Shown here: positions 1-64,000 of the stretch, piece after piece
Layout: the number at the start of each line of letters is the position of its first letter
Position numbering within the stretch: the stretch's first letter is position 1
Origin: Echinarachnius parma
Taxonomy: Eukaryota > Echinodermata > Echinoidea > Clypeasteroida > Echinarachniidae
Direction: 5' to 3'
Assembly: GCA_037951105.1 (NCBI GenBank)
Contig: JBAMJV010008174.1
Span: forward strand, 1 to 64,000
Length of the DNA: 64,000 nucleotides
The notes under the pieces: generated by a model
The model's database searches: none
What the model was told of the DNA's origin: nothing
The model's input: only the letters and a program-made list of their open reading frames with translations
Position numbers and translations under genes: made by a program

Positions 1-1011
1 AAAGGAATGTGTGCGTTGGACTAGAGTAGTGGAGGGGTCTAAACGTTTTGCATTGTGCTGGTAGGTGTGTATGGACGGTAGAGTATTTGTTTAGGCAGGC
101 AAGCAGGGTAAGGGGTCGGGGTGCGGGTGTGTTAGGTGGATAGGGTTTGGGTAGCTGGCACCGTGGTTTGGCGTGTCAGTGGGGGGGCTGGCCAGGGGCG
201 TCGGACGGGTACCAGTATTGTAGCCGGGGGATGGGCCGGGATGTGAAGCCCCGTGGGCCGCGGAGGCCCCAGGGAAGGGACTAGAGGCCCGGAATTACAT
301 TTCTGGTATTCAGCAGGCCACGGATTAATTTTCTTGGTAGGTTTAGGTTTGTCCAGCTCGTGTCAGGATGCGAGATAGCTGGTACGGGGGAGGGTTTCAC
401 AGGGCGGGGTTTGGGTTTTGAACAGCTGTGTGCAGTATGCGGGGTTTGTTTGGGGGGTAAGGGTGGGGGTGGGTTTTTTTTTTTGAGAATTGGGTATGGG
501 GTTAACGACAGGGGAACATTGGGTGCCTCGGTGGATGGGGGCATTGATAACCATTGGGTAATGGTGGTATTAAGTTTTCAGTTATATTAGGAAGGGACCG
601 GTGGGTAAAGGGGGTGGTACCGGATGAGGTACACGCCAGAGAGGCAGAGGGCATTATTTTGGGAACGGCCATGGGGAGCTCGGGGGGAGGACACAAGCCA
701 CGGGTATTTGGTGTGGATTGTGCTGGCACCGGGGATCAACTTGCTGACCCGGCTGTACACATTTTAACACTGTGGTCGACGGGCGGGCAGCGTGTGTTTG
801 AGTTAGGATTGGCGTCACCGGAATGGAGTGCTTGGAGTTGGGGGTGTGTTACGTGCCTATATCAATGCACAGTTGTCACTTCAGTCAAAAGTACCTTACT
901 TCCTTATTTGTTCCGTGTAGCATAGTGGCTTTCATACATAATTTTATCATTAAAAGTGTTCAAAAGTTCACTGAGAATTTATTGTGCTAAAGCCGTGCCC
1001 GTTATTTGTAT

Positions 1012-1046
<35 letters not shown>

Positions 1047-1052
1047 ACCCCA

Positions 1053-1083
<31 letters not shown>

Positions 1084-1600
1084 AAAAAATGTTAATGTGT
1101 GGTGCGTGTTGTCTTGAGTGTGTATGTGTATTCTGTATGTCGTGAGACTGTTGTTGCCTTGTTGTGGAAGGTTATTTACTTAGAAATTACAAAATTGCTA
1201 TTTGATTTCTGAGACCGGTCTAAGGTTCTTGATTGAGTTCTTTTGGACTTTACCTGACAGTCACTATTAAAATTAATGATTGAATAGAATTGCACATCAT
1301 AACACGCCCGTCTTTTTACTTTTGAAATTTTGAAGGTTTTATTTCCATAAATCCTATCACGAGTCGCTACAGTAATGAAATGATGAATCTATTGAAAACA
1401 TACAGTTATGTTTGATAAGATATGAATAAAATCAAGTCATGATTCATCAATACGATTGATTGTGGATCACTGGGAAGAGAGCGCATAAGAAAAACAAAAA
1501 TGAACATGTGCATGTCCATGAACAAGTTGGTATGTGATGTGACGTAAATAAATAATTTCAATCATTCAATGACTGGGTCATGAATAGTAACTGACCAAAC
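1..1600. other. G-rich upstream region with a poly-C tract, no gene recognised
   Basis: Bases 1-900 are strikingly G/T-rich on the + strand, with G runs and many GGGT words. Open frames exist (for example 554-925) but show no recognisable domain and no coding-like composition. A nearly uninterrupted C run followed by an A run lies at about 1013-1089. From 1090 to 1600 the sequence is ordinary AT-rich DNA. I see no promoter, exon or transposon end that I can support. Confidence 0.5.
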
Positions 1601-2157
1601 ACTATCAAACATTAGACCAACCGAACATTAAGACTAAGAGTGAATTAGACCAAATGGTCTTAGACCAAGTGATAATCAGACTAAGTGGTCATTAGACCAT
1701 GTGGCCATTAGCCCAAGTGAGGAGTTGCCCAACTGTCTATTAGACCAAACGGGAAGTTGACCAAAATGGTGATTAGACCAAGTGATGAATTAATCTCTGT
1801 ATATTAGCCGAAGTGGGTGTAGCCCAAATGGGTATTAAACGTAGTGGTGATTAGACGAACTGAATAGACGAAGTGATAATTAGACGAATCGAATATTAGA
1901 CAAACTGGTGATTAGACGATCTGGCAGGTTGACTAAGTGGTGTTGGACCAAGTGGGTATTAGACAAATGGGTATAGCCCAAATGGTTATTAGACGAACGG
2001 GCTAATACAGTACATTTAAATTAAATTAATAGGCTTAGTGAAAAGTAGACCAAATAGATCAAGAGGTTGGCAAAGGGCGTCAACAGCTACTAAAAAGTGG
2101 GGGACATTGCGAGGGAGCGGAGCGACAAAGCCCGAGGGAGCGACAAGCGCTCAGAGG

Positions 2158-2191
<34 letters not shown>

Positions 2192-2510
2192 GTTTAGACG
2201 AACTGAATAGACGAAGTGATAATTAGACGAATCGAATATTAGACAAACTGGTGATAGACGATCTGGCAGGTTGACTAAGTGCGTGTTGGACCAAAGTGGG
2301 TATTAGACACAAAATGGGTATAGCCCAAATGGTTATTAGACGAACGGGCTAATACAGTACATTAAATTAAATTAATAGGCTTAGTGAAAGTAGACCAAAT
2401 AGATCAAGAGGTTGCAAGGGCGTCAACAGCTACTAAAAAGTGGGGGGACATTGCGAGGGAGCGGAGCGACAAAGCCGAGGGAGCGAAGCGACTGAGGGGG
2501 GGGGGGGGGG
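1600..2510. repeat. Degenerate TTAGACNAA minisatellite with a duplicated block
   Basis: Short units of the form ATTAGACCAAGTGGT or ATTAGACGAACTG recur irregularly from about 1610 to 2340, spaced 15-30 bases apart. A block of about 310 bases beginning near 1855 is repeated almost identically beginning near 2192. The copies differ mainly by one-base gains and losses, and a run of about 30 G lies between them. Each copy ends in the same GAGGGAGCG-rich tail and then a G tract. Confidence 0.7.
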
Positions 2511-3390
2511 GGGGGGAGGGTGGGGGGGGGTGTCCCCCCTCCCACAGTAGGGAGATTTTTCATTATTGGACCTGAAATTTTGCAATCTGGTGAATACCCA
2601 AGACCTAATTTTTTATTGATACGCAATTGTTTATACATGTCATAAATTGACCTCCGTCACCACATGATCGACCGATCTGAAATTTTTAACGAAAAAAAAA
2701 AAAAACAAATACGAAAATTTCCATTCATTCATCGCATGTTAATTGTTACTGTCGACGTCATTCTCCACGTCAACCTCAATATCCCGCGAGGGTGGAGTTT
2801 TCGTAATTTCATTAAAAATAATGCAATCTGGTGCATACTTTGGAAGGCAGTAACGGTTCCACCACCATTGTTGTGAGATGTATCGTGCAGACATTCGAGA
2901 TTCGAGATTAATTTCAATGAGTCAGCCATAGTTATAGCTAGTTATAGCTATAGTTAAAGATAATCATATAGATACATTATGTAATACATATGAAAAAGTG
3001 GGGGGGACAAACGACACTATATCCCCCCACACTTTCAAAAGTGGGGGGGACATGTCCCCCCCCCGTCCCCCGCCTGTTGACGCCCATGAGAGGTTGTACT
3101 AGACGACTCGGAATTACGAAGCGGGTTAGACCAAGTGGCAATTTAAACCGTTGCTTACGGGAACCGGGTGGGCTATGCCACAAAGTCTATGGGGATTTCA
3201 GAATCTTGTAGTGAACGGGTTTAACCGTGAATCGGTTATGTTTTTGTTTTAATAGAAAGGGGTGTGTCATGGGGGGGTCGTGTCGTGATGTGTGTCCACG
3301 ACATCGCGTGGTGATTTCGGCCCTCTGCGGCCGCCGCGGGCGTCCATATCAGTTACGTAAATCGCTTCTGTACTGAAACTAACCTAACCA
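2511..3390. other. Gene-free segment with G/C tracts and one small TTAA element
   Basis: The stretch holds G tracts (2495-2530), GGGGGACA words around 3000-3070 and ordinary AT-rich DNA. The only element I can name is the 80-base TTAA-ended repeat at 3143-3224, listed separately. No coding exon is recognisable. Confidence 0.4.
3143..3224 (-). repeat. Miniature TTAA-ended hairpin element, copy 1
   Basis: An approximately 80-base unit begins TTTAAACCG and ends CGGGTTTAA. Its core CACAAAGTCTATGGGGATTT is the reverse complement of the core shared by copies near 23151, 35210, 51464 and 18090. The TTAA at each end fits a TTAA target duplication of the kind left by piggyBac-type transposases. It is too short to encode anything. 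Confidence 0.6.
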
Positions 3391-3420
3391 GGCGCCGTAC
3401 GTAGTACGGCGCCTGGCATA
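3391..3420. repeat. Perfect GC-rich hairpin
   Basis: Two 13-base arms (CCAGGCGCCGTAC and its complement) flank a 3-base loop, GTA. A similar hairpin with 11-base arms sits at about 4012-4036. The two may be parts of one repeat that occupies 3.4-4.04 kb. Confidence 0.5.
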
Positions 3421-3665
3421 CTGAGGTCCTGTGTATACCGTGATGGTAACACTTGATAGGCTTTAACGGCAAACACACTTATAAAAAAAATATATATATC
3501 ATACTTTAAAATAACATATCTCGGTTCATACTTACGAATTATGTTATGCATGGACATCAATGATCCAAATTGCAAAACGTCTGATGCTCCATTCGTTTGA
3601 TTTATCCTGAAATTTATTATAAAACTGGCAAGATTACAGAAGTGACGAAAATGGTATCCGAATTT

Positions 3666-3802
3666 GTTCGCTGCAAGCAATATCAGGTGATCAAAAACCT
3701 TGTCGGCAATGCACCCCCTGTACCCGATCAACCGAATCGCCCGCGCATGCGCTATGCATTGCCGACGAGTTTTCGGTCACCTGACATTGCATGCAGCGAA
3801 CA
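3666..3802. repeat. Imperfect inverted repeat, about 135 bases
   Basis: The left arm, starting TTCGCTGCAAGCAATATCAG, matches the complement of the right arm ending TGCATGCAGCGAA, with a few mismatches. It forms a hairpin about 400 bases upstream of the acyl-CoA dehydrogenase start codon. It is probably a small mobile element rather than a regulatory structure. Confidence 0.5.
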
Positions 3803-4011
3803 AAGACGAAGGAAAATAATAGTCATCATCATCATCATCATCAATTTGAGCTAAGTTATCATTCTTTTGCAACAATTTAAATAGCAAGCAAGGTAGGTTG
3901 AATGTTTAATTAATGTCTAGAACTAAAAAAAAAAAATAATAATAGATGGAAAGTTCTTGAAACCACCCGTCGGCAAATTTCCTACAAATTTTTTAACGTT
4001 TCGTCTTCACA

Positions 4012-4036
4012 GCGCCGTCCTACGGACGGCGCTGAT
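4012..4036. repeat. Perfect GC hairpin upstream of the dehydrogenase gene
   Basis: CAGCGCCGTCC and its complement are separated by TAC. It lies about 160 bases before the start codon at 4196. It is either the edge of a repeat or a structured element in the promoter or 5' leader. I cannot tell which. Confidence 0.5.
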
Positions 4037-4039
4037 CAC

Positions 4040-4195
4040 AGTTATACTGAAACAAGAACGATCACGGCAAGCCGTGAGTTAGTGACAGTTTACGTTTGCA
4101 TTTACGTTTATTCCTTGCAGTCAGCCAACTTTTGCATGATCCTGTTTGGAGACTCATCAAACCCAATTTCGGATTAAGACTTTTTGAACGCCAAC
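4040..4195 (+). promoter_or_regulatory. 5' leader of the acyl-CoA dehydrogenase gene, with a splice-acceptor-like site
   Basis: The segment immediately before the start codon contains a pyrimidine-rich tract ending in TTCCTTGCAG at 4111-4120. This looks like a 3' splice site, so the first coding exon may be preceded by a non-coding exon further upstream. No TATA box is evident. A frame reading into exon 1 from 4184 begins with TTG; the first ATG is at 4196. Confidence 0.35.
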
Positions 4196-4435
4196 ATGTT
4201 GCGCTTTGTTTCCAGAATTGGCAAAGTGGCAGGAGCCACCAGCAGACACCAGACGGGAGCTCACGAAACACTGGCCCGCTATCCGCGGCGGAACTTGACA
4301 GCAGAGTCCGGCCTGAATGCGAGCGCCACGGCCAGCTCACCCAGCGCTGGCGATGGCAATGCTGGTATGATGATGGGAACGCAAGACATAATTTACACGG
4401 AGGAGCATATGAATATGAGGGCAGCTTTGAAGAAA
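4196..4435 (+). CDS. Acyl-CoA dehydrogenase exon 1 (leader and N-terminus)
   Basis: Eighty codons from the first ATG. They encode an arginine-rich leader, a low-complexity S/A/G/M linker (residues 38-62) and the start of the catalytic domain ([16 protein letters not shown]). The donor GTGAGT follows at 4436. The linker is long compared with mammalian long-chain enzymes. Confidence 0.88.
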
Positions 4436-7400
4436 GTGAGTAGACTCTAGTCAATCATTTAGAAGAGAAAACCCATTTAAAGTTGCTTATTTATGACAAA
4501 CAAAGTCGGAACACACGACAAAAAATAAAGAAACATGAATAATTATTAATAACAAAAGTCAAAACAAAACTACTTTTAACTTTTACTTTTAGACGGCAGA
4601 CCTATTACTTAGTGATTCAGTTTTCCATATTATGAAAACAAGAAATAGTTACCATTATTGTTACTGTACTGAGCACTAATAATAACCATGATAACTAAGG
4701 AGTAAACTTTTTTTAAAATTTATTTATTTATTCTCCACTCATGGGATGGATTGCCCTTGTCAGCTACAAGCTGTTTTTCAAAGCCTTAAAGGTGTCCAGA
4801 TAGGTCCAAACTCGTCACTTACCACTGGAATATGGGGCTACTGTCCGTCTTACTAACCTAAGACTGAGTAAGTTGACTGCTCGCTAGAATATAGATCAAT
4901 AATAGGCAAATTTTTGGTGTAGAACTAGAAACGGTCATTCATAATTCCAATTCAGCATACATGCACAGTCAAACCTGTGTATAGTGACCACCGAAGGGAA
5001 GTAAGAAAAGTGTCCACCGTAGACAGGTGACCTCTACACGGGTTCATTCCATTGTTTTTCTCTGCAGGGGATCATGTAATGTTTAGTGGCCACTATAGGC
5101 AGGTTAGTTGCTATAAACAGGTGACCACTAAGACATGTTTGACTGTACTTTACTCAACTTGATCATTTTAAACCAATTTTAGGTTTCAAACTTTCAGACT
5201 TTCGGCATTCTCTACCAAAGCGTGCCCACGACTTGGCATGCATGACTAAAAGAACTAATGCTTTTATACAAATTGCATTGAGCATCAGTTCTTTTTGTCG
5301 TGCATGCCAAGTCGCGGGCACAATTAGGTGGAGAAAGCCTAGGTTTTTCCTAATGGCGCTCTACAACCACCTACAGAAACCCACAAAATTGCAATTTTGT
5401 GTGCACGATATTTTCGTGAAATATATATGATATATGATACTTACCATCTACTCCTTCACAAATATCTGATCTAACCTGCCGCTAGATGAAAATGATGATT
5501 TGTAGCTCATTTCCCATGTAAAATCCGTGATTTAGGCACCAGCCCGACCTCTGTCCGTGTCATAGCGAGACTTCGAATGGGTTTTCAACGAAAGCTTTGA
5601 TCGCGCTTTGGTCTCCATTCAAGATGCCCGATTCCGATTAAACGGCAGATCTGACGCATTAGTGTTTTTTTCCATACCACTAAACTCATCAGATCTGCCG
5701 TTTAATTGGAATCGGGCGACTTGAATGGTGACCAAAGCGCGATCATAGCTTTCTTTGAAAACCTGTTCGAAGTCTCGCTATGACACGGACAGAGGTCAGG
5801 CTGGGCTGGTGCCTAAATCACAGATTTTACATGGGAAATGATCTACAAATCATCATTTTTATCTAGCGGCAGGTTGATCTAACATATTTGTGAAGGAGTA
5901 GATGGTAAGTATCGTATCATTCACGAAAATATCGTGCACACAAAATTGCAATTTTGGGGGTTTCTGTAGGTGGTTGTAGAGCGCCAGCGCAAGCTCTGGC
6001 GCTCTGTAGAGTTAGGTTTCTCCTTACCTAAGTTAGTTTATTAATATATTTATAATTGTGATTTTTTAATTGACTTTTACTCATTATAAATATAATGTAT
6101 AAATATTGTTGACAGTTGATAGACAAGGAGATCAATCCGTATGTGGACCAGTGGGAGGAAGAGAAACAGTTTCCCGGTCACAAAGTCATGAAGATTCTTG
6201 GAGATGCAGGATTCCTTGGAATCAACAAACCCACAGGTCAGATTGGAGCACTTTGTCTTGTGTGTCACAGGTTGTGGATAGACAGTGCATGGTTGGCAAG
6301 GTTCAGAGCCTTGCCACCTGTGCATTGTCTATGTACTCTGTATCCCCTAAGGACATTTTGTGTATGTATGGTGTGTAAATGGTCATCCATGAATACGGAC
6401 ATTACTATTCCCTTTGTGAGAAGCAGGCGATGCATCTATAGATAGTGCATGTGTGGTGTCTGATAATTGACTACCAACACAGTATGCAGTTAACCGAGCT
6501 TGACTTGCAGGGGTGCTGTGCCACAAGGAAATTGTGTGAATGGCTTGTGTTGTAAATGGTCATACAACCTTGTATGACCATTTCAATTGTAGCTGTGGGT
6601 TGGAGGAAAACATACTGCAGGGCTTGACACTAGTTAGCACTTGCCCGATAGCCAAGGGCCAGTAGAATGATGTAGAGAATACAGTAAATGTTAAAATGGC
6701 AGTGGTCCGATCAGGCAACTTACTTTTTAAACTTACTAATAGAATCAGAAAATGCTTATTCTGTCAACGTCAAGCAGTTTACATAATTGCCGTTTTAGTC
6801 AATAAAGTGGGAAGGGGCAATTTTTAATAATAGATAGTTCATAGTTCATATATTATAATAATACAATTTTGGGGCCAGTAAATTTATTTATTTTTTAATA
6901 AAAAAATTACAGAAATTTAATTTACATGCCTGACCCCAAAAAAATGACACGTAACCATGATAACCATCATTCATTACTCATTATTCATCATTGTTATATG
7001 TTGTACATAGAGTATGGAGGACTTGGATTGGACTACACGTTCAACGTTGCCATGGCAGAGGAGCTTGGTGGAGTCCGATGTGGGGCAATTCCAATGGCCG
7101 TCGGTGTGCAGTCAGATATGGCCACGCCAGCTCTTGCAAGGTATAGTATAGTGTTCAGTGGCAAGACACCTGCATGTATGTATAATATTCTGATGTGTGT
7201 CATAGACAGCGCATAGACAATGCATGGCTGATGATCAATGATCGATGTACACTGTACGACTAGGAAATGAATGTAATGAATTTGTAATGTAGTCCCATAT
7301 TGTCAATTTTGTCAATTTTAGATGATGTGGCCCAGAATTAAACACAATATATTTTAGTTGCTACCTAGGGTTAACTTAGTGGGAACCTTAGAAGGCTAAA

Positions 7401-10400
7401 CCAGTTGATTGACCCTAGTTGGGGACTAGGAAACTGTTTGTTGCTACCAGAATTGTATTATTTGAAATGGACTTTATGAATGGTTTTATGAATATGGGGC
7501 CTGGTTACTGTGATGGTTTCTGAATACAGACTTGATCTCTAATTTACTCATCCTTGAATCTTTGACTTGTTCTTGAGCTCCATAAGGACTTTCAGACTCT
7601 ATGCATCAAGCTGGCATGTATAGTAATTGCGTATTATGAAAATGTAAATTTTGAATAAATGAACAACTGACTTAAGTTTTGCATTAATTTGTGTCTTGTA
7701 TTATGGGTGTCTACGTGTGAAGGATCTTCTCTATCAGTCCAAAACAATCGAGTTACTATCATGTAAGATAAATGGGGATCAAAGTCCATATTTTGGAGGC
7801 TAGATTGTATTAAACAAGTACTTGAATATTAGTGGCCTTCACATACACTGTACTACAACAGAAATATGGCATAAAACTGCTGAAATTTGTGCTTACTGTT
7901 ACTGATAAGCTCATAATTCCTGTCACTTCTGTCGTATACATTCCTCTTCTAAGGTATAACTAATAATGGAAATAATCAATGTTTTTTAAACCACCACTAT
8001 CAACTGTTTTGAGTGACCACAGGAGGCTGCCATGATTTCCAACGGTACCGCATGAAACGTCATCTGAGCACATCTGAGCGTGCACTAACAAAAACTGTTT
8101 GTGTAACCGCTGTTTTTTAATCTGCTGCTATGTCAGTGGTTATGTAACCCGCTTTTGTTAGTGCAAATCGAATGACATTTCATATGGTACAGTTGAAAAA
8201 CATGGCAGCCTCCAGTTATTATTAGTGATACCCAAGAGGAAATAAACGACTAGAAGTAACAAGAATATGCACTTAACAGACCTGTATCAGTAACAGTAAG
8301 CAAAAATGCCAGTGATTGGCTCCCCTTTGATCTACAGAACTTTGTTATTAGCTAAAAACTTGTTGTATTGCTTGTTGCACATCCCAGCAAAGTTACTAGA
8401 TCCCTTTAATTAATTTTTAGTAGTCCATACTGTCAAAAAGTGCAGAAAACAGATTTCCAGAAAATGTGATCAGAATTTGAAAACTCATTGTTCTAGAACT
8501 ATTTCTTGTGTTAATGGGTCTGAGGGGAAAGAATAAATACTGTCTGGGAAACATAAGTGGTGGCTATTTATGCTCCTGTGACAAGTTTTTTTTTTGCCCC
8601 TAAAATAGCAGGATATGGAAGCACAGACGTGTATTTAGATCCATTTATATGGCCGTCTAAACAGACAAATATTTTCCTTCACACTGGATTATAAAGATCC
8701 CAATATTTGTTTTTTACTTTATTTCCGATTCTCTTTTTCCCCCCCATGCAGGTTTGGTTCGGATGAACTTAGGCGAGAGTTCCTTGCCCCCGCCATTGCA
8801 GGGGACGTGGTGGCTTGTATTGGGGTCAGTGAACCTGGTGCTGGATCAGATGTGGCAGGTAAGACAAATGTTTCAAGTTTTTAAGTTTCAAGTTTATTGA
8901 TCTTTATTTCATAACACACATTACAAATATAACATCAATATCAAAGTTTTTTTCTGTGCAGGGATCATATTTGGTGCCCGCAAAAAATAGACAGGTTGAC
9001 TGTATTTATAATTTGTTCCTTTTTGTTTTAAAAATATCTAAAATCACTATTTATAGGTATCAAGACGAAAGCAGAGAAGAAAGGGGACGACTATGTTATC
9101 AACGGCAGCAAGTTCTGGATCACCAACGGGCATCAGGCTGACTGGATATGCCTGCTGGCTAACACAGGGGAGGGACCAGTCCACCAGAACAAGTCACTTA
9201 TCGTCGTACCCCTCAACTCAAAAGGTAGGTAGAGATTTAAGGTATAGTGAAATCCCGGCTTTGATTCGGCTTTATAGATTTGAATATGTGCCTATATTGA
9301 TATAACACACTCTTTTTTTTCCAAAGAAATCCTTAAAAATTGGACAAAAAAGGTAAATTTCATGCAACTTTTTGGCTTTTTTTCGCATCAGCATTCTATA
9401 CTCGCGTAACGCGCGTGTGTGTACGTGCCCATCGGGATCATGACGTCGCATGAAGACCACAACACGGAGTCCAAAGTTCTCGTGCATGGTTTACATGCAG
9501 AGCCTTTGACTTGCTAGTAAAACAAACTCGTATTTACTTGGAAATTGAGGCTTAACTGAAAATGCCTAAGAAATGCATTGTAGCAAATATTTGCAAATAT
9601 TGAAAAAAATCGAAACAATATCTCTCTGTCAACGTGAGTATTGCACTCAGCGTGTACGTCTATGACAATATAGTACCAAGCTATACTGAGATTGTCATTA
9701 TGTGACGTCACAAAGATGACGTCATTTTTCTTCGCCCTGACTCAATTTTTTTACGGGGGTTCCTAAAGTGAATTTTCAAGTTGATTTTTTAATTTTACCG
9801 GGTTTTCCCACGAGGAAAATATGTTTTTATTAGTAATCTTCATGAAAATCTACCTTAGATAGAGTAAAACACAATTTTGAGGTAGTTTTCTTGTCGGTAT
9901 ACCTTTAAGTCAATACAATCTTGTGGTTGTTGTTGTTGTAGTTAATAATGCTACTCGTATCATATTGATTCTTAGATTGATAACAAATAGTGTAGCTCAC
10001 GTGAAAGGAAGATTGCTAACTAGAATCGTTGGTACATTAATTTTTGTATGATCATGTGCTACTGTTAGAGGATGAATGTGTCCTGCAGAGCAACCTTAAA
10101 TGCTTGATTGATTGACTACTTTATAAAGACAGATGCTTTTAGATAAATTGATGACTTATACTGCTGGGCAAGGTTCATATATATATTCCCCCCCCCCCCC
10201 TCCCTGTGGCTTATTTGGGCTAGTATAATTTAGACTTTCCAAAAATTGATGTATTTGCCACCCTCCCAAATAAAGGGAATCCTCCAAAATTATCATATAG
10301 CAGTTGTACACCAGTTGTAACCAATACTAATTTATTTGGGGTGGTGACATGATTATATGATTGCTTGGATAATTTTAGGATAATAAGGTCAGTTTTTGTC

Positions 10401-13394
10401 GAGCCCACCGTAGGTGGAGGGAGACTAAGGGATCCAAAATGCGTCTGTCGGTCCGTCGGTCCGTCTGTCCGTGACGCTTACACAAATTTGAATAACTTTC
10501 CTACCCTGCATCTGTTTGTAACCAAACTTGGTTGGTAGATGCCCTACATTGACCTCCATGATATGCTGGGGTCAAAGGTCACATAAGTAGGTCAAAGGTT
10601 AAATGAGGTAAAATGTGAAAGTTTTGGGGTAAGTGTCTATTAGGGTTGATAACTTTCCAACCCTGCATCTATTTGTAACCAGACTTGATTGGTAGATGCC
10701 CTACATTGACCTCCATGATATGCTGGGGTCAAAGGTCATATAATTAGGTCAAAGGTCAAATGTGAAAGTTTTGGGGTAAGTGTCTATTAGGGTTGATAAC
10801 TTTCCAACCCTGCATCTGTTTGTAACCAAACTCAATTGGTAGATGCCCTATATTGGCCTCCATGATATTCTGGGGTCAAAGGTCACATATGTAGGTCAAA
10901 GGTCAAATGAGGTCAAATTTGAAAGTTTACCTGCAAGACTCTATAATGGTTGATAACTTTCCAACCCTGCATCTGTTTCTAACCAAACTTGATTGGCATG
11001 AATGCGCGCAATTGGGCGAGACACATTACGGCTATCACCTTGTTATTGATTGCATTTTTACAAATGTTTGAATGATTTGATTATCAGGTGTGACGAGGGG
11101 GAAGAAGATCAGTAAGCTTGGCATGCATGCATCGGACACGGCAGAGCTGTTCTTTGAGGATGTCCGCGTTCCACAGAGCAACCTGATTGGTGATGAAGGA
11201 GCAGGCTTCTTCTACCAGATGCTGCAGTTTCAGGAGGAGAGGCTGTTTGCTGCTGCTGTGGGTAAGTGACAAATGTATTGATACTTTGATTGGTTAGTTT
11301 GTTAATTCATGTGATTTATTTATTTATTGAACCATTGATTGATTGCTTGCTGTGGTCTAGTGGTGTTGGTGAGTCACGGGTACCCGGGTCTCGCCAAAAA
11401 ATGTTGAGTCCCAGGCGCAAAAATCAATACTCGATATCCCGAAAAAAAAGCAAAATTCCCCTCTTTGAACGCCATCATTCAAGTGACAAAAATGCAGCGC
11501 ATTTATGACAATAAATCATCTTCTAAAATACAGCAAATTCGTAAATCAATTATAGTTTTTAGCATTTCTGACATCATTTTAATGGAATTATGGTAACATG
11601 CTGTTCAAATTTACCTCGATTACGAAATTTCTGACGAAAATAGGACAACGTTATAAATGACCTCGGTGGCCGATCGTTTCTTCAACACACTTCGGCGAAT
11701 TTGCGCCACTATTTTTTGCTCTTTTCTGCCAACGAGCGTCATTCGTTTACAAGTCACTTGCCGATTATCATTGTGTACATGCAATGAATCGATGACTCTG
11801 ATACAATTTCATTTCCCATTCGTATTATGTAGTTCAACTTCATGTGCAAGCGCAGCAGCGAAAAATGTGTACACGTATGCGTTTTTCGCTGCTGCGCTTG
11901 CACATGAAGTATACGAATGAAAAATTAAATTGTATTGGAGTCATTGATTCATTGCAGGTACACAATGATAATCGGCAAGTGACTTGTAAACGAATGACGC
12001 TCGTTGGCAGAAAATAGCCAAAAATAGTGGCGCAATGCCTATGACAATCAAAGTGTGTTGAAGAAATGATCGGCCACCGAGGTCATTTATGTCCTATTTT
12101 CGTCAGAAATTTTGTAATCAAGGTAAATTTGAACAGCATGTTACCATAATTCCGTTAAAATCATGTCAGAAATGCTAAAACTATAATTGATTTACGAATT
12201 TGCTGTATTTTAGAAGATGATTTATTGTCATAAATGCGCTGCATTTTTGTCACTTGAATGAACATGTTTTCCCAGCGGCGTGACATGCCGATAGCGAAAT
12301 CAACAAATGGGTAAGTTTCGGGTACCCGTGACTCGCCCGAAAAATTATCGCGAGTCCCGGGAGGTAAATACTCCCGTAATCAACACCCCTACTGTGGTCT
12401 GATGATAGTATGCTTTAGCTAGTGGATAAATTTATTGATTATACTAATAATTGGATAAATGATTTATGGGTGGACTGATTGATAATTATATTTTGAGTGA
12501 TCAAACGCTTTGTTTTTTTTCCAATATTTGAGAAACTATTGAGTTATCAAAAAAAGATGAAACTCTTAACATTCAGTTGTGCATTGAGGCCCACATATTT
12601 GTGGTTTGGTAGTCCTACACTTTAACAAGAAGAAGACTAGTTATGTGAAGTGTACAAGAAGAAAGAGCATAAATTTCTCTATTAGAGCCCTATTTTGTTA
12701 CTCTACCTGCTTTAGTTATTTTTTAATGATTTTTTATTATTGCGTAAATCGCTATAATTTAGAAAAATCCTTAAATTGGCAACACATTGTGATATTTTAA
12801 AAACAGATATTGGCATTCAAATTGGCAACTTTGCGGCAAAGTCACTACATATTTGTCAAAAATTATAACTACTAAATATTTTCCACCTATTTTATGTCAT
12901 TTATAGGTCGACAAAATTTAGGAGTTGCCAATTTGTAGAGGAAAACAATGATCAATTTTGCCTTAAAATAGCTCTCGTCCTTGATGGGTTAAAAAAAACA
13001 GGTCAGCGTAAAGTCTTACCCCAAAGTTTTTGTTTTGTTACAGCGTTAATGCCAATGGACCTTATAATCGCTGATACCATTGACTACACAAAGCAGAGGA
13101 AGATCTTTGGGAAGCCTGTTCTTGACAACCAGGTTATTCACTACAGACTGGCAGAGCTGCAGACCGAGATTGAATGTCTCCGATCGCTGGTCTACAGAAC
13201 AACCGGTATGATGGTGATGATGATGGTGTTTTGGTTGATGATGATATTTTGGTTGATGATGATGATGGTGATGATGATGGTGATGATGATGATGTTTTGG
13301 TTGATGATGATGATGTTTTGGTTGATGATGATGATGGTAGTGGTGGTGGTGGTGGTGGTGGTGGTGGTGGTGGTGGTGGTGGTGGTGGTGGTGG

Positions 13395-13427
<33 letters not shown>

Positions 13428-16400
13428 GGATGAGGATGAGGATGAGGATGAGGATGAGGATGATGATGTGGTGATAATGATAATGATGATGATGTTAGTT
13501 ATGATGATACAATATAATATTGTTTCATAAATTATTGTTTTGTGCAGCTCTGTACGTCCAGGGTAATGACATGACCAAGCTGGCGTCGATGGCCAAACTG
13601 AAGAGTGGACGTCTAGCCCGGGAGGTGTCTGATTCCTGCCTGCAATACTTTGGTGGGATGGGCTTCACCAGCGAGATGTACGTCTCCAGGTGCTACCGGG
13701 ACATGAGGTAAGACAAGATTTAAAGTGCTAATGCTCTCTATTATCTCAAGTTCTATAGTCAAGCCCCTTGATACGTACATTACATTATCATTCTGATTTG
13801 TGTGGTAAAGCCTGCGTCACAAATCAAACGGACCCCGGCCGAATTTATAGATCGCCAGAGAGTCGCCGAATTTCAAATCTGCCAGGGAGTCGAGCGTATT
13901 TCTCAATTTCTCAAAAATTTTCTCAAAATTTCTGAATTTGGGAGCAGGTTTCGATCCCCTGCGAACGTCGGCCGACCCCTAAAAAACGCGGCGGAGCCCG
14001 CAGTGATCGAGCATACACTGGCCGTATTCCTGGCGAAAATGCCCTTTTGAGCTCGCAGAGAAGTCGGGCGGGCTCCGTCTTTGATTTGTGACGGCCCCTT
14101 AAGCAGTACAAGGACAATGCATGGTTGGTGTTCAATCATCACCTCCAATTACATGCATTGTCTATGTACTGTTGTACAGCCAGGAAATTTAATGTGGATT
14201 TATGGTCATAGGCTAGTACTAGAACCATTTACATGTACATGTACATGGTACATGTGGTCCAGCCTAGAGACCATGTGACCTTGTTTTTTGACATACATGT
14301 ATATATGTTTTTGATGATCTCTAGTCAATTCGAGGTTGCTGATTCCATATCCAATGGGTGCCACTCGCAAAACCTTTCAAGAGCATGTTTATTAAATTGC
14401 AGAAATCCAAAATCCTTCCATCATTGAAATCAAAGTCCATTGCAGTTTATTTAAATGTGAACAATATAAATATATGACAATATGTGCTGCACACATGCTT
14501 CCGATTAATAAAAGCTGCACATTCGCAACTCATGAATTTTTGTCTAAAGAATACATTTATGCAATGCATTTGGTGTGCAAAATATCAAAGTCAATAGCGC
14601 CATACGAGTAAAAAGCTATGAAGTAATTATCAGTAACTGGTAATTATGATATATATTTATGCATGTGCCCATCCCACTGAGAGAGTTTCAGTTTAGTGTT
14701 ATTCACTTTACATGGCCCTCTTCAAAAAGAAATCACAGTGCACTTAACTCTTTCTAACCATTTTTAAACCTCATTAATTTTCCCATTGTGTCATCATGTT
14801 TGTATTATTTGTTTACCTATAATGTGGATCTTTTCTCCATATGTGTTTACATGTACATCCATTTTATTCCTAAATCATGTTCAACAAATGCTATACCAGT
14901 AATTCTCACTTCTGCTTATTGGCAACAAAAAAATGTTTAAAAGAGGACACAATATCAAAAGTTTCATGCTCCAATTTCATAAAAATAGATGTCTTAAATA
15001 TCTATCAATTAGAAGGAGCAGAACGTTTTGCTTTCATGTTTTTCTTTATATTTTATGTAAGTTTGTCTCATGTTACATGACAACAAATGACAAAAAAAAA
15101 AAAAATTTGTCTGCAGTCATTTTTTTCTGTATACAGTCAAACTTGTTATAGTGGCCACCTGTCTATAACAGCCAACTTGCCTATAGTGGTCACCTGTCTA
15201 TAACAGCCAACCTGCCTAAAGTGGCCACCTGTCTAAAGCAGCCAACCTGCCTGTAGTGGCCACCAAAAGTGATCCCATGAAGAGATAAAACAGTGCTAAA
15301 AAAAACCCTCTATAGATAGATATAACCTGTCCACACTGGCCACTTTTCTTGCTTTCCTTATAAGGGTGTTCACTATACACAGGTTTGGCGGTAATTTGTT
15401 GATCTAACATTGTAATTAATTTCCACCCTAAGGTTACTGTCCATCGGAGGTGGAGCTGACGAGGTCATGTTAGCCATTCTGTGCAAGTACATGGGTACCC
15501 TGCCGAAAGGCACCGGGCTCATATAATCACAACATGTAAGAGAATTTACTTTAATCCTTGCACCAGCACTAGGGCTTTGTAGAGCTCAGCTGGTAGAGCA
15601 CTGTTCTAACAATCTAGAGGTCTCTGGTTCAAATCACAAATCAATTTTTCTTTTTTTTCTTTGCTCTTTCCACTAATACTTGCACCAGCACTATGACTTT
15701 GTAGAGCTTAGCTGGTAGAGCACCGGTCTAGCAATCTAAAGGCCTCTGGTTCAAATAGCCCCAGAGAAATCCTATTTTCTTTGCACATTTTGATTAATAC
15801 TAATGCATGCATGGTTTTAACCTGTTTAGGACTATTCCCTTAATGGGAACCCTGCCAAAAGGCACCCAGCTATAATACAAAAATGTGAGAGAATTTACTT
15901 TAATACTTGCATGCACGGTAATAACCCATTCAGGACTGCATGGTCTCTAAATGTTAAATAGTTTTATACATCGAATGGGCAAATGTCCATGCACATTAAC
16001 ACCACCAACAAGTGTATTTTCATGTGGGACTAAGCATTTTAAGTCAGAATTTTTGAATAACTCTTATCTTAACACATTTTCTTTTGTTTTCATTTGTATT
16101 ATTTGGTACAAATTGTACAGTGGATATAATATGTCATTATCTACTAAAGCTCAAGTTCTCTTGACTCGTGTATCGATCACCATATCTTGAAGAATCATTT
16201 TGCAAACTGTTGATCACTATACTGCCGTACTTTGGCATCTAGGCATTTTGTGGACTCATATATATCAATATTGACATTTTTATACTAATTGAAAGAACTC
16301 ATCAGTGCAGCTTTTTCATTTGATAAAAAATTTGCAATATTTGGTATAATTATGCTCAATTCATTTTTTGCTTACCCATGAAAATGAATACATATTTTTC

Positions 16401-17998
16401 ACTTCAAAAGCCATTCAATTGCCAGCTAGAGCCGGTCACATATATTTACCTCCCAAATTATTGTCCATTAACTTTGTGGATGTTGTGAACTGACTTGACC
16501 TTTTTTGTGGTAAATATGTGCTGTGAACAAAAGTTTTATATAATGATTCTTCAAACTGTATAAACATGGAATTAATGCAGATAAACTCTCATGCTAATCC
16601 CATGGCTCTATAACACTACACACACCATGGCATCCAAACATTGCTTTAACCAGTTGAGGACTAGTCAGGACTATAATAATGACTTTAATAGCACTAGTAT
16701 ATTTAAAGTATTTACAGATTTAATTTTACACTTTGATATTTGCTGCTCTAGTTGAAATCTTACATGATTAATCTGCTTAAACTTCACCCTTTGTGTGAAG
16801 CATTCTAGTTTTACATTCTCTTTTTGTGTGAAGAAAACAAATGTTAAAGGGATAGTTGAGTTTTGGTAGAGAGGGCGCTACACATAATAATTTTTTTGTG
16901 AGATAATGAAAAACTGAGTGTAAAATTTGAAAGAGCATAATATTTTAGTGACAGAATAAACTTTATTTGATCAAAATCGGTTCAGAAACAGCTGAAATAT
17001 CCATAAACGTAACCATTTGTAATAAATGTGGGGCCCCACAAATATTAGCTAATTTTGAACCAACCGTTACAAATTTTAAAAAAATGATTCCTCTTTTCAA
17101 AAATGTTCAAAAGAAGTTTTGTAATAGTTGTTGATTATCTCTCACTAATCACTATTTTTACGAACCTTCACATGCACAATATTTCATTTAAAATGGTTTA
17201 AACCGATGTGTTTTTAGAGAGCGCCATCTTGAGTTTGAATGCCTCTGTTTGAATGATAAAAGGCTTTTTACTCAGTTGTTTGTGATTTTGAATTCCTTTC
17301 AAGCATGGTAGAGTTATAACTATTAGTTTGTAATGTAATGGTGCAGGTTTTGGTTACTAAAATTCAGTTTGACCAAAACTGTACTCTCTTTACCAGAACT
17401 CAACTATCCCTTTAAGCTTTGCTGCCCCCATTTGCTTTGTTTTGTATTTGCATGAAACTAATTTAGTTGTATCTTTTCCCTTTGTATATATAAAACCTTC
17501 AAATAATTCAATTTGTCTGGTATTAATTTGAATATTTTATTTTATTTGAGTATTTTATTTGAATACCCTTTGTCTGTGAGTTATTTTATAGTTATTGTGT
17601 TGCCCTTGGCCTTGGACCTTTGTGGTCGATTGCTTGCAGATTGTTTGAACATTTCACGCAACTTGGACTCTCCATCTGTAGGAATATAGTTTTGTTTGAC
17701 ATTTGTTAAATTGTGTAAAAGCGTGTTCATTAAGAGGCTTGGAACTTTGTATTTGCATGAAAATATAATAAGTATAAAAAATTGAACAAATATTGTCTTG
17801 GTTTAAATAGACTGCATTTAATATTATTATATCATTAGTTTTATTTTTTTATTTTTTGTGAAACATTCTAGTTTTAATGATTTGATCCTTGACCTTTGAC
17901 CTTGCAGACTGGGGTCGATTGCCGGAGGAGCCGACGAGGTGATGCTTGCCATCCTCTCCAAGCTGATGGGTACCATGCCAGGCAAGTCCAGGAAGTGA
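4196..17998 (+). CDS. Mitochondrial long-chain-type acyl-CoA dehydrogenase, alternative last exons
   Basis: This is an FAD-dependent acyl-CoA dehydrogenase, which makes the trans-2-enoyl-CoA in mitochondrial beta-oxidation and passes electrons to ETF. Coding exons are 4196-4435, 6116-6236, 7011-7140, 8752-8858, 9057-9224, 11088-11261, 13044-13205 and 13548-13707, then either 15433-15526 or 17908-17998. All junctions use GT/AG and keep phase, giving 451 or 450 aa. The first 40 residues ([10 protein letters not shown]..., rich in R, S and A, with no early acidic residue) look like a mitochondrial leader. Visible family motifs are EPGAGSD (about residues 191-197), WITN (220-223) and QFQEERL (302-308). 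Glu306 aligns with the helix-G catalytic base of long-chain acyl-CoA and isovaleryl-CoA dehydrogenases. The C-terminus has the SIGGGADE form seen in invertebrate 'acyl-CoA dehydrogenase 6' proteins. The family is near certain; substrate length is not. Confidence 0.93.
4965..5147. mobile_element. MITE, ACAGTCAAACCTGT family, copy 1
   Basis: It opens with ACAGTCAAACCTGTGTATAG and closes with its complement CATGTTTGACTGTA. The interior repeats words such as AGTGGCCAC and AGACAGGTGACC. The TA-bounded ends suit a Tc1/mariner-type MITE. Related copies lie at 15132, 20641, 20909, 27673 and 58701. Confidence 0.7.
5221..5325. repeat. Short inverted repeat in intron 1
   Basis: CGTGCCCACGACTTGGCATG at the left pairs with CATGCCAAGTCGCGGGCAC at the right across about 45 bases. 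It sits directly beside the larger fold-back at 5355-5985 and may be a separate insertion. Confidence 0.55.
5355..5985. mobile_element. Long fold-back element in intron 1
   Basis: Two arms of about 310 bases are near-perfect complements around a centre at about 5670. The left end is GGCGCTCTACAACCACCTAC and the right end is its complement. It has no coding capacity. Arm mismatches are few, so the element or its arms were recently homogenised. Confidence 0.8.
6116..6236 (+). CDS. Acyl-CoA dehydrogenase exon 2
   Basis: It starts after TTGACAG and reads [20 protein letters not shown], then the [13 protein letters not shown] segment typical of the N-terminal helical domain. It ends in phase 1 before GTCAGA. 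Confidence 0.93.
6276..6350 (+). repeat. Small GACAATGCATGG hairpin repeat (dispersed family)
   Basis: A hairpin with arms like GACAGTGCATGGTTGGCAAG and TGCATTGTCTATGTAC. Related pieces lie at about 7204-7265, 14112-14190 and 48885-48985, each followed by an AGGAAAT-like tail. This is a small dispersed repeat family present in introns of both genes. Confidence 0.5.
7011..7140 (+). CDS. Acyl-CoA dehydrogenase exon 3
   Basis: It reads [20 protein letters not shown] and continues through the [11 protein letters not shown] segment of the N-terminal alpha domain. The acceptor is TACATAG and the donor is GTATAG, giving phase 1 in and phase 2 out. Confidence 0.93.
7861..8330. mobile_element. Inverted-repeat element in intron 3
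   Basis: The ends (CTGAAATTTGTGCTTACTGT and the complement of CAGTAAGCAAAAATGCCAG) are inverted. The core contains an inner hairpin (GAGGCTGCCATG... and CATGGCAGCCTCC). The core matches the element at 21401-21836 (for example AATAATCAATGTT). Confidence 0.6.
8752..8858 (+). CDS. Acyl-CoA dehydrogenase exon 4 (EPGAGSD motif)
   Basis: A strong polypyrimidine acceptor (TTTTTCCCCCCCATGCAG) precedes it. It encodes the start of the beta domain, including [13 protein letters not shown], the acyl-CoA dehydrogenase signature that contacts the flavin and substrate. The donor is GTAAGA. Confidence 0.95.
9057..9224 (+). CDS. Acyl-CoA dehydrogenase exon 5 (WITN motif)
   Basis: It encodes the beta-barrel segment [20 protein letters not shown] followed by WITNG, which contacts the flavin ring. 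It ends with the sheet [11 protein letters not shown]. The donor is GTAGGT. Confidence 0.95.
9237..9908. mobile_element. TTAA-bounded element in intron 5
   Basis: It begins TTAAGGTATAG and ends with the complement of TTAAAGGTATACC, with TTAA at both ends, which suggests a piggyBac-type MITE. The interior has no transposase. It carries two CRE-like TGACGTCA palindromes at 9703-9710 and 9717-9724. Confidence 0.5.
10390..11035 (+). repeat. Tandem repeat of about 150 bases, rich in AGGTCAAAGGTCA
   Basis: About four units spaced 148-158 bases apart each contain AACTTTCCAACCCTGCATCT, GGTAGATGCCCTACATTGAC and GGGGTCAAAGGTCA. The array starts after GGTCCGTCGGTCCGTCTGTC and ends with GGGCGAGACACATTACGGC. 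It occupies intron 5 just before exon 6. A similar design recurs at 46940-47550. Confidence 0.8.
11088..11261 (+). CDS. Acyl-CoA dehydrogenase exon 6 (catalytic glutamate)
   Basis: It covers the end of the beta domain ([20 protein letters not shown]) and helix G with [11 protein letters not shown]. The Glu before Arg (about residue 306) aligns with the catalytic base of the long-chain type. The acceptor is TTATCAG and the donor is GTAAGT. Confidence 0.95.
11358..12391. mobile_element. Non-autonomous hAT fold-back element with intact 8-bp target duplication
   Basis: The ends are TAGTGGTGTTG and the complement of TAGGGGTGTTG. CTGTGGTC is duplicated exactly on both sides (11350-11357 and 12392-12399), the 8 bases expected of hAT. 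Long inner arms pair around a centre near 11875. There is no transposase. It lies in intron 6. Confidence 0.85.
13044..13205 (+). CDS. Acyl-CoA dehydrogenase exon 7
   Basis: It encodes [20 protein letters not shown], then [20 protein letters not shown]. The [11 protein letters not shown] segment is a flavin-binding signature of the C-terminal helical domain. Its donor GTATGA runs straight into a GAT/GGT microsatellite. Confidence 0.95.
13206..13500. repeat. GAT/GGT trinucleotide microsatellite filling intron 7
   Basis: Nearly the whole 342-base intron is made of GATGAT and TGG/GGT trinucleotide runs, then GATGAG repeats. Open frames in all three + frames result (poly-Met/Val, poly-Asp/Gly). 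They are artefacts of the repeat, although one continues the exon 7 frame. Confidence 0.9.
13548..13707 (+). CDS. Acyl-CoA dehydrogenase exon 8
   Basis: It encodes [20 protein letters not shown] and the [20 protein letters not shown] segment, equivalent to the HGGWGY region of the C-terminal domain. It ends in phase 2 (AG of an arginine codon), which either last exon can complete. Confidence 0.95.
13808..14102. mobile_element. GC-rich inverted-repeat element in intron 8
   Basis: The termini GCGTCACAAATCAAACGGAC and the complement of CCGTCTTTGATTTGTGACGG are inverted. The interior is CpG-rich unlike its surroundings. No target duplication could be fixed. Confidence 0.6.
15132..15393. mobile_element. 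MITE, ACAGTCAAACCTGT family, copy 2
   Basis: It begins TACAGTCAAACTTGTTATAG and ends ACACAGGTTTGGCGGTA. The interior repeats AGTGGCCACCTGTCTAT-like units four times. It ends only about 40 bases before the acceptor of last exon A. Confidence 0.65.
15433..15526 (+). CDS. Alternative last exon A of the acyl-CoA dehydrogenase
   Basis: It completes the arginine codon and encodes 30 more residues beginning [20 protein letters not shown], ending GTGLI before [11 protein letters not shown] replaces the glutamate-bearing loop of medium-chain enzymes, as expected for the long-chain type. The acceptor is CACCCTAAG. Its closest relative in the window is exon B 2.4 kb downstream, and part of it is copied at about 15845-15911. 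Confidence 0.9.
15556..15775 (+). repeat. Two tandem tRNA-like units after last exon A
   Basis: Two copies about 119 bases apart each carry a box-A-like AGCTCAGCTGGTAGAGCA (AGCTTAGCTGGTAGAGCA in the second) and a box-B-like GGTTCAAAT. Shared flanking words (TTGCACCAGCACT) show that they arose by tandem duplication. The anticodon arm is degenerate and extra bases break the acceptor stem. They are tRNA-derived repeat heads or tRNA pseudogenes, not working tRNAs. Confidence 0.6.
15845..15911 (+). pseudogene. Partial decayed copy of last exon A and its 3' flank
   Basis: The bases GGGAACCCTGCCAAAAGGCA, followed by a GTGAGAGAATTTACTTTAAT-like tail, match the end of exon A and its 3' untranslated flank (15493-15566) with about a dozen changes. 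The reading frame is lost. It is a leftover of a segmental tandem duplication that also took in the tRNA-like units. Confidence 0.65.
16844..17415. mobile_element. TTAA-bounded MITE (AGGGATAGT family), copy 1
   Basis: It begins TTAAAGGGATAGTTGAGTTT and ends AACTCAACTATCCCTTTAA, with TTAA duplicated. Relatives occur at 37060-37507 and 42080-42385, both in the decarboxylase gene. The TTAA target suits piggyBac-type mobilisation. It lies between the two alternative last exons. Confidence 0.8.
17890..17902 (-). promoter_or_regulatory. Perfect DR1 motif next to the last exon B acceptor
   Basis: TGACCTTTGACCT is the exact complement of AGGTCAAAGGTCA, the DR1 consensus for RXR heterodimers and HNF4-type receptors. 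It forms the polypyrimidine side of the acceptor whose AG is at 17906-17907. Any regulatory role is inference. Confidence 0.4.
17908..17998 (+). CDS. Alternative last exon B of the acyl-CoA dehydrogenase
   Basis: It completes the same arginine codon as exon A and adds 29 residues beginning [20 protein letters not shown], ending GKSRK before TGA. Exon A and B proteins differ in the loop (SIGGGADE versus SIAGGADE) and in a basic tail. The intact frame, exact phase and functional acceptor argue that it is used. AATAAA at 18303-18308 could end its transcript. Confidence 0.85.
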
Positions 17999-18835
17999 AT
18001 GTACTGGGCCCTAAGCATGGGCATACGGGCACAGTTATTTCTCGGGCGGGCCGGGGTCATTTACCCCTGGAAATATCCATCTTCAAACTGTTCCCTTTGA
18101 GATTGTGAAATCTCCATACACTTTGTACGTAGCACACCAGTTTCCCATAGGCAAGGGGTTAATATCATAGGCATACAGGCACATTATTTATCTTCTTTTT
18201 TTCTGGGGAGTTGAGGTAATTTACCTGAAAAAGAGCCTTCTCTATAATCTTTTTATAATATCTTTGATATCAAAATTTTTCTTGACAAATGCTTATTTTG
18301 CAAATAAAATGGTTGGGGCTGATGAAGCTTAAAATTAGCGGATATTTTGCCCCAAATGTGGTTGTTTGTGATATTGTTACGTCAAGATTATTAGGGACTG
18401 CAGCTCCCTATAATCCCCCTGCCTTGTACACCCTATTTGTTTCATAACACTTTTTAAAAAACTGCCTTGTACAATTATGTGCCTAAAAAGATTAAAAATT
18501 GATTAAAATTTTTCTCTGGTGGCCCGGTTGGGCCAGTAGAATCAAGACATTCTCATTTTAGCGGTAAACCATTTCCCCAAATAGACAGAAAAAAGGGTTT
18601 AAACATTGGGTTATTTAGCAGCCCTGTTTGGTAAGTAACATTTGACATTTGTGAAATGTTTGTGGCTCAGAGCTCCCTTGAATAGTGGCCCTGGGGCCAG
18701 CAGGCGAGTACTAATTTTGTGCCCCGATTTAACGGTAGTCAAAATCTGCATAACTTTACTTGGAACTCTAGCAGTTCTTACGCATCACTCGGTGGATATA
18801 TCGGATCACTGAAATACACATTTTTATCAACCGTT

Positions 18836-18980
18836 TGTTAGTTTTTGCATACATGTATATGTCAACAAAGATCCTAATTAGCTTGGTGCACCTATAGGGT
18901 TGCCCGTTGTTAGTTTTTGCATACATGTATATGTCAACAAAGTTCCTAATTAGCTTGGTGCACCTATAGGGTTGCCCGCC
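18836..18980 (+). repeat. Two-copy 72-bp tandem duplication
   Basis: A 72-base unit containing TAGTTTTTGCATACATGTAT and CCTAATTAGCTTGGTGCACC occurs twice in a row, with one clear difference (AAAGAT versus AAAGTT). The near identity implies a recent event. Confidence 0.85.
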
Positions 18981-19349
18981 GCTAGTATGCTCCCCGGGGA
19001 GTTGAGAATGTGTACAAGATAATTATGCGGGTCTGAACTGTACCAAATGACCAGGGATAATGATATGCGCTTTGAGCACCTTAATTATTAGCTGGATATT
19101 GCGCAGTATAAATATTCAATATTATTATTATTATTATTATTATTATATTCCTTTAATGGTAAACTTGTAATGGTTTTTGCAAGTACTGATTTTTAACTGT
19201 ACAGGACAAACCAAAAACTAATCAGACTTGTTTTAAAAACGTAGGAAAAAGTAGATTTTTAATTAAGTTCATAATTCTATTTAATCCCAGTTAGATTACA
19301 AGAATGTTATGAATTACTTCTGGTGCAAATTTGTATACTCATAACATCT

Positions 19350-19720
19350 TTAATAAAGGGATGCCTGTAAAGTGTCTAACTCTGCGAAAATTACTTGGAG
19401 GTTCCTCGTTTCTCTTCTACCGTGTTGTTTAGCTTATGGTAAGAGAAGAATAAAATAGGGTTAGATTTTTTCAAATGCCCTTTTAGTATGATGATATCTA
19501 TTATTCAGCTCAAAAGCGTTAACCAACGGTCATAAACCTCATAAACGTCCGTTGTAAAAGCTGACGCATATTTTCGCTTTTTTAACCAGGAAAGCAGTGT
19601 TCTTTTTCAATGAAACTTTCACACATCATTCGGACATATCTTACAATGATTTTGGTACAGGATTGAAGTGTCAAATGTCATTTTGGGCAATATCTGACAC
19701 TTTACAGGCCTCACTTTAAT
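19350..19720. mobile_element. Inverted-repeat element
   Basis: GGGATGCCTGTAAAGTGTCT near the left end pairs with the complement of TGACACTTTACAGGCCTCAC near the right end. The interior is non-coding. Confidence 0.55.
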
Positions 19721-20118
19721 GTGATGTTGAAAGTCGGTTGAGAAAATAACCTTTTGGTGTCTGCTTGAAAACAAATTGCCCTGAATGGGTTAAAGGGTCA
19801 TAATATTTTACAACAAATTTGGATCATTATTGTCATAAATAATACATGGATATCATGTATTTAAGGTAAGATACTGGTATATAGGTTTTGCTTTTTGCTT
19901 TTTTTAATGAAGAGATATTCAAATAATGTTAACATTTTAATTGTCAACGTTTTACATGGCTAGGTCAGGGAATAAAGGTACAGAGACCAGATCTGCATGT
20001 AAGTCTAATTATCTGCCATTATGTCTGGTGCAATAATTGAGTGGGACATTTTTTATGACTGTACATTTTAATATCTTCAATGATATACATAATTATCTAA
20101 GATGGTGAAATTAAGATT

Positions 20119-20275
20119 CATCTGTTTCAAAAAACTTTTCAAATCGTTGTAAATGTCCCAATTATTGTAATTATTATGTCAACAGCCAATCAGCATTGGG
20201 CATTGTAGTTGTGTCCATGGTAGTTACAATAATTGGACATTTTACAGCAATTGGAAAAGTTTTATGAAATGAGGG
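20119..20275. repeat. Imperfect hairpin repeat
   Basis: AACTTTTCAAATCGTTGTAA and TGTCCCAATTATTGTAA on the left pair with TTACAATAATTGGACATTTT and GCAATTGGAAAAGTT on the right. It is likely a small fold-back element. Confidence 0.5.
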
Positions 20276-20640
20276 CTCAGGCTCATGCATAATTTTAACA
20301 TATAAAGTTGTGCCGTTTGATGTCATTTTAGTTAACCTGTTCAGGATGGACTGATTTTGCTACAACATGTATTCTCCATAGACCTATAGCCCGAGTATTT
20401 TCGGGACCAGTCCTGAACGGGTCAATATGTACAATGTAGTTTGTGGACTAGATTTAACCCATGGACTTGGGTTGGTATTGTATATATGCATACGTACCAA
20501 CAGTTAACATTGAATCCGTGCACAAACATAATGTAGGGTTAAATCAACCCTCTAATGACAATTCAGGTCATTATGTGCATTAATATACATGTAATTATTG
20601 ACAGAAATGGCGATTGACAGTTTGACTAATCTGTTAAATG

Positions 20641-20803
20641 TACAGTCAAACCTGTCTTAGTGGTCACCTGTCTACAGCAGCCAACCTGCCTATAGTGGCC
20701 ACCATAAAAACAGTGCTATGGAACCTGTCTATCATGTCACTTGTCTACAGTGGCCTATGTAGTTTTGCTTTATAGTTGGTCACTATGCACAGGTTTGACT
20801 GTA
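20641..20803. mobile_element. MITE, ACAGTCAAACCTGT family, copy 3 with a fragment beside it
   Basis: It runs from TACAGTCAAACCTGTCTTAG to ACAGGTTTGACTGTA (163 bases). A second, shorter relative lies at about 20909-21019. The pair shows repeated insertion or local duplication. Confidence 0.75.
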
Positions 20804-21400
20804 TTGACATAAAAAGTGATGATATTGTGGCAAATTTACTTAAATAGATATATGCTGTAACCCCTCCTGGACTTACGCATACAGGCACGGGAATTACAGT
20901 AAAAACGGTAAAACCTGTGTATAGTGACAAATGATCACCTGAGGGAAACAATAATAGTGGCCATTGTATACACATGTGACCTCTATAGGCAGGTGGGGAT
21001 CACTTTTGGTTTGATTGTACTAGGTTGTCTAGTCTGTATAGTTACACAGATCTTTAAAAATGCAGATGTACATGTCAGTATTGCATTAAAATTACTCAGG
21101 AATGTTAGCACGAGTCACATGTTGAATGGGTTTTACACACTCTTTTTAAAATATTTTTCACATTTTATATTAGATAGAATTGAAAGCTAATGTTATCTCT
21201 TAGAGGTGTATACTTATTCATTGTTTTATTATGTACAGATTATACTGTAAATAAAGGATATAATCTTCAATAAATTTATATCACACTGATCAATAAAATA
21301 ATAATCATTGTTATTGTGGTGTTTTGTATGTTTTGAATGCAGAGAGTTTTGATGCATGAACAGGGATTATATTTTGTGTATAATATAATGCTTATTAAAA

Positions 21401-21836
21401 GGGGAATGAAATGCTGGAATTTTTGCTTGCTATTAGGTATCACTTATACAGGGTGGCCCACAAATAACGGAACGGGGTACTTGCCATACTAAAGACTGAT
21501 GATGCCCGCCATACTGCATCGAGTAACGATCAACCGTGCGCCATTGTGAGTGTGCATTCAGCTGTGTATGGAGAAGAAAGAGTACTAACAATGGCGCACG
21601 CATTGAACGTTACTAGTTGTTATGACGGGCATCATGTGTCTTCATTATAGCAAGCACCCCGTTCCGTTATTTCTGGGCCACCCTGTATTGGAAATAATCA
21701 ATGTTGTTTAAACCACTATTATCTGTTCTGACTGAACACTGGAGGCAGCCATGTTTTCCAACTGTACCATATCATCTGACCTTGCGCTAACAAAATCGGG
21801 TCTAATGGCAAGCAAAAATTCCAGCATTTCATTCCC
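21401..21836. mobile_element. Inverted-repeat element interrupted by another MITE
   Basis: The ends GGGGAATGAAATGCTGGAAT and the complement of ATTCCAGCATTTCATTCCC are inverted. The element at 21449-21685 has inserted into it. After the insertion the core resumes with GGAAATAATCAATGTTGTTT, as in the relative at 7861-8330. Confidence 0.7.
21449..21685. mobile_element. CAGGGTGGCCCA fold-back MITE, nested
   Basis: It opens CAGGGTGGCCCACAAATAAC and closes with the complement, GGGCCACCCTG. TA flanks both sides, as for Tc1/mariner-type targets. A longer relative is at 23936-24440. Confidence 0.8.
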
Positions 21837-22311
21837 TAAAACAGCATCATGTTAATTGATTGTAATCATGCACAAATTACCATCATTCTTTAATATTAAA
21901 AGACACATACAACAAAATATGATGTTAAAATTCATGAAGTACCTTTTTATTCACAGTGAGTATTGCCATCAAACATTATACAAGTTACACAAACATTTGA
22001 ATACTGCATGTAACACATGTAAACACAAAGTTGTCATCAAAACTTGAGTGTGAATGAAAAAAATACTTTGAGAATTTACTGCCATCACTCATTTCCTTGA
22101 TTGAGTTCAGAGATTTTTTGGAGAAAAAAAAATAATTGGGCTTTGATCACATGGGGATAACATTTGCAACATCACACTAAATAAAATAAATTATTCATGA
22201 TACATTTCATCTCCACATTGAATTTTTTGTTACAACAAACTGATTGAAATGCACAAATAAACACCAATAAAAACAATATAGTTTTATATATGTACCTAGA
22301 AATGAGACTGA

Positions 22312-22580
22312 GCATGGTGGCTTAGCGGTTAGAGTGTCCGCCTCATGCATGGGAGGTCCCGGGTTCGAACCCAGACCGGGTCATACCAAAGACTTTTAAA
22401 ATGGGACCTTCTGCCTTCTAGCCAGGCGCTCGGCATTTATCGATTGGAGGACTGGCCCCCTTCTGTATCTTTCGCTACATTTAGTAGACGTGTGGCCTAG
22501 GGCTAATGAATCGGAGATACATGTAGGCGCCGCCTTCTGTGCCAAAATTGGCACGGGAAGGACTTTTTCATTTTTTTTAA
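22312..22580 (+). mobile_element. tRNA-derived SINE
   Basis: The head has a clear RNA polymerase III promoter: box A TGGCTTAGCGGTTAGAG and box B GGGTTCGAACCC. A body follows (CCTTCTGCCTTCTAGCCAGG, GTGGCCTAGGGCTAATGAAT) with a T-rich end. The body resembles the widespread metazoan tRNA-SINE type, but I cannot name the family. Confidence 0.75.
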
Positions 22581-23150
22581 AACCTAGAAATGAATTGCAA
22601 AAGAATCATGATAAGTGATGGACCATTTATATCCGGACGGTGTTTGGTATTCAAAGGTGTAACTCACAATTGTTCTGGAGGTGAAAAATTTGTGGCGTTT
22701 CAAGTAGATTTTTTAAGTACACATTATCCAAGGTACCCCCTTTTAAAGACTTCAAGTATACACACAGATAAATAATTTGTGGCCCTTTACGAAAGGGTAC
22801 CTTATTTTTCACATTTCAAAAAAAAAAATTTAATGAAATTTGTTCCCTTTTTATTCATCTCAGCGAACATATTCATGCAAATATATATATGTTCCCTTTT
22901 CTCCATTTCCTTCTTTTGCGAAATTGTGAACGACAGCGAATGTGAAGTGACACCACCAGGATTCATATTCTGCCTGTATTGATTGACATGCATGACTGGA
23001 GAGGACATAATGTACATAATAATGCACATGAACTATATGTTAAAGGGATATAAACCACTTGATAAAACAATCAAATACAAATTTGATGAATATATTATGA
23101 AGTATTAATAACTGAAAGTAGCTTTCCCGACATTCAAATGAATCGCTGAC

Positions 23151-23230
23151 TTAACCCCTTGACCACGGGAACCGAGTGGGTTGTGTACAAAGTCTACAGG
23201 GGTTTCATAAACTCGTTGGGAATGGGTTAA
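23151..23230 (-). repeat. Miniature TTAA-ended hairpin element, copy 2
   Basis: It begins TTAACCCCTTGACCACGGGA and ends GGGAATGGGTTAA. The core ACAAAGTCTACAGGGGTTTC is shared with the copy at 3143-3224, in the same orientation. Confidence 0.65.
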
Positions 23231-23935
23231 AAATGCTCTTGGGGTACTCGGCTGACAATTTCTGGCAAACAGGAATCATTTTAATATATGCCAAATAAAG
23301 GTATTTAAACAATAAAAAAAACATTAAAGAAATTCAAAGAAAGAACTAGTCATACTTTTAAAGTATCTCATTAATTAGTCATACGCTCAAGTAAAACAAT
23401 TTGTTTTACTATTTATAAGATTCTACATATATACATATATATGATATAAATACACAGAAAATATCAATTTTGACCTTCTTACATTTACATTGTATGTGCA
23501 AGATTTGATATATACATGTAATGATATAAATTATACAACATAATTATCTTAAGAAAATTTGGTATATTCAATTTTACGGAGTTCTACGGATGCAGCAATT
23601 AACATACGGTACACAAATTTAACATTTTAAAGATGCACCGTTTATGGCAGGCAATATATTCCCTTGAACTTTTGAACCAGTTGCATATATAGTTTGCTTC
23701 CTTCTCAACTAAACATTAAAAAAAGAGTAAATGTATGTTGCTTTTTTAATATACATTGTACATACCGTAGTATGAACATTATTTCACATGAATTCTTGCC
23801 TTAGCTAATAAAGGTTGGAATGGCCGACTCTGAAAATAATGAAATTCGGGGTGGAGTATAAATTTCCAATCACATTAAACTGGGATGAAACTATTTTGTA
23901 AATAGCACTTTTACACTAGTTTCTTCCACACTATA

Positions 23936-24440
23936 CAGGGTGGCCCCCAAAAAAACGAAACTGGGCACTTCCCAAAATATAGTAACAAAATGATAATGTT
24001 CATCGAATAGAGTGTCCTTTCCCATGAAAAACGATACCAAGAGCAGTCATTTTGGACGAGTAGTTTTTGTTGTAGGCCGTCTTAAGTGAGACCATGTCAG
24101 GTTCCCATTTTTGTAATTTTTTACCGAGCCACTGCCTGATAAATCACACTTCCTGCCCGTGATAGCATGCCCATTCTCTCGGCACACAGCTGAATAGGCA
24201 CCAACAATGGCGCGCGTATTGCTCTTTGTTTGATTTATCAAGCACTGACTTGGTAAAAATTTATAAAAAAGGGAACCTGACATGGTGTCACTCACAGCGC
24301 CCTAAAACAAAAACTACACGACCAAAATGACTGTTCTTGGTATCGTTTTTCATTGGAAAGGACATTCTATCCGGTGGACATAATCAATTTTTAACTATAT
24401 TTTGGGAAGTGCCCCATTCCAATTTTTTGGGGCTACCCTG
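23936..24440. mobile_element. CAGGGTGGCCC fold-back MITE, long form
   Basis: The ends CAGGGTGGCCCCCAAAAAAA and the complement of GGGGCTACCCTG sit between TA dinucleotides. The arms pair over most of the 505 bases. The open frame inside (24047-24295, - strand) is a by-product of the arms. Confidence 0.75.
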
Positions 24441-25526
24441 TATAGCATTACTTTTGTTCAACAATAAGTCTAGTACAGTTCTTCTTCTTCTGGTTAAATC
24501 TGCCCCATTCAATCCTGAAGATTCTTGCAGATTTGTGATGCTTTTTCAACAAAAATGTTAACTTTAACAAAATATATCACAAGAGGATTGATGCCGCACT
24601 ATGGATGATTAAATTTAGTGCGATCCGCAATACTGACGAGTACAGTCAAGTAACAATACTAACCAATGGACTTACTTAGTCAATCATATAATAACAATAA
24701 TAATAGACCCGCATTTATATTGCACCATCAATCTAGAATCAGCTTGTATAACCGACTAGAGATTTGTCCTATACCATTATTGTATGAAATAATACATGTG
24801 GTAGTCTTCACATAATTTGTTGATGCATCAATATGATGGACTGAAATTCATTCATTTAAACATAAATTTGTCATACTGTACATGTAAATTAGAAAGTATA
24901 CACACCCGGTACATGTATATCTTTATAACGCATCCACATATACTTACTTGAAAATATCTCGACTAAATCTACATTACAAGAAAAATATGAAATGGAGATG
25001 AAATCTATGCGACTGGGCTTACTACTTATGGATTAGAACAGTTTCACAACCTATCTTGTATAGATTTAATCTCCATTTTATGCACTCTCTCCTGGAATAA
25101 TCAAAATCCACATTATCTGACATAGGGTACCTTGTAAGATTTAAAATGGTAAAATTCCTGAAATCTTATCAATCGAGTTGTAGGGTTGCAATTTCATTTG
25201 GCAGGCTTGGGATTTTAAACTTGGCACTCAAAGGGGTTAAAATACATTGTATCTTAATTACCCTAATAATTAGCAACAAGTTTTTTTTTTCTCAAAAAAT
25301 TCCAACTTCAGATATCTTTAGCTTAGTCCTCTTTGAAGTACTGATTTCTTTCTTAATACAAATAAATGACATTCATTAAAAAACGTATCAGTTGAGATGT
25401 AGGGTTTCAATTCAATTTGGCTTGGAAATGAACAATTGGCACTAACATTGTTTCACCCTTTAAATCAAGCTAATGGCGCCCATTTTAATTTGACACATCA
25501 CATTTTCCATTGACCCCAATCTAACA

Positions 25527-25896
25527 TCCCATTCATACTTGTGTCTAGCACTGGCTCAGCACTGGCTTAAGCCAGTGCCGAGCCATTGTTTGCGCAAATA
25601 TGAATGGAATTGTCTAGCTTCACCCTTGGCTCGGCCTAGCCTGGCATTACGCAGATGCTAGACAAGGCTAAGCCACTGTTAACTCAAGTGTGAATGGAAC
25701 ACTAGCTGGCACAACGTTGCGCATGCGGCACATTACGGCTCGCACAGAATTTGCTTATTGTTACGTCATTTACCAATTACGTCATATGAACACAGTGCGC
25801 ATGCCCAGAGCCATCCAAGACATGTCCAAGACACTGTTGTATTCATACTTGTGCGTTATGTTGTCCACTGTTAGACGCAAGTATGACTGGGGTGCT
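25527..25896. mobile_element. Inverted-repeat element with TCATACTTGTG ends
   Basis: CATTCATACTTGTGTCTAGC at the left and the complement of AGACGCAAGTATGACTGG at the right define about 370 bases. The interior has GGCTCAGCACTGGCTTAAGC hairpins. The ends are approximate. Confidence 0.5.
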
Positions 25897-26230
25897 AGAA
25901 ACCACAGGCTCAATATTTAATCATTATTACCATTCTAGCTAACAACTGCTGGCAGAAGTTTCAAAGAGGGCTCGATATAATAATAATAATAAATTCAATT
26001 TTAATATAATGCATACAATTTGCTAAATTTTTTCTCAATTATCATTACCAAAGTTTCATGCCAGAACCATTACCACGTTATAACAAAATTATGTCACGTC
26101 TCTACTTTGGTACTCTAAGGCAGGCTACAGTCCTTTTGATTTGTTGAATAAAGGCAATAGGGAGAATGTTTTGGACATATTTCCTTCCAAAAGATAATCA
26201 ACCTGAGCATAGTTAATATAAAAATAACTA

Positions 26231-26676
26231 TATGTGACCTTACACCACAAAACGACCAATAAGTCTGGGAAAATGATAATGCTGTTTTTCACATGACATC
26301 ACAGTAGAATTCATAACCTTTATAAAATGGTATATAATTTGTCATATTCAGACAAGGCAAACCCTCTTAAAATGAGCGCCAACGATTTGGAAAATGGCTG
26401 AAGCAGTTTTTAAACAAGGGAGAAACAGGCCACTTAAAAGATCGGCATCCATTCAAGCGCTATAATCTGATAATTTTTATTTGATGAAAAATCATACTTA
26501 GACATGATTTCTGACGATCAAAATTTTATAGAAGGTAGATTAAGATACATGTACCTTCATTCAGGTAATACAAAAATCATTAATCTCATACTTTTAACCA
26601 AATTTGACTAATTCAGCTAATAACAGAGAAACTATATCCGCGACATAACGGTCGTTTTGTGGTGTAAGGTCACATA
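26231..26676. mobile_element. MITE with TATGTGACCTTACACCAC ends
   Basis: A terminal inverted repeat of about 27 bases (TATGTGACCTTACACCACAA and onwards) is matched at the right by its exact complement ending GTAAGGTCACATA. No coding content; a TA target is likely. Confidence 0.8.
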
Positions 26677-27672
26677 TTCACTTGTAGAATTAATTATCAA
26701 CTCAAACTACAGTACATGTAACATCCCATTCCTTACTACATAGTACTACATATAGTACTACATGAAGTGCAATCCATAGCACATTGTATTGTAATATACA
26801 CAGTATAATTATGTTCTATTTCATTTTATTTATATAATACATGTATATACACACACACAAGCAAGTTCTTAGAACCATTAGTCAAATATATAGTGGGTAT
26901 AAACAATATATTAATAGATCATTTGTTACACTAGCTTGGGAAATAATTTTTTTTTTTATATTGTGAATAAAAGCCTAAAAAATGTTGTGTACGTAGCATG
27001 ATTCTTCCAACATATTCCCAAACCTTGGTGTGATATGCGCTTTACAAGAACTGTTCATTATTATTATTATTATTATACATCTTATAAACTCTACTGAATT
27101 CATGATTAAAATGCATTTGAAACACATCAACAACACAGTTGTAAAGAGTCGGAAAGATCAAGTCCGGAGCAATGTGGGATTAGCCTTACAAAAGGCAGAG
27201 CACAGAACCCATGGCTGTTCTGAGTGGAATAGGATATCTCGTAGGAAAGCAAAGGGGTACACCATCATATATATACACCATCATATATATACACCATCAT
27301 ATATACACCATCATGTATTGGTCAAATATTAAAGTAGGTCAGTCAACAACATAGTATACAACATAGAAGTAATATTAAGTCTGAAACAAGTATGAGAATT
27401 GTTAAAAATCACAATTATTTTTTGAAAATAACTACAGGAAGTTGAGTTCACAAGAGTTATTGTGATATGGTACTTCAAATTAACTTAAACAAACCTGTTA
27501 AAAATAAGCTGTGGCTGAAATAGCAATATCAAGCAAATTATAATCCAATACATATACTGGCAAAAGAGTAGACTCATTTAGTTATTGAATTGGAAAATGT
27601 GAATATTGGACAGTGATGAAACCACTTCAAAATCATTTCTAAACTCTGAGGTCATGTCGAAGCTAAACCAGC

Positions 27673-27837
27673 GACAGTCGGAACCTGTCTTAACGGTCAC
27701 CTGTCTAATGGCCACAAAAAATGATCCCCTGGAAAGAAAATCAATGTTATGGAACCTGTCTCGATTCAGGTCACCTGTCTACAGTGACTACTTCCCTTGT
27801 ATCCCCTAGGTGGTCCCCATACACCGGTTTGACTGTA
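27673..27837. mobile_element. MITE, ACAGTCAAACCTGT family, copy 5, in the decarboxylase 3' region
   Basis: It runs from GACAGTCGGAACCTGTCTTA to ACCGGTTTGACTGTA. It ends 30 bases beyond the decarboxylase stop codon (27868), so it probably forms part of the 3' untranslated region on the - strand. Confidence 0.7.
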
Positions 27838-27867
27838 GTCGTGATGTTGTCGTCGGGACTGTAAGAG

Positions 27868-28047
27868 TTAGACGGTGATGTCGCGTCCGAGCCTATCAAT
27901 CTCGTCGATAACGAAAGCCACGCTAGCCTCCGTCACCCGGGAGTTGGCGAAGATGATGCGAAAGAAGTTGATGGAGTTCTTGTCCGGCTGGTAACCTATC
28001 AGCATGGTTCCCGCCCGAACCATACCCTTCTTGATTTCAGGGGCAAC
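27868..28047 (-). CDS. Decarboxylase last coding exon
   Basis: Sixty codons including the TAA stop. It reads [20 protein letters not shown], then [10 protein letters not shown] and the closing helix [12 protein letters not shown], as at the C-terminus of cysteine sulfinate decarboxylases. The acceptor ACTCTGAAG has a poor pyrimidine tract interrupted by C runs. Confidence 0.95.
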   Translation of the reverse strand, partial: VAPEIKKGMVRAGTMLIGYQPDKNSINFFRIIFANSRVTEASVAFVIDEIDRLGRDITV

Positions 28048-31000
28048 CTTCAGAGTGTTGAGGGGGGGGGGGAGGGAATACAGAAAGAGAGATTAGGAAT
28101 TTTCAATGAGCTGGTAAAAAACTTTACAGCTGGGGGGTGTTTCACAAAGATCCTAAGTTGAACTTAACTCTAAGTTGGACTTAAAAAGTATGGTAAGCCA
28201 TTTGTAGCCTTGGAACAAAATATACTAAAACGCAAAAATGCAAGTATTTTAGACTTTTCATAAAGTTTACATTTAGAACATGAAATCTCTTTGATAATAG
28301 AAACATATTTATGAATTGAAACAACATTTAATGCCTTTTTAAAAGGACTTTTAGAATTTTTTTCAAAGAAACTAATGGCTTTCCATACTTTTTAAGTCCA
28401 ACTTAGAGATAAGATCAACTTAGGATCTTTGTGAAACACCCCCCTGGTGTTCTTCTTTTGCAGGCATCTTCAAGTTCAGTAAAACATTCCATAAACCGCA
28501 AGGATACTGCAAATATCAAGTTGGCAAAATTTGACAGTGATAACAGATTCAAATGGATTCGATACTATGGACCATTGTATATTAATTCGTAAATTAAAAA
28601 CATATGGAGTTAGAGGAACTGTACTTTCTTGGTTTGAAGATTATTTGCGTAATAGACAACAATATGTTATTTTTAAATCTAAAAAATCTAATATTTCCAC
28701 TGTGAAGTGCGGAGTACCACAAAGCTCTATTTTAGGTCCCTTTAATATTGTTTTTAATATATATGAATGATATTGTAAATGCATCACCACTCCTAACATA
28801 CGTTTTGTTCGCAGATGATACTAACGTATTTTATTCACACACAGACTTAAACATTCTTATTACAACCCTCAATCTAGAATTAAATAAACTATCATCTTGG
28901 TTCAAATCCAATAAACTCTCTCTAAATATTAATAAAACAAATTGTATGTATTTTAAAAATATACACTCTAAATATGCACCTTATTTTAATATTTTAATAA
29001 ATGATATGCCCATAATTGAAAAAGAAGTTACTACATTTTTAGGTGTAATGATTGATTCAAACTTAACTTGGAATAGTCATATTAATAACATTTGTATGTT
29101 AGTCTCGAGAGGCATAGGCATTCTATATAAATTAAAATATTGTCTTTCACAAAAGTCACTATTTATGCTTTATAATTCTCTCATTTTGTCACATATATCT
29201 TATTGTAATATTGTATGGGGGAATAGTAATAAGATGAAAATTATGTTAATGTATCGTCTTCAAAAGAAAGCACTCCGCATTTGTACACATTCATATTATA
29301 TAGCCCATACTGATCCAATATTTTATGAACTAAACACATTACAAATTGCTGATATTCACATTTTTCAAACTGCAATCTTTATGTATAAATTTTGGATAAA
29401 TACTATACCATTAGCATTTCGAAATATTTTTGTGTACAATAGTAGTATACACTCATATCCTACACGACACTCATCCGACTTCCATTTAACTAACCCAAAA
29501 ATTATTATGGCCTATAAATCAATAAGACACCATGGTCCAGACATTTGGAATGCTTTACCTGACAAAATTAAACACTCTGCATCTCTTTATTCATTTAAAG
29601 CTTCGATGAAAAAATATTTAATATCCAAATATTCATAAACATAATCAGGGTCTAAAGTATTGTAATTGTTTCTTTATATTGACTAATTTTAAGATAACCA
29701 GTTCATAAAAATAAAAAAATCAAACACTTATTGCACATGCACTCACCCACATGCACACACTTGCATTTTTTTTTGTTTTTCTTTTTATATATTTCTTTTT
29801 TTTCCAGATACTTTCTGAAAAATCACTTGTGCGTGACACTCTATTTTATTATATACTCCAATAACAGCGCCATGTACCCCCTCCCCTCCTGGCTGCTATC
29901 GACTCAAGCATTCATGCTTATGATAGTTTACCCCTGCATTTATTTTGATTATTTGCATTACATTCAACTGATTTAAGTTCTGAATTATATATATATATAT
30001 GTATTTTCTTTTGATATCAAATGTCACATTTTATGTAATTCAATTATGTTATACACTTGTATTGTTATTTGAATATGTTGATTTTGATTTTTCTTTAATA
30101 AATGCAGAAAAACATCTAAAAAAAAAAAAAAAAAAAAAAAAAAATGCTTCGAGCAAAAACAGGCTCACACTTTCCATTTTGAATCTTCATGTATGTAGCA
30201 TGTATTATTTGTATCCTTTTACCAAGTTAAAGGATATAACCCTGTAACATGTACATCACAAATCAAACTGAATCACAATTGTAGTGCTTAATCAGAATAA
30301 AACTTAACGTGAGGTGTGTGATCAAGACTAATGCAATATAACAAACATGGAATAACGCATTTACATCTAAATTCAGATACACACTATAAGTTCCTTATTA
30401 ATGTCAAACTTTTCTAATTATCTATTAAAGGCTCTTGTTATTACCTTGCTCAAGCGACTCCAGAACTCTGGTGTCCTTTCTTGATTCCTGAGGCATTCTG
30501 GCAAATACCAGAAACTGACGTTGGTGCATTGGGGCTGAAAATGGAGAGACAGAAACGGATGAACAATCTTAAAGGAATCTAGTAACACTGTTCACATAAT
30601 TATGCAAAGGATCTATATAATGTGTATTTCTGTGATCCCGTATGTCCATCCAGTGATGTGTGAAAAATCCATGCTAAATGGATGTTATATGGCCGAGTAA
30701 AGAGCAGAAATGCAAAGTGGCAAAGTGATATTTGCTACTAACTCATTACCATAACTTTGTACACAGTTGACACACTCCAAGGAAGACTTTCAAATAAAAA
30801 AATTACGTTCATACCTCAATCTCTATAACGAAACATAAATTCATAAAACCGAAACCTGGTCCATGTTTCTATTGGTTATACAAAAACAACCAGGCAACTG
30901 ACAATCACTAGTTTTATAAGTAAGTTTAGATGATTTTGACAATGTAACTAAATCTGTTTAATTAGAAGTCATGCTATAGTATACCTATGTAAACAAATGC

Positions 31001-34000
31001 TATTGTTTTCATTTTTGTTTTATTAGTATCAAAGAAGACAAACTTGAACATTAATTTTATTGACCCCCTTCTCTCTTTCTGTACTAATGCAGGTGTCATT
31101 TGTATGGCACCTCTTGACCCCCGGGAAAGGTGCATCATTGTACCGATGTGCGAGACCCTTTTATGAACCATGACGCACCCTTCGTCAGAAAAAGTGACTC
31201 ACCATTAGGAAACGTTGACGCATATGTGACCGAACAGCCCAAAATGAGATACTCCTCGACATTCTTCATGTTTGAGTTACGTATACCATCTTGTTCTCCA
31301 TGTCTTAAGCTTTAATTTGATGTTTAAATCATAATTTTTGGTAGCTTGAGCACCGAGATACAACTATTTTAATGTGGAATAGATAAACGGCAGTGGAAAA
31401 AAAATACGGAGAAAATCGCTTTTAAAGAATACGGTACGGTTTGCTCAGGAACTCGTGTTGTCTTCATCTAAATAGCGCAAATGTCAGCAAAATTCACCAA
31501 GTCCAAGTCCATGGAAACGGTTAAACAATCACAGTGTAGTTAGCATAATAGACCCGTCTCCAATCGATATCCGCTTTTCGTGAAAACGCGGCTATTGATA
31601 TCACCCCGCGAGAAGACGGGGCGGACTTGGATGATTAGATCAGGGAGCGGCCGCTCGAGAGTTTTTCAGTCCGTCAGGCCATCCGACAAAGTAACATACT
31701 CTGAATTTAAAAAATAGCTTTCACATCGCGGCACAAACTTTTGAGACTTACGAGTCTTTTCATAGAGATAGTAAACGAGCAGGATGCAAAATAATGTCCA
31801 TTCCGGCGTCGATTAGGCGCGGCGCGTTACTACACAATGGACGGATTATAATAGTATAGGCGCGGTGTTCGATGCAGGGCCTGGGCGCGGCGTAGCGGGT
31901 ATTCAGCGGGGGATCGATGCGATCTGTCATTGCCGCCTATAAGCCTTACCCCTCCTCTATTATTTGGATGATCCACTGTGACAGCTTGGAACTAGTTATT
32001 TAGCACAAAAGAGTGAACTTCCGGGTTAAGGGTTGAGCCTGTGCTCATCGATTTACTAGTAATTACCATACAACATCCACACCATTACACACCGATGTTC
32101 TTTAGAAATCGGTGCAACACACGTACACCGAACCGTACATAGCCGCGCGCGCACATGTATAATAAACTATAGAAAGCCTACAATAACGATAAGCCAATGA
32201 ATGGCGAGCGGTTACTAGGGGGCGGAGCTTCGACGTCTTTCCGTTTAGCTCTTCGCATCGCTCGCTCGCGAAGCAAAAGCAAAACGAAAAAAGTAAATAA
32301 ACATGACTCCAGAAAAATGATAAAATTTCATATTTAGGTTTACTATTCTGGTCTGAAATTTTCACACATGATAGATTAAACTATGGAGAATCTTATAAGA
32401 CAAAAAAAATAAAAAATTGATTTTTTTTTTTCTCGTTTCATTACTTAATAGTCAATTTTCTCGGTTCGAGCAATCCCGACTTGTATCTCTTTTTGAGCTA
32501 GCCAAACACATATTTGAGTCAAAATTGTGACGCACCATTACATGAAAATGACGGTCCTATTGGACCTATTGACGAACCTTGTGACGCATCCATGGTAATG
32601 TGACCGACTATGACGCACACATGGGTCAGTGTTGTGACTGACCTATTGCTTCCATGATGGTACTGTGCGTCATCCATATGGGAGTACATGACGCATCCAT
32701 GACGCACCTTTCCCGGGGGTCAAGAGGTGCATCATACAAATGACACCTGCATAAGTTCACTAAAGTACAACGAAAATGTTTTACATGGCTCATAATGAAT
32801 TACACCAACTTACTTGGTTCATAAGGAAAAACAAACAAACATCATGACAGTATTTCCTTACCTCGATCACCAGTTCAAAGCCTTCTCTCTCCTTGATTAA
32901 GCCAGCAAAATACCTGTAAATAAAACAGATATGGTATAGATGAAATAAAAACTTTACTCTCCATATCAACTCAGTTCAAATGAAAGTGGACTTTCCACAG
33001 AAGTCTACAAAAAAGACTATATACAGGGATGTAAGTGGAGCTAAAAAAAAAATCCAGAAACTGGGGGTCCAGGGGGCGGTAGCCCCCTGGCGGGGTTGCA
33101 GGGGCAGCGCCCTTGCCCCATAGCAGCGCCCCTGCAGGAAAATTTTGCAAATTTGCCTTTGAACTTTGCAGTTTTTAGTAACATGATGAATAGGTTTTGA
33201 TTGTAATTTGTAATTACGGACACGTTTGTCGATCAAAAAAAAAAAAAAAAATTTAAAAAAAATAATAATAAATAAATAAATAAAAATAAATAAAAAATAA
33301 TAATAATAAATAAATAAATAAATAAATAAAAAAACAGAATTTTATAAAAAATCCGGATTTCCGTCAAAATCCGGAAAACTTACATCCCTGTATATATTAA
33401 GTGCCATTTTCCCCCAAAATTTTGTCAGGAAAAGAGCAGAAAACACATTTATGACATAATCAAGGTTCGCAGTTAAAGGAACCCTGTCCAACTCTGTCAA
33501 AAACCTGTCAAGGTTTCACTAAAATAGCAATGATACCTTCCAAGACAGGGTTTGAGCACACTTGTGACAAGCCAGGGTTTGCTGGCAAAGTTCACTTTTT
33601 AGTAAACATGGCTGTGCTGCCAAAACCTCACACATTTGTTTGATTTCAATGGATTGATCTAACTCATTAATTTACGAACAAACAAACATTGTAAAAGAAT
33701 GTGTAAGTACTATAACTTTTTTTTTTTTTTTAATCAACAATAATTGAGACTTTTACTGCAATTGTGACGTTACCTGGAGATGCCAAACTTGTGATCGATC
33801 TCGGCCTCGAATCCAACATTGCCCTTAGCCTTCCACATCAGCCAGAGCTTGAAGGCGTCGACCTTGCGTCCGCACTGTAATGACTTGTCCCCGGTGTCGT
33901 AGGACATATCGTAGAACTTATCCTGCTGGAACAGGTACGTTGCATTGGCAGCCATGGCCTGGGCCAGCAGGTTTTCCTGAAATTCAGAACAAAATGTTTT

Positions 34001-35723
34001 TTATTAAAAGCATGAAATTTCATCTGCATCAATGAGGCTTAGGTCTTTTGACCAAACATAATCTTTCCGCTTTTTACGTTACAAAAAACATAAACTCCTG
34101 ATTTTGCCTAAAGAAAATATTTTTACCCCAAATAAATGAGAAATAAACAAAAAATATTGCCCTCAAATTTGCAGAGTTTGAGACAATTTGCCCCAATATC
34201 TAAATTGCCTAAACTCTCTTGTACACCTGAGTTATTGATAATATTGGGAGTGTAAAGGTTTATCTATCTTGGGCCCCATTGCAGAAAGAGATACAATCAA
34301 TTGTAAGTTATGTAAGTTATGAAAATGTGCGCGTTTCAACCAAACAGGTTTGCACATTTAGTCACATGATCTAACTAACAATTAACTGTAACTAACAATT
34401 AACTGTAACTAACAATTAACTGTAACTTACAATTAACTGTAACTAACAATTAACTGTAACTTACAATTAACTGTAACTTACAATTAACTGTAACTTACAA
34501 TTAACTGTAACTTACAATTAACAGTAACTTACAATTAACTGTAACTTACAATTAACTGTAACTTACAATTAACAGTAACTTACAATTAACTGTAACTTAC
34601 AATTAACTGTAACTTACAATTAACTGTAACTTACAATTAACTGTAACTTACAATTAACTGTAACTTACAATTAACTGTAACTTACAATTAACTGTAACTT
34701 ACAACTAACTGTAACTTACAATCGCTTGTATCTCTTTCTTCAATACAAAGGTTGGGGTCTGATATCCTTCAGGAAGACACTTTATCCACATTTGCTGCTC
34801 TCAAACCTAGGTGTAGTAAATCAATACTTGGCTGGAATTTATTCTTTAAACCTATATCGTGGAAGTTTGGCCATTGACAGCCAAATTATTAAATAAATGC
34901 TCCATACTGCTTTGAGACTCCTATGAAGCAGCGCTATAGAAAGTTTACTAATTATCATCATCTGAAGGATATTATAATGAAAATAATCAAAATATAATAA
35001 TCAAAATAATCAAAATATAATATAAAAATATAATATAATCATAATATAATCAAAATCTTCACTATAGTGAAACCTGTTTCTACAAATTTGAGAAAATTGC
35101 AATTGAACCTGCTGAAAAAACAATGAAAATAATTTTAAAAAAATATATGTGATACTTCACAATCATATCTTTAAAAATATACCTAGCTATGCAATGAGTA
35201 AGGTATCATTTAACCCATTCCCTTCGAGTTTCTGAAATTCACATAGACTTTGTACACAACCCACCCAGTTCCCGTAGTAGAGGGGTTAAGAAACAATTAT
35301 TATGTGTAATTACATGGTACCTTTTTCTTTAAAATTACAAAAATTATGTTCATCATTTTTTGCATAAAATAAACTTGATTTAATACTAACATGTCCATTG
35401 AGCAGAAAAGCCGAGCACTGTAGCGGGGTACCCATCAGCTTGTGCTGACACCATGTGACAGAGTCGGCACGGTCGATGCCCTTGAGGTAGTGGCGGTGAG
35501 TCCGGGATAGCAGAGCACTGCCGCCCCATGCAGCCTGACAGAGAGAATGACAATGACAAGGTGCACATTTCATGAAAGGCTCTTAGCTAAGCCAAATAAC
35601 AGTTTCTAGTAAAAGGCTTATACTGAACTAGACAATGAGAAAGGAGTACCTTAAAACTCCGTGTATAAGACGCACCCGTGTATAAAACGCACCCCCAACT
35701 TTCACAGCAAAAAAAAAATAAAT

Positions 35724-35768
<45 letters not shown>

Positions 35769-38700
35769 TGGACACCCTGTATTTTTAAAAAAGACCCTGA
35801 AGTGCTTTTGGAATGCTTATACCACTGGTCTAGGGCAAATAGTGGTTAGTACACAAATTGCACATTTATTGAGCAGTAACTCTGGTGCTCATAAATATTC
35901 ATATGAATATTCATGAATATTCATGAGCACCAATATTCATTAAATATAATGCAATTTTCTAAATTTACTAACAACTATTTTTAATTATGAGCAAAATTTA
36001 TAACCACTGGTTAGAAAATTGCATATTTAATTAGTACTGCTGCTCACGAATGTATGAATATTCATTAGCAGCAGTATTACTGCTCAATAAACTTGCAATT
36101 TTTACATATGTAACCAATATTTTTTGTGTGAGAAAAAGGTATATCTTGCTGAATGCTACAACTAACAGCAAGCTCTTATCATGCCCTAAACCATGTGTAT
36201 ACACATTCAACATGACTACAGGGTGTCCCCCCCCCCCCAAAAAAAAACAAAAACAAAACAAAAAAACAAAAAAACATTTGCTATACCTGTGTATAAGACG
36301 CACCCCCCACTTTGAAATTTTTCCGATGGAAAAAAAGTGCGTCTTATACACGGAGTTTTACGGTAGATAGAGAGAAAACATTATCATGTTTGATAAAGAG
36401 ATATAATATAAGAGAATGAAGTGATAATGCAAACTTCCATGTGCCGAGTCATTGCCATAGGTCTGTACACACTTGACAGTACCCACAAGTAAATACAAAT
36501 CAATACGAATCAGAAAACTGAACAATTACTCAAATCTTTTCATGTTTCATAGAGCAAAAGAACCAAGAGAACCAACAAAGTTCCAAATGATGTTGGTACA
36601 CTCTTAACAGACAAAGTCACCATCAATGCCTTTTAAAGATATTGTCCACCTCTTGCAAGCCAGAGTTAAAAACTTGGTTCTTCTTGCATCATTTCAATTC
36701 TGTACTACTTTGAACTTTAAAATTTCACCAACTTGATCCTTGTGGTTACTGGAATGTTCTCCTAAACTTGAAGATGCCTTTAAAAGAAGGACGGCTACAT
36801 GTATCTTTAATACTCACATCCACATGGAACCAGATCTTGTGCTTGGCGCAGATGTCAGCCAGTTTGTCCAGAGGATCATAGGCTCCCAACACTGTGGTCC
36901 CACCTGTCCCAACCACTACTAGGGGAATCGTGTCCTGGAATGGAAGGGTTCAAATACAAATATTTCAATGTATATACATGCAATATAATTATGACAATAA
37001 TAATGATGTAATTAATAATAACAACAACAATAAAAGTAACAATAATAATAATAATAGTATTAAAGGGGTAGTTCAGTTTTGGTATAGAGGGCGCTGCACA
37101 AAATAATTATTTTGTGAGATAATTAAAAACTGAGTGTAAAAATTGAAAGAGCATACAATTTTAATGGCGGAATAAACTTTAAATAGTTTATTTGATCAAA
37201 ATTGGTTCAGAAATGGCTGAAATATCGATAAATAAATCCGATCGGAATAAATCTGGGCCCCAGATTAATTCGATGATTTAAACAAAACAAATTAAAATGC
37301 TTACACTTTTTCAAAAATTTTCGAAAGAGGTTTATAAATTGTTGTTGATGATCTCTCCATTTAATCATTATTTCAACATAACATCATATGCATAATTTTG
37401 AATGAAAAATGGTTGAAACCAATGCTTTTTTTAAAAGCGCCCTCTTGTGTTTTAATGGCTCTTTTTAAAGCTCGGCCTTAAGTACCAAAACTGTACTACC
37501 CCTTTAATATTGCTGTTTTGTGATTCCTTCTTCGTTTTAACCACACAAAAAACAATAGAAGCCCAAATCAGCTATTTGTGCTGAAGTACATAATGTCCAA
37601 CATATATGTATATTGCATAATTATTATGTAACCATAAACACATGTTCAAGATTATTGCATAAGTCAAATGCATACATATTGTCCAAAATATGTAAGTATT
37701 GCATAATTATTTCAAAGCCATACAATATATATCATTACCATAAACACATGTGCTTACCTCGAAGCTGTACAATATCATTGCATAAGTCGAAATCTTTGTA
37801 TATTGCATTATCATTTTCAAAGCCTAACAATGTACATAAATAATACATGCAATTCAATACCATAAACACATTAAACTACCTCGAAGCTGTACAAAGTCCA
37901 TTCTATAAGTCAATAAGTAAATTATAAATGGTAATATATGCAGCTGGCGAAGCTCTTCATCAGCATCATTGGTATTCAATTGGTACTTACCCTCGCTTTT
38001 GCATCCACAATGGCTGCCTCCAGCGCCTCAGGGATGATCCTTCCACTGTACGCAAAACCAAACAGAACCACGGAAACAAGAAAACTCGGATTTATACCCC
38101 CGAAGGGAAGAAAATACTTGTAAATTTCCACAAGAAAGTTTTTGTGTATAATATATAAATATGTGAGCAAGTGAAGAGATGTGTACTATCCCTTCAATTT
38201 GTTGGCATGCTTCCTTTGACTGATGGAAAATTCCTTGCGCAAAATGCCCTTCTCATGTCCATATTTTTGTTTTTTTACATTTATGGTGCTCCATATTGTC
38301 AGCTACAAGTATAATTTTGTTATTTTTCACCAACACATGAGATTGAGTCTCAGCGAACTCTGAACTTCAGTAAATCTACAAATAGGATTCTATTCCATGC
38401 AAGTCATTCATTTTGTACTTATTAAATAATTTATGAATTAATTTCATGCACATACAAACATGTTTATATATGAACTTCAGTTCCTACATGATGCTTTTAA
38501 TACTGAATTATTATACCAGAGTCTAAGATCATATTTTGAAGAAGGTGCAACGAATACAAATGTATACAGATATGACAATTATGTAATATAATCGTATCAC
38601 AATTTCTTCACTTTCATTTAATGATATACTATTTCACAATTTTTAAATAAAACAAAAGTACAATTGTGCACAAATATGAGAACATATATCATAAAGATAT

Positions 38701-41700
38701 GGTTACTTATGGTATGGTATCATAAATTTCAGTACTTGCAGATTGTTCACTAAAAATTTGTTTAGATTTTTGATCATATAGAGGGGAAATTATTGTAAAA
38801 ATATGATCAGATTCATATTACTGTTCGTCTAGCAATACTGGTTTACTCTCTGTTACCTTTCATCTGATTTGACCTTGATAACATTGTTTGTTCCTAATCC
38901 AAGGAATGAAGCACCTTTGAGAAATGAGTAGTGGCTCTGGAGGCAATGAAACAACATATCAAAAGTGATTATGATAATAAAAATACTACTACTAATAATA
39001 ACAAAATAAGAATAGTAGTAATAATAGTAATGATGATGATGTTGATAATAATAATGATAATAATAATAATAATAATAATAATACTAATAATACTAATAAT
39101 AAAAATAACAATAATAATAATAGAAGCCACCAGCTATCGAATCTGGCAGATTCTTCTTCAGGCATACAAAAGACAGTTTTCAGCAGTTTTTTAATAATAA
39201 TAATAATAATAATGATAATAACAAAATAAAAATTAGTTATGATTAAATCAAAGTAATCATATAAACTTGTAATGGTTCAACATCAGTAATATCAATATAA
39301 CAATATCATTCCAATTGCACATGGTCACCTCCTATCAAATTAGTTTTTAGGATTTATACTTATTTATTTTATTTTTTTAGATAAATGCAGTGGACCATTT
39401 GATTGGCCGCTATAGAGCTACCATAATGCTATGGTGGGCTATTGTTCACATTTGCATCTCATATTTTTTTTAAAGAAGGAAAAAAAAGGAGAAAAACTGG
39501 TACACTACCTGATCAGAAGCAAACAGGGTGAGTGGTTTGGAGTGGAAGTTACCCTCAGTTTTGTAGTTCTTGTTCTGTGTATACCTGGCAAGGTGGATTG
39601 CATACATGTTGGCTAGGGAGCCACCTGATGATCAAAGATGAGATAAAAGTACATTTTAAGATGTTCATATCTAAAACAAAAACAGATTGATCAATTAACC
39701 AAAGACTGGACAGAAATGACAGAAATGACATAAATGACCAAAACAGAAACGAGTCTTCATTGAGTCCATACCTGCCAAGATGGCATACATGTACATGTTA
39801 GCTACATGTAGGCCCTAGTGAACCACCTTTAGGACCAAGGATTGGATATATTGGAAATTTAATAAGATTGTCGTGATTAAAACAAACACAGGCTAACTAG
39901 TAATATAAAGGGAACCATCTGACTAAAGATTGGACAGAAATATATAAGATCTTCCTGATAAAACAAAATCAGATCCACTTGTAAAGGGTATAAGTTCATC
40001 CTTCCTAATTGGAGTATGTTAGTTAGGGAACCACCTGACCAACGTTTAGACAGCAATTAACTAGATCTTCATATCAAAAACAAAAAACGGATCAACGTTT
40101 AAAAGGTCCTTCATTGAGCTCATAACTACCAAGATGCATGGATGGAATACATGTTGCTAGGGAACCCATCCACCTGACCAAAGATTGGACAGAAATATTT
40201 TTGCTGGCCATTGCTAATTTTATAACACTTTAAAGGCTTTTGGACAATATTTTTATGCAATGCTCAAAATTAGCACAGGCCCACTGACTGGCCTGGGGCC
40301 AATAAAAATCATCTTTGGGCCATCAAATTTCATTGATTCTTTAAATTCCACTGGTCTGGGTGGGCAACTAAATATAACAGAAATTGTAATGTTTTTCTTT
40401 GTTTGGGGCCACCAGATTCAGATCTAATAACAGACATACTGAATTTTCAAATTATCACAATTTCATCCATGTCAGTGAGTGAGTGTGTGTGCATGCTTGC
40501 ATTTGCAGGGTTATGTGTATGTATGTGTGTGCTTGGTGTGTGTGTGTGTGTGTGTGTGTGTGCTTGGTGTGTGTGTGTGTGTATGTGTGTTAAATGAAAC
40601 ATTACACACATTTAAAATAAATCATATTAACAATAATCATATTATAACATATAAATTAAATTAAAACAAAAGAATGTGTAGTACTCTGAGTCTGTCCAAA
40701 ATTCAGATTTTGGTGGTCCCCTTGTAATATTAATACATTTCAAGATTTTCATTACTTCTCATTTAAAATAAAGGTATGAAAATGATCCCAAATGTACTCT
40801 CAGAACCACTTACAGGGTACGAAAATATGTATTGAAGTTCTAAATTAACAATAAAGGGTAATAATTATACAGGTCACTTCAATTTCAATGACACTTTAAA
40901 AAAACATAGTATTCAATCAAAAGCATATAAGAAAGATATTTTAAATTAGCTTGCCAAAGACATACATGTACATGTTCATATGTAGGTTGTTAACCTGTTT
41001 CCTACCAAATGTTGAATCCCTATAGAAATCATACAAGGCCACCAGGGTTTCCGTAGTCAATGAGTTAGTATTCCACACAGAAAGGCAGGAAGGGTTGTTG
41101 GGAATGCATCTATTGCAATGCGTTTATTGCACTCAGGATCACTACATCGTGAAGCAGAAATTCATGAGATTCTATTTCAAGGAGGCCTATAGATTCAATT
41201 GAAATAATTGAGCAACTAATGGACGGATGCAAATACGGAACTTCGTTGCTCTATAGATCTCTGCTATTAATTTCTTCTTTATAAATCTATCTCCCGTTTG
41301 TCATATCTCTGCTAGAGACAGACTGCTACGTACGGCAGTTTCAGATTTGATTACCACAATGCTCAATTGAATTAAAGTGCTTGAGGAAGTCTCTGCCCAT
41401 CCCAGCATTTCATTACGATCATTTAGCAACTAAAGAGACCTTGATTCAATGGCATCGCATGCTGCTAATGTTAGGTTATCAGATAATTTAAGGGCACATG
41501 TACAACTGATCTTGCGGGTAATATCTTTAAGTACATGCATGTATTCAGCAGACATCCCTCGCTTAAATATTGAATGAGGTTATCAAATTAATGTACCAAG
41601 TGGCAAACTTGTAGCACATAGGTTATCATAGCTAACTACCTCAATTGGGATGTATTTTTTAATAGTTTTCATTCCATCGTGCAGTTTTACTCAAAGATCA

Positions 41701-44700
41701 TTAAAGAATCTATTAGATTAATTAATAAATTTAATTAAAAACCATCACGCAATATTATTTGACATCCAATGATTGGCATTGCAGTGCATTATATATTTTA
41801 AAAAGGAGTACCGGTTTCCCAGAGTAATTATATGAGAAAAACCGGGGATTATTTTGGCCATGTAAGTACATGAGTACATCGAGTTGCGTCATGTGGCATG
41901 CAGAAGAATTTGAATGGAATTTTCCACTCCTAAATCAAATAGCAGATATGAAACACAATACATACTGGCAACATAATACTTAATACTTATTTGTCAATTG
42001 ATACCCATTTGTAAACTCATTCTTTGTATTTTTTCATAGCAATTTTCATAGCAATATGTAGTTATGATGATAACTCTATTTAAAGGGATAGTACAGTTTT
42101 GGTACAGAGGGCACTTCAAGAAATAATTAATTTGTGAGGTAATGAAAAACTAAGAGTAATACTTGGGAGAGCATGTGATTTCAAAGATAAAACAAACTTT
42201 ATTTAATCAAAATCAGTTCAGAAACAACAGAAATATCAAAAGATATATCGAATTGGAATAAATGTGGGACCCACATTTTGTTTGATAATTTCAGAAAAAT
42301 ATTGTTTGAATGCCTAAACTTTTTCGAAAAATAAACCAAAGATGTTTTTAAAAAGTTGTTGAACTTGTTGTTGAATCATTATTAAAACAAAAAAAGAAAA
42401 ACAGAAAAAGATTATTGTGGAGGCTTGTGTTATATTAGAATTTAAAAAAAAAATTTAAAGGAAGCTTGGAGTGCTTACCTGGACAGAATATACCGTCTCC
42501 TGTTTTGAATCCGCAGAGATCCCGCAGCTTTGCAATGACCTCCTGCTCCATCAGAGTGAAGACAGGAGCCACTTCATATGTGTACCTGACGGAGGGAGAT
42601 GAAAATAAAGTTTACATGCAAAAAAATGAATGCCATTTTCTTCTTTTCAAAGATAATCCTACCATCATATGTGTCTGTGTCTTTCAGTTTGGGTATAAAG
42701 TCGCAATGGGGGTTTAGTACATAGAGCACCAAAATCATAACAAATTGTCTTTGGCTGAAAATTTCAACTTTACGGAATCTGATACTTACATGTGTCATCT
42801 ACATTCTCTGAAAATTTCATGTCCTAATTTGATTGTTTTATACCGAAAATAATGATTTTTCTAAGCAACCTTCAATTCGGTTTCGGCCTGAAACTCGGTT
42901 TATCATCGCTGGCTGTTCATGATCGATCGTTTGTGCATTGATTGAGCGGCACTTCAATTCTATGCAGCTGAGCCCGAGCGGAAAGCGCTGTGATTGGTCA
43001 GACTGACCTGAATAGAGTTGTACTGGGTATGTACGTTGTGTTCATTTCCGGATAGCGTGCGCGACCTACTGTATAATACCGCATTGAATCGCGCCTTGTT
43101 ATGTAAATTCTGTAGCTAGCTTTTCCTCGCATTATCAAAGCGCATCGTGTGCAGCCTACCGCATCCTACTGTATTGAATCGCGCTGTGCGGCTTACCGGT
43201 ACCGGTACCTACCCTATTGAATGACATGGTACTTACGTGCATGCAGCGGTGGTTTATTGTATTCACATCAAAGCGCTCGATCGATTGTGAAAAATGAACG
43301 GTCAAACCGAGAATTTGTTCAACCGCTCGCTCGCTCTGTGAGGATGCTTTTCTGAATGGATGCGAAACTTTAGAAGCGATTTTCTCTGTTGTTTGACAAA
43401 TAGCTGAGCTCTGGTCCGCGTTATTAAATTGCGTTTTTCTTTCCTTCATGTCAATTATATATAGCAAGTTATATATCATTTTAAAGCTGAAATCCGAGAG
43501 AATTCAAAACACTAAAAATCTAAATTTTGATATTGCCGATGAATTACCCGAAGTGACAGAGGGGGACACATATGTGACCCGTCACAATGAGAAGAACCTA
43601 AAGTCGGATAAAAAATTGTCTGGATTTTTAGCTAGTTCGAATCAGCATTATCTAAGCTTTGATATGATATCAAGTTCGTCTCATAATGATTCTGCAACGC
43701 AGAGTTATTGACGTTTTTCTAAGGGTAATTTTTAACTATCTGAAAATTAAATGCAGAGAAAATCGCTCAACAAGTTTTACATCCGTTTCGAAAGTGAAAT
43801 TAGCTTCCTAAGCAGGCCATACGTGAACCGGTTGCATGAATAGAATGTCGTAGCAACCTTTATCCAATTTTCTTGAAAACTTGCATATCAGTAAAACAGT
43901 ATGACTTATGACAATATGACACTATGACAATAGCGAGCACTTTTATTTAACAAAAGGGGGTCCGCCCCCTGGACATGCACTCGTTATTGTTCGACTTATC
44001 AATACAGGCAGTGCAGCCATTCCTTTGATGTAACCATATCGCGATATATCGCGCGTGCAGTCCTTTTGAAAAATAAAGCTGCTACGGGGCGCGCCTCACA
44101 GAACGCGTACCCCGTCCAGCCACCGATCTCTATAGAAAAAACATTTCTATAGAGATCGGTGCGTACCGCACAAAGGGGTTGTTAAGAGGCGGAGCTTAAT
44201 ATCGATCGCTTTTAGGGGCAAAGAATTTTAGAAAGCAAACTTTTCAATCCCGCGAAAAACATACTTCAAAACTCTCCTTAATTTTCACCTTTCCACTAAA
44301 CATTTTAACTGGAAATGTTGCCTACCGGTTGAACAAATACCAGAGAAGGGACTGAGCCAATAATATTTTGGGGGACATTTGAATGGAATTTCAAATTAAT
44401 CGTGATTTCTGAGGTTCGACCTCGCGCGACTTTAGGCTCCTCTGAAAAAGACGGGGCACATATATAACACACAATCTCACAGGATCTCACAAAATTTGGA
44501 AAGTGCGTGCTCGACCAATCTTTCCACACCACATCCACGTTTACTTGTCCGACAAGGGAAAAAGTCAATTAGTTTTATTGGAATTTTTATTAAAGAATGG
44601 TTAAGCCTGTCACAACTAGACAGTACGGGATTATGGATTAACCTACATTCATATTTAGGAAAAAAAAAAAAAAAAAATTTTACTTTTTCTTGAGAAATGT

Positions 44701-46155
44701 ATTATTATTATCCATTTCATGCTCGGTGTTCATCTATTCTGTTTATTATTTTTAGTAAATATACTTCAACAAGAGACAAAAACGAGTCAATCGTTGCGTT
44801 TCTGCATACATTTAGAATATACTGGCAATAATTATTACTAGTAGATATATGCAAACATATTAATTAATTTTTTTTCTAAATCAATCAAATAAATGAATGA
44901 ATGATAATTGATTGCTCAATCAAATGAAACCTATATTTATACCAACGTTAGCATTATGGAGGAATTTCCATACTTGTAGGCATAGTCGGGGGGAAAAGAC
45001 CTGTCAATACAAAATGTAGTTCGATTGGCACAAAAGACAGTGAACAAAATAAATGAGTGCTCGGGGCGATTTCGCCCCCGAAATGCCATAATTTTTCATC
45101 TAGAGTTCAATTCAACACAAATTTTAGAGTGTTATATTCATGCATGCAAACATGAAAGTAGCCCCCGGAAAATACATTTGAATTGTTTTCCTTGACTCCC
45201 TCCCTCCTCATTTGTCTCTCATCTCTCCCGCTTCCCCCATTACCCTCTATCCTTGCCTCCCCCATCACTCCTCTTTCTCTATTTCATCCTCTTTCTCATC
45301 TCTTCTTCTCTTCTTATATATTTCCTGCCATCCGCTTCCTTGGTGTGACAATTGATGGCAGCGAGAAATTCCACATTTTTTCCCCCTGTCATGCTCTCAT
45401 TATATCACTTTATCGCAGTATACTTTTTTTGTAAGATCATGAATCTGTAAAATGCAATTCAACTCAATTTTGTATCGACCTTCCATTTCAAAAAATTATA
45501 ATTCCACTCACCAATTTCAGGTCGAAAGACCTTAGAACTACATAATGATGCAATATATATTTTGTTTTAATAAAAAAAGCCTGTTTTCCCCCATACTTTT
45601 GTGTTGCAATGAATTCATGATTATAAAAATCTGTTGGAACGTGAATTCGTGCTCTAGCTTTCGGGCTGAAATCCCGGATTTTCCTTCTCACTCACATCTG
45701 ATGATTAGGTCTACCGTAAAACTCCGTGTATAAGACGCACTTTTTTTCCGTCGGAAAAATTTCAAAGTGGGGGGTGCGTCTTATACACAGGTATAGCAAC
45801 AACAACAACAACAACAACAACAAACAAAAACAAAAAAATGTTGATTCGTGAGCAGCAGTACTAATTAAATATGCAATTTTCTAACCAGTGGTTATAAATT
45901 TTGCTCATAATTAAAAATAGTTGTTAGTAAATTTAGAAAATTGCATTATATTTAGTGAGTATTGGTGCTCATGAATATTCATGAATATGAATATGAATAT
46001 TTATGAGCACCAGTGTTACTGCTCAATAAATGTGCAATTTGTGTACTAACCACTATTTTTATGTGAGAAAATGATGTTGATGAATGCTACATTCAACATT
46101 AAGCTATTGTCATGCCCTAGACCAGTGGTATAAGCATTCCAACAGCACTTCAGGA

Positions 46156-46195
<40 letters not shown>

Positions 46196-49100
46196 GAAAG
46201 TTGGGAGTGCGTTTTATACACGGGTGCGTTTTATACACGGGTGCGTCTTATACACAGAGTTTTACGGTATAACATTTTGCTAGCTAACGCAAACATTTCA
46301 GAGACCTTGATACTAATTGCGGCTGCTTGCCTGACTGGGCCACTGGATGGAATTGTCCACTCCAAAACTATTATTGGTAACGTGATCATAAGTTCAAATG
46401 AATGTTACATTATAATCTCATGGAAAATTACAGCACGCTGATCTTGCCCAGTGGCCATGTCCACCATGTAACTGAAACTTTTGTGCAAATCTCGTCTAGC
46501 TAATTAGCTGTCATGCAGGAGGAGAGATTACATTGGTGTTTGTACACCCTCACTGCGCATTGTTCATGATGTGAGTAAGTTCTTTCATAAATCAGACACA
46601 CTCACAATCTTTCCAAACAAAATTCCAGACACATTCATCATTTACCAGGAATGCGCATCTATAGACAAAGAATACAAAGCACTCTCTGGCTTTGTTCTGA
46701 AAGTCAATAATATACAAATATTCGTGCACAAAAGTATTAGTGCTACCAGTTGCAAATCTTATCTCGTATGTCAAATGTTGTTGTGTTGAATAGAGCTCCC
46801 ATGCATGAGAGAATACACACTGTGTACATTGTATGACCTGGTTGAGCATAATTGTTCATTATAATGTGAGCTCATGTTTCATCAGTCCAACCATCAGATC
46901 AATATATCACAATTATGAGCCATGTTTGCATATATATGAGCCGTGACCTTGACCTTTGACCTAATGACCCCCAAATCTTATAAGTTTATTAGCTCCCCAA
47001 GATACAAATAGGTACAAGTTTGATGGTTATTTGTCAACTGGTTCTTGAGATATTGCAATTACAAGCTATTTTGGCATGAGTCCTGTGACCTTGACCTTTG
47101 ACCTCATGACCCTAAATTCTGATGGCTACAATGGCTTCTTAGGATACATTCAGGTACCAAGTTTGATTGAAATCTGACATTCAATTCTTGAGATTTCGCA
47201 ATTACAAGCTAATTTAGCATATGTGCCCTGCAACCTGCGACCTTTGACCTCATGACCCCAAAATCTAATCAGTTCATTGGCGTCCAAAGATACATACATG
47301 GACTAAGTTTGGTGAGAATCTGTCAATCGGTTCTTAAGATAATGCAATCACAAGCTATTTGTGCATATATAATGAGCCCTGTGACCTTTGACCTCATGAC
47401 CCCAAAATATAATCAGTTCATTGGCGCCCCAAGATACATACATGGACTAAGTTTGGTGAGAATCCGTCAATCGGTTCTTGAGATCACAAGAACGGGACAT
47501 ACGGACAGACAACCCGAAAACATAATTAATGCTCCAGCTACTTCATAGCGGAGGCATAAAAAAGAGAGAAATTTGCCAAGAAGAAGAGCTACCTAGCACA
47601 ATTAATTTGTCTTTATTTTCACATTGTTTTCTCGGTTAAGTAAATTTCCTATTCAGGCAAGTAAAATTTAAAAAAAAACTATTTCACTTGCCCAAACAGT
47701 AGAAAAGTAGAAAATAAAGTTAGTGTGGCTCTCAACTTACTGGCTCTCGTTCAGGCAGTCTGACATCCATGTCCCAGCCAATCCATAGGTGTCCTGCCCG
47801 GCAAAGAGTTGGTTGTAGAATTGTGGGTGAGCTGGGAGAAATAAAAAGAGAAGAAACATTTTACTATCTCGGAGATTAAAGTTCAGAATTATTATTTTTT
47901 ATCTTTTTACAAATCTTTTATCAAAAAGCTTAAATTTCATTGAAAGTTTGACAAGTATATTCTGGCATTTCAAGAAAAATAATGATGACAACAGGAATAA
48001 CAATAAAAAAAAAAAATTTTTCATAGTATGTTTCTAAGCATTTCAAGAAAATAGTGAATATGGCTAAAAACTTTTATTAATATTCTTTATTGATGGTATT
48101 CTCTTGTTAAATTGCACATACTTGGATATCAAAATAAAGTTACACAAATTTATTTCACATTTTGTTCCCAATATTTTCTGTGTTATGTCCAATTTTGAAT
48201 GACCTTCATTTCTCTTTTAAAAATGTTGCATTAGATGTAAATCAAAATTAATTTCATCAAATCATTTTGAAAATTACTGAAAGGACTTCAAAAACTTATG
48301 ACTGGCTCGGAAAATAACCAGGCTTGGGTCTATGGAGTAATGTATGTATACGTTTGTAAACGTGTTATACCTCCTTTAAGAATATTAACACAAACAAAAA
48401 CCATGTTGCATGACAACATAGCACAACCATACCTCAATAACAAACAAATGAAAATGAAGTTAGTGTTGAACATATTATTGATCAAAGCTGAGCAATGATA
48501 ACTGGCAAACAAAACTGGCAAAAGAGAGTGGGATAAAGAAAACTTACCAACTTTAACGCTGTTGTCGTAAGTTTCCTTACAAAGCTCCAGCAACCGCTCG
48601 TGTGACTCTGGCTCATCTCGTATTGTGAAGTCAATGCGCTTCTTCAAGTCCAGCGGATCGCTGAATTCAATGACTGCAAAATAAAAAAGATGGCATGAAA
48701 TATATATATTTAAAATGTTACATCCAACAAATTTATTGGTGGAACAATTTCCCCCCTCCCCTGCTGGTCATATGACTCAGGCTCATTGTGAAGTTGATGT
48801 ATCATTTATTTTGTATTCAATGAATGCAAAAAAAAGAAAATTACAAAAAATTAACAATAATAGTTTGCCATACTGGTGTGTGTCATAGGCAATGCATTTA
48901 GACAAGGCATGGGTAGCAGGCACTTTTGACATGCTAGTGTATGCCTTGTCTAAGTTCACTGGACTATGACCAGGAAATAGTGTGAATAGCGCTAAAATGG
49001 TCACAAATACTACCTAGTAAATATTATTGACTATTAATAATTAAGATGTGAAGGGCATACTGTATGTATTTCATTAAATGATTGCTCATCATACATTAGT

Positions 49101-50609
49101 TCAATCAGCGAAAAAAATACACGGGGGCGGCGGGCGAATTCGCCCCCGAAATGCCCAAATTCGCCCCCGAAAAAAAAAAATTCGGAAACGAGCCCGGAAA
49201 TTTGTAGCCCCCGAAAATGGAGCCCCCGAAATAATTTTTTCGCCGAGTTCAATAAAGAACCTGCTAGGATCCAATGCTCATGCTCTATTTGGCCTTTTTA
49301 AATTTTGTATATATAATACACAACATTTATTAGGCGCTTAATACGGTTGTTTCTAAGCGCACCATTGTCAGTCTACAATTTACAACCAAAACTTATAATA
49401 AACACACAAATTATAAATCTATTCTTTTTTCAATAAATCATGCATAATAATAACGAGCGGTGGATTTAGGCCCAATTTCATCAGCATGCTGGAGGCTCGA
49501 ATTTAAGTTTCAATCAACATTTATATATACATGTACATGTAGCAGATGTAAAGCAGAACTTGTCATAATTTGTTTAAATATTTTCTTACATGTTACGGTT
49601 TTGGTCAAATTATTTGGGGAGCAGCCCCCCCCCCCCCCCCTCCCTATAGCTAGTACACCATTACCAGGGATCTCCCTTAGAGCCAAATATAAACAGTATT
49701 GTGAAATGCCCCAAACACACACACACACAAATATGCTTTAATCACCTACCATGTCAAAGAATAAATCATCTGTTAATTAATGTAAACTTGTAAGATTTGG
49801 AAAAAAATCGGCTTTGAAATTTACCAGTTGAGCATCAAAATGTGCGGAATAAAAGAAGTGTTTTACCAAGATACAATTTAACCACATAATCACAATGCAT
49901 GCAAAAGCTATGCAAGCGCACGGCATGCAGGCTTTTTTTACCAATACCCAGCCCAATGGAGAGGGGCGAACGAGCGGTGGATTTAGGCCCAATTTCATCG
50001 GTATGCTGGAGGCTTGAATTGAAGTTTCTTTGAAGTTTTTTTGGATTTTGCCACACAAGTCCTTTTTAAAAATGTCAACGATCATTAGTTAGGCAAGTAT
50101 AGTTCTTGCTTTTGGTCACTTTCCCAATACTGTTATTTGGCTTGTAACCTGTTCAGGACTGGCCCACGACAATACTCTGGCTGGGTCTAAGGAAAATACA
50201 TGTTAGAGCAAAATTTATCAGTCCTAAATAGTTCAGCTTTTCTATTTAAGGTGGCATAAATGACCTTGGAAGATAAACTCCCATCATAGACTTTTGTGTT
50301 GCAGATTGTAGATCTACTTTGTTGGTGGCCAATATATACAATCCGAGTTTCTAGTGGCCAAATACAATTTCTGGTGGCCATTGTATGGGAATGGGTCAAC
50401 AAGTTGCTTTTCTTACCTTTGCACTGACCGTTGAGTGGTTTCGACACCCCTTCCTTCATCATGAGGTCAAAGATCTTCTTCAGAAAGTCCTCTTCCTCCT
50501 CCATCTTGGTCTTCTTCAGATTGGAGGTCCCGACTCCATCTACAAAGCCGTTCGTGTAAGGCCGTTTTGGCCCGAAGCCGTTGTTCAACATTTGATTTTG
50601 TTGCTGCAT
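27868..50609 (-). CDS. Cysteine sulfinate / acidic amino-acid decarboxylase (PLP group II)
   Basis: This is a PLP-dependent group II decarboxylase of the glutamate, cysteine sulfinate and aspartate branch. It releases CO2 from an acidic amino acid, leading to hypotaurine/taurine, GABA or beta-alanine. Thirteen coding exons in transcript order are 50609-50417, 48673-48548, 47831-47741, 42585-42479, 39624-39509, 38936-38857, 38045-37991, 36934-36818, 35534-35391, 33976-33774, 32913-32862, 30534-30445 and 28047-27868. All junctions are GT/AG and in phase, giving 517 aa, close to the 490-520 usual for this branch. Visible landmarks are HPQFYNQLF (108 onward), [19 protein letters not shown] (about 292-300), and the lysine motif as CQHK with Lys327. 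The C-terminal half ([33 protein letters not shown]) is closer to cysteine sulfinate decarboxylase than to GAD65/67. Substrate preference is inference. Confidence 0.93.
28132..28444. mobile_element. MITE with GGGGGTGTTTCACAAAGATC ends
   Basis: The left arm GGGGGTGTTTCACAAAGATC and onwards pairs with the complementary right arm ending TTTGTGAAACACCCCC. The subterminal CCTAAGTTGAACTTAACTCT is also inverted. Non-coding; it lies in the last intron of the decarboxylase gene, directly before the LINE. Confidence 0.75.
28514..30144 (+). mobile_element. 5'-truncated CR1/Jockey-like LINE with poly-A tail
   Basis: It sits in the last intron, antisense to the decarboxylase. The first frame (28531-28770) has the reverse-transcriptase motif [20 protein letters not shown] and [11 protein letters not shown] frameshift after that motif moves reading to 28748-29638, with [11 protein letters not shown], the [16 protein letters not shown] thumb segment and the WNALPDKIK tail typical of this LINE superfamily. 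Endonuclease and ORF1 are missing. A non-coding 3' end with AATAAA (about 30105) and a pure A run (30119-30144) follows. Frame 2 is intact for 296 codons, so the insertion is not ancient. Confidence 0.88.
30445..30534 (-). CDS. Decarboxylase exon 12
   Basis: Thirty codons reading [20 protein letters not shown], then [10 protein letters not shown]. This matches the NVCFW...LSK segment of the C-terminal domain. Phase 0 at both ends. Confidence 0.95.
31088..32751. mobile_element. Non-autonomous Harbinger-like element with TGACGCA-rich ends
   Basis: Inverted ends of about 45 bases start TGCAGGTGTCATTTGTATG and continue through CCCCCGGGAAAGGTGC. A 3-base TAA is repeated on both sides (31085-31087 and 32752-32754), the TWA type of PIF/Harbinger. 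Several TGACGCA/TGCGTCA words fill both subterminal zones. The interior (31400-32250) is CpG-rich and without recognisable transposase. Confidence 0.7.
32862..32913 (-). CDS. Decarboxylase exon 11
   Basis: A 52-base exon encoding (R)[17 protein letters not shown]. It matches the family segment around REGFELVME. The acceptor is TTTACAG and the donor is GTAAGG. Confidence 0.93.
33024..33390. mobile_element. hAT-like MITE with CAGGGATGTAAGT ends
   Basis: CAGGGATGTAAGT at the left and ACTTACATCCCTG at the right are exact complements. The interior contains GC-rich GGGGGCGGTAGCCCCC hairpins and a long AAT/AAAT tract. The flanks are AT-rich, so an 8-base duplication cannot be read with confidence. 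Confidence 0.7.
33774..33976 (-). CDS. Decarboxylase exon 10
   Basis: It encodes [20 protein letters not shown], then [20 protein letters not shown] and [11 protein letters not shown]. These are core segments of the glutamate/cysteine sulfinate decarboxylase fold, including the mobile loop region. Phase 0 in, phase 2 out. Confidence 0.96.
34276..34744. repeat. MITE containing a 17-bp minisatellite
   Basis: The outer ends ATTGCAGAAAGAGATACAAT and the complement of TTGTATCTCTTTCTTCAAT are inverted. The interior is about 20 copies of a 17-base unit (AACTTACAATTAACTGT) with a few variants (ACTAACAAT, AACAGT). The unit is itself an extension of the element's subterminal sequence. Confidence 0.85.
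35210..35289 (+). repeat. Miniature TTAA-ended hairpin element, copy 3
   Basis: It begins TTAACCCATTCCCTTCGAGT and ends GTAGAGGGGTTAA. The core CATAGACTTTGTACACAACC is shared with copies 1, 2 and 4. It lies 100 bases from decarboxylase exon 9. Confidence 0.65.
35391..35534 (-). CDS. Decarboxylase exon 9 (PLP-lysine exon)
   Basis: Forty-eight codons. [20 protein letters not shown] is followed by [15 protein letters not shown]. Lys327 (HK) is the expected Schiff-base lysine. The usual NPHK is CQHK here. The sequence then continues PLQCSAF as in family members. Phase 0 at both ends. Confidence 0.96.
35647..36365. mobile_element. MITE with TACCGTAAAACTCCGTGTATAAGACGC ends, copy 1
   Basis: The terminal words TAAAACTCCGTGTATAAGAC and the complement occur at both ends, bounded by TA. 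The interior holds a 39-base T run, an A-rich run and ATTCATGAATATTCATGAGC hairpins. The second copy (45712-46269) is in the opposite orientation. Confidence 0.8.
36818..36934 (-). CDS. Decarboxylase exon 8
   Basis: Thirty-nine codons: [20 protein letters not shown], then [19 protein letters not shown]. It contains the GTT loop and the HVD aspartate that pairs with the pyridine nitrogen of PLP. The more common (A/C)TSGTT or (A/C)TAGTT reads GTGGTT here. Confidence 0.96.
37060..37507. mobile_element. TTAA-bounded MITE (AGGGATAGT family), copy 2
   Basis: It runs from TTAAAGGGGTAGTTCAGTTT to ACTGTACTACCCCTTTAA, with TTAA at both ends. The interior matches the copy at 16844-17415 (for example GAGGGCGCT, TTTGTGAGATAAT). 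Confidence 0.78.
37991..38045 (-). CDS. Decarboxylase exon 7
   Basis: A 55-base exon encoding (S)[18 protein letters not shown]. It fits the family segment DERGK(M/L)IPEDLE...A. The acceptor is TACAG and the donor is GTAAGT. Confidence 0.92.
38857..38936 (-). CDS. Decarboxylase exon 6
   Basis: An 80-base exon encoding [20 protein letters not shown], then KVKSDE and two bases of the next codon. SHYS contains the active-site histidine region of the family. It is too short to stand out as an open frame, but it fills the required gap between exons 5 and 7 in phase. Confidence 0.92.
38975..39215. repeat. AAT/ATT microsatellite
   Basis: Runs of AATAATAAT with scattered variants (ATGATGATG, ACTAATAAT). 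It lies in intron 5 of the decarboxylase gene. Confidence 0.85.
39509..39624 (-). CDS. Decarboxylase exon 5
   Basis: It encodes [20 protein letters not shown], then [18 protein letters not shown]. This corresponds to GGS(I/L)(S/A)NMYA...LAR in cysteine sulfinate decarboxylase. Its 5' part recurs in decayed form three times in the adjacent intron. Confidence 0.95.
39765..40200 (-). pseudogene. Array of decayed partial copies of decarboxylase exon 5
   Basis: Segments at about 39770-39845, 40010-40055 and 40125-40195 each repeat, on the - strand, a TTTGGTCAGGTGG-like acceptor, then TCCCTAGC, AACATGTAT and in two cases CATC(C/T)TGG. These match the start of exon 5 (39575-39640). Shared intron words between them (AGATTGGACAGAAAT, GAGTCTTCATTGAG) show that exon and intron were duplicated together. 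No copy keeps a usable frame. Confidence 0.7.
40515..40595. repeat. TG dinucleotide repeat
   Basis: TG/GT runs interrupted by CTTGG in intron 4 of the decarboxylase gene. Confidence 0.9.
40990..41072 (+). repeat. Possible diverged TTAA-ended miniature element
   Basis: GTTAACCTGTTTCCTACCAA, then CCCTATAGAAATCATACAAG and GGGTTTCCGTAGTCAATGAG resemble the 80-base TTAA element but with many changes. Confidence 0.4.
42080..42385. mobile_element. TTAA MITE (AGGGATAGT family), copy 3, right end missing
   Basis: It starts TTAAAGGGATAGTACAGTTT and follows the family for about 300 bases. The right terminal repeat is not found. It lies just before exon 4. Confidence 0.65.
42479..42585 (-). CDS. Decarboxylase exon 4
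   Basis: It reads [20 protein letters not shown], then [15 protein letters not shown]. This equals the YTYE(I/V)APVF...GDGIFCPGG block of the family. Phase 2 in, phase 1 out. Confidence 0.95.
42850..44310. other. CpG-rich gene-free block inside decarboxylase intron 3
   Basis: Unlike the AT-rich surroundings, this stretch carries many CGAT, GCGC and TCGCG words and a perfect hairpin (CACCGATCTCTATAG and its complement, about 44121-44163). No exon or transposase is recognisable. It resembles the CpG-rich interiors of the Harbinger-like elements at 31.1 and 52.4 kb, but I could not find matching ends. Confidence 0.4.
45183..45330 (+). repeat. Polypyrimidine (CT-rich) tract
   Basis: About 140 bases of CCCTCC, TCTCTC and CTTCCC words. 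The open frame across it is a composition artefact. Confidence 0.8.
45712..46269. mobile_element. MITE with TACCGTAAAACTCCGTGTATAAGACGC ends, copy 2
   Basis: Same family as 35647-36365, inverted relative to it. The ends begin and finish with TACCGTAAAAC and its complement, bounded by TA. One end carries an extra CGTGTATAAAACGCACC unit. Confidence 0.82.
46935..47550 (+). repeat. Tandem repeat of about 150 bases rich in TGACCTTTGACCT
   Basis: Four units spaced about 145-155 bases apart contain TGACCTTTGACCT, TCATGACCCCAAAAT, AAGATACATACATGGACTAA and GGTTCTTGAGAT. It ends with GAACGGGACATACGGACAGA. It resembles the 10.4 kb array in opposite orientation and sits in decarboxylase intron 3. Confidence 0.8.
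47741..47831 (-). CDS. Decarboxylase exon 3
   Basis: It encodes [20 protein letters not shown], then WMSDCLNES. It carries the HP(R/Q)F(F/Y)NQL substrate-loop motif. Phase 1 in, phase 2 out. Confidence 0.95.
48548..48673 (-). CDS. Decarboxylase exon 2
   Basis: It encodes [20 protein letters not shown], then [21 protein letters not shown]. This matches the linker helix (V(I/V)(D/E)F..P..L) of the family. The acceptor is TTTGCAG and the donor is GTAAGT. Confidence 0.93.
48700..50400. other. Decarboxylase intron 1, repeats only
   Basis: It holds a GCCCCCGAAAT-rich patch at about 49125-49230, a C tract at 49625-49640, a 60-base direct repeat pair (about 49452-49512 and 49970-50033, both starting ACGAGCGGTGGATTTAGGCC) and a hairpin fragment with TTCAGGACTGG at about 50150. 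No exon is recognisable. Confidence 0.5.
50417..50609 (-). CDS. Decarboxylase first certain coding exon
   Basis: Sixty-four codons plus one base from ATG at 50609: [20 protein letters not shown], an acidic [20 protein letters not shown] helix and GQCK. The frame stays open upstream to a CTTTAAAG acceptor at about 50708-50715, so the true start may lie in an earlier exon. The start here is the first in-frame ATG after that acceptor. Confidence 0.8.
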
Positions 50610-50747
50610 ACTGGAGCTGATGGTGCACCCCGAGGTTCTTGTGAATGATGAGAGTCGTTGAGGTTGGCTGAAAAGCACTCGATGTAAGGATGAGCTCTGG
50701 GATGTTCCTTTAAAGTTCAAACATAACAAAAATGTAAATGAATGCTT

Positions 50748-50846
50748 AACCCATTCAGGACTGATTGATTTTGGTAGGTATAACATGTATTCTCCATCTA
50801 GACCTAGTATTATCGGAGTATATCGGGACGAATCCTGGATGGGTAC
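50748..50846. repeat. Hairpin repeat with TTCAGGACTG ends
   Basis: AACCCATTCAGGACTGATTG pairs with the complement of GGGACGAATCCTGGATGGGT. Similar hairpins lie at 20336-20426 and, partly, at 50145-50200 and 15823-15930. A small dispersed family of about 95 bases. Confidence 0.55.
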
Positions 50847-51189
50847 CTTTAAAAAATATATCATACTGTCGAGTGCAAGTCCCGAAAAATATGATGAATT
50901 TTACATTTGAACTGAAAGGGGCCGACAGTGAATGACAGATCAGTAAATGTGAAAAAAGGGAGCTGAAAACATAATATTTCTCAGACTAATTGAGTTGCAG
51001 TACTTACTAGCATATATATCTGGGACTGGGAGCTTGTCTCAAGGGAAGGGGGGCGGGGGCAAGGAAATTAGTTCTTGTGTTATAGAATAGTCTGATAGGG
51101 CATAATTTGTTCTCTGAATCTCTCTGAATGGAATCCAGACATCGCTGAAACAGCACTAGCGTCCAGAGCTGGTCATGTCTACTCGTGCG

Positions 51190-51410
51190 TCGTGCAATTT
51201 AATTCAGCTTAAGGTCCTTATCAAGTTGATTCTTAATGGCTAATGTTGTATTTAAGTTTTTAGTTGCGGGGGGCAGGTTGTTGCAGTCTTTCATTGTGTT
51301 GGGAAGAAAGCTATTGAGATATGCTTTCGTGTGACATTGAAGGAGGGTATAGCGATCAGGGTCTCCTCTCATAGGTCGGGTTGCTTGTTTTACATATTGT
51401 AGTGGGATGT
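51190..51410 (-). mobile_element. C-terminal fragment of a LINE reverse transcriptase
   Basis: The - strand frame ending at 51199 contains ATRPMRGDPDRYTLLQCHTK and FLPNTMKDCNNLPP. This resembles the C-terminal R..Y..SFFPRTI..WN.LPP pattern of CR1/Jockey-type LINEs. Everything upstream of that domain is missing. It is transcribed in the same direction as the decarboxylase and lies just upstream of exon 1. Confidence 0.6.
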
Positions 51411-51463
51411 TGACAGCAGTTTCCTGATGAAGAGCTTTGTAGAACAGAGAGTCTACTAACCTT

Positions 51464-51541
51464 CCTACTAACCTGTTCCCCTCGAGATTCTGAAATCCCC
51501 ATAGACTTTGTACATAACCCACCCAGTTCCAGTAAGCAAGT
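51464..51541 (+). repeat. Miniature TTAA-type hairpin element, copy 4
   Basis: CCTGTTCCCCTCGAGATTCT, then CATAGACTTTGTACATAACC and CCCAGTTCCAGTAAG match the 80-base family. The TTAA at the ends has mutated (CTAA, CAAG). Confidence 0.55.
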
Positions 51542-51549
51542 TCAGGTTT

Positions 51550-52417
51550 ACCAAAGTTTCATTTGCATTTGGGTAAATAAACTGTCTTGTGCCTTGGTAA
51601 AAATGAAGGTGGCACAAAATATTCCCCCCATGCAATTTACTATCTGACAAGTGAAGCCCAAAGCCAAAGAACGGGCTACTTTTTACAAGTTTTGGTTGAT
51701 ATACCGTACACCGTAGAGGCTACAGAACCCGGCCACTCATGACACAGTTGCACCATTGCTATTGTACATGGGCAGTGCGCTCTGGCCAGGTTCATATGAA
51801 GCGGGAAGTGATTAATCTTCGTCCATAAAAGTGCTGCAGAAACATTTACGCTTCGCCGTTGTGTGAACAAATTTGGTCGCGTACAGACACTGTGACATTG
51901 CGGTGTCTGATCGGTGTAAGTTTTTATTGGAATGAACAATAAATCGTCAACAAATTGAACTCTCCACTTCAATTGTTAGAAAAACAGAAAATTAACAATT
52001 TAATAAAAGTGGACCTCTGGCTAACCAGGAAGTAGACAGAGCAGCAAGAAGAGCATTTTATTCAATATTTGCAGATGAATTGTTCACTATTCATTTAATT
52101 ACCTCTATAGATACAGTATTTGATTCATTTTGCTGTAGCTGTATTGCTAATAATTATGCATTTTTAAAACCATGCATGTTTATCTGTTTATTCAATTATT
52201 GTTATATTTGTATATATTTTTAGTTTGTTATTCAAGATGTGGAGAATAAATGAAATGAAATTAAAAATGACATTTTCGGGAAAATCTGATTTCAAAGTCA
52301 CTGTCATTTTGAAGGCTGTGAACTTCAAAACTAAATCTAAACATACTTGGATTATTAATATTTCAAATAAATTATAATATCACACATTCAACAGCAATAA
52401 TATATCATGGCCTTCTC
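51550..52417. other. Gene-free stretch, nothing recognised
   Basis: A GC-richer patch at about 51680-51910 has an open - strand frame (51676-51972) without an ATG start or a recognisable domain. The rest is AT-rich DNA. No transposon ends were found. Confidence 0.4.
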
Positions 52418-52420
52418 TTA

Positions 52421-52874
52421 GGCCATAAAAAATAAATTGTTGGATTGGCGTAACCCGCCCGTCCCTAAAAATACCGCCGACCCTAGATGTTTTTGCCGAT
52501 TGCGATCAATATCGTTATGTATCGTTGTGTATATCGAAGCGAAAAAATTGCTATCGCCCGAGTATCGCGCTGCATTTGCGATCGATATATTTGCTGCACT
52601 AAAAACCCGGAAGTGTTGCGATATCGCTTTTTCCCGGCGAGGCGATGAAGGCGCGAATACAGTACATGCAATGTACCGTACGTATACACGGTACCGAATA
52701 CCCCGCGGTACCTATGCAGCGCATGCATGTACAATGTTTATGCCGCCGGCCAGGGCCAGCATGCATATCTGCATATTAAAAAAAAGTTTAAAAAAAAAAA
52801 AAAAAAATCCCGACCGACCTACCCTAATTTTTGGTTGCCCGTTACGCCAATCAAACAATTTTTTTTTTTTGGCC
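52421..52874. mobile_element. Harbinger-type MITE with TTA target duplication
   Basis: Inverted ends begin GGCCATAAAAAATAAATTGT on the left and GGCCAAAAAAAAAAATTGTT (complement) on the right, followed by GATTGGCGTAAC on both. TTA is duplicated at 52418-52420 and 52875-52877. The interior is CpG-rich and carries no transposase. Confidence 0.85.
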
Positions 52875-53175
52875 TTACTTTAGGTCACTGGGGACCTCAA
52901 ATTCCCACCCTCCAAAATACCGACGATTTTCAATAGTCACAATACCTTCTCATGGTCCGTTAACTTTCAATAGATTCCCTTTGTTATCCTATCCGAAACT
53001 GTGCGAAACCGCTGAGTGCGTGCACTAGCGCTGTGCAGCTCAGACGCTACCAATATTCGAGTGATTTCAATCCACCAGGCTTGCACATTTGGATGGGGCT
53101 ATTATCCCCAAGACATCACGATCCATCACAAAAGCTTGACAAAAGATCAGATGATCATACAAATCCATCGCTATA

Positions 53176-53586
53176 AGACAGTAGGCTATTAATGATAACG
53201 CTATTACTTAGAGCAAAAAATAATGAATCCGTCTCCCTATTAACTAATCCACTTTCGATCCACCCCCTATGAGAATTTTGTACAGGTGTGTAGTTAATTT
53301 CCCATAGGGGGTGACTCCAAAGTGGATTAGTACTAGAGCGACGATGAAATGTTCGCAACAAGATTGATGCGCGCACGTGTATTACATTGGACACGCACAT
53401 AATCTTGTTGCAAACATTTCATCGTCGCTCTAGTACTAATCCACTTTGGAGTCACCCCCTATGGGAAATTAACTACACACCTGTAAAAAATTCTCATAGG
53501 GGGTGGATCGAAAGTGGATTAGTTAATAGGGAGACGGATTCATTATTTTTTCCTCTAATAGCGTTATCATCAATAGCCTACTGTCT
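53176..53586. mobile_element. Four-fold palindromic fold-back element
   Basis: The left half is almost a perfect complement of the right half around a centre near 53381, with ends AGACAGTAGGCTATTAATGA and its complement. Each half also folds on itself: CTAATCCACTTTCGATCCAC pairs with the complement of TGACTCCAAAGTGGATTAG. It has no coding capacity. Confidence 0.85.
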
Positions 53587-54685
53587 AAAAGTGGCAGAGT
53601 GGTCTTGAAGAGAAGGGAAAACCGGGGTTAATGGATAAAAAAAAGGTTAATTAGAACTAGAAGGCAAGAAGCCCTTTTTTGTTGATTTTAGGGGTGGACT
53701 AAGTAAAGTAAGACAGGTAAGCAATTGATAAAATCTTCCTAAAATCCTCTGACGAAATAAACTAAAATCATAATGAGACTGAGTTTATTTTGTCCGAATA
53801 AATCTAAAAACCATGCAGACGAAATAAACTGCATGAATAATTGAATTCATTATGATCGGAGAGTGGCACGAATTATTATGCGTGTCGTCGGCCAGCCATG
53901 AGAGTGAGACGGTCTAAAAAAATCAGACTACGTCAGACTGTGAAAACGGGACAAGATCCAGGGAAAATCGGATGCCAGGGGTTTAGGTCCCCGGTGGACT
54001 AAAGTAAGAGAATGCCTATATCATCATAGAGAATGTAGCTTATATTAATGGAGAATGAGGCTTAAAGAAACTGACAGCAAGTTATTACCAGCTGGGAGGC
54101 GAAAGCTCAGCCTGAGCTTCAGGTCAAGAAACTGAATCGATGTTGGCAATGCATGCAACCACTGTTTGAACAGGCACTTCTTGGCAATCATAATAGCCGA
54201 GAACTCCGGCTCAGGTACATCCCGGCAAGAGCCCAGTCCCAGGCAGGCAGCCGACAGTCAGTGGTTCGGCCACTAATTGGGCTAATAATCTGATCTGGAA
54301 AGCTCTATGTAAATTGTCATTTCGCTCATTAAATATCAACACTTGTCACGCTGATTCACCACACCAGAAATCAAGAAATGCAAAGTCATGCTATTATTGC
54401 TATCCATCTTGATTCTTGTCTCTTGAGGAAGTTTTGTAAATCAGCTGATTGTCACGATGACAAGATAGTCTGTTGGCGAGGCGGTTTGATGTTGCACTGA
54501 AATTGTTTTCCGATCAATTTGATGGACTAAAAATGTCTATTTAATCAAAATAATCGTATTCATGCTCTCTGGACTCAGAAGTTACGTGCAAACTGGTTTT
54601 GAATTTATTTAAACAAAGCTTTAAAAAATATTAACTCGTCATTAATTATTGCTACAGAACATTAATCACATAAAAGCCTGTTACG
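53587..54685. other. Stretch with one exon-like segment
   Basis: Mostly unrecognised AT-rich DNA. Bases 54067-54270 are GC-richer and look coding on the - strand (EFSAIMIAKKCLFKQWLHAL, then a G/GTAATAAC donor near 54090). The + strand is also open here. The - strand frame would join the decarboxylase exon at 50707 in phase, but I recognise no protein family in either frame. Confidence 0.3.
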
Positions 54686-55710
54686 CAAGCTAGAATGAAC
54701 CCACTAGAAATTCCATATGTAGTCTATAAAAATTTGTCTGCCACAACTTGTAAGTTATTGTTTTTGAAGGTTTTGAATATTTGTTGGAATTCTGAAGTTA
54801 TTCCTAAGCAATTGAAGCACTCTATAATTGTTCCTATACGGAAACAAGGTAAACAATCACAAGAATTGTCTTCCTATCGACCAATAGCTTTAATGTCGTG
54901 CATGAGTAAGATATTGGAAAAAATGATAAAGGAAAGACTATATTGGTTTGTTGAAAAACACAATATTTTGCCTCCTTTTATGAGTGGTTTTCGAAAAGGA
55001 CGCAATATAGTGGACAATATAGTTGAATTAGAAAATTCTATACAAACAAATTTAAATACAGGACTTCATACTTTAGCCTTGTTTCTAGATATAGAAAAGG
55101 CGTATGATAAATTATGGATTAAAGGATTGATGTTTAAATTAGCACAAATTGGAATAAGAGGAAAAATGTATACTTTTTTAGAACATTATCTTGAAAATCG
55201 CACCTTTCAGGTAAAAGTGGGACAAACAAAGTCACAAATATATGAACAATGTAATGGGCTTCCACAGGGAAGTGCTTTAAGCCCGCTGTTATTTAATATT
55301 ATGATGAAAGATATCCCTGTCGTCCCCGGAATACAAATATCTTTGTATGCAGATGACTGCGCTGTTTGGATTCCAGGGATGAATGCATTTGATATGACAG
55401 AACAACTACAGAATTATATTGGAATATTACAAAATTGGTTCCATAAATGGAGATTTTAGTTATCAGTACACAAAACAGTTCCTGTCTTGTTTACTAGAAG
55501 TATACATGTAGAATATCCTATTTTGAAAATAAATGATGAAGATTTAATGTTTAAAGAAAGTCAACGATTTTTAGGAATTATATTTGATAAACACCTTACT
55601 TGGCAAAAACATATTGAGAATATAGTACTAAGATGTAAAAGGAAATTAAATATACTTACTCTCTTAATGCGAAAGAGTGGATTCTCCGCTCTAGCTGTCG
55701 AGTGACATGC

Positions 55711-55830
55711 GTTTCAACTCTGAAAAGAGTTGAAATCGACTCTGAAAAGAGTTGAAATCGACGCCGCCGCGTGTTGAATAGGCGTTCGCGATAGTATAGT
55801 ATGAGTTACCGTTTCAACTCCGAGAGCGAG
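55711..55830. repeat. TTTCAACTC/GAGTTGAAA stem-loops with a 22-bp direct repeat
   Basis: TCTGAAAAGAGTTGAAATCG is repeated in tandem with a 22-base period (55719 and 55741). TTTCAACTC is complementary to GAGTTGAAA in each. A third, looser stem-loop (GTTTCAACTCCGAGAGCGAG) follows near 55812. Confidence 0.7.
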
Positions 55831-55854
55831 TTGAACAAAATCGAGACACAGCCA

Positions 55855-56070
55855 CTAAGGCAGCCAATCAGTGATCATCTTTGAGTCACGTCACGCGCGC
55901 GCGATAAGGAAAATTTAATTCGATGCGGGAATTGTTTGCACCGCTGTACTAGCTCGCTCTTCGTCATCATTTTGGACGTCGGAGATCGAAGATTTAGAAG
56001 ATCGAAATCACATTCAGACGGTTCTATAATAAAGGAGAACTCAGTGAGGACTTCCGCAAAACACTTGAAG
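55855..56070 (+). promoter_or_regulatory. CpG-rich promoter-like segment and candidate first exon
   Basis: AGCCAATCAG (CCAAT box, 55862-55871) is followed by TGAGTCACGTCAC (AP-1/CRE-like, from 55882) and CGCGCGCGCG. Downstream sequence is GC-richer up to a consensus donor, ACTTGAAG/GTGAGT at 56070/56071. Candidate acceptors lie at 57887 (ATTGCAG). This is suggestive of a transcription start, not proof. Confidence 0.35.
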
Positions 56071-57632
56071 GTGAGTTTTTATCATGATTTAAGTTTATAC
56101 TTAGACAAATCAATCTTTCACTTTCGGCTTTCATTTATATACGCCAATTTGCAATCACAACGCAAACGTTACGGCGCGCACCAATGTAAGTGCGCGCGTG
56201 TGTGTGTGTGTGTGACGTGTGTGTGTGTTTGTACACGGGTGTGACTTGTCAAAAATGATGGTCAAGCGATTAAATAGTTGAAACATAATTTCCCTTGCAA
56301 CATGTTCAGGTAATTAGTATACTGAAATATTCTCTAAGTTCTAAAGATTATAGATGAACAGAATAATCGGGTGAAAACTGACTCATCTTGCAAATTATCC
56401 TCAATATCTTACTGGTGGTTCAGGGTGGTTTCTTTCAATATTATAAATTTATAGACAGTGATACTCTAGCCTAGTGCGCGTAGTGGAAATACCAAACCGG
56501 CTCGTTTTATTGCTGAATATATCCAAATAGTCTAAAGACTTCATCACTTATTCACATATCAACTTCACTATATAATTTAATATTTCCTTGGCTTTCATAC
56601 CAGCCATATTTCCAAGCACATAACCCATTCCTTGAGTTATAATTTAATCAAAATCCACAACTAGCAAACACAATTACCACTAAACGCGCGCGCGCCGATC
56701 ACTCACAGTCACACTCACAGAGTCCGTTTCAAGTAAATTCATGCACAAATTCCTTACAAATTCCCTTATTTGTAGCTCATCTATACATAATACATCAATT
56801 CATATATCAAGCCTTCTTAACAATTCAATTATCTATCATATAAGCTATAATTTATCTCATACTTTGCATTTAAATAACAGAAAACTACAAATAAAGGTTG
56901 TTTCTAATCAATTACTGGCTCCGGAAGATGCTCATGAATATGCAAATGAGCTTTATGCGTAATTTGCATATCATGTGTTTTGGAGTCGCTAAGTGGAACT
57001 ACGGTAATAAACATGCTAAGTTCTAACCTTTGAAAGCAAAGTATCGCTTCTGAACTATTCACATACTTTGTAACAAATATCAATCTAAACTATCTGGTAT
57101 ATAACATTGTCATATCATTTGACAATAAAGAGGAATTTAATAAACAATTTCAGAAAGCTTTGTAACAAACGTTTATACCCGTATCTGCCTACGCAAATAT
57201 CTGCGTTGTGCGTCGTACAATTAACGCAGCGCTATGTCAACTGCACTGTCGTTCTAAATGCAATACATCAACAACAGCAATACGACACTCATTATTCAAC
57301 TCATCATCACAAGAATCATATCGAATCAGTAACACTGTCAAGTAGTCAACACTAATCTATAACTTTACCTGGTTTGTGAATTAATCCATTCTTGTTAATC
57401 TTCCGTTTCGAGCCAAAGTTTAAGTTCACAATCAAAATATTTAATAATGTAAGTGTTGCTAGTCTTAATTACAGACTTATCAATATACGCGCCGTGGCGC
57501 AAAATACCTTGGGTACTGTATTCCATTTCTTAAATGTGTATTTCTAAGGTAAATGTTCCTCTCAAATATGTTTAGGCCTTATAGTAGGTAAACTGTCCCT
57601 TTTGGAGGTCTGCATTTGTTTTGATCTGTCAG

Positions 57633-57810
57633 CAGTGACGTAGCGTGGTCGGACTGATTGGGGGGGGGGGGGGGGGGGGGGGGGGCACACCTTATGTATT
57701 TCTTTGTTTTTTTCCAAAAATGTCCCCTTATGTTTTCTATTGTTTGTTCAGAATTATTGGGGGCACGTGCCCCCCCCCCCCCCCCGTGCCCCCCTGTAGC
57801 TACGCCACTG
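57633..57810. mobile_element. hAT MITE with exact 8-bp target duplication
   Basis: The ends are CAGTGACGTAGCGTGG and the complement of GTAGCTACGCCACTG. TCTGTCAG is duplicated at 57625-57632 and 57811-57818. The interior is a long G tract and a long C tract, which may be of uncertain length in the assembly. Confidence 0.88.
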
Positions 57811-57887
57811 TCTGTCAGTCACCATACATTTTTAATGGTAGTACAAATGATTTTTTTTTTTGTTCTCATATTTTCATTTGATTGCAG

Positions 57888-58585
57888 ATTTGAAATATCA
57901 CCCACCGACACACACTGCATCCCAGATGAACGACAGCTGGGATCAAAGGGATACCCGATGACACACCCAGCTGCAACATAAACGTAAGCAGTGTGCCAGC
58001 CTACAATACAATGAAGAAAGGCAACCGCGCAGTTAAACTAGACATGCACGAAGACGAGCGATACAAGTGCGAAGCCGACAGAGACAACCATCAAGACGAG
58101 CAAAACGACCTCGAAGATGAACAAAGGCGAGCTAAGCAGCCGCAAAGACCAGCGAGACAAGTGCCAAGATAACAGAGACGACCAGCAAGACGACCACGAA
58201 GACAAGCGAAGATGAGTAAGACGACCCCGAAGACAAGTGAAACAGTCGCAAATATGAGCGAGACAAGTGCCTAGATGACAGAGACGACCAGCAAGACGAT
58301 CGAGATGACCACGAAGACGAGCAAAGACAAGCACGAAGACGAACAGGCAGCCGCAAAGACGAGCGAGACAACCGCAAAGAAAACGAGTGACTCGAAGACC
58401 AGCGAAGCAACCGTGAATGCGGCTTCGACAGTAACCTTGACGAAACCAACTTCAGTGAACCGAACACCAGCTTTCAGAGTCCGTGCAGAGCTGACACTTA
58501 TCGCTAGCCCAACGATCATGGCGTTCGCGACACAGGCCACAACCCGGAGGATATGCGATTGTGATATGGAATGTGAACGTTGAAC
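57888..58585 (+). other. Candidate exon region with Thr/Ser/Lys-rich open frame
   Basis: After the ATTGCAG acceptor at 57887, the sequence contains a donor-like GTAAGC near 57983 and then degenerate repeats (CAGAGACGACCAGCAAGACG) from 58040 to 58400. The frame 58275-58583 from ATG reads MTETTSKTIEMTTKTSKDKH and ends in CDCDMECER, 102 codons. It is low-complexity and matches no family I know. The frames on the - strand are artefacts of the repeat. Confidence 0.3.
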
Positions 58586-58700
58586 TGCATGGTTTGGTTG
58601 AAGTTTTGTATAAAATATACACTTGAAATTACTTTTCAAAAGGAAGAAGTTTTGTCACCTTCCTTGCTCATGAATCCATACATTTTAAATACATAGGCCT

Positions 58701-58795
58701 ACAAGAACATGCCTGTAGTAGTCACCAACCTTCTACAATGGCCACTTTTCTAGTTTTCAGTAGGTGGTCACTATATACACATGTTTGACTGTTTA
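58701..58795. repeat. MITE fragment, ACAGTCAAACCTGT family
   Basis: The right end (CTATATACACATGTTTGACT) and the AATGGCCACTTTTCTAG interior match the family; the left end is lost. Confidence 0.55.
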
Positions 58796-58799
58796 CTAC

Positions 58800-60640
58800 T
58801 GTAGCTCAAGACATTGCTGCCCCGAAGCCAGAATCAATCCAATTTTGATACAGATCTGCCTCACCGGTTCCCCTCGACTCTACGTCCTGACTGATGGACC
58901 CTGTTCGAGTACCAAAGTAGAAGTAGAAGTATGTGAGGGGCCAGATTAAATCCAGGAAACATGAACATGTCCCTATTTAAAGGCTTTAACTATGATATTA
59001 AAATGTCCTGAATATAGATCAATTATCTGCCAACTGTTTCTTACCTTTTGCAAGGTGGTGTGATAATTTGTTAGGTATAATGCATGAAGAACAATTGTTT
59101 TTTTAAAATCGAATTAACTTCCAATGTGAAGAAAAAAGACTTCTTAAAGATTGGGATGAACATTGCTTGGGCTAAAACGTGATGTTTAGGACTTGGGCCC
59201 ACTGTTTTATGAAAGGCTGCATGATTATGTTGTTGTATATAAGTATTATTGTAATTGTTTTAATGGTAACTTACAAGTTTTAATTTTTCGTTTGCTTCTC
59301 CAAAATTGTATACTATCCTGTTAAATTATTGCCCAACGGTTGGTCCCCACATGTATTCCTATTGGATGTATTTATGAATTTTAGACCTGTTTCTGAACAG
59401 ATTATTATGAAACAAAGTCCGCACTGTCTCTAACATTGTGTGCCATTTCACATAGTTGTTCATTATCTCACATATTGATAAAAGGGCCCTGTAAAGTAAA
59501 CCAAAACTAAATTATTTCTTTAAATGTATTGTGATAATGTTACAATTTATATCCAACTGTTCTTGAAACTTGTGATGAACATTGTATTACTGGTGACCGA
59601 TTATATTACTGAAATGGCAAGCAGCCCTTTAATTGTCCTAATTCCTTAGCAGAACTAGAGGGTTGACTGTGAAAGGAAACAAAATAATATCTCTGCATGT
59701 GCAAAACGGTTTAACTGGCCACCAGTAGTCTTTGTCTTTTTAGACTAACCAATATTGAAATCATCTTGTTCTGAAACATGATATTACTAAGGTTATTAGA
59801 TTTCCCAAGTTGTGTTGTATTGCAAATATCTCTTCACACATTGCTGTTTTGCATGAACTTGTAGATTGTTTGATGCTTGTGTGTTTTTATATATATATGT
59901 ACAATGTGTATTTTAATGTTTATATTTCAAATTGAATTAAAAGAAAATTAAAATTTCTTTAATCAGGAAAGTTTAATATGTCTTAGAAAGTTTAGAATTG
60001 AAGTAGAAGAGTGAATACAGTGTAACCTCGTTACAAAGAGCTCTGATAAAACAAACCATTTATAACAAAGTCATTTTGCTTGTCCCAGCCGTTGTTTAAA
60101 AAAAATGTTTTAACCCTTTGTTTTATAACAAGGTGATTGTCTTAATCGCAAGGATCTTTTTGTAAAGAGGTTTCACTGTAGCATAATGTTGTTGTGTACC
60201 CCATAAAAACAATGTATGCCCAATGGGCAGTGGTTCACCTTTTGTTTTCACTAAAACATGAGGGCAAGGCAAATCATTCTATTCTATTGCTAGTACATTG
60301 TTTTTGTATGTTATTTTTCGAGGGGAAAAAGATACAATCAATTACCTTGTTAATACCCTAAAATAGTTTTGCAAATTATTGTTTTTATTTCCTTTGGGGC
60401 TCATTCCAGCAAAATGTGAACCATCACACAGCATGTGTGCACGATACATTGTTCCATTGAACACAACAATTTATTTCCATTATATTTTGTTCCACAAACT
60501 GCATTTTCAATGTAAGAATTAGTGTATGCCTATATGGGACATTATGTGTGTTTATGTGCGTATGTTTGCTAACATGTATATGTGCATGTGGATGAATATC
60601 TAAACCCCAAATTGATAGATTTTGTAATCACCCTATCCAG
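58800..60640. other. AT-rich filler of the 5.4 kb insert, no feature recognised
   Basis: Long AT-rich sequence with many stops in all frames. AATTAAAAG-type and AATAA-type words exist but no convincing poly-A site stands out. It could be a 3' untranslated region of a transcript starting near 55.9 kb. Confidence 0.35.
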
Positions 60641-60649
60641 CTTGAATGA

Positions 60650-61060
60650 TTTCCACTCCAGAATGAGAGTTAAAACAACATTAACTCTGCATTAGGAGTG
60701 GATTCCACTCCAAACGAAGTGGTCACTAATATGGCTCCCTAAGGAGTGAACAAGGGAGTGGATCTTAACTCCCTTAAAGAGTGGACAATTTCCACTCTAG
60801 TTTGGAGTGAAAAGGGGGGTCAACTCTGGGTTAGGAGTGGATTCCACTCCAAACGAAGTGGTCACTAATATGGCTCCCTGGGGGGTGAACAATGGAGTGG
60901 ATCTCAACTCATTAAAGAGTGGACAATTTCCACTCTAGTTTGGAGTGAAAAGGGGGTCAACTCTGGGTTAGGAGTGGATTCCACTCCAAACGAAGTGGTC
61001 ACTAATATGGCTCCCTAAGGAGTGGACAAAAGAGTGGATTTCCACTCCAAAACATTAAGA
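60650..61060 (+). repeat. Tandem array of a 138-bp unit rich in GGAGTGGA
   Basis: About 2.7 units begin at 60692, 60831 and 60968. Each contains TTAGGAGTGGATTCCACTCC, AACGAAGTGGTCACTAATAT and GGCTCCCT. Within each unit GGAGTGGA and TCCACTCC recur as inverted pairs. Confidence 0.85.
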
Positions 61061-62366
61061 GAGTAGAACTTTAACAAAAACGGAATGGGGAAGCTCATCG
61101 AAATCTCTCTTAATGGTATACAGAGCAATGATACGACCTCTTTTGGATTATGGATGTGAGGCATATAATAGCGCCTCTGACACGGTCAAAAAACCTCTTA
61201 ACTCAATTCAATTTCAAGCACTTCGGATATGTGCCGGTGCACTCCCTTCAACGCCATTAGCATCTTTGCAAGTTGAAATGGGAGAAATGCCTCTGGACAT
61301 TAGAAGAAATTTTATGACAGAAAAATATAAATTTAGTTTGCAGAGACACTTAGATCACCCATTGTTAAAAGTTTTTCGGCCAGATTGGCAAGTGAAATTA
61401 ATTATGAAATGTAAAGCAGGAAACAGACCTTTTGCATGCAGAATAAGTAATATCGATAGTGTCTCTGTTGAACCTTTTTTGTCATCTCCACTACCTCCGT
61501 GGCTTCTTAGCCCAGCACACATATCTATTGAATTGAGTCAAGAATTCACAAAGGATAACAACCCAGCCTACCTTCAACAAAAAAGTATTGAATTAATTCA
61601 AAAGAAATGGTCAGCACAATTGCACATATTCACGGATGGTTCAAAGGCAACCCGGTTCAGGGAGATGCTCAGCGGCTTTTTATGTACCGGCCTTTTCATA
61701 CTCACAGTCGAAAAGACTTACAGATTTTACATCATCATATAGAGCAGAATTGGCAGCAATCGCTTTAGCTCTGGATTGGTTACAGTCTGTTGAAGTGTAT
61801 GTTGGAGTGGTAATCTTTTCAGATTCTTTGAGCTCACTCATGGCGTTACAAAATAATAAAATTTCAGAATCATTTGTATTAGAGATTGTGAGTATTCTTA
61901 CAAATTTAGATAAGACAGGTAAAGATATCTTTTTTGAATGGATACCGAGTCACTGCGGAGTAAATGGAAATAAAATGGTGGATTACTATGCAAAACAAGC
62001 AGTATTATGCGAGTGAACAGAGGGGTGCGTACCCCGAAAGCCTAAGAAACGTACTTTGAGGGCTGGTAAGACGGCATCATGTGACAGGGGAGGGATCAGT
62101 GTTGCTAATTACATTTGGACAGTGGTGCGATCGCCCAATTGTATGTATTCTCAAGCCATGGAGATATATTTAGGATATCTAGATGTAGCTCCTGGCCATG
62201 CCTCGATAATTCTTTTATGCCTTGAAGATTTGTCAAAAAAAACACTATTATTTATATTATGTGTGAAAAAAAGAAGAGAAAATAGACAAAATAAATGCAT
62301 ACTTGTATATATAAATATTGATGATATAAATACATAGAAATTTAATTTTAAATAAAAAAAAAAAAA

Positions 62367-63544
62367 ATGTATGGTAGTTGGCGACAATAGTCACCATTGA
62401 CTAATCGCCATAAAAATTAAATAACAACAACAACAACCTCGGTGATGCAACCCCAAATACCCGATTATGTAACTATTGCAAATATTGTACTGTGATTAGT
62501 TACTGTGTACCGTCAATTTATTATCAATCAAGTCAATACTTACAATAAACTGTTTAGAAATTCGTTATTGTTATTATTATTACATGATAATAGGGGTTAC
62601 CCCCACTGAAATGTTGTAAACATGAAAACAGCATACAAATATTCACAATAAAAAAAATAATATCATTACAACAATATTTACACTAATTAATTTCGTATAG
62701 GTTTACTATACAAAACACATACAGATAATAAAAAGGATAATATGTGTCTAAAGTTCAGTTTCTTCGAAATAAAGTTACATTTTGATGGCGTATTAATACA
62801 CGGAAAGAGCTGTCATCACCCCATCATCCCAACCTTACCACCACGGGGGGGGGGGGGGGGGGGGGGGCACTCGAATTATTTGTTGACGGGGGTGTGCCGC
62901 AAGGAACTCTGATATGGGGGTCTTAAGAGCTGACTACAAGCAAAAAATATAGGGTCTTTGGAGCTACAAAAACCCTAAAACGGGAGTTAAGGGGTCTGAG
63001 GAGCAAACTAAAACTATACAAAATACATAGACTTGGAGCTACCAAAGACCTACGGAAACCCTTAAAAAGGCTCAAATGGTGGTCCAAGGAGCTGAATAGA
63101 AGAAAAATAATGGCCTGGCGCTACTCAACTACCTAGCCAAGTCATTCCGGGGGTCTATGGAGCGGCAATATTTGAAAATCGGGTTACCTTTATAAGCGGC
63201 AATCGGGTGTGAAAACGGGGTTACCCGTCTATACATGAGTGCCTCCCCGGGCACCCCCCCCCCCCCCCCCCTCCCCCATAAACCCAACAATAATACAAAT
63301 GTTTCAACGCATATTTATTTCCCCCTTTTTTATGCACATGCGTTCTCTCTCGTAGAAATCAATGTCCCATACTGCCATACACAAGTAATACTAATATAAT
63401 ATACAAGTAATAATTCGAGTGCCCCCCCCCCCCCCCTCTCCCCCTTGGTCCGGCCACGCATAGCACCGGCCGTTGCAATAAACGAAGCTAGTTATTATAA
63501 TTATTGTCTAAATCATGTACCTGTATATAAACATGGGTATTTAC
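62367..63544. repeat. G/C tracts bounded by inverted GGGGGCACTCGAATTA
   Basis: A G tract followed by GGCACTCGAATTATTTG begins near 62845; its complement, TAATTCGAGTGCCCCCC, lies at about 63411-63435. Between them GGTCT and GGAGCTAC words recur irregularly, and there is another C tract at 63255. It may be a non-autonomous element with homopolymer ends. No gene is visible. Confidence 0.45.
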
Positions 63545-63650
63545 CTGACACAAATTGAACCATTCCTCTCGATTCACGCCGAAAGATGTGACCAAACTGA
63601 AGTTTAATTCTGTTTCCACCAAAAATATATGTCAGTTTCCTGAACTCCAT
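63545..63650 (-). CDS. Possible upstream exon of the decarboxylase gene
   Basis: A donor GTCAG/GTAAATA (exon edge at 63545) ends an open - strand frame in phase 1, exactly the phase needed to join the acceptor at 50707. Starting at ATG 63563, the joined protein would begin MVQFVSGTSQSSSLHRVLFS, then QPQRLSSFTRTSGCTISSS before the MQQQ start. A longer start is ATG 63650 (MEFRKLTYIFGGNRIKLQFG). The leader is rich in S, R and T with no acidic residue from ATG 63563. The intron would be 12.8 kb. Phase agreement has a one-in-three chance of being accidental. Confidence 0.35.
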
Positions 63651-63701
63651 ATTTATAATGTCAGCAGCACATCGATCAGTTCGAGTAGAAACTATATTCA
63701 A

Positions 63702-64000
63702 TCGGTAGGCTAAAGTAATATAGTCCTACAGTGCAGACATGTCAGTTGAAGTTCTGGACTTCAAATTATTATTACCCCTTTTTTCGTTTATTATGACACC
63801 GTTTATTGTGTCTTAAATGTATAGGATTTAGAGTCCAATGTCACTGTGTGCAAAGGCTCGAACACAAACCAACAGCGAGCGAAGGTCGAAAATTTACTTT
63901 GTATTATATGTATCATGTACCGTATCACGCTATAGTAAAATGTATATTTAAACAGTGTTGTAGATCATAATTATTTGTAACAAACCCACACAGAACAGGG
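63702..64000. other. Right flank, no feature recognised
   Basis: AT-rich sequence. If 63545-63650 is a first exon, this would be its promoter side on the - strand, but I see no clear TATA, CCAAT or CpG-rich segment. Confidence 0.3.

What the first reader, a model, noticed from the sequence alone, without database searches (positions are those of the whole stretch)
15433..17998. Duplicated, mutually exclusive last exons in an acyl-CoA dehydrogenase gene
Two last exons 2.4 kb apart encode the same C-terminal helix region. Both keep the phase that completes an arginine codon, and both have an intact frame and their own stop. They differ at the flavin/substrate loop (SIGGGADE versus SIAGGADE) and in the tail (GTGLI versus basic GKSRK). 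This would give two enzyme isoforms from one gene by choice of acceptor and poly-A site.
Basis: partly seen in the sequence, partly recalled or inferred. Interest (0 to 1): 0.75.

Follow-up and report, generated by a model that had tools for sequence, protein, structure and literature searches.

The report
Sea-urchin enzyme gene, two last exons
A gene for a fat-burning type of enzyme, probably from a sea urchin, carries two alternative final exons that would give two versions of the enzyme differing near the substrate pocket and in the tail; the duplicated exon and signs of selection on it are in the DNA, but use of both in RNA is unproven.

Summary
A gene of the 'probable acyl-CoA dehydrogenase 6' type (coding exons 1-8, 4196-13707) is followed by two homologous last exons: A (15433-15526) and B (17908-17998). 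Both complete the same arginine codon (AG|G, AG|A), keep the frame and have their own stop. No second copy of exons 1-8 was found in the 64 kb. A and B differ at 21 of 72 aligned bases, 12 at third positions; dS 1.8 (near saturation), dN 0.17; 5 of 24 residues differ. Flanking introns no longer align. Neutral decay of one copy fits poorly (P 0.0003-0.0026). The window falls in a clade with sea-urchin proteins. Two Lytechinus pictus entries agree at all 54 residues before this junction and differ at 7 of 24 after it; in 231 control pairs the most is 4. Last exons thus look exchangeable in other sea urchins, through isoforms or paralogous genes. Two of the five differences fall in or beside the acyl pocket of LCAD and IVD; the predicted catalytic glutamate is in a shared exon. 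I judge these to be alternative last exons giving two isoforms. Use in RNA could not be tested. The kind is known; my searches found no earlier case in this gene family.

The parts
4196..4435 (+). exon 1, coding part, of the ACAD6-type gene (first ATG, N-terminal leader)
   Evidence: reading frame and donor site; tblastn
6116..6236 (+). exon 2
7011..7140 (+). exon 3
8752..8858 (+). exon 4
9057..9224 (+). exon 5
11088..11261 (+). exon 6, carries the glutamate (QEERLF) aligned with the catalytic Glu291 of human LCAD
   Evidence: PMC11153573 abstract and passages
13044..13205 (+). exon 7
13548..13707 (+). exon 8, the shared donor exon; ends AG, first two bases of an arginine codon
15433..15526 (+). 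last exon A, coding part: (R)[30 protein letters not shown] stop; acceptor AAG
17908..17998 (+). last exon B, coding part: (R)[29 protein letters not shown] stop; acceptor CAG
16955..16960 (+). first AATAAA after exon A (second at 17021); both lie inside the insert 16838-17421
18303..18308 (+). first AATAAA after exon B
15843..15911 (+). partial repeat of the end of exon A and its first 3' bases (85-86% identical), without the 5' part of the exon and its acceptor

Best explanation
This is one acyl-CoA dehydrogenase 6 (ACAD6-type) gene, most likely of a sea urchin, in which the last coding exon was duplicated long ago. Shown: two tandem last exons with the same phase, intact frames, own stops, and a mark of purifying selection. 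Inferred: the exon-8 donor is joined either to A (then cleavage and polyadenylation before B) or, when A is skipped, to B. The upstream acceptor is AAG, the only one of its kind in this gene, and the downstream one CAG; that AAG is the less favoured class is recalled, and would let both be used. The two enzymes share exons 1-8, so the leader, most of the enzyme and the predicted catalytic glutamate are the same. They differ in the loop before the final helix at one position that lines the acyl pocket in relatives and one beside it (Leu and Gly in A, Gly and Ala in B), in three places of the final helix region, and in the C-terminal tail (GTGLI or basic GKSRK). Exon choice would therefore tune substrate fit and the tail. 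I put the alternative-last-exon reading at 0.7 and pocket tuning as its purpose at about 0.4.
For: Gene model and frames. No second copy of exons 1-8 in 64 kb. 21 of 72 bases differ, by codon position 5, 4, 12; dS 1.81, dN 0.17. Simulations with one copy protein-conserved and the other neutral: P 0.0017 and 0.0012 (start A), 0.0003 and 0.0004 (start B) on 24 codons, 0.0026 and 0.0009 on 29 codons. Flanks: 30 bases before the exons 27% identical; in 900 bases only the coding piece scores below E 1. Third-position GC 20/30 (A), 23/29 (B), 254/420 (exons 1-8), against 32-38% GC in the three 2-kb windows from 14001 to 20000. Relatives: A is 22/24 identical to P0002. L. pictus P0003 against L. pictus P0241 and L. 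variegatus P0006: 0 of the last 54 residues before the junction differ, 7 of 24 after; in 231 control pairs with at least 93% identity over the preceding 120 residues the most is 4. Loop positions: alignment with LCAD, and passages of PMC11153573 and PMC12369846.
Against: No RNA read or cDNA of this animal was available. Exon A has an AAG acceptor (though its pyrimidine count, 12 of 17, equals that of B) and no AATAAA or ATTAAA for 1.43 kb. The tail GTGLI is absent from the 15 relatives whose tails I listed; the sea-urchin tails nearest to A stop at LPK. Exon B groups with no single class of relatives (17-19 of 24 to all six sea-urchin rows), so its orthology is open, and A and B share 'AIL', which fits a later duplication or conversion. 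P0241 (264 aa, partial) may be a separate gene rather than an isoform, so the Lytechinus pattern may reflect paralogues. The selection test rests on 24-29 codons and a simple mutation model; synonymous sites are near saturation.
Confidence: 0.7

Rival explanations
1. Exon B (or A) is a leftover copy that is no longer spliced; the gene makes one protein.
For: No RNA evidence. A has an AAG acceptor, and B has five residues (of 24) not seen in A or P0002. A partial third copy of the end of exon A shows that such pieces do arise and decay here.
Against: Both frames and both acceptors are intact at dS 1.8. With one copy conserved and the other neutral, so few amino-acid changes without a stop came up in 0.03-0.26% of simulations. 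Third-position GC of both copies is like the rest of the gene.
Confidence: 0.13
2. Exon B is the last exon of a second, tandem copy of the gene whose other exons lie elsewhere or were lost; it is not used by this gene.
For: Lytechinus pictus has two protein entries with 96% identical cores (P0003, P0241), so the gene may have been duplicated in some sea urchins.
Against: No convincing second match to any of exons 1-8 on either strand of the window. B follows 2.4 kb behind A on the same strand and in the same phase.
Confidence: 0.07
3. Both exons are used, but the choice has no enzymatic meaning: it is noise or a way of choosing a 3' UTR, and the protein differences are tolerated.
For: The change at loop position 5 is only Gly to Ala; position 2 is variable in the family (13 residues seen among 323 relatives), and in the LCAD model the contact at that place is through the main-chain carbonyl. 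No selector/docking type pairing found in a simple 9-mer search.
Against: Position 5 is Gly in 314 of 323 relatives and Ala in 9 (the motif used to find the place allowed only Gly or Ala there, and 4 of 327 proteins lacked the motif). In IVD and LCAD this position lines the acyl pocket.
Confidence: 0.1

Closest known systems
Tandem duplicated exon substitution events with C-terminal swap (human; PMC9741552, passages seen)
   Same: Homologous exons in tandem giving proteins alike except for one homologous piece; 77 of 236 human events swap the C-terminal region according to the passage.
   Different: Human cases are annotated from transcripts; here splicing is inferred. Terminal swaps there tend to be more solvent exposed; here the piece includes a loop at the substrate pocket.
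Mutually exclusive terminal exons of Drosophila pip, and the 3' variable region of PGRP-LC (PMC9013439, passages seen)
   Same: Tandem homologous terminal exons chosen one at a time.
   Different: pip is given there among UTR examples, with eight clusters; PGRP-LC is said to use competing RNA structures. No such pairing was seen here in a simple search.
Tropomyosin 3' exons (TPM1, Tm1, lev-11; PMC9741552, passage seen)
   Same: Duplicated 3' exons producing homologous C-termini.
   Different: Three tandem 3' exons in each of those genes; here two, in a metabolic enzyme.
Probable acyl-CoA dehydrogenase 6 of sea urchins (Lytechinus, Diadema) and other animals
   Same: 72-79% identical to the sea-urchin rows, same three Pfam domains.
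   Different: One tail per entry in those records; here two tails are seen in one locus.
Human LCAD and IVD
   Same: Catalytic glutamate at the helix-G position rather than in the last loop (LCAD: alignment, and PMC11153573 passages; IVD: PMC12369846 passages).
   Different: 32% identity in the structure matches of the relative P0004; no duplicated last exon was looked for in them.

Membership tests
Acyl-CoA dehydrogenase, ACAD6 type | N-terminal, middle and C-terminal ACAD domains | tested here: met
   PF02771, PF02770, PF00441 above cut-off in both isoforms
Acyl-CoA dehydrogenase, ACAD6 type | Nearest named relatives are probable acyl-CoA dehydrogenase 6 | tested here: met
   120 rows listed of 7997 and 120 of 7820; a tree of the core with 24 relatives places the window in a 7-row clade with four named sea-urchin rows and two unnamed rows, support 100/100
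Acyl-CoA dehydrogenase, ACAD6 type | Catalytic base present | tested here: met
   Glu in QEERLF (exon 6) aligned with LCAD chain Glu261 = Glu291 by my offset of 30 (PMC11153573). By alignment only
Acyl-CoA dehydrogenase, ACAD6 type | Dehydrogenase activity | not testable with these tools
   needs purified protein
Tandem-duplicated alternative last exons | Two homologous exons in tandem, same strand, behind the same gene body | tested here: met
Tandem-duplicated alternative last exons | Same entry phase, AG acceptor, intact frame, own stop | tested here: met
Tandem-duplicated alternative last exons | Coding constraint on both copies | tested here: met
   short exons and one simple model, so moderate power
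Tandem-duplicated alternative last exons | Own poly-A signal after each copy | tested here: inconclusive
   AATAAA 305 bases after the stop of B; for A the first is 1.43 kb away in an insert, only variant hexamers nearer
Tandem-duplicated alternative last exons | Either exon, not both, in mRNA | not testable with these tools
   no reads held
Tandem-duplicated alternative last exons | Both exons in the orthologous locus of related species | tested here: inconclusive
   only proteins of relatives were reachable; tails of about three kinds among six sea-urchin rows

The most novel reading that the evidence does not exclude
Sea urchins keep an old, exchangeable set of last exons in their ACAD6 genes, and by choosing among them remodel the acyl pocket of a mitochondrial beta-oxidation-type enzyme, so that one gene serves two substrate ranges according to tissue, stage or diet.
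Probability: 0.3. Interest if true: 0.62.

Novelty: new member of a known kind. Interest (0 to 1): 0.42.

Why it matters
If both exons are used, a core metabolic enzyme would be diversified by splicing at its substrate loop instead of by gene duplication. The step in divergence at this exon junction in Lytechinus suggests that the arrangement is wider than one species, which can be checked in existing sea-urchin genomes and RNA-seq. It is also a warning for orthologue alignments: last exons of sea-urchin ACAD6 gene models may not be orthologous to one another.

Tried and rejected
A first exon model had the borders of exons 5 and 7 one base off and broke the frame; corrected.

I first read L. 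pictus X1 (P0003) against L. variegatus (P0006) as two exons of one gene. One search showed a second L. pictus entry (P0241) that pairs with P0006, so separate genes are possible and the claim was weakened.

A clean sorting of the six sea-urchin tails into A-like and B-like was tried and dropped. P0002 and P0004 are A-like; P0005 mixes features; P0003 shares LGS, S-K and a basic tail with B but GGG with A; P0006 and P0241 share AGG and S-K with B but the second-position Leu and the LPK end with A.

A search of C-terminal fragments brought no entry named as a sea urchin among the 120 rows listed of 836. tRNA and Rfam searches of the window were empty. A search for RNA pairing that could link both acceptors to a common docking site found nothing at 9-mer level. 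The read-through line printed is in a wrong frame and was not used. Pfam on six other ORFs gave only retroelement domains, three of six ORFs with a hit.

Papers: search listings (one search found none). None of the titles and abstract starts listed points to alternative last exons in an ACAD gene; none of the papers listed in those three calls was opened. What I say from papers rests on passages of PMC9013439, PMC9741552, PMC11153573 and PMC12369846; no paper was read whole.

Full report
What is there. The left part of the window holds a gene on the + strand whose coding part looks complete. Reading frame and splice borders give exons 4196-4435, 6116-6236, 7011-7140, 8752-8858, 9057-9224, 11088-11261, 13044-13205 and 13548-13707. 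The last of these ends with AG, two thirds of an arginine codon. Two exons can complete it: A at 15433 (AG|G, 30 further residues, TAA 15524-15526) and B at 17908 (AG|A, 29 further residues, TGA 17996-17998). The isoforms are 451 and 450 aa. tblastn of both isoforms against the window finds each of exons 1-8 once and the last exon twice. The remaining hits have E 1.1 or worse; one of them (E 4.9) is the 10-residue piece at 15843-15872 that the repeat search also shows.

What gene. Pfam gives the three acyl-CoA dehydrogenase domains in both isoforms. Of 7997 relatives the best 120 were listed: apart from two odd rows (P0001, 695 aa, and P0007, 645 aa) the best are sea-urchin entries named 'probable acyl-CoA dehydrogenase 6' and unnamed 'lgn' rows, then sea stars and vertebrates. 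A tree of the core (first 421 residues of the window protein) with 24 relatives puts the window in a clade with Diadema, three Lytechinus rows of two species and the two unnamed rows P0002 and P0004 (7 rows, support 100/100), on a rather long branch of 0.45. I count P0002 and P0004 as sea urchins by that placement alone. So the host is most likely a sea urchin; the species is not known to me.

Is the duplication more than chance, and is it kept? The two exons match at E 3.8e-6 and 2.3e-6 in the window search. Over 24 codons 21 of 72 bases differ, at codon positions 1, 2, 3 in the numbers 5, 4, 12. Nei-Gojobori estimates are dS 1.81 (pS 0.68, near saturation) and dN 0.17; 5 of 24 residues differ. 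The introns beside the two exons no longer align: the 30 bases before the acceptors are 27% identical, and a blastn over 900 bases gives nothing below E 1 except the coding piece. Under neutrality from either start none of 20000 simulations gave so few changes without a stop. With one copy held constant in protein and the other neutral, the probability was 0.0017 and 0.0012 (start A) and 0.0003 and 0.0004 (start B) for 24 codons, and 0.0026 and 0.0009 for 29 codons including the tails. The simulations use one simple mutation model, and the exons are short. Third-position GC is 20/30 in A, 23/29 in B and 254/420 in exons 1-8, while the three 2-kb windows from 14001 to 20000 are 32-38% GC. Both copies therefore still behave like coding sequence.

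Other sea urchins. I compared the part before the junction with the first 24 residues after it. Lytechinus pictus P0003 and L. pictus P0241 differ at 10 of 239 core residues, at none of the last 54, and then at 7 of 24 residues after the junction (Fisher P 0.00023). P0003 and L. variegatus P0006 give 27 of 414, none of 54, and 7 of 24 (P 0.0012). Of 327 proteins fetched, 323 carry the junction motif; the 317 outside the six sea-urchin rows served as controls. Among their 231 pairs with at least 93% identity over the 120 residues before the junction, the largest number of tail differences is 4; among the 318 pairs at 90-93% it is 5. Of the 15 pairs among the six sea-urchin rows, nine have 92% identity or more; eight of these have 6 or 7 tail differences and the ninth (P0006, P0241) has 2. 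The other six pairs do not stand out: P0002 and P0004 have 88% and 3, and the five pairs with Diadema P0005 have 78-79% with 3 to 8, a range of identity below my control bands (in the 80-85% band up to 9 occur). Control pairs are not independent and include bacteria and unnamed rows. P0006 is labelled low quality by its source, but its tail agrees with that of P0241 at 22 of 24. The step at the junction is what one expects if gene models of related species picked different, paralogous last exons. It could also come from paralogous genes that each kept one exon, since P0241 (264 aa, partial) may be a separate gene. Exon A is of the class of P0002 (22 of 24) and P0004 (20 of 24). Exon B matches each of the six sea-urchin tails at only 17-19 of 24, so whether B is as old as the sea-urchin split is open; A and B also share 'AIL', which would fit a later duplication or conversion.

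What the exon encodes. In an AlphaFold model of the relative P0004 (pLDDT 83) the piece after the junction is the end of one helix, a short loop and the final helix; residues 411-414 of the loop have low confidence. In the alignment with human LCAD the junction loop reads RVQPIYGGTNEIM against [13 protein letters not shown]. The chain positions of that alignment plus an offset of 30 (my count; it also turns chain Glu261 into Glu291) make the two variable loop positions Gln408 and Tyr411 of LCAD. PMC11153573 (abstract and passages) gives Glu291, on helix G, as the catalytic base, and in a model of a bound sterol-CoA names contacts to the carbonyl of Gln408 and to the side chain of Tyr411. PMC12369846 (passages) says that Gly406 and Ala407 of IVD make room for branched chains where MCAD has Tyr400 and Glu401, and names Tyr403 and Ile405 beside them as common residues. 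On that spacing isoform A has Leu at the Tyr403 place and Gly-Gly at 406-407, isoform B Gly and Ala-Gly. The glutamate aligned with LCAD Glu291 lies in exon 6, so both isoforms should be catalytically equipped. Among 323 relatives position 5 is Gly in 314 and Ala in 9, though the motif used to find the place admitted only these two; position 2 is variable. The change at position 5 is thus at a strongly kept place, though small in itself. The tail differs too: GTGLI in A, GKSRK in B; the four sea stars and a hemichordate listed also end in basic tails.

How it would work. Splicing from 13707 to 15433 followed by cleavage before B gives form A; skipping A gives form B. The acceptor of A is AAG; the other eight of this gene, B included, are CAG or TAG. 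By recalled knowledge AAG is a weaker class, so the first acceptor could be left out often enough for the second; the pyrimidine counts of A and B are equal, 12 of 17. AATAAA lies 305 bases after the stop of B; after A the first AATAAA is at 16955, inside an insert with 36-base inverted ends (16838-17421), with only variant hexamers nearer. This makes poly-A usage after A the weakest part of the model. No pairing that would point to a selector/docking mechanism was found in a simple search. Regulation is thus inferred, not shown.

Known or new. Tandem-duplicated last exons are a known kind: PMC9741552 counts 77 C-terminal swaps among 236 human events, and PMC9013439 describes mutually exclusive terminal exons in Drosophila (passages). 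My searches for an ACAD case listed none that looked like one by title and abstract start, but the listed papers were not opened and most subscription papers are not held. I file this as a new member of a known kind, with an unusual target: a metabolic enzyme, at its substrate loop.

Noticed in passing
window 16838-17421: Insert between exons A and B with 36-base inverted ends (89% complementary) that contain TTAA on both sides, like a small transposon remnant; it holds the first two AATAAA signals after exon A.
   Followed up: partly
window 15545-15634 and 15667-15756: Two 90-base direct repeats (87% identical) behind exon A with tRNA-like promoter boxes (recalled motif), perhaps a tRNA-derived SINE; ARAGORN finds no tRNA.
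   Followed up: no
window 15843-15911: Partial copy of the end of exon A and its 3' flank, reading [10 protein letters not shown] then a stop, without acceptor.
   Followed up: partly
window 15133-15264: Three overlapping 62-base copies at 35-base spacing ending about 170 bases before exon A; a similar phrase is seen by eye near 4975-5130.
   Followed up: no
window 13206-13500: Long ATG/GTG trinucleotide repeats starting right behind the donor of exon 7, between exons 7 and 8 (by eye).
   Followed up: no
window about 5400-5960 and 11480-12260: Two large inverted-repeat elements in introns, seen by eye only.
   Followed up: no
window 28736-29638, 54674-55459, 61597-62016: Reverse transcriptase (the first only just above the cut-off) and RNase H pieces of retroelements (Pfam).
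   Followed up: partly
proteins P0003 and P0241 (Lytechinus pictus): Two ACAD6 entries with 96% identical cores and 71% identity in the 24 residues after the junction, so L. pictus may have two gene copies.
   Followed up: partly
protein P0001 (Chamberlinius hualienensis): 695-aa ACAD entry that scores 903 bits, far above what its 59% identity would suggest, with a further domain PF11794 listed; perhaps a fusion or tandem gene model.
   Followed up: no
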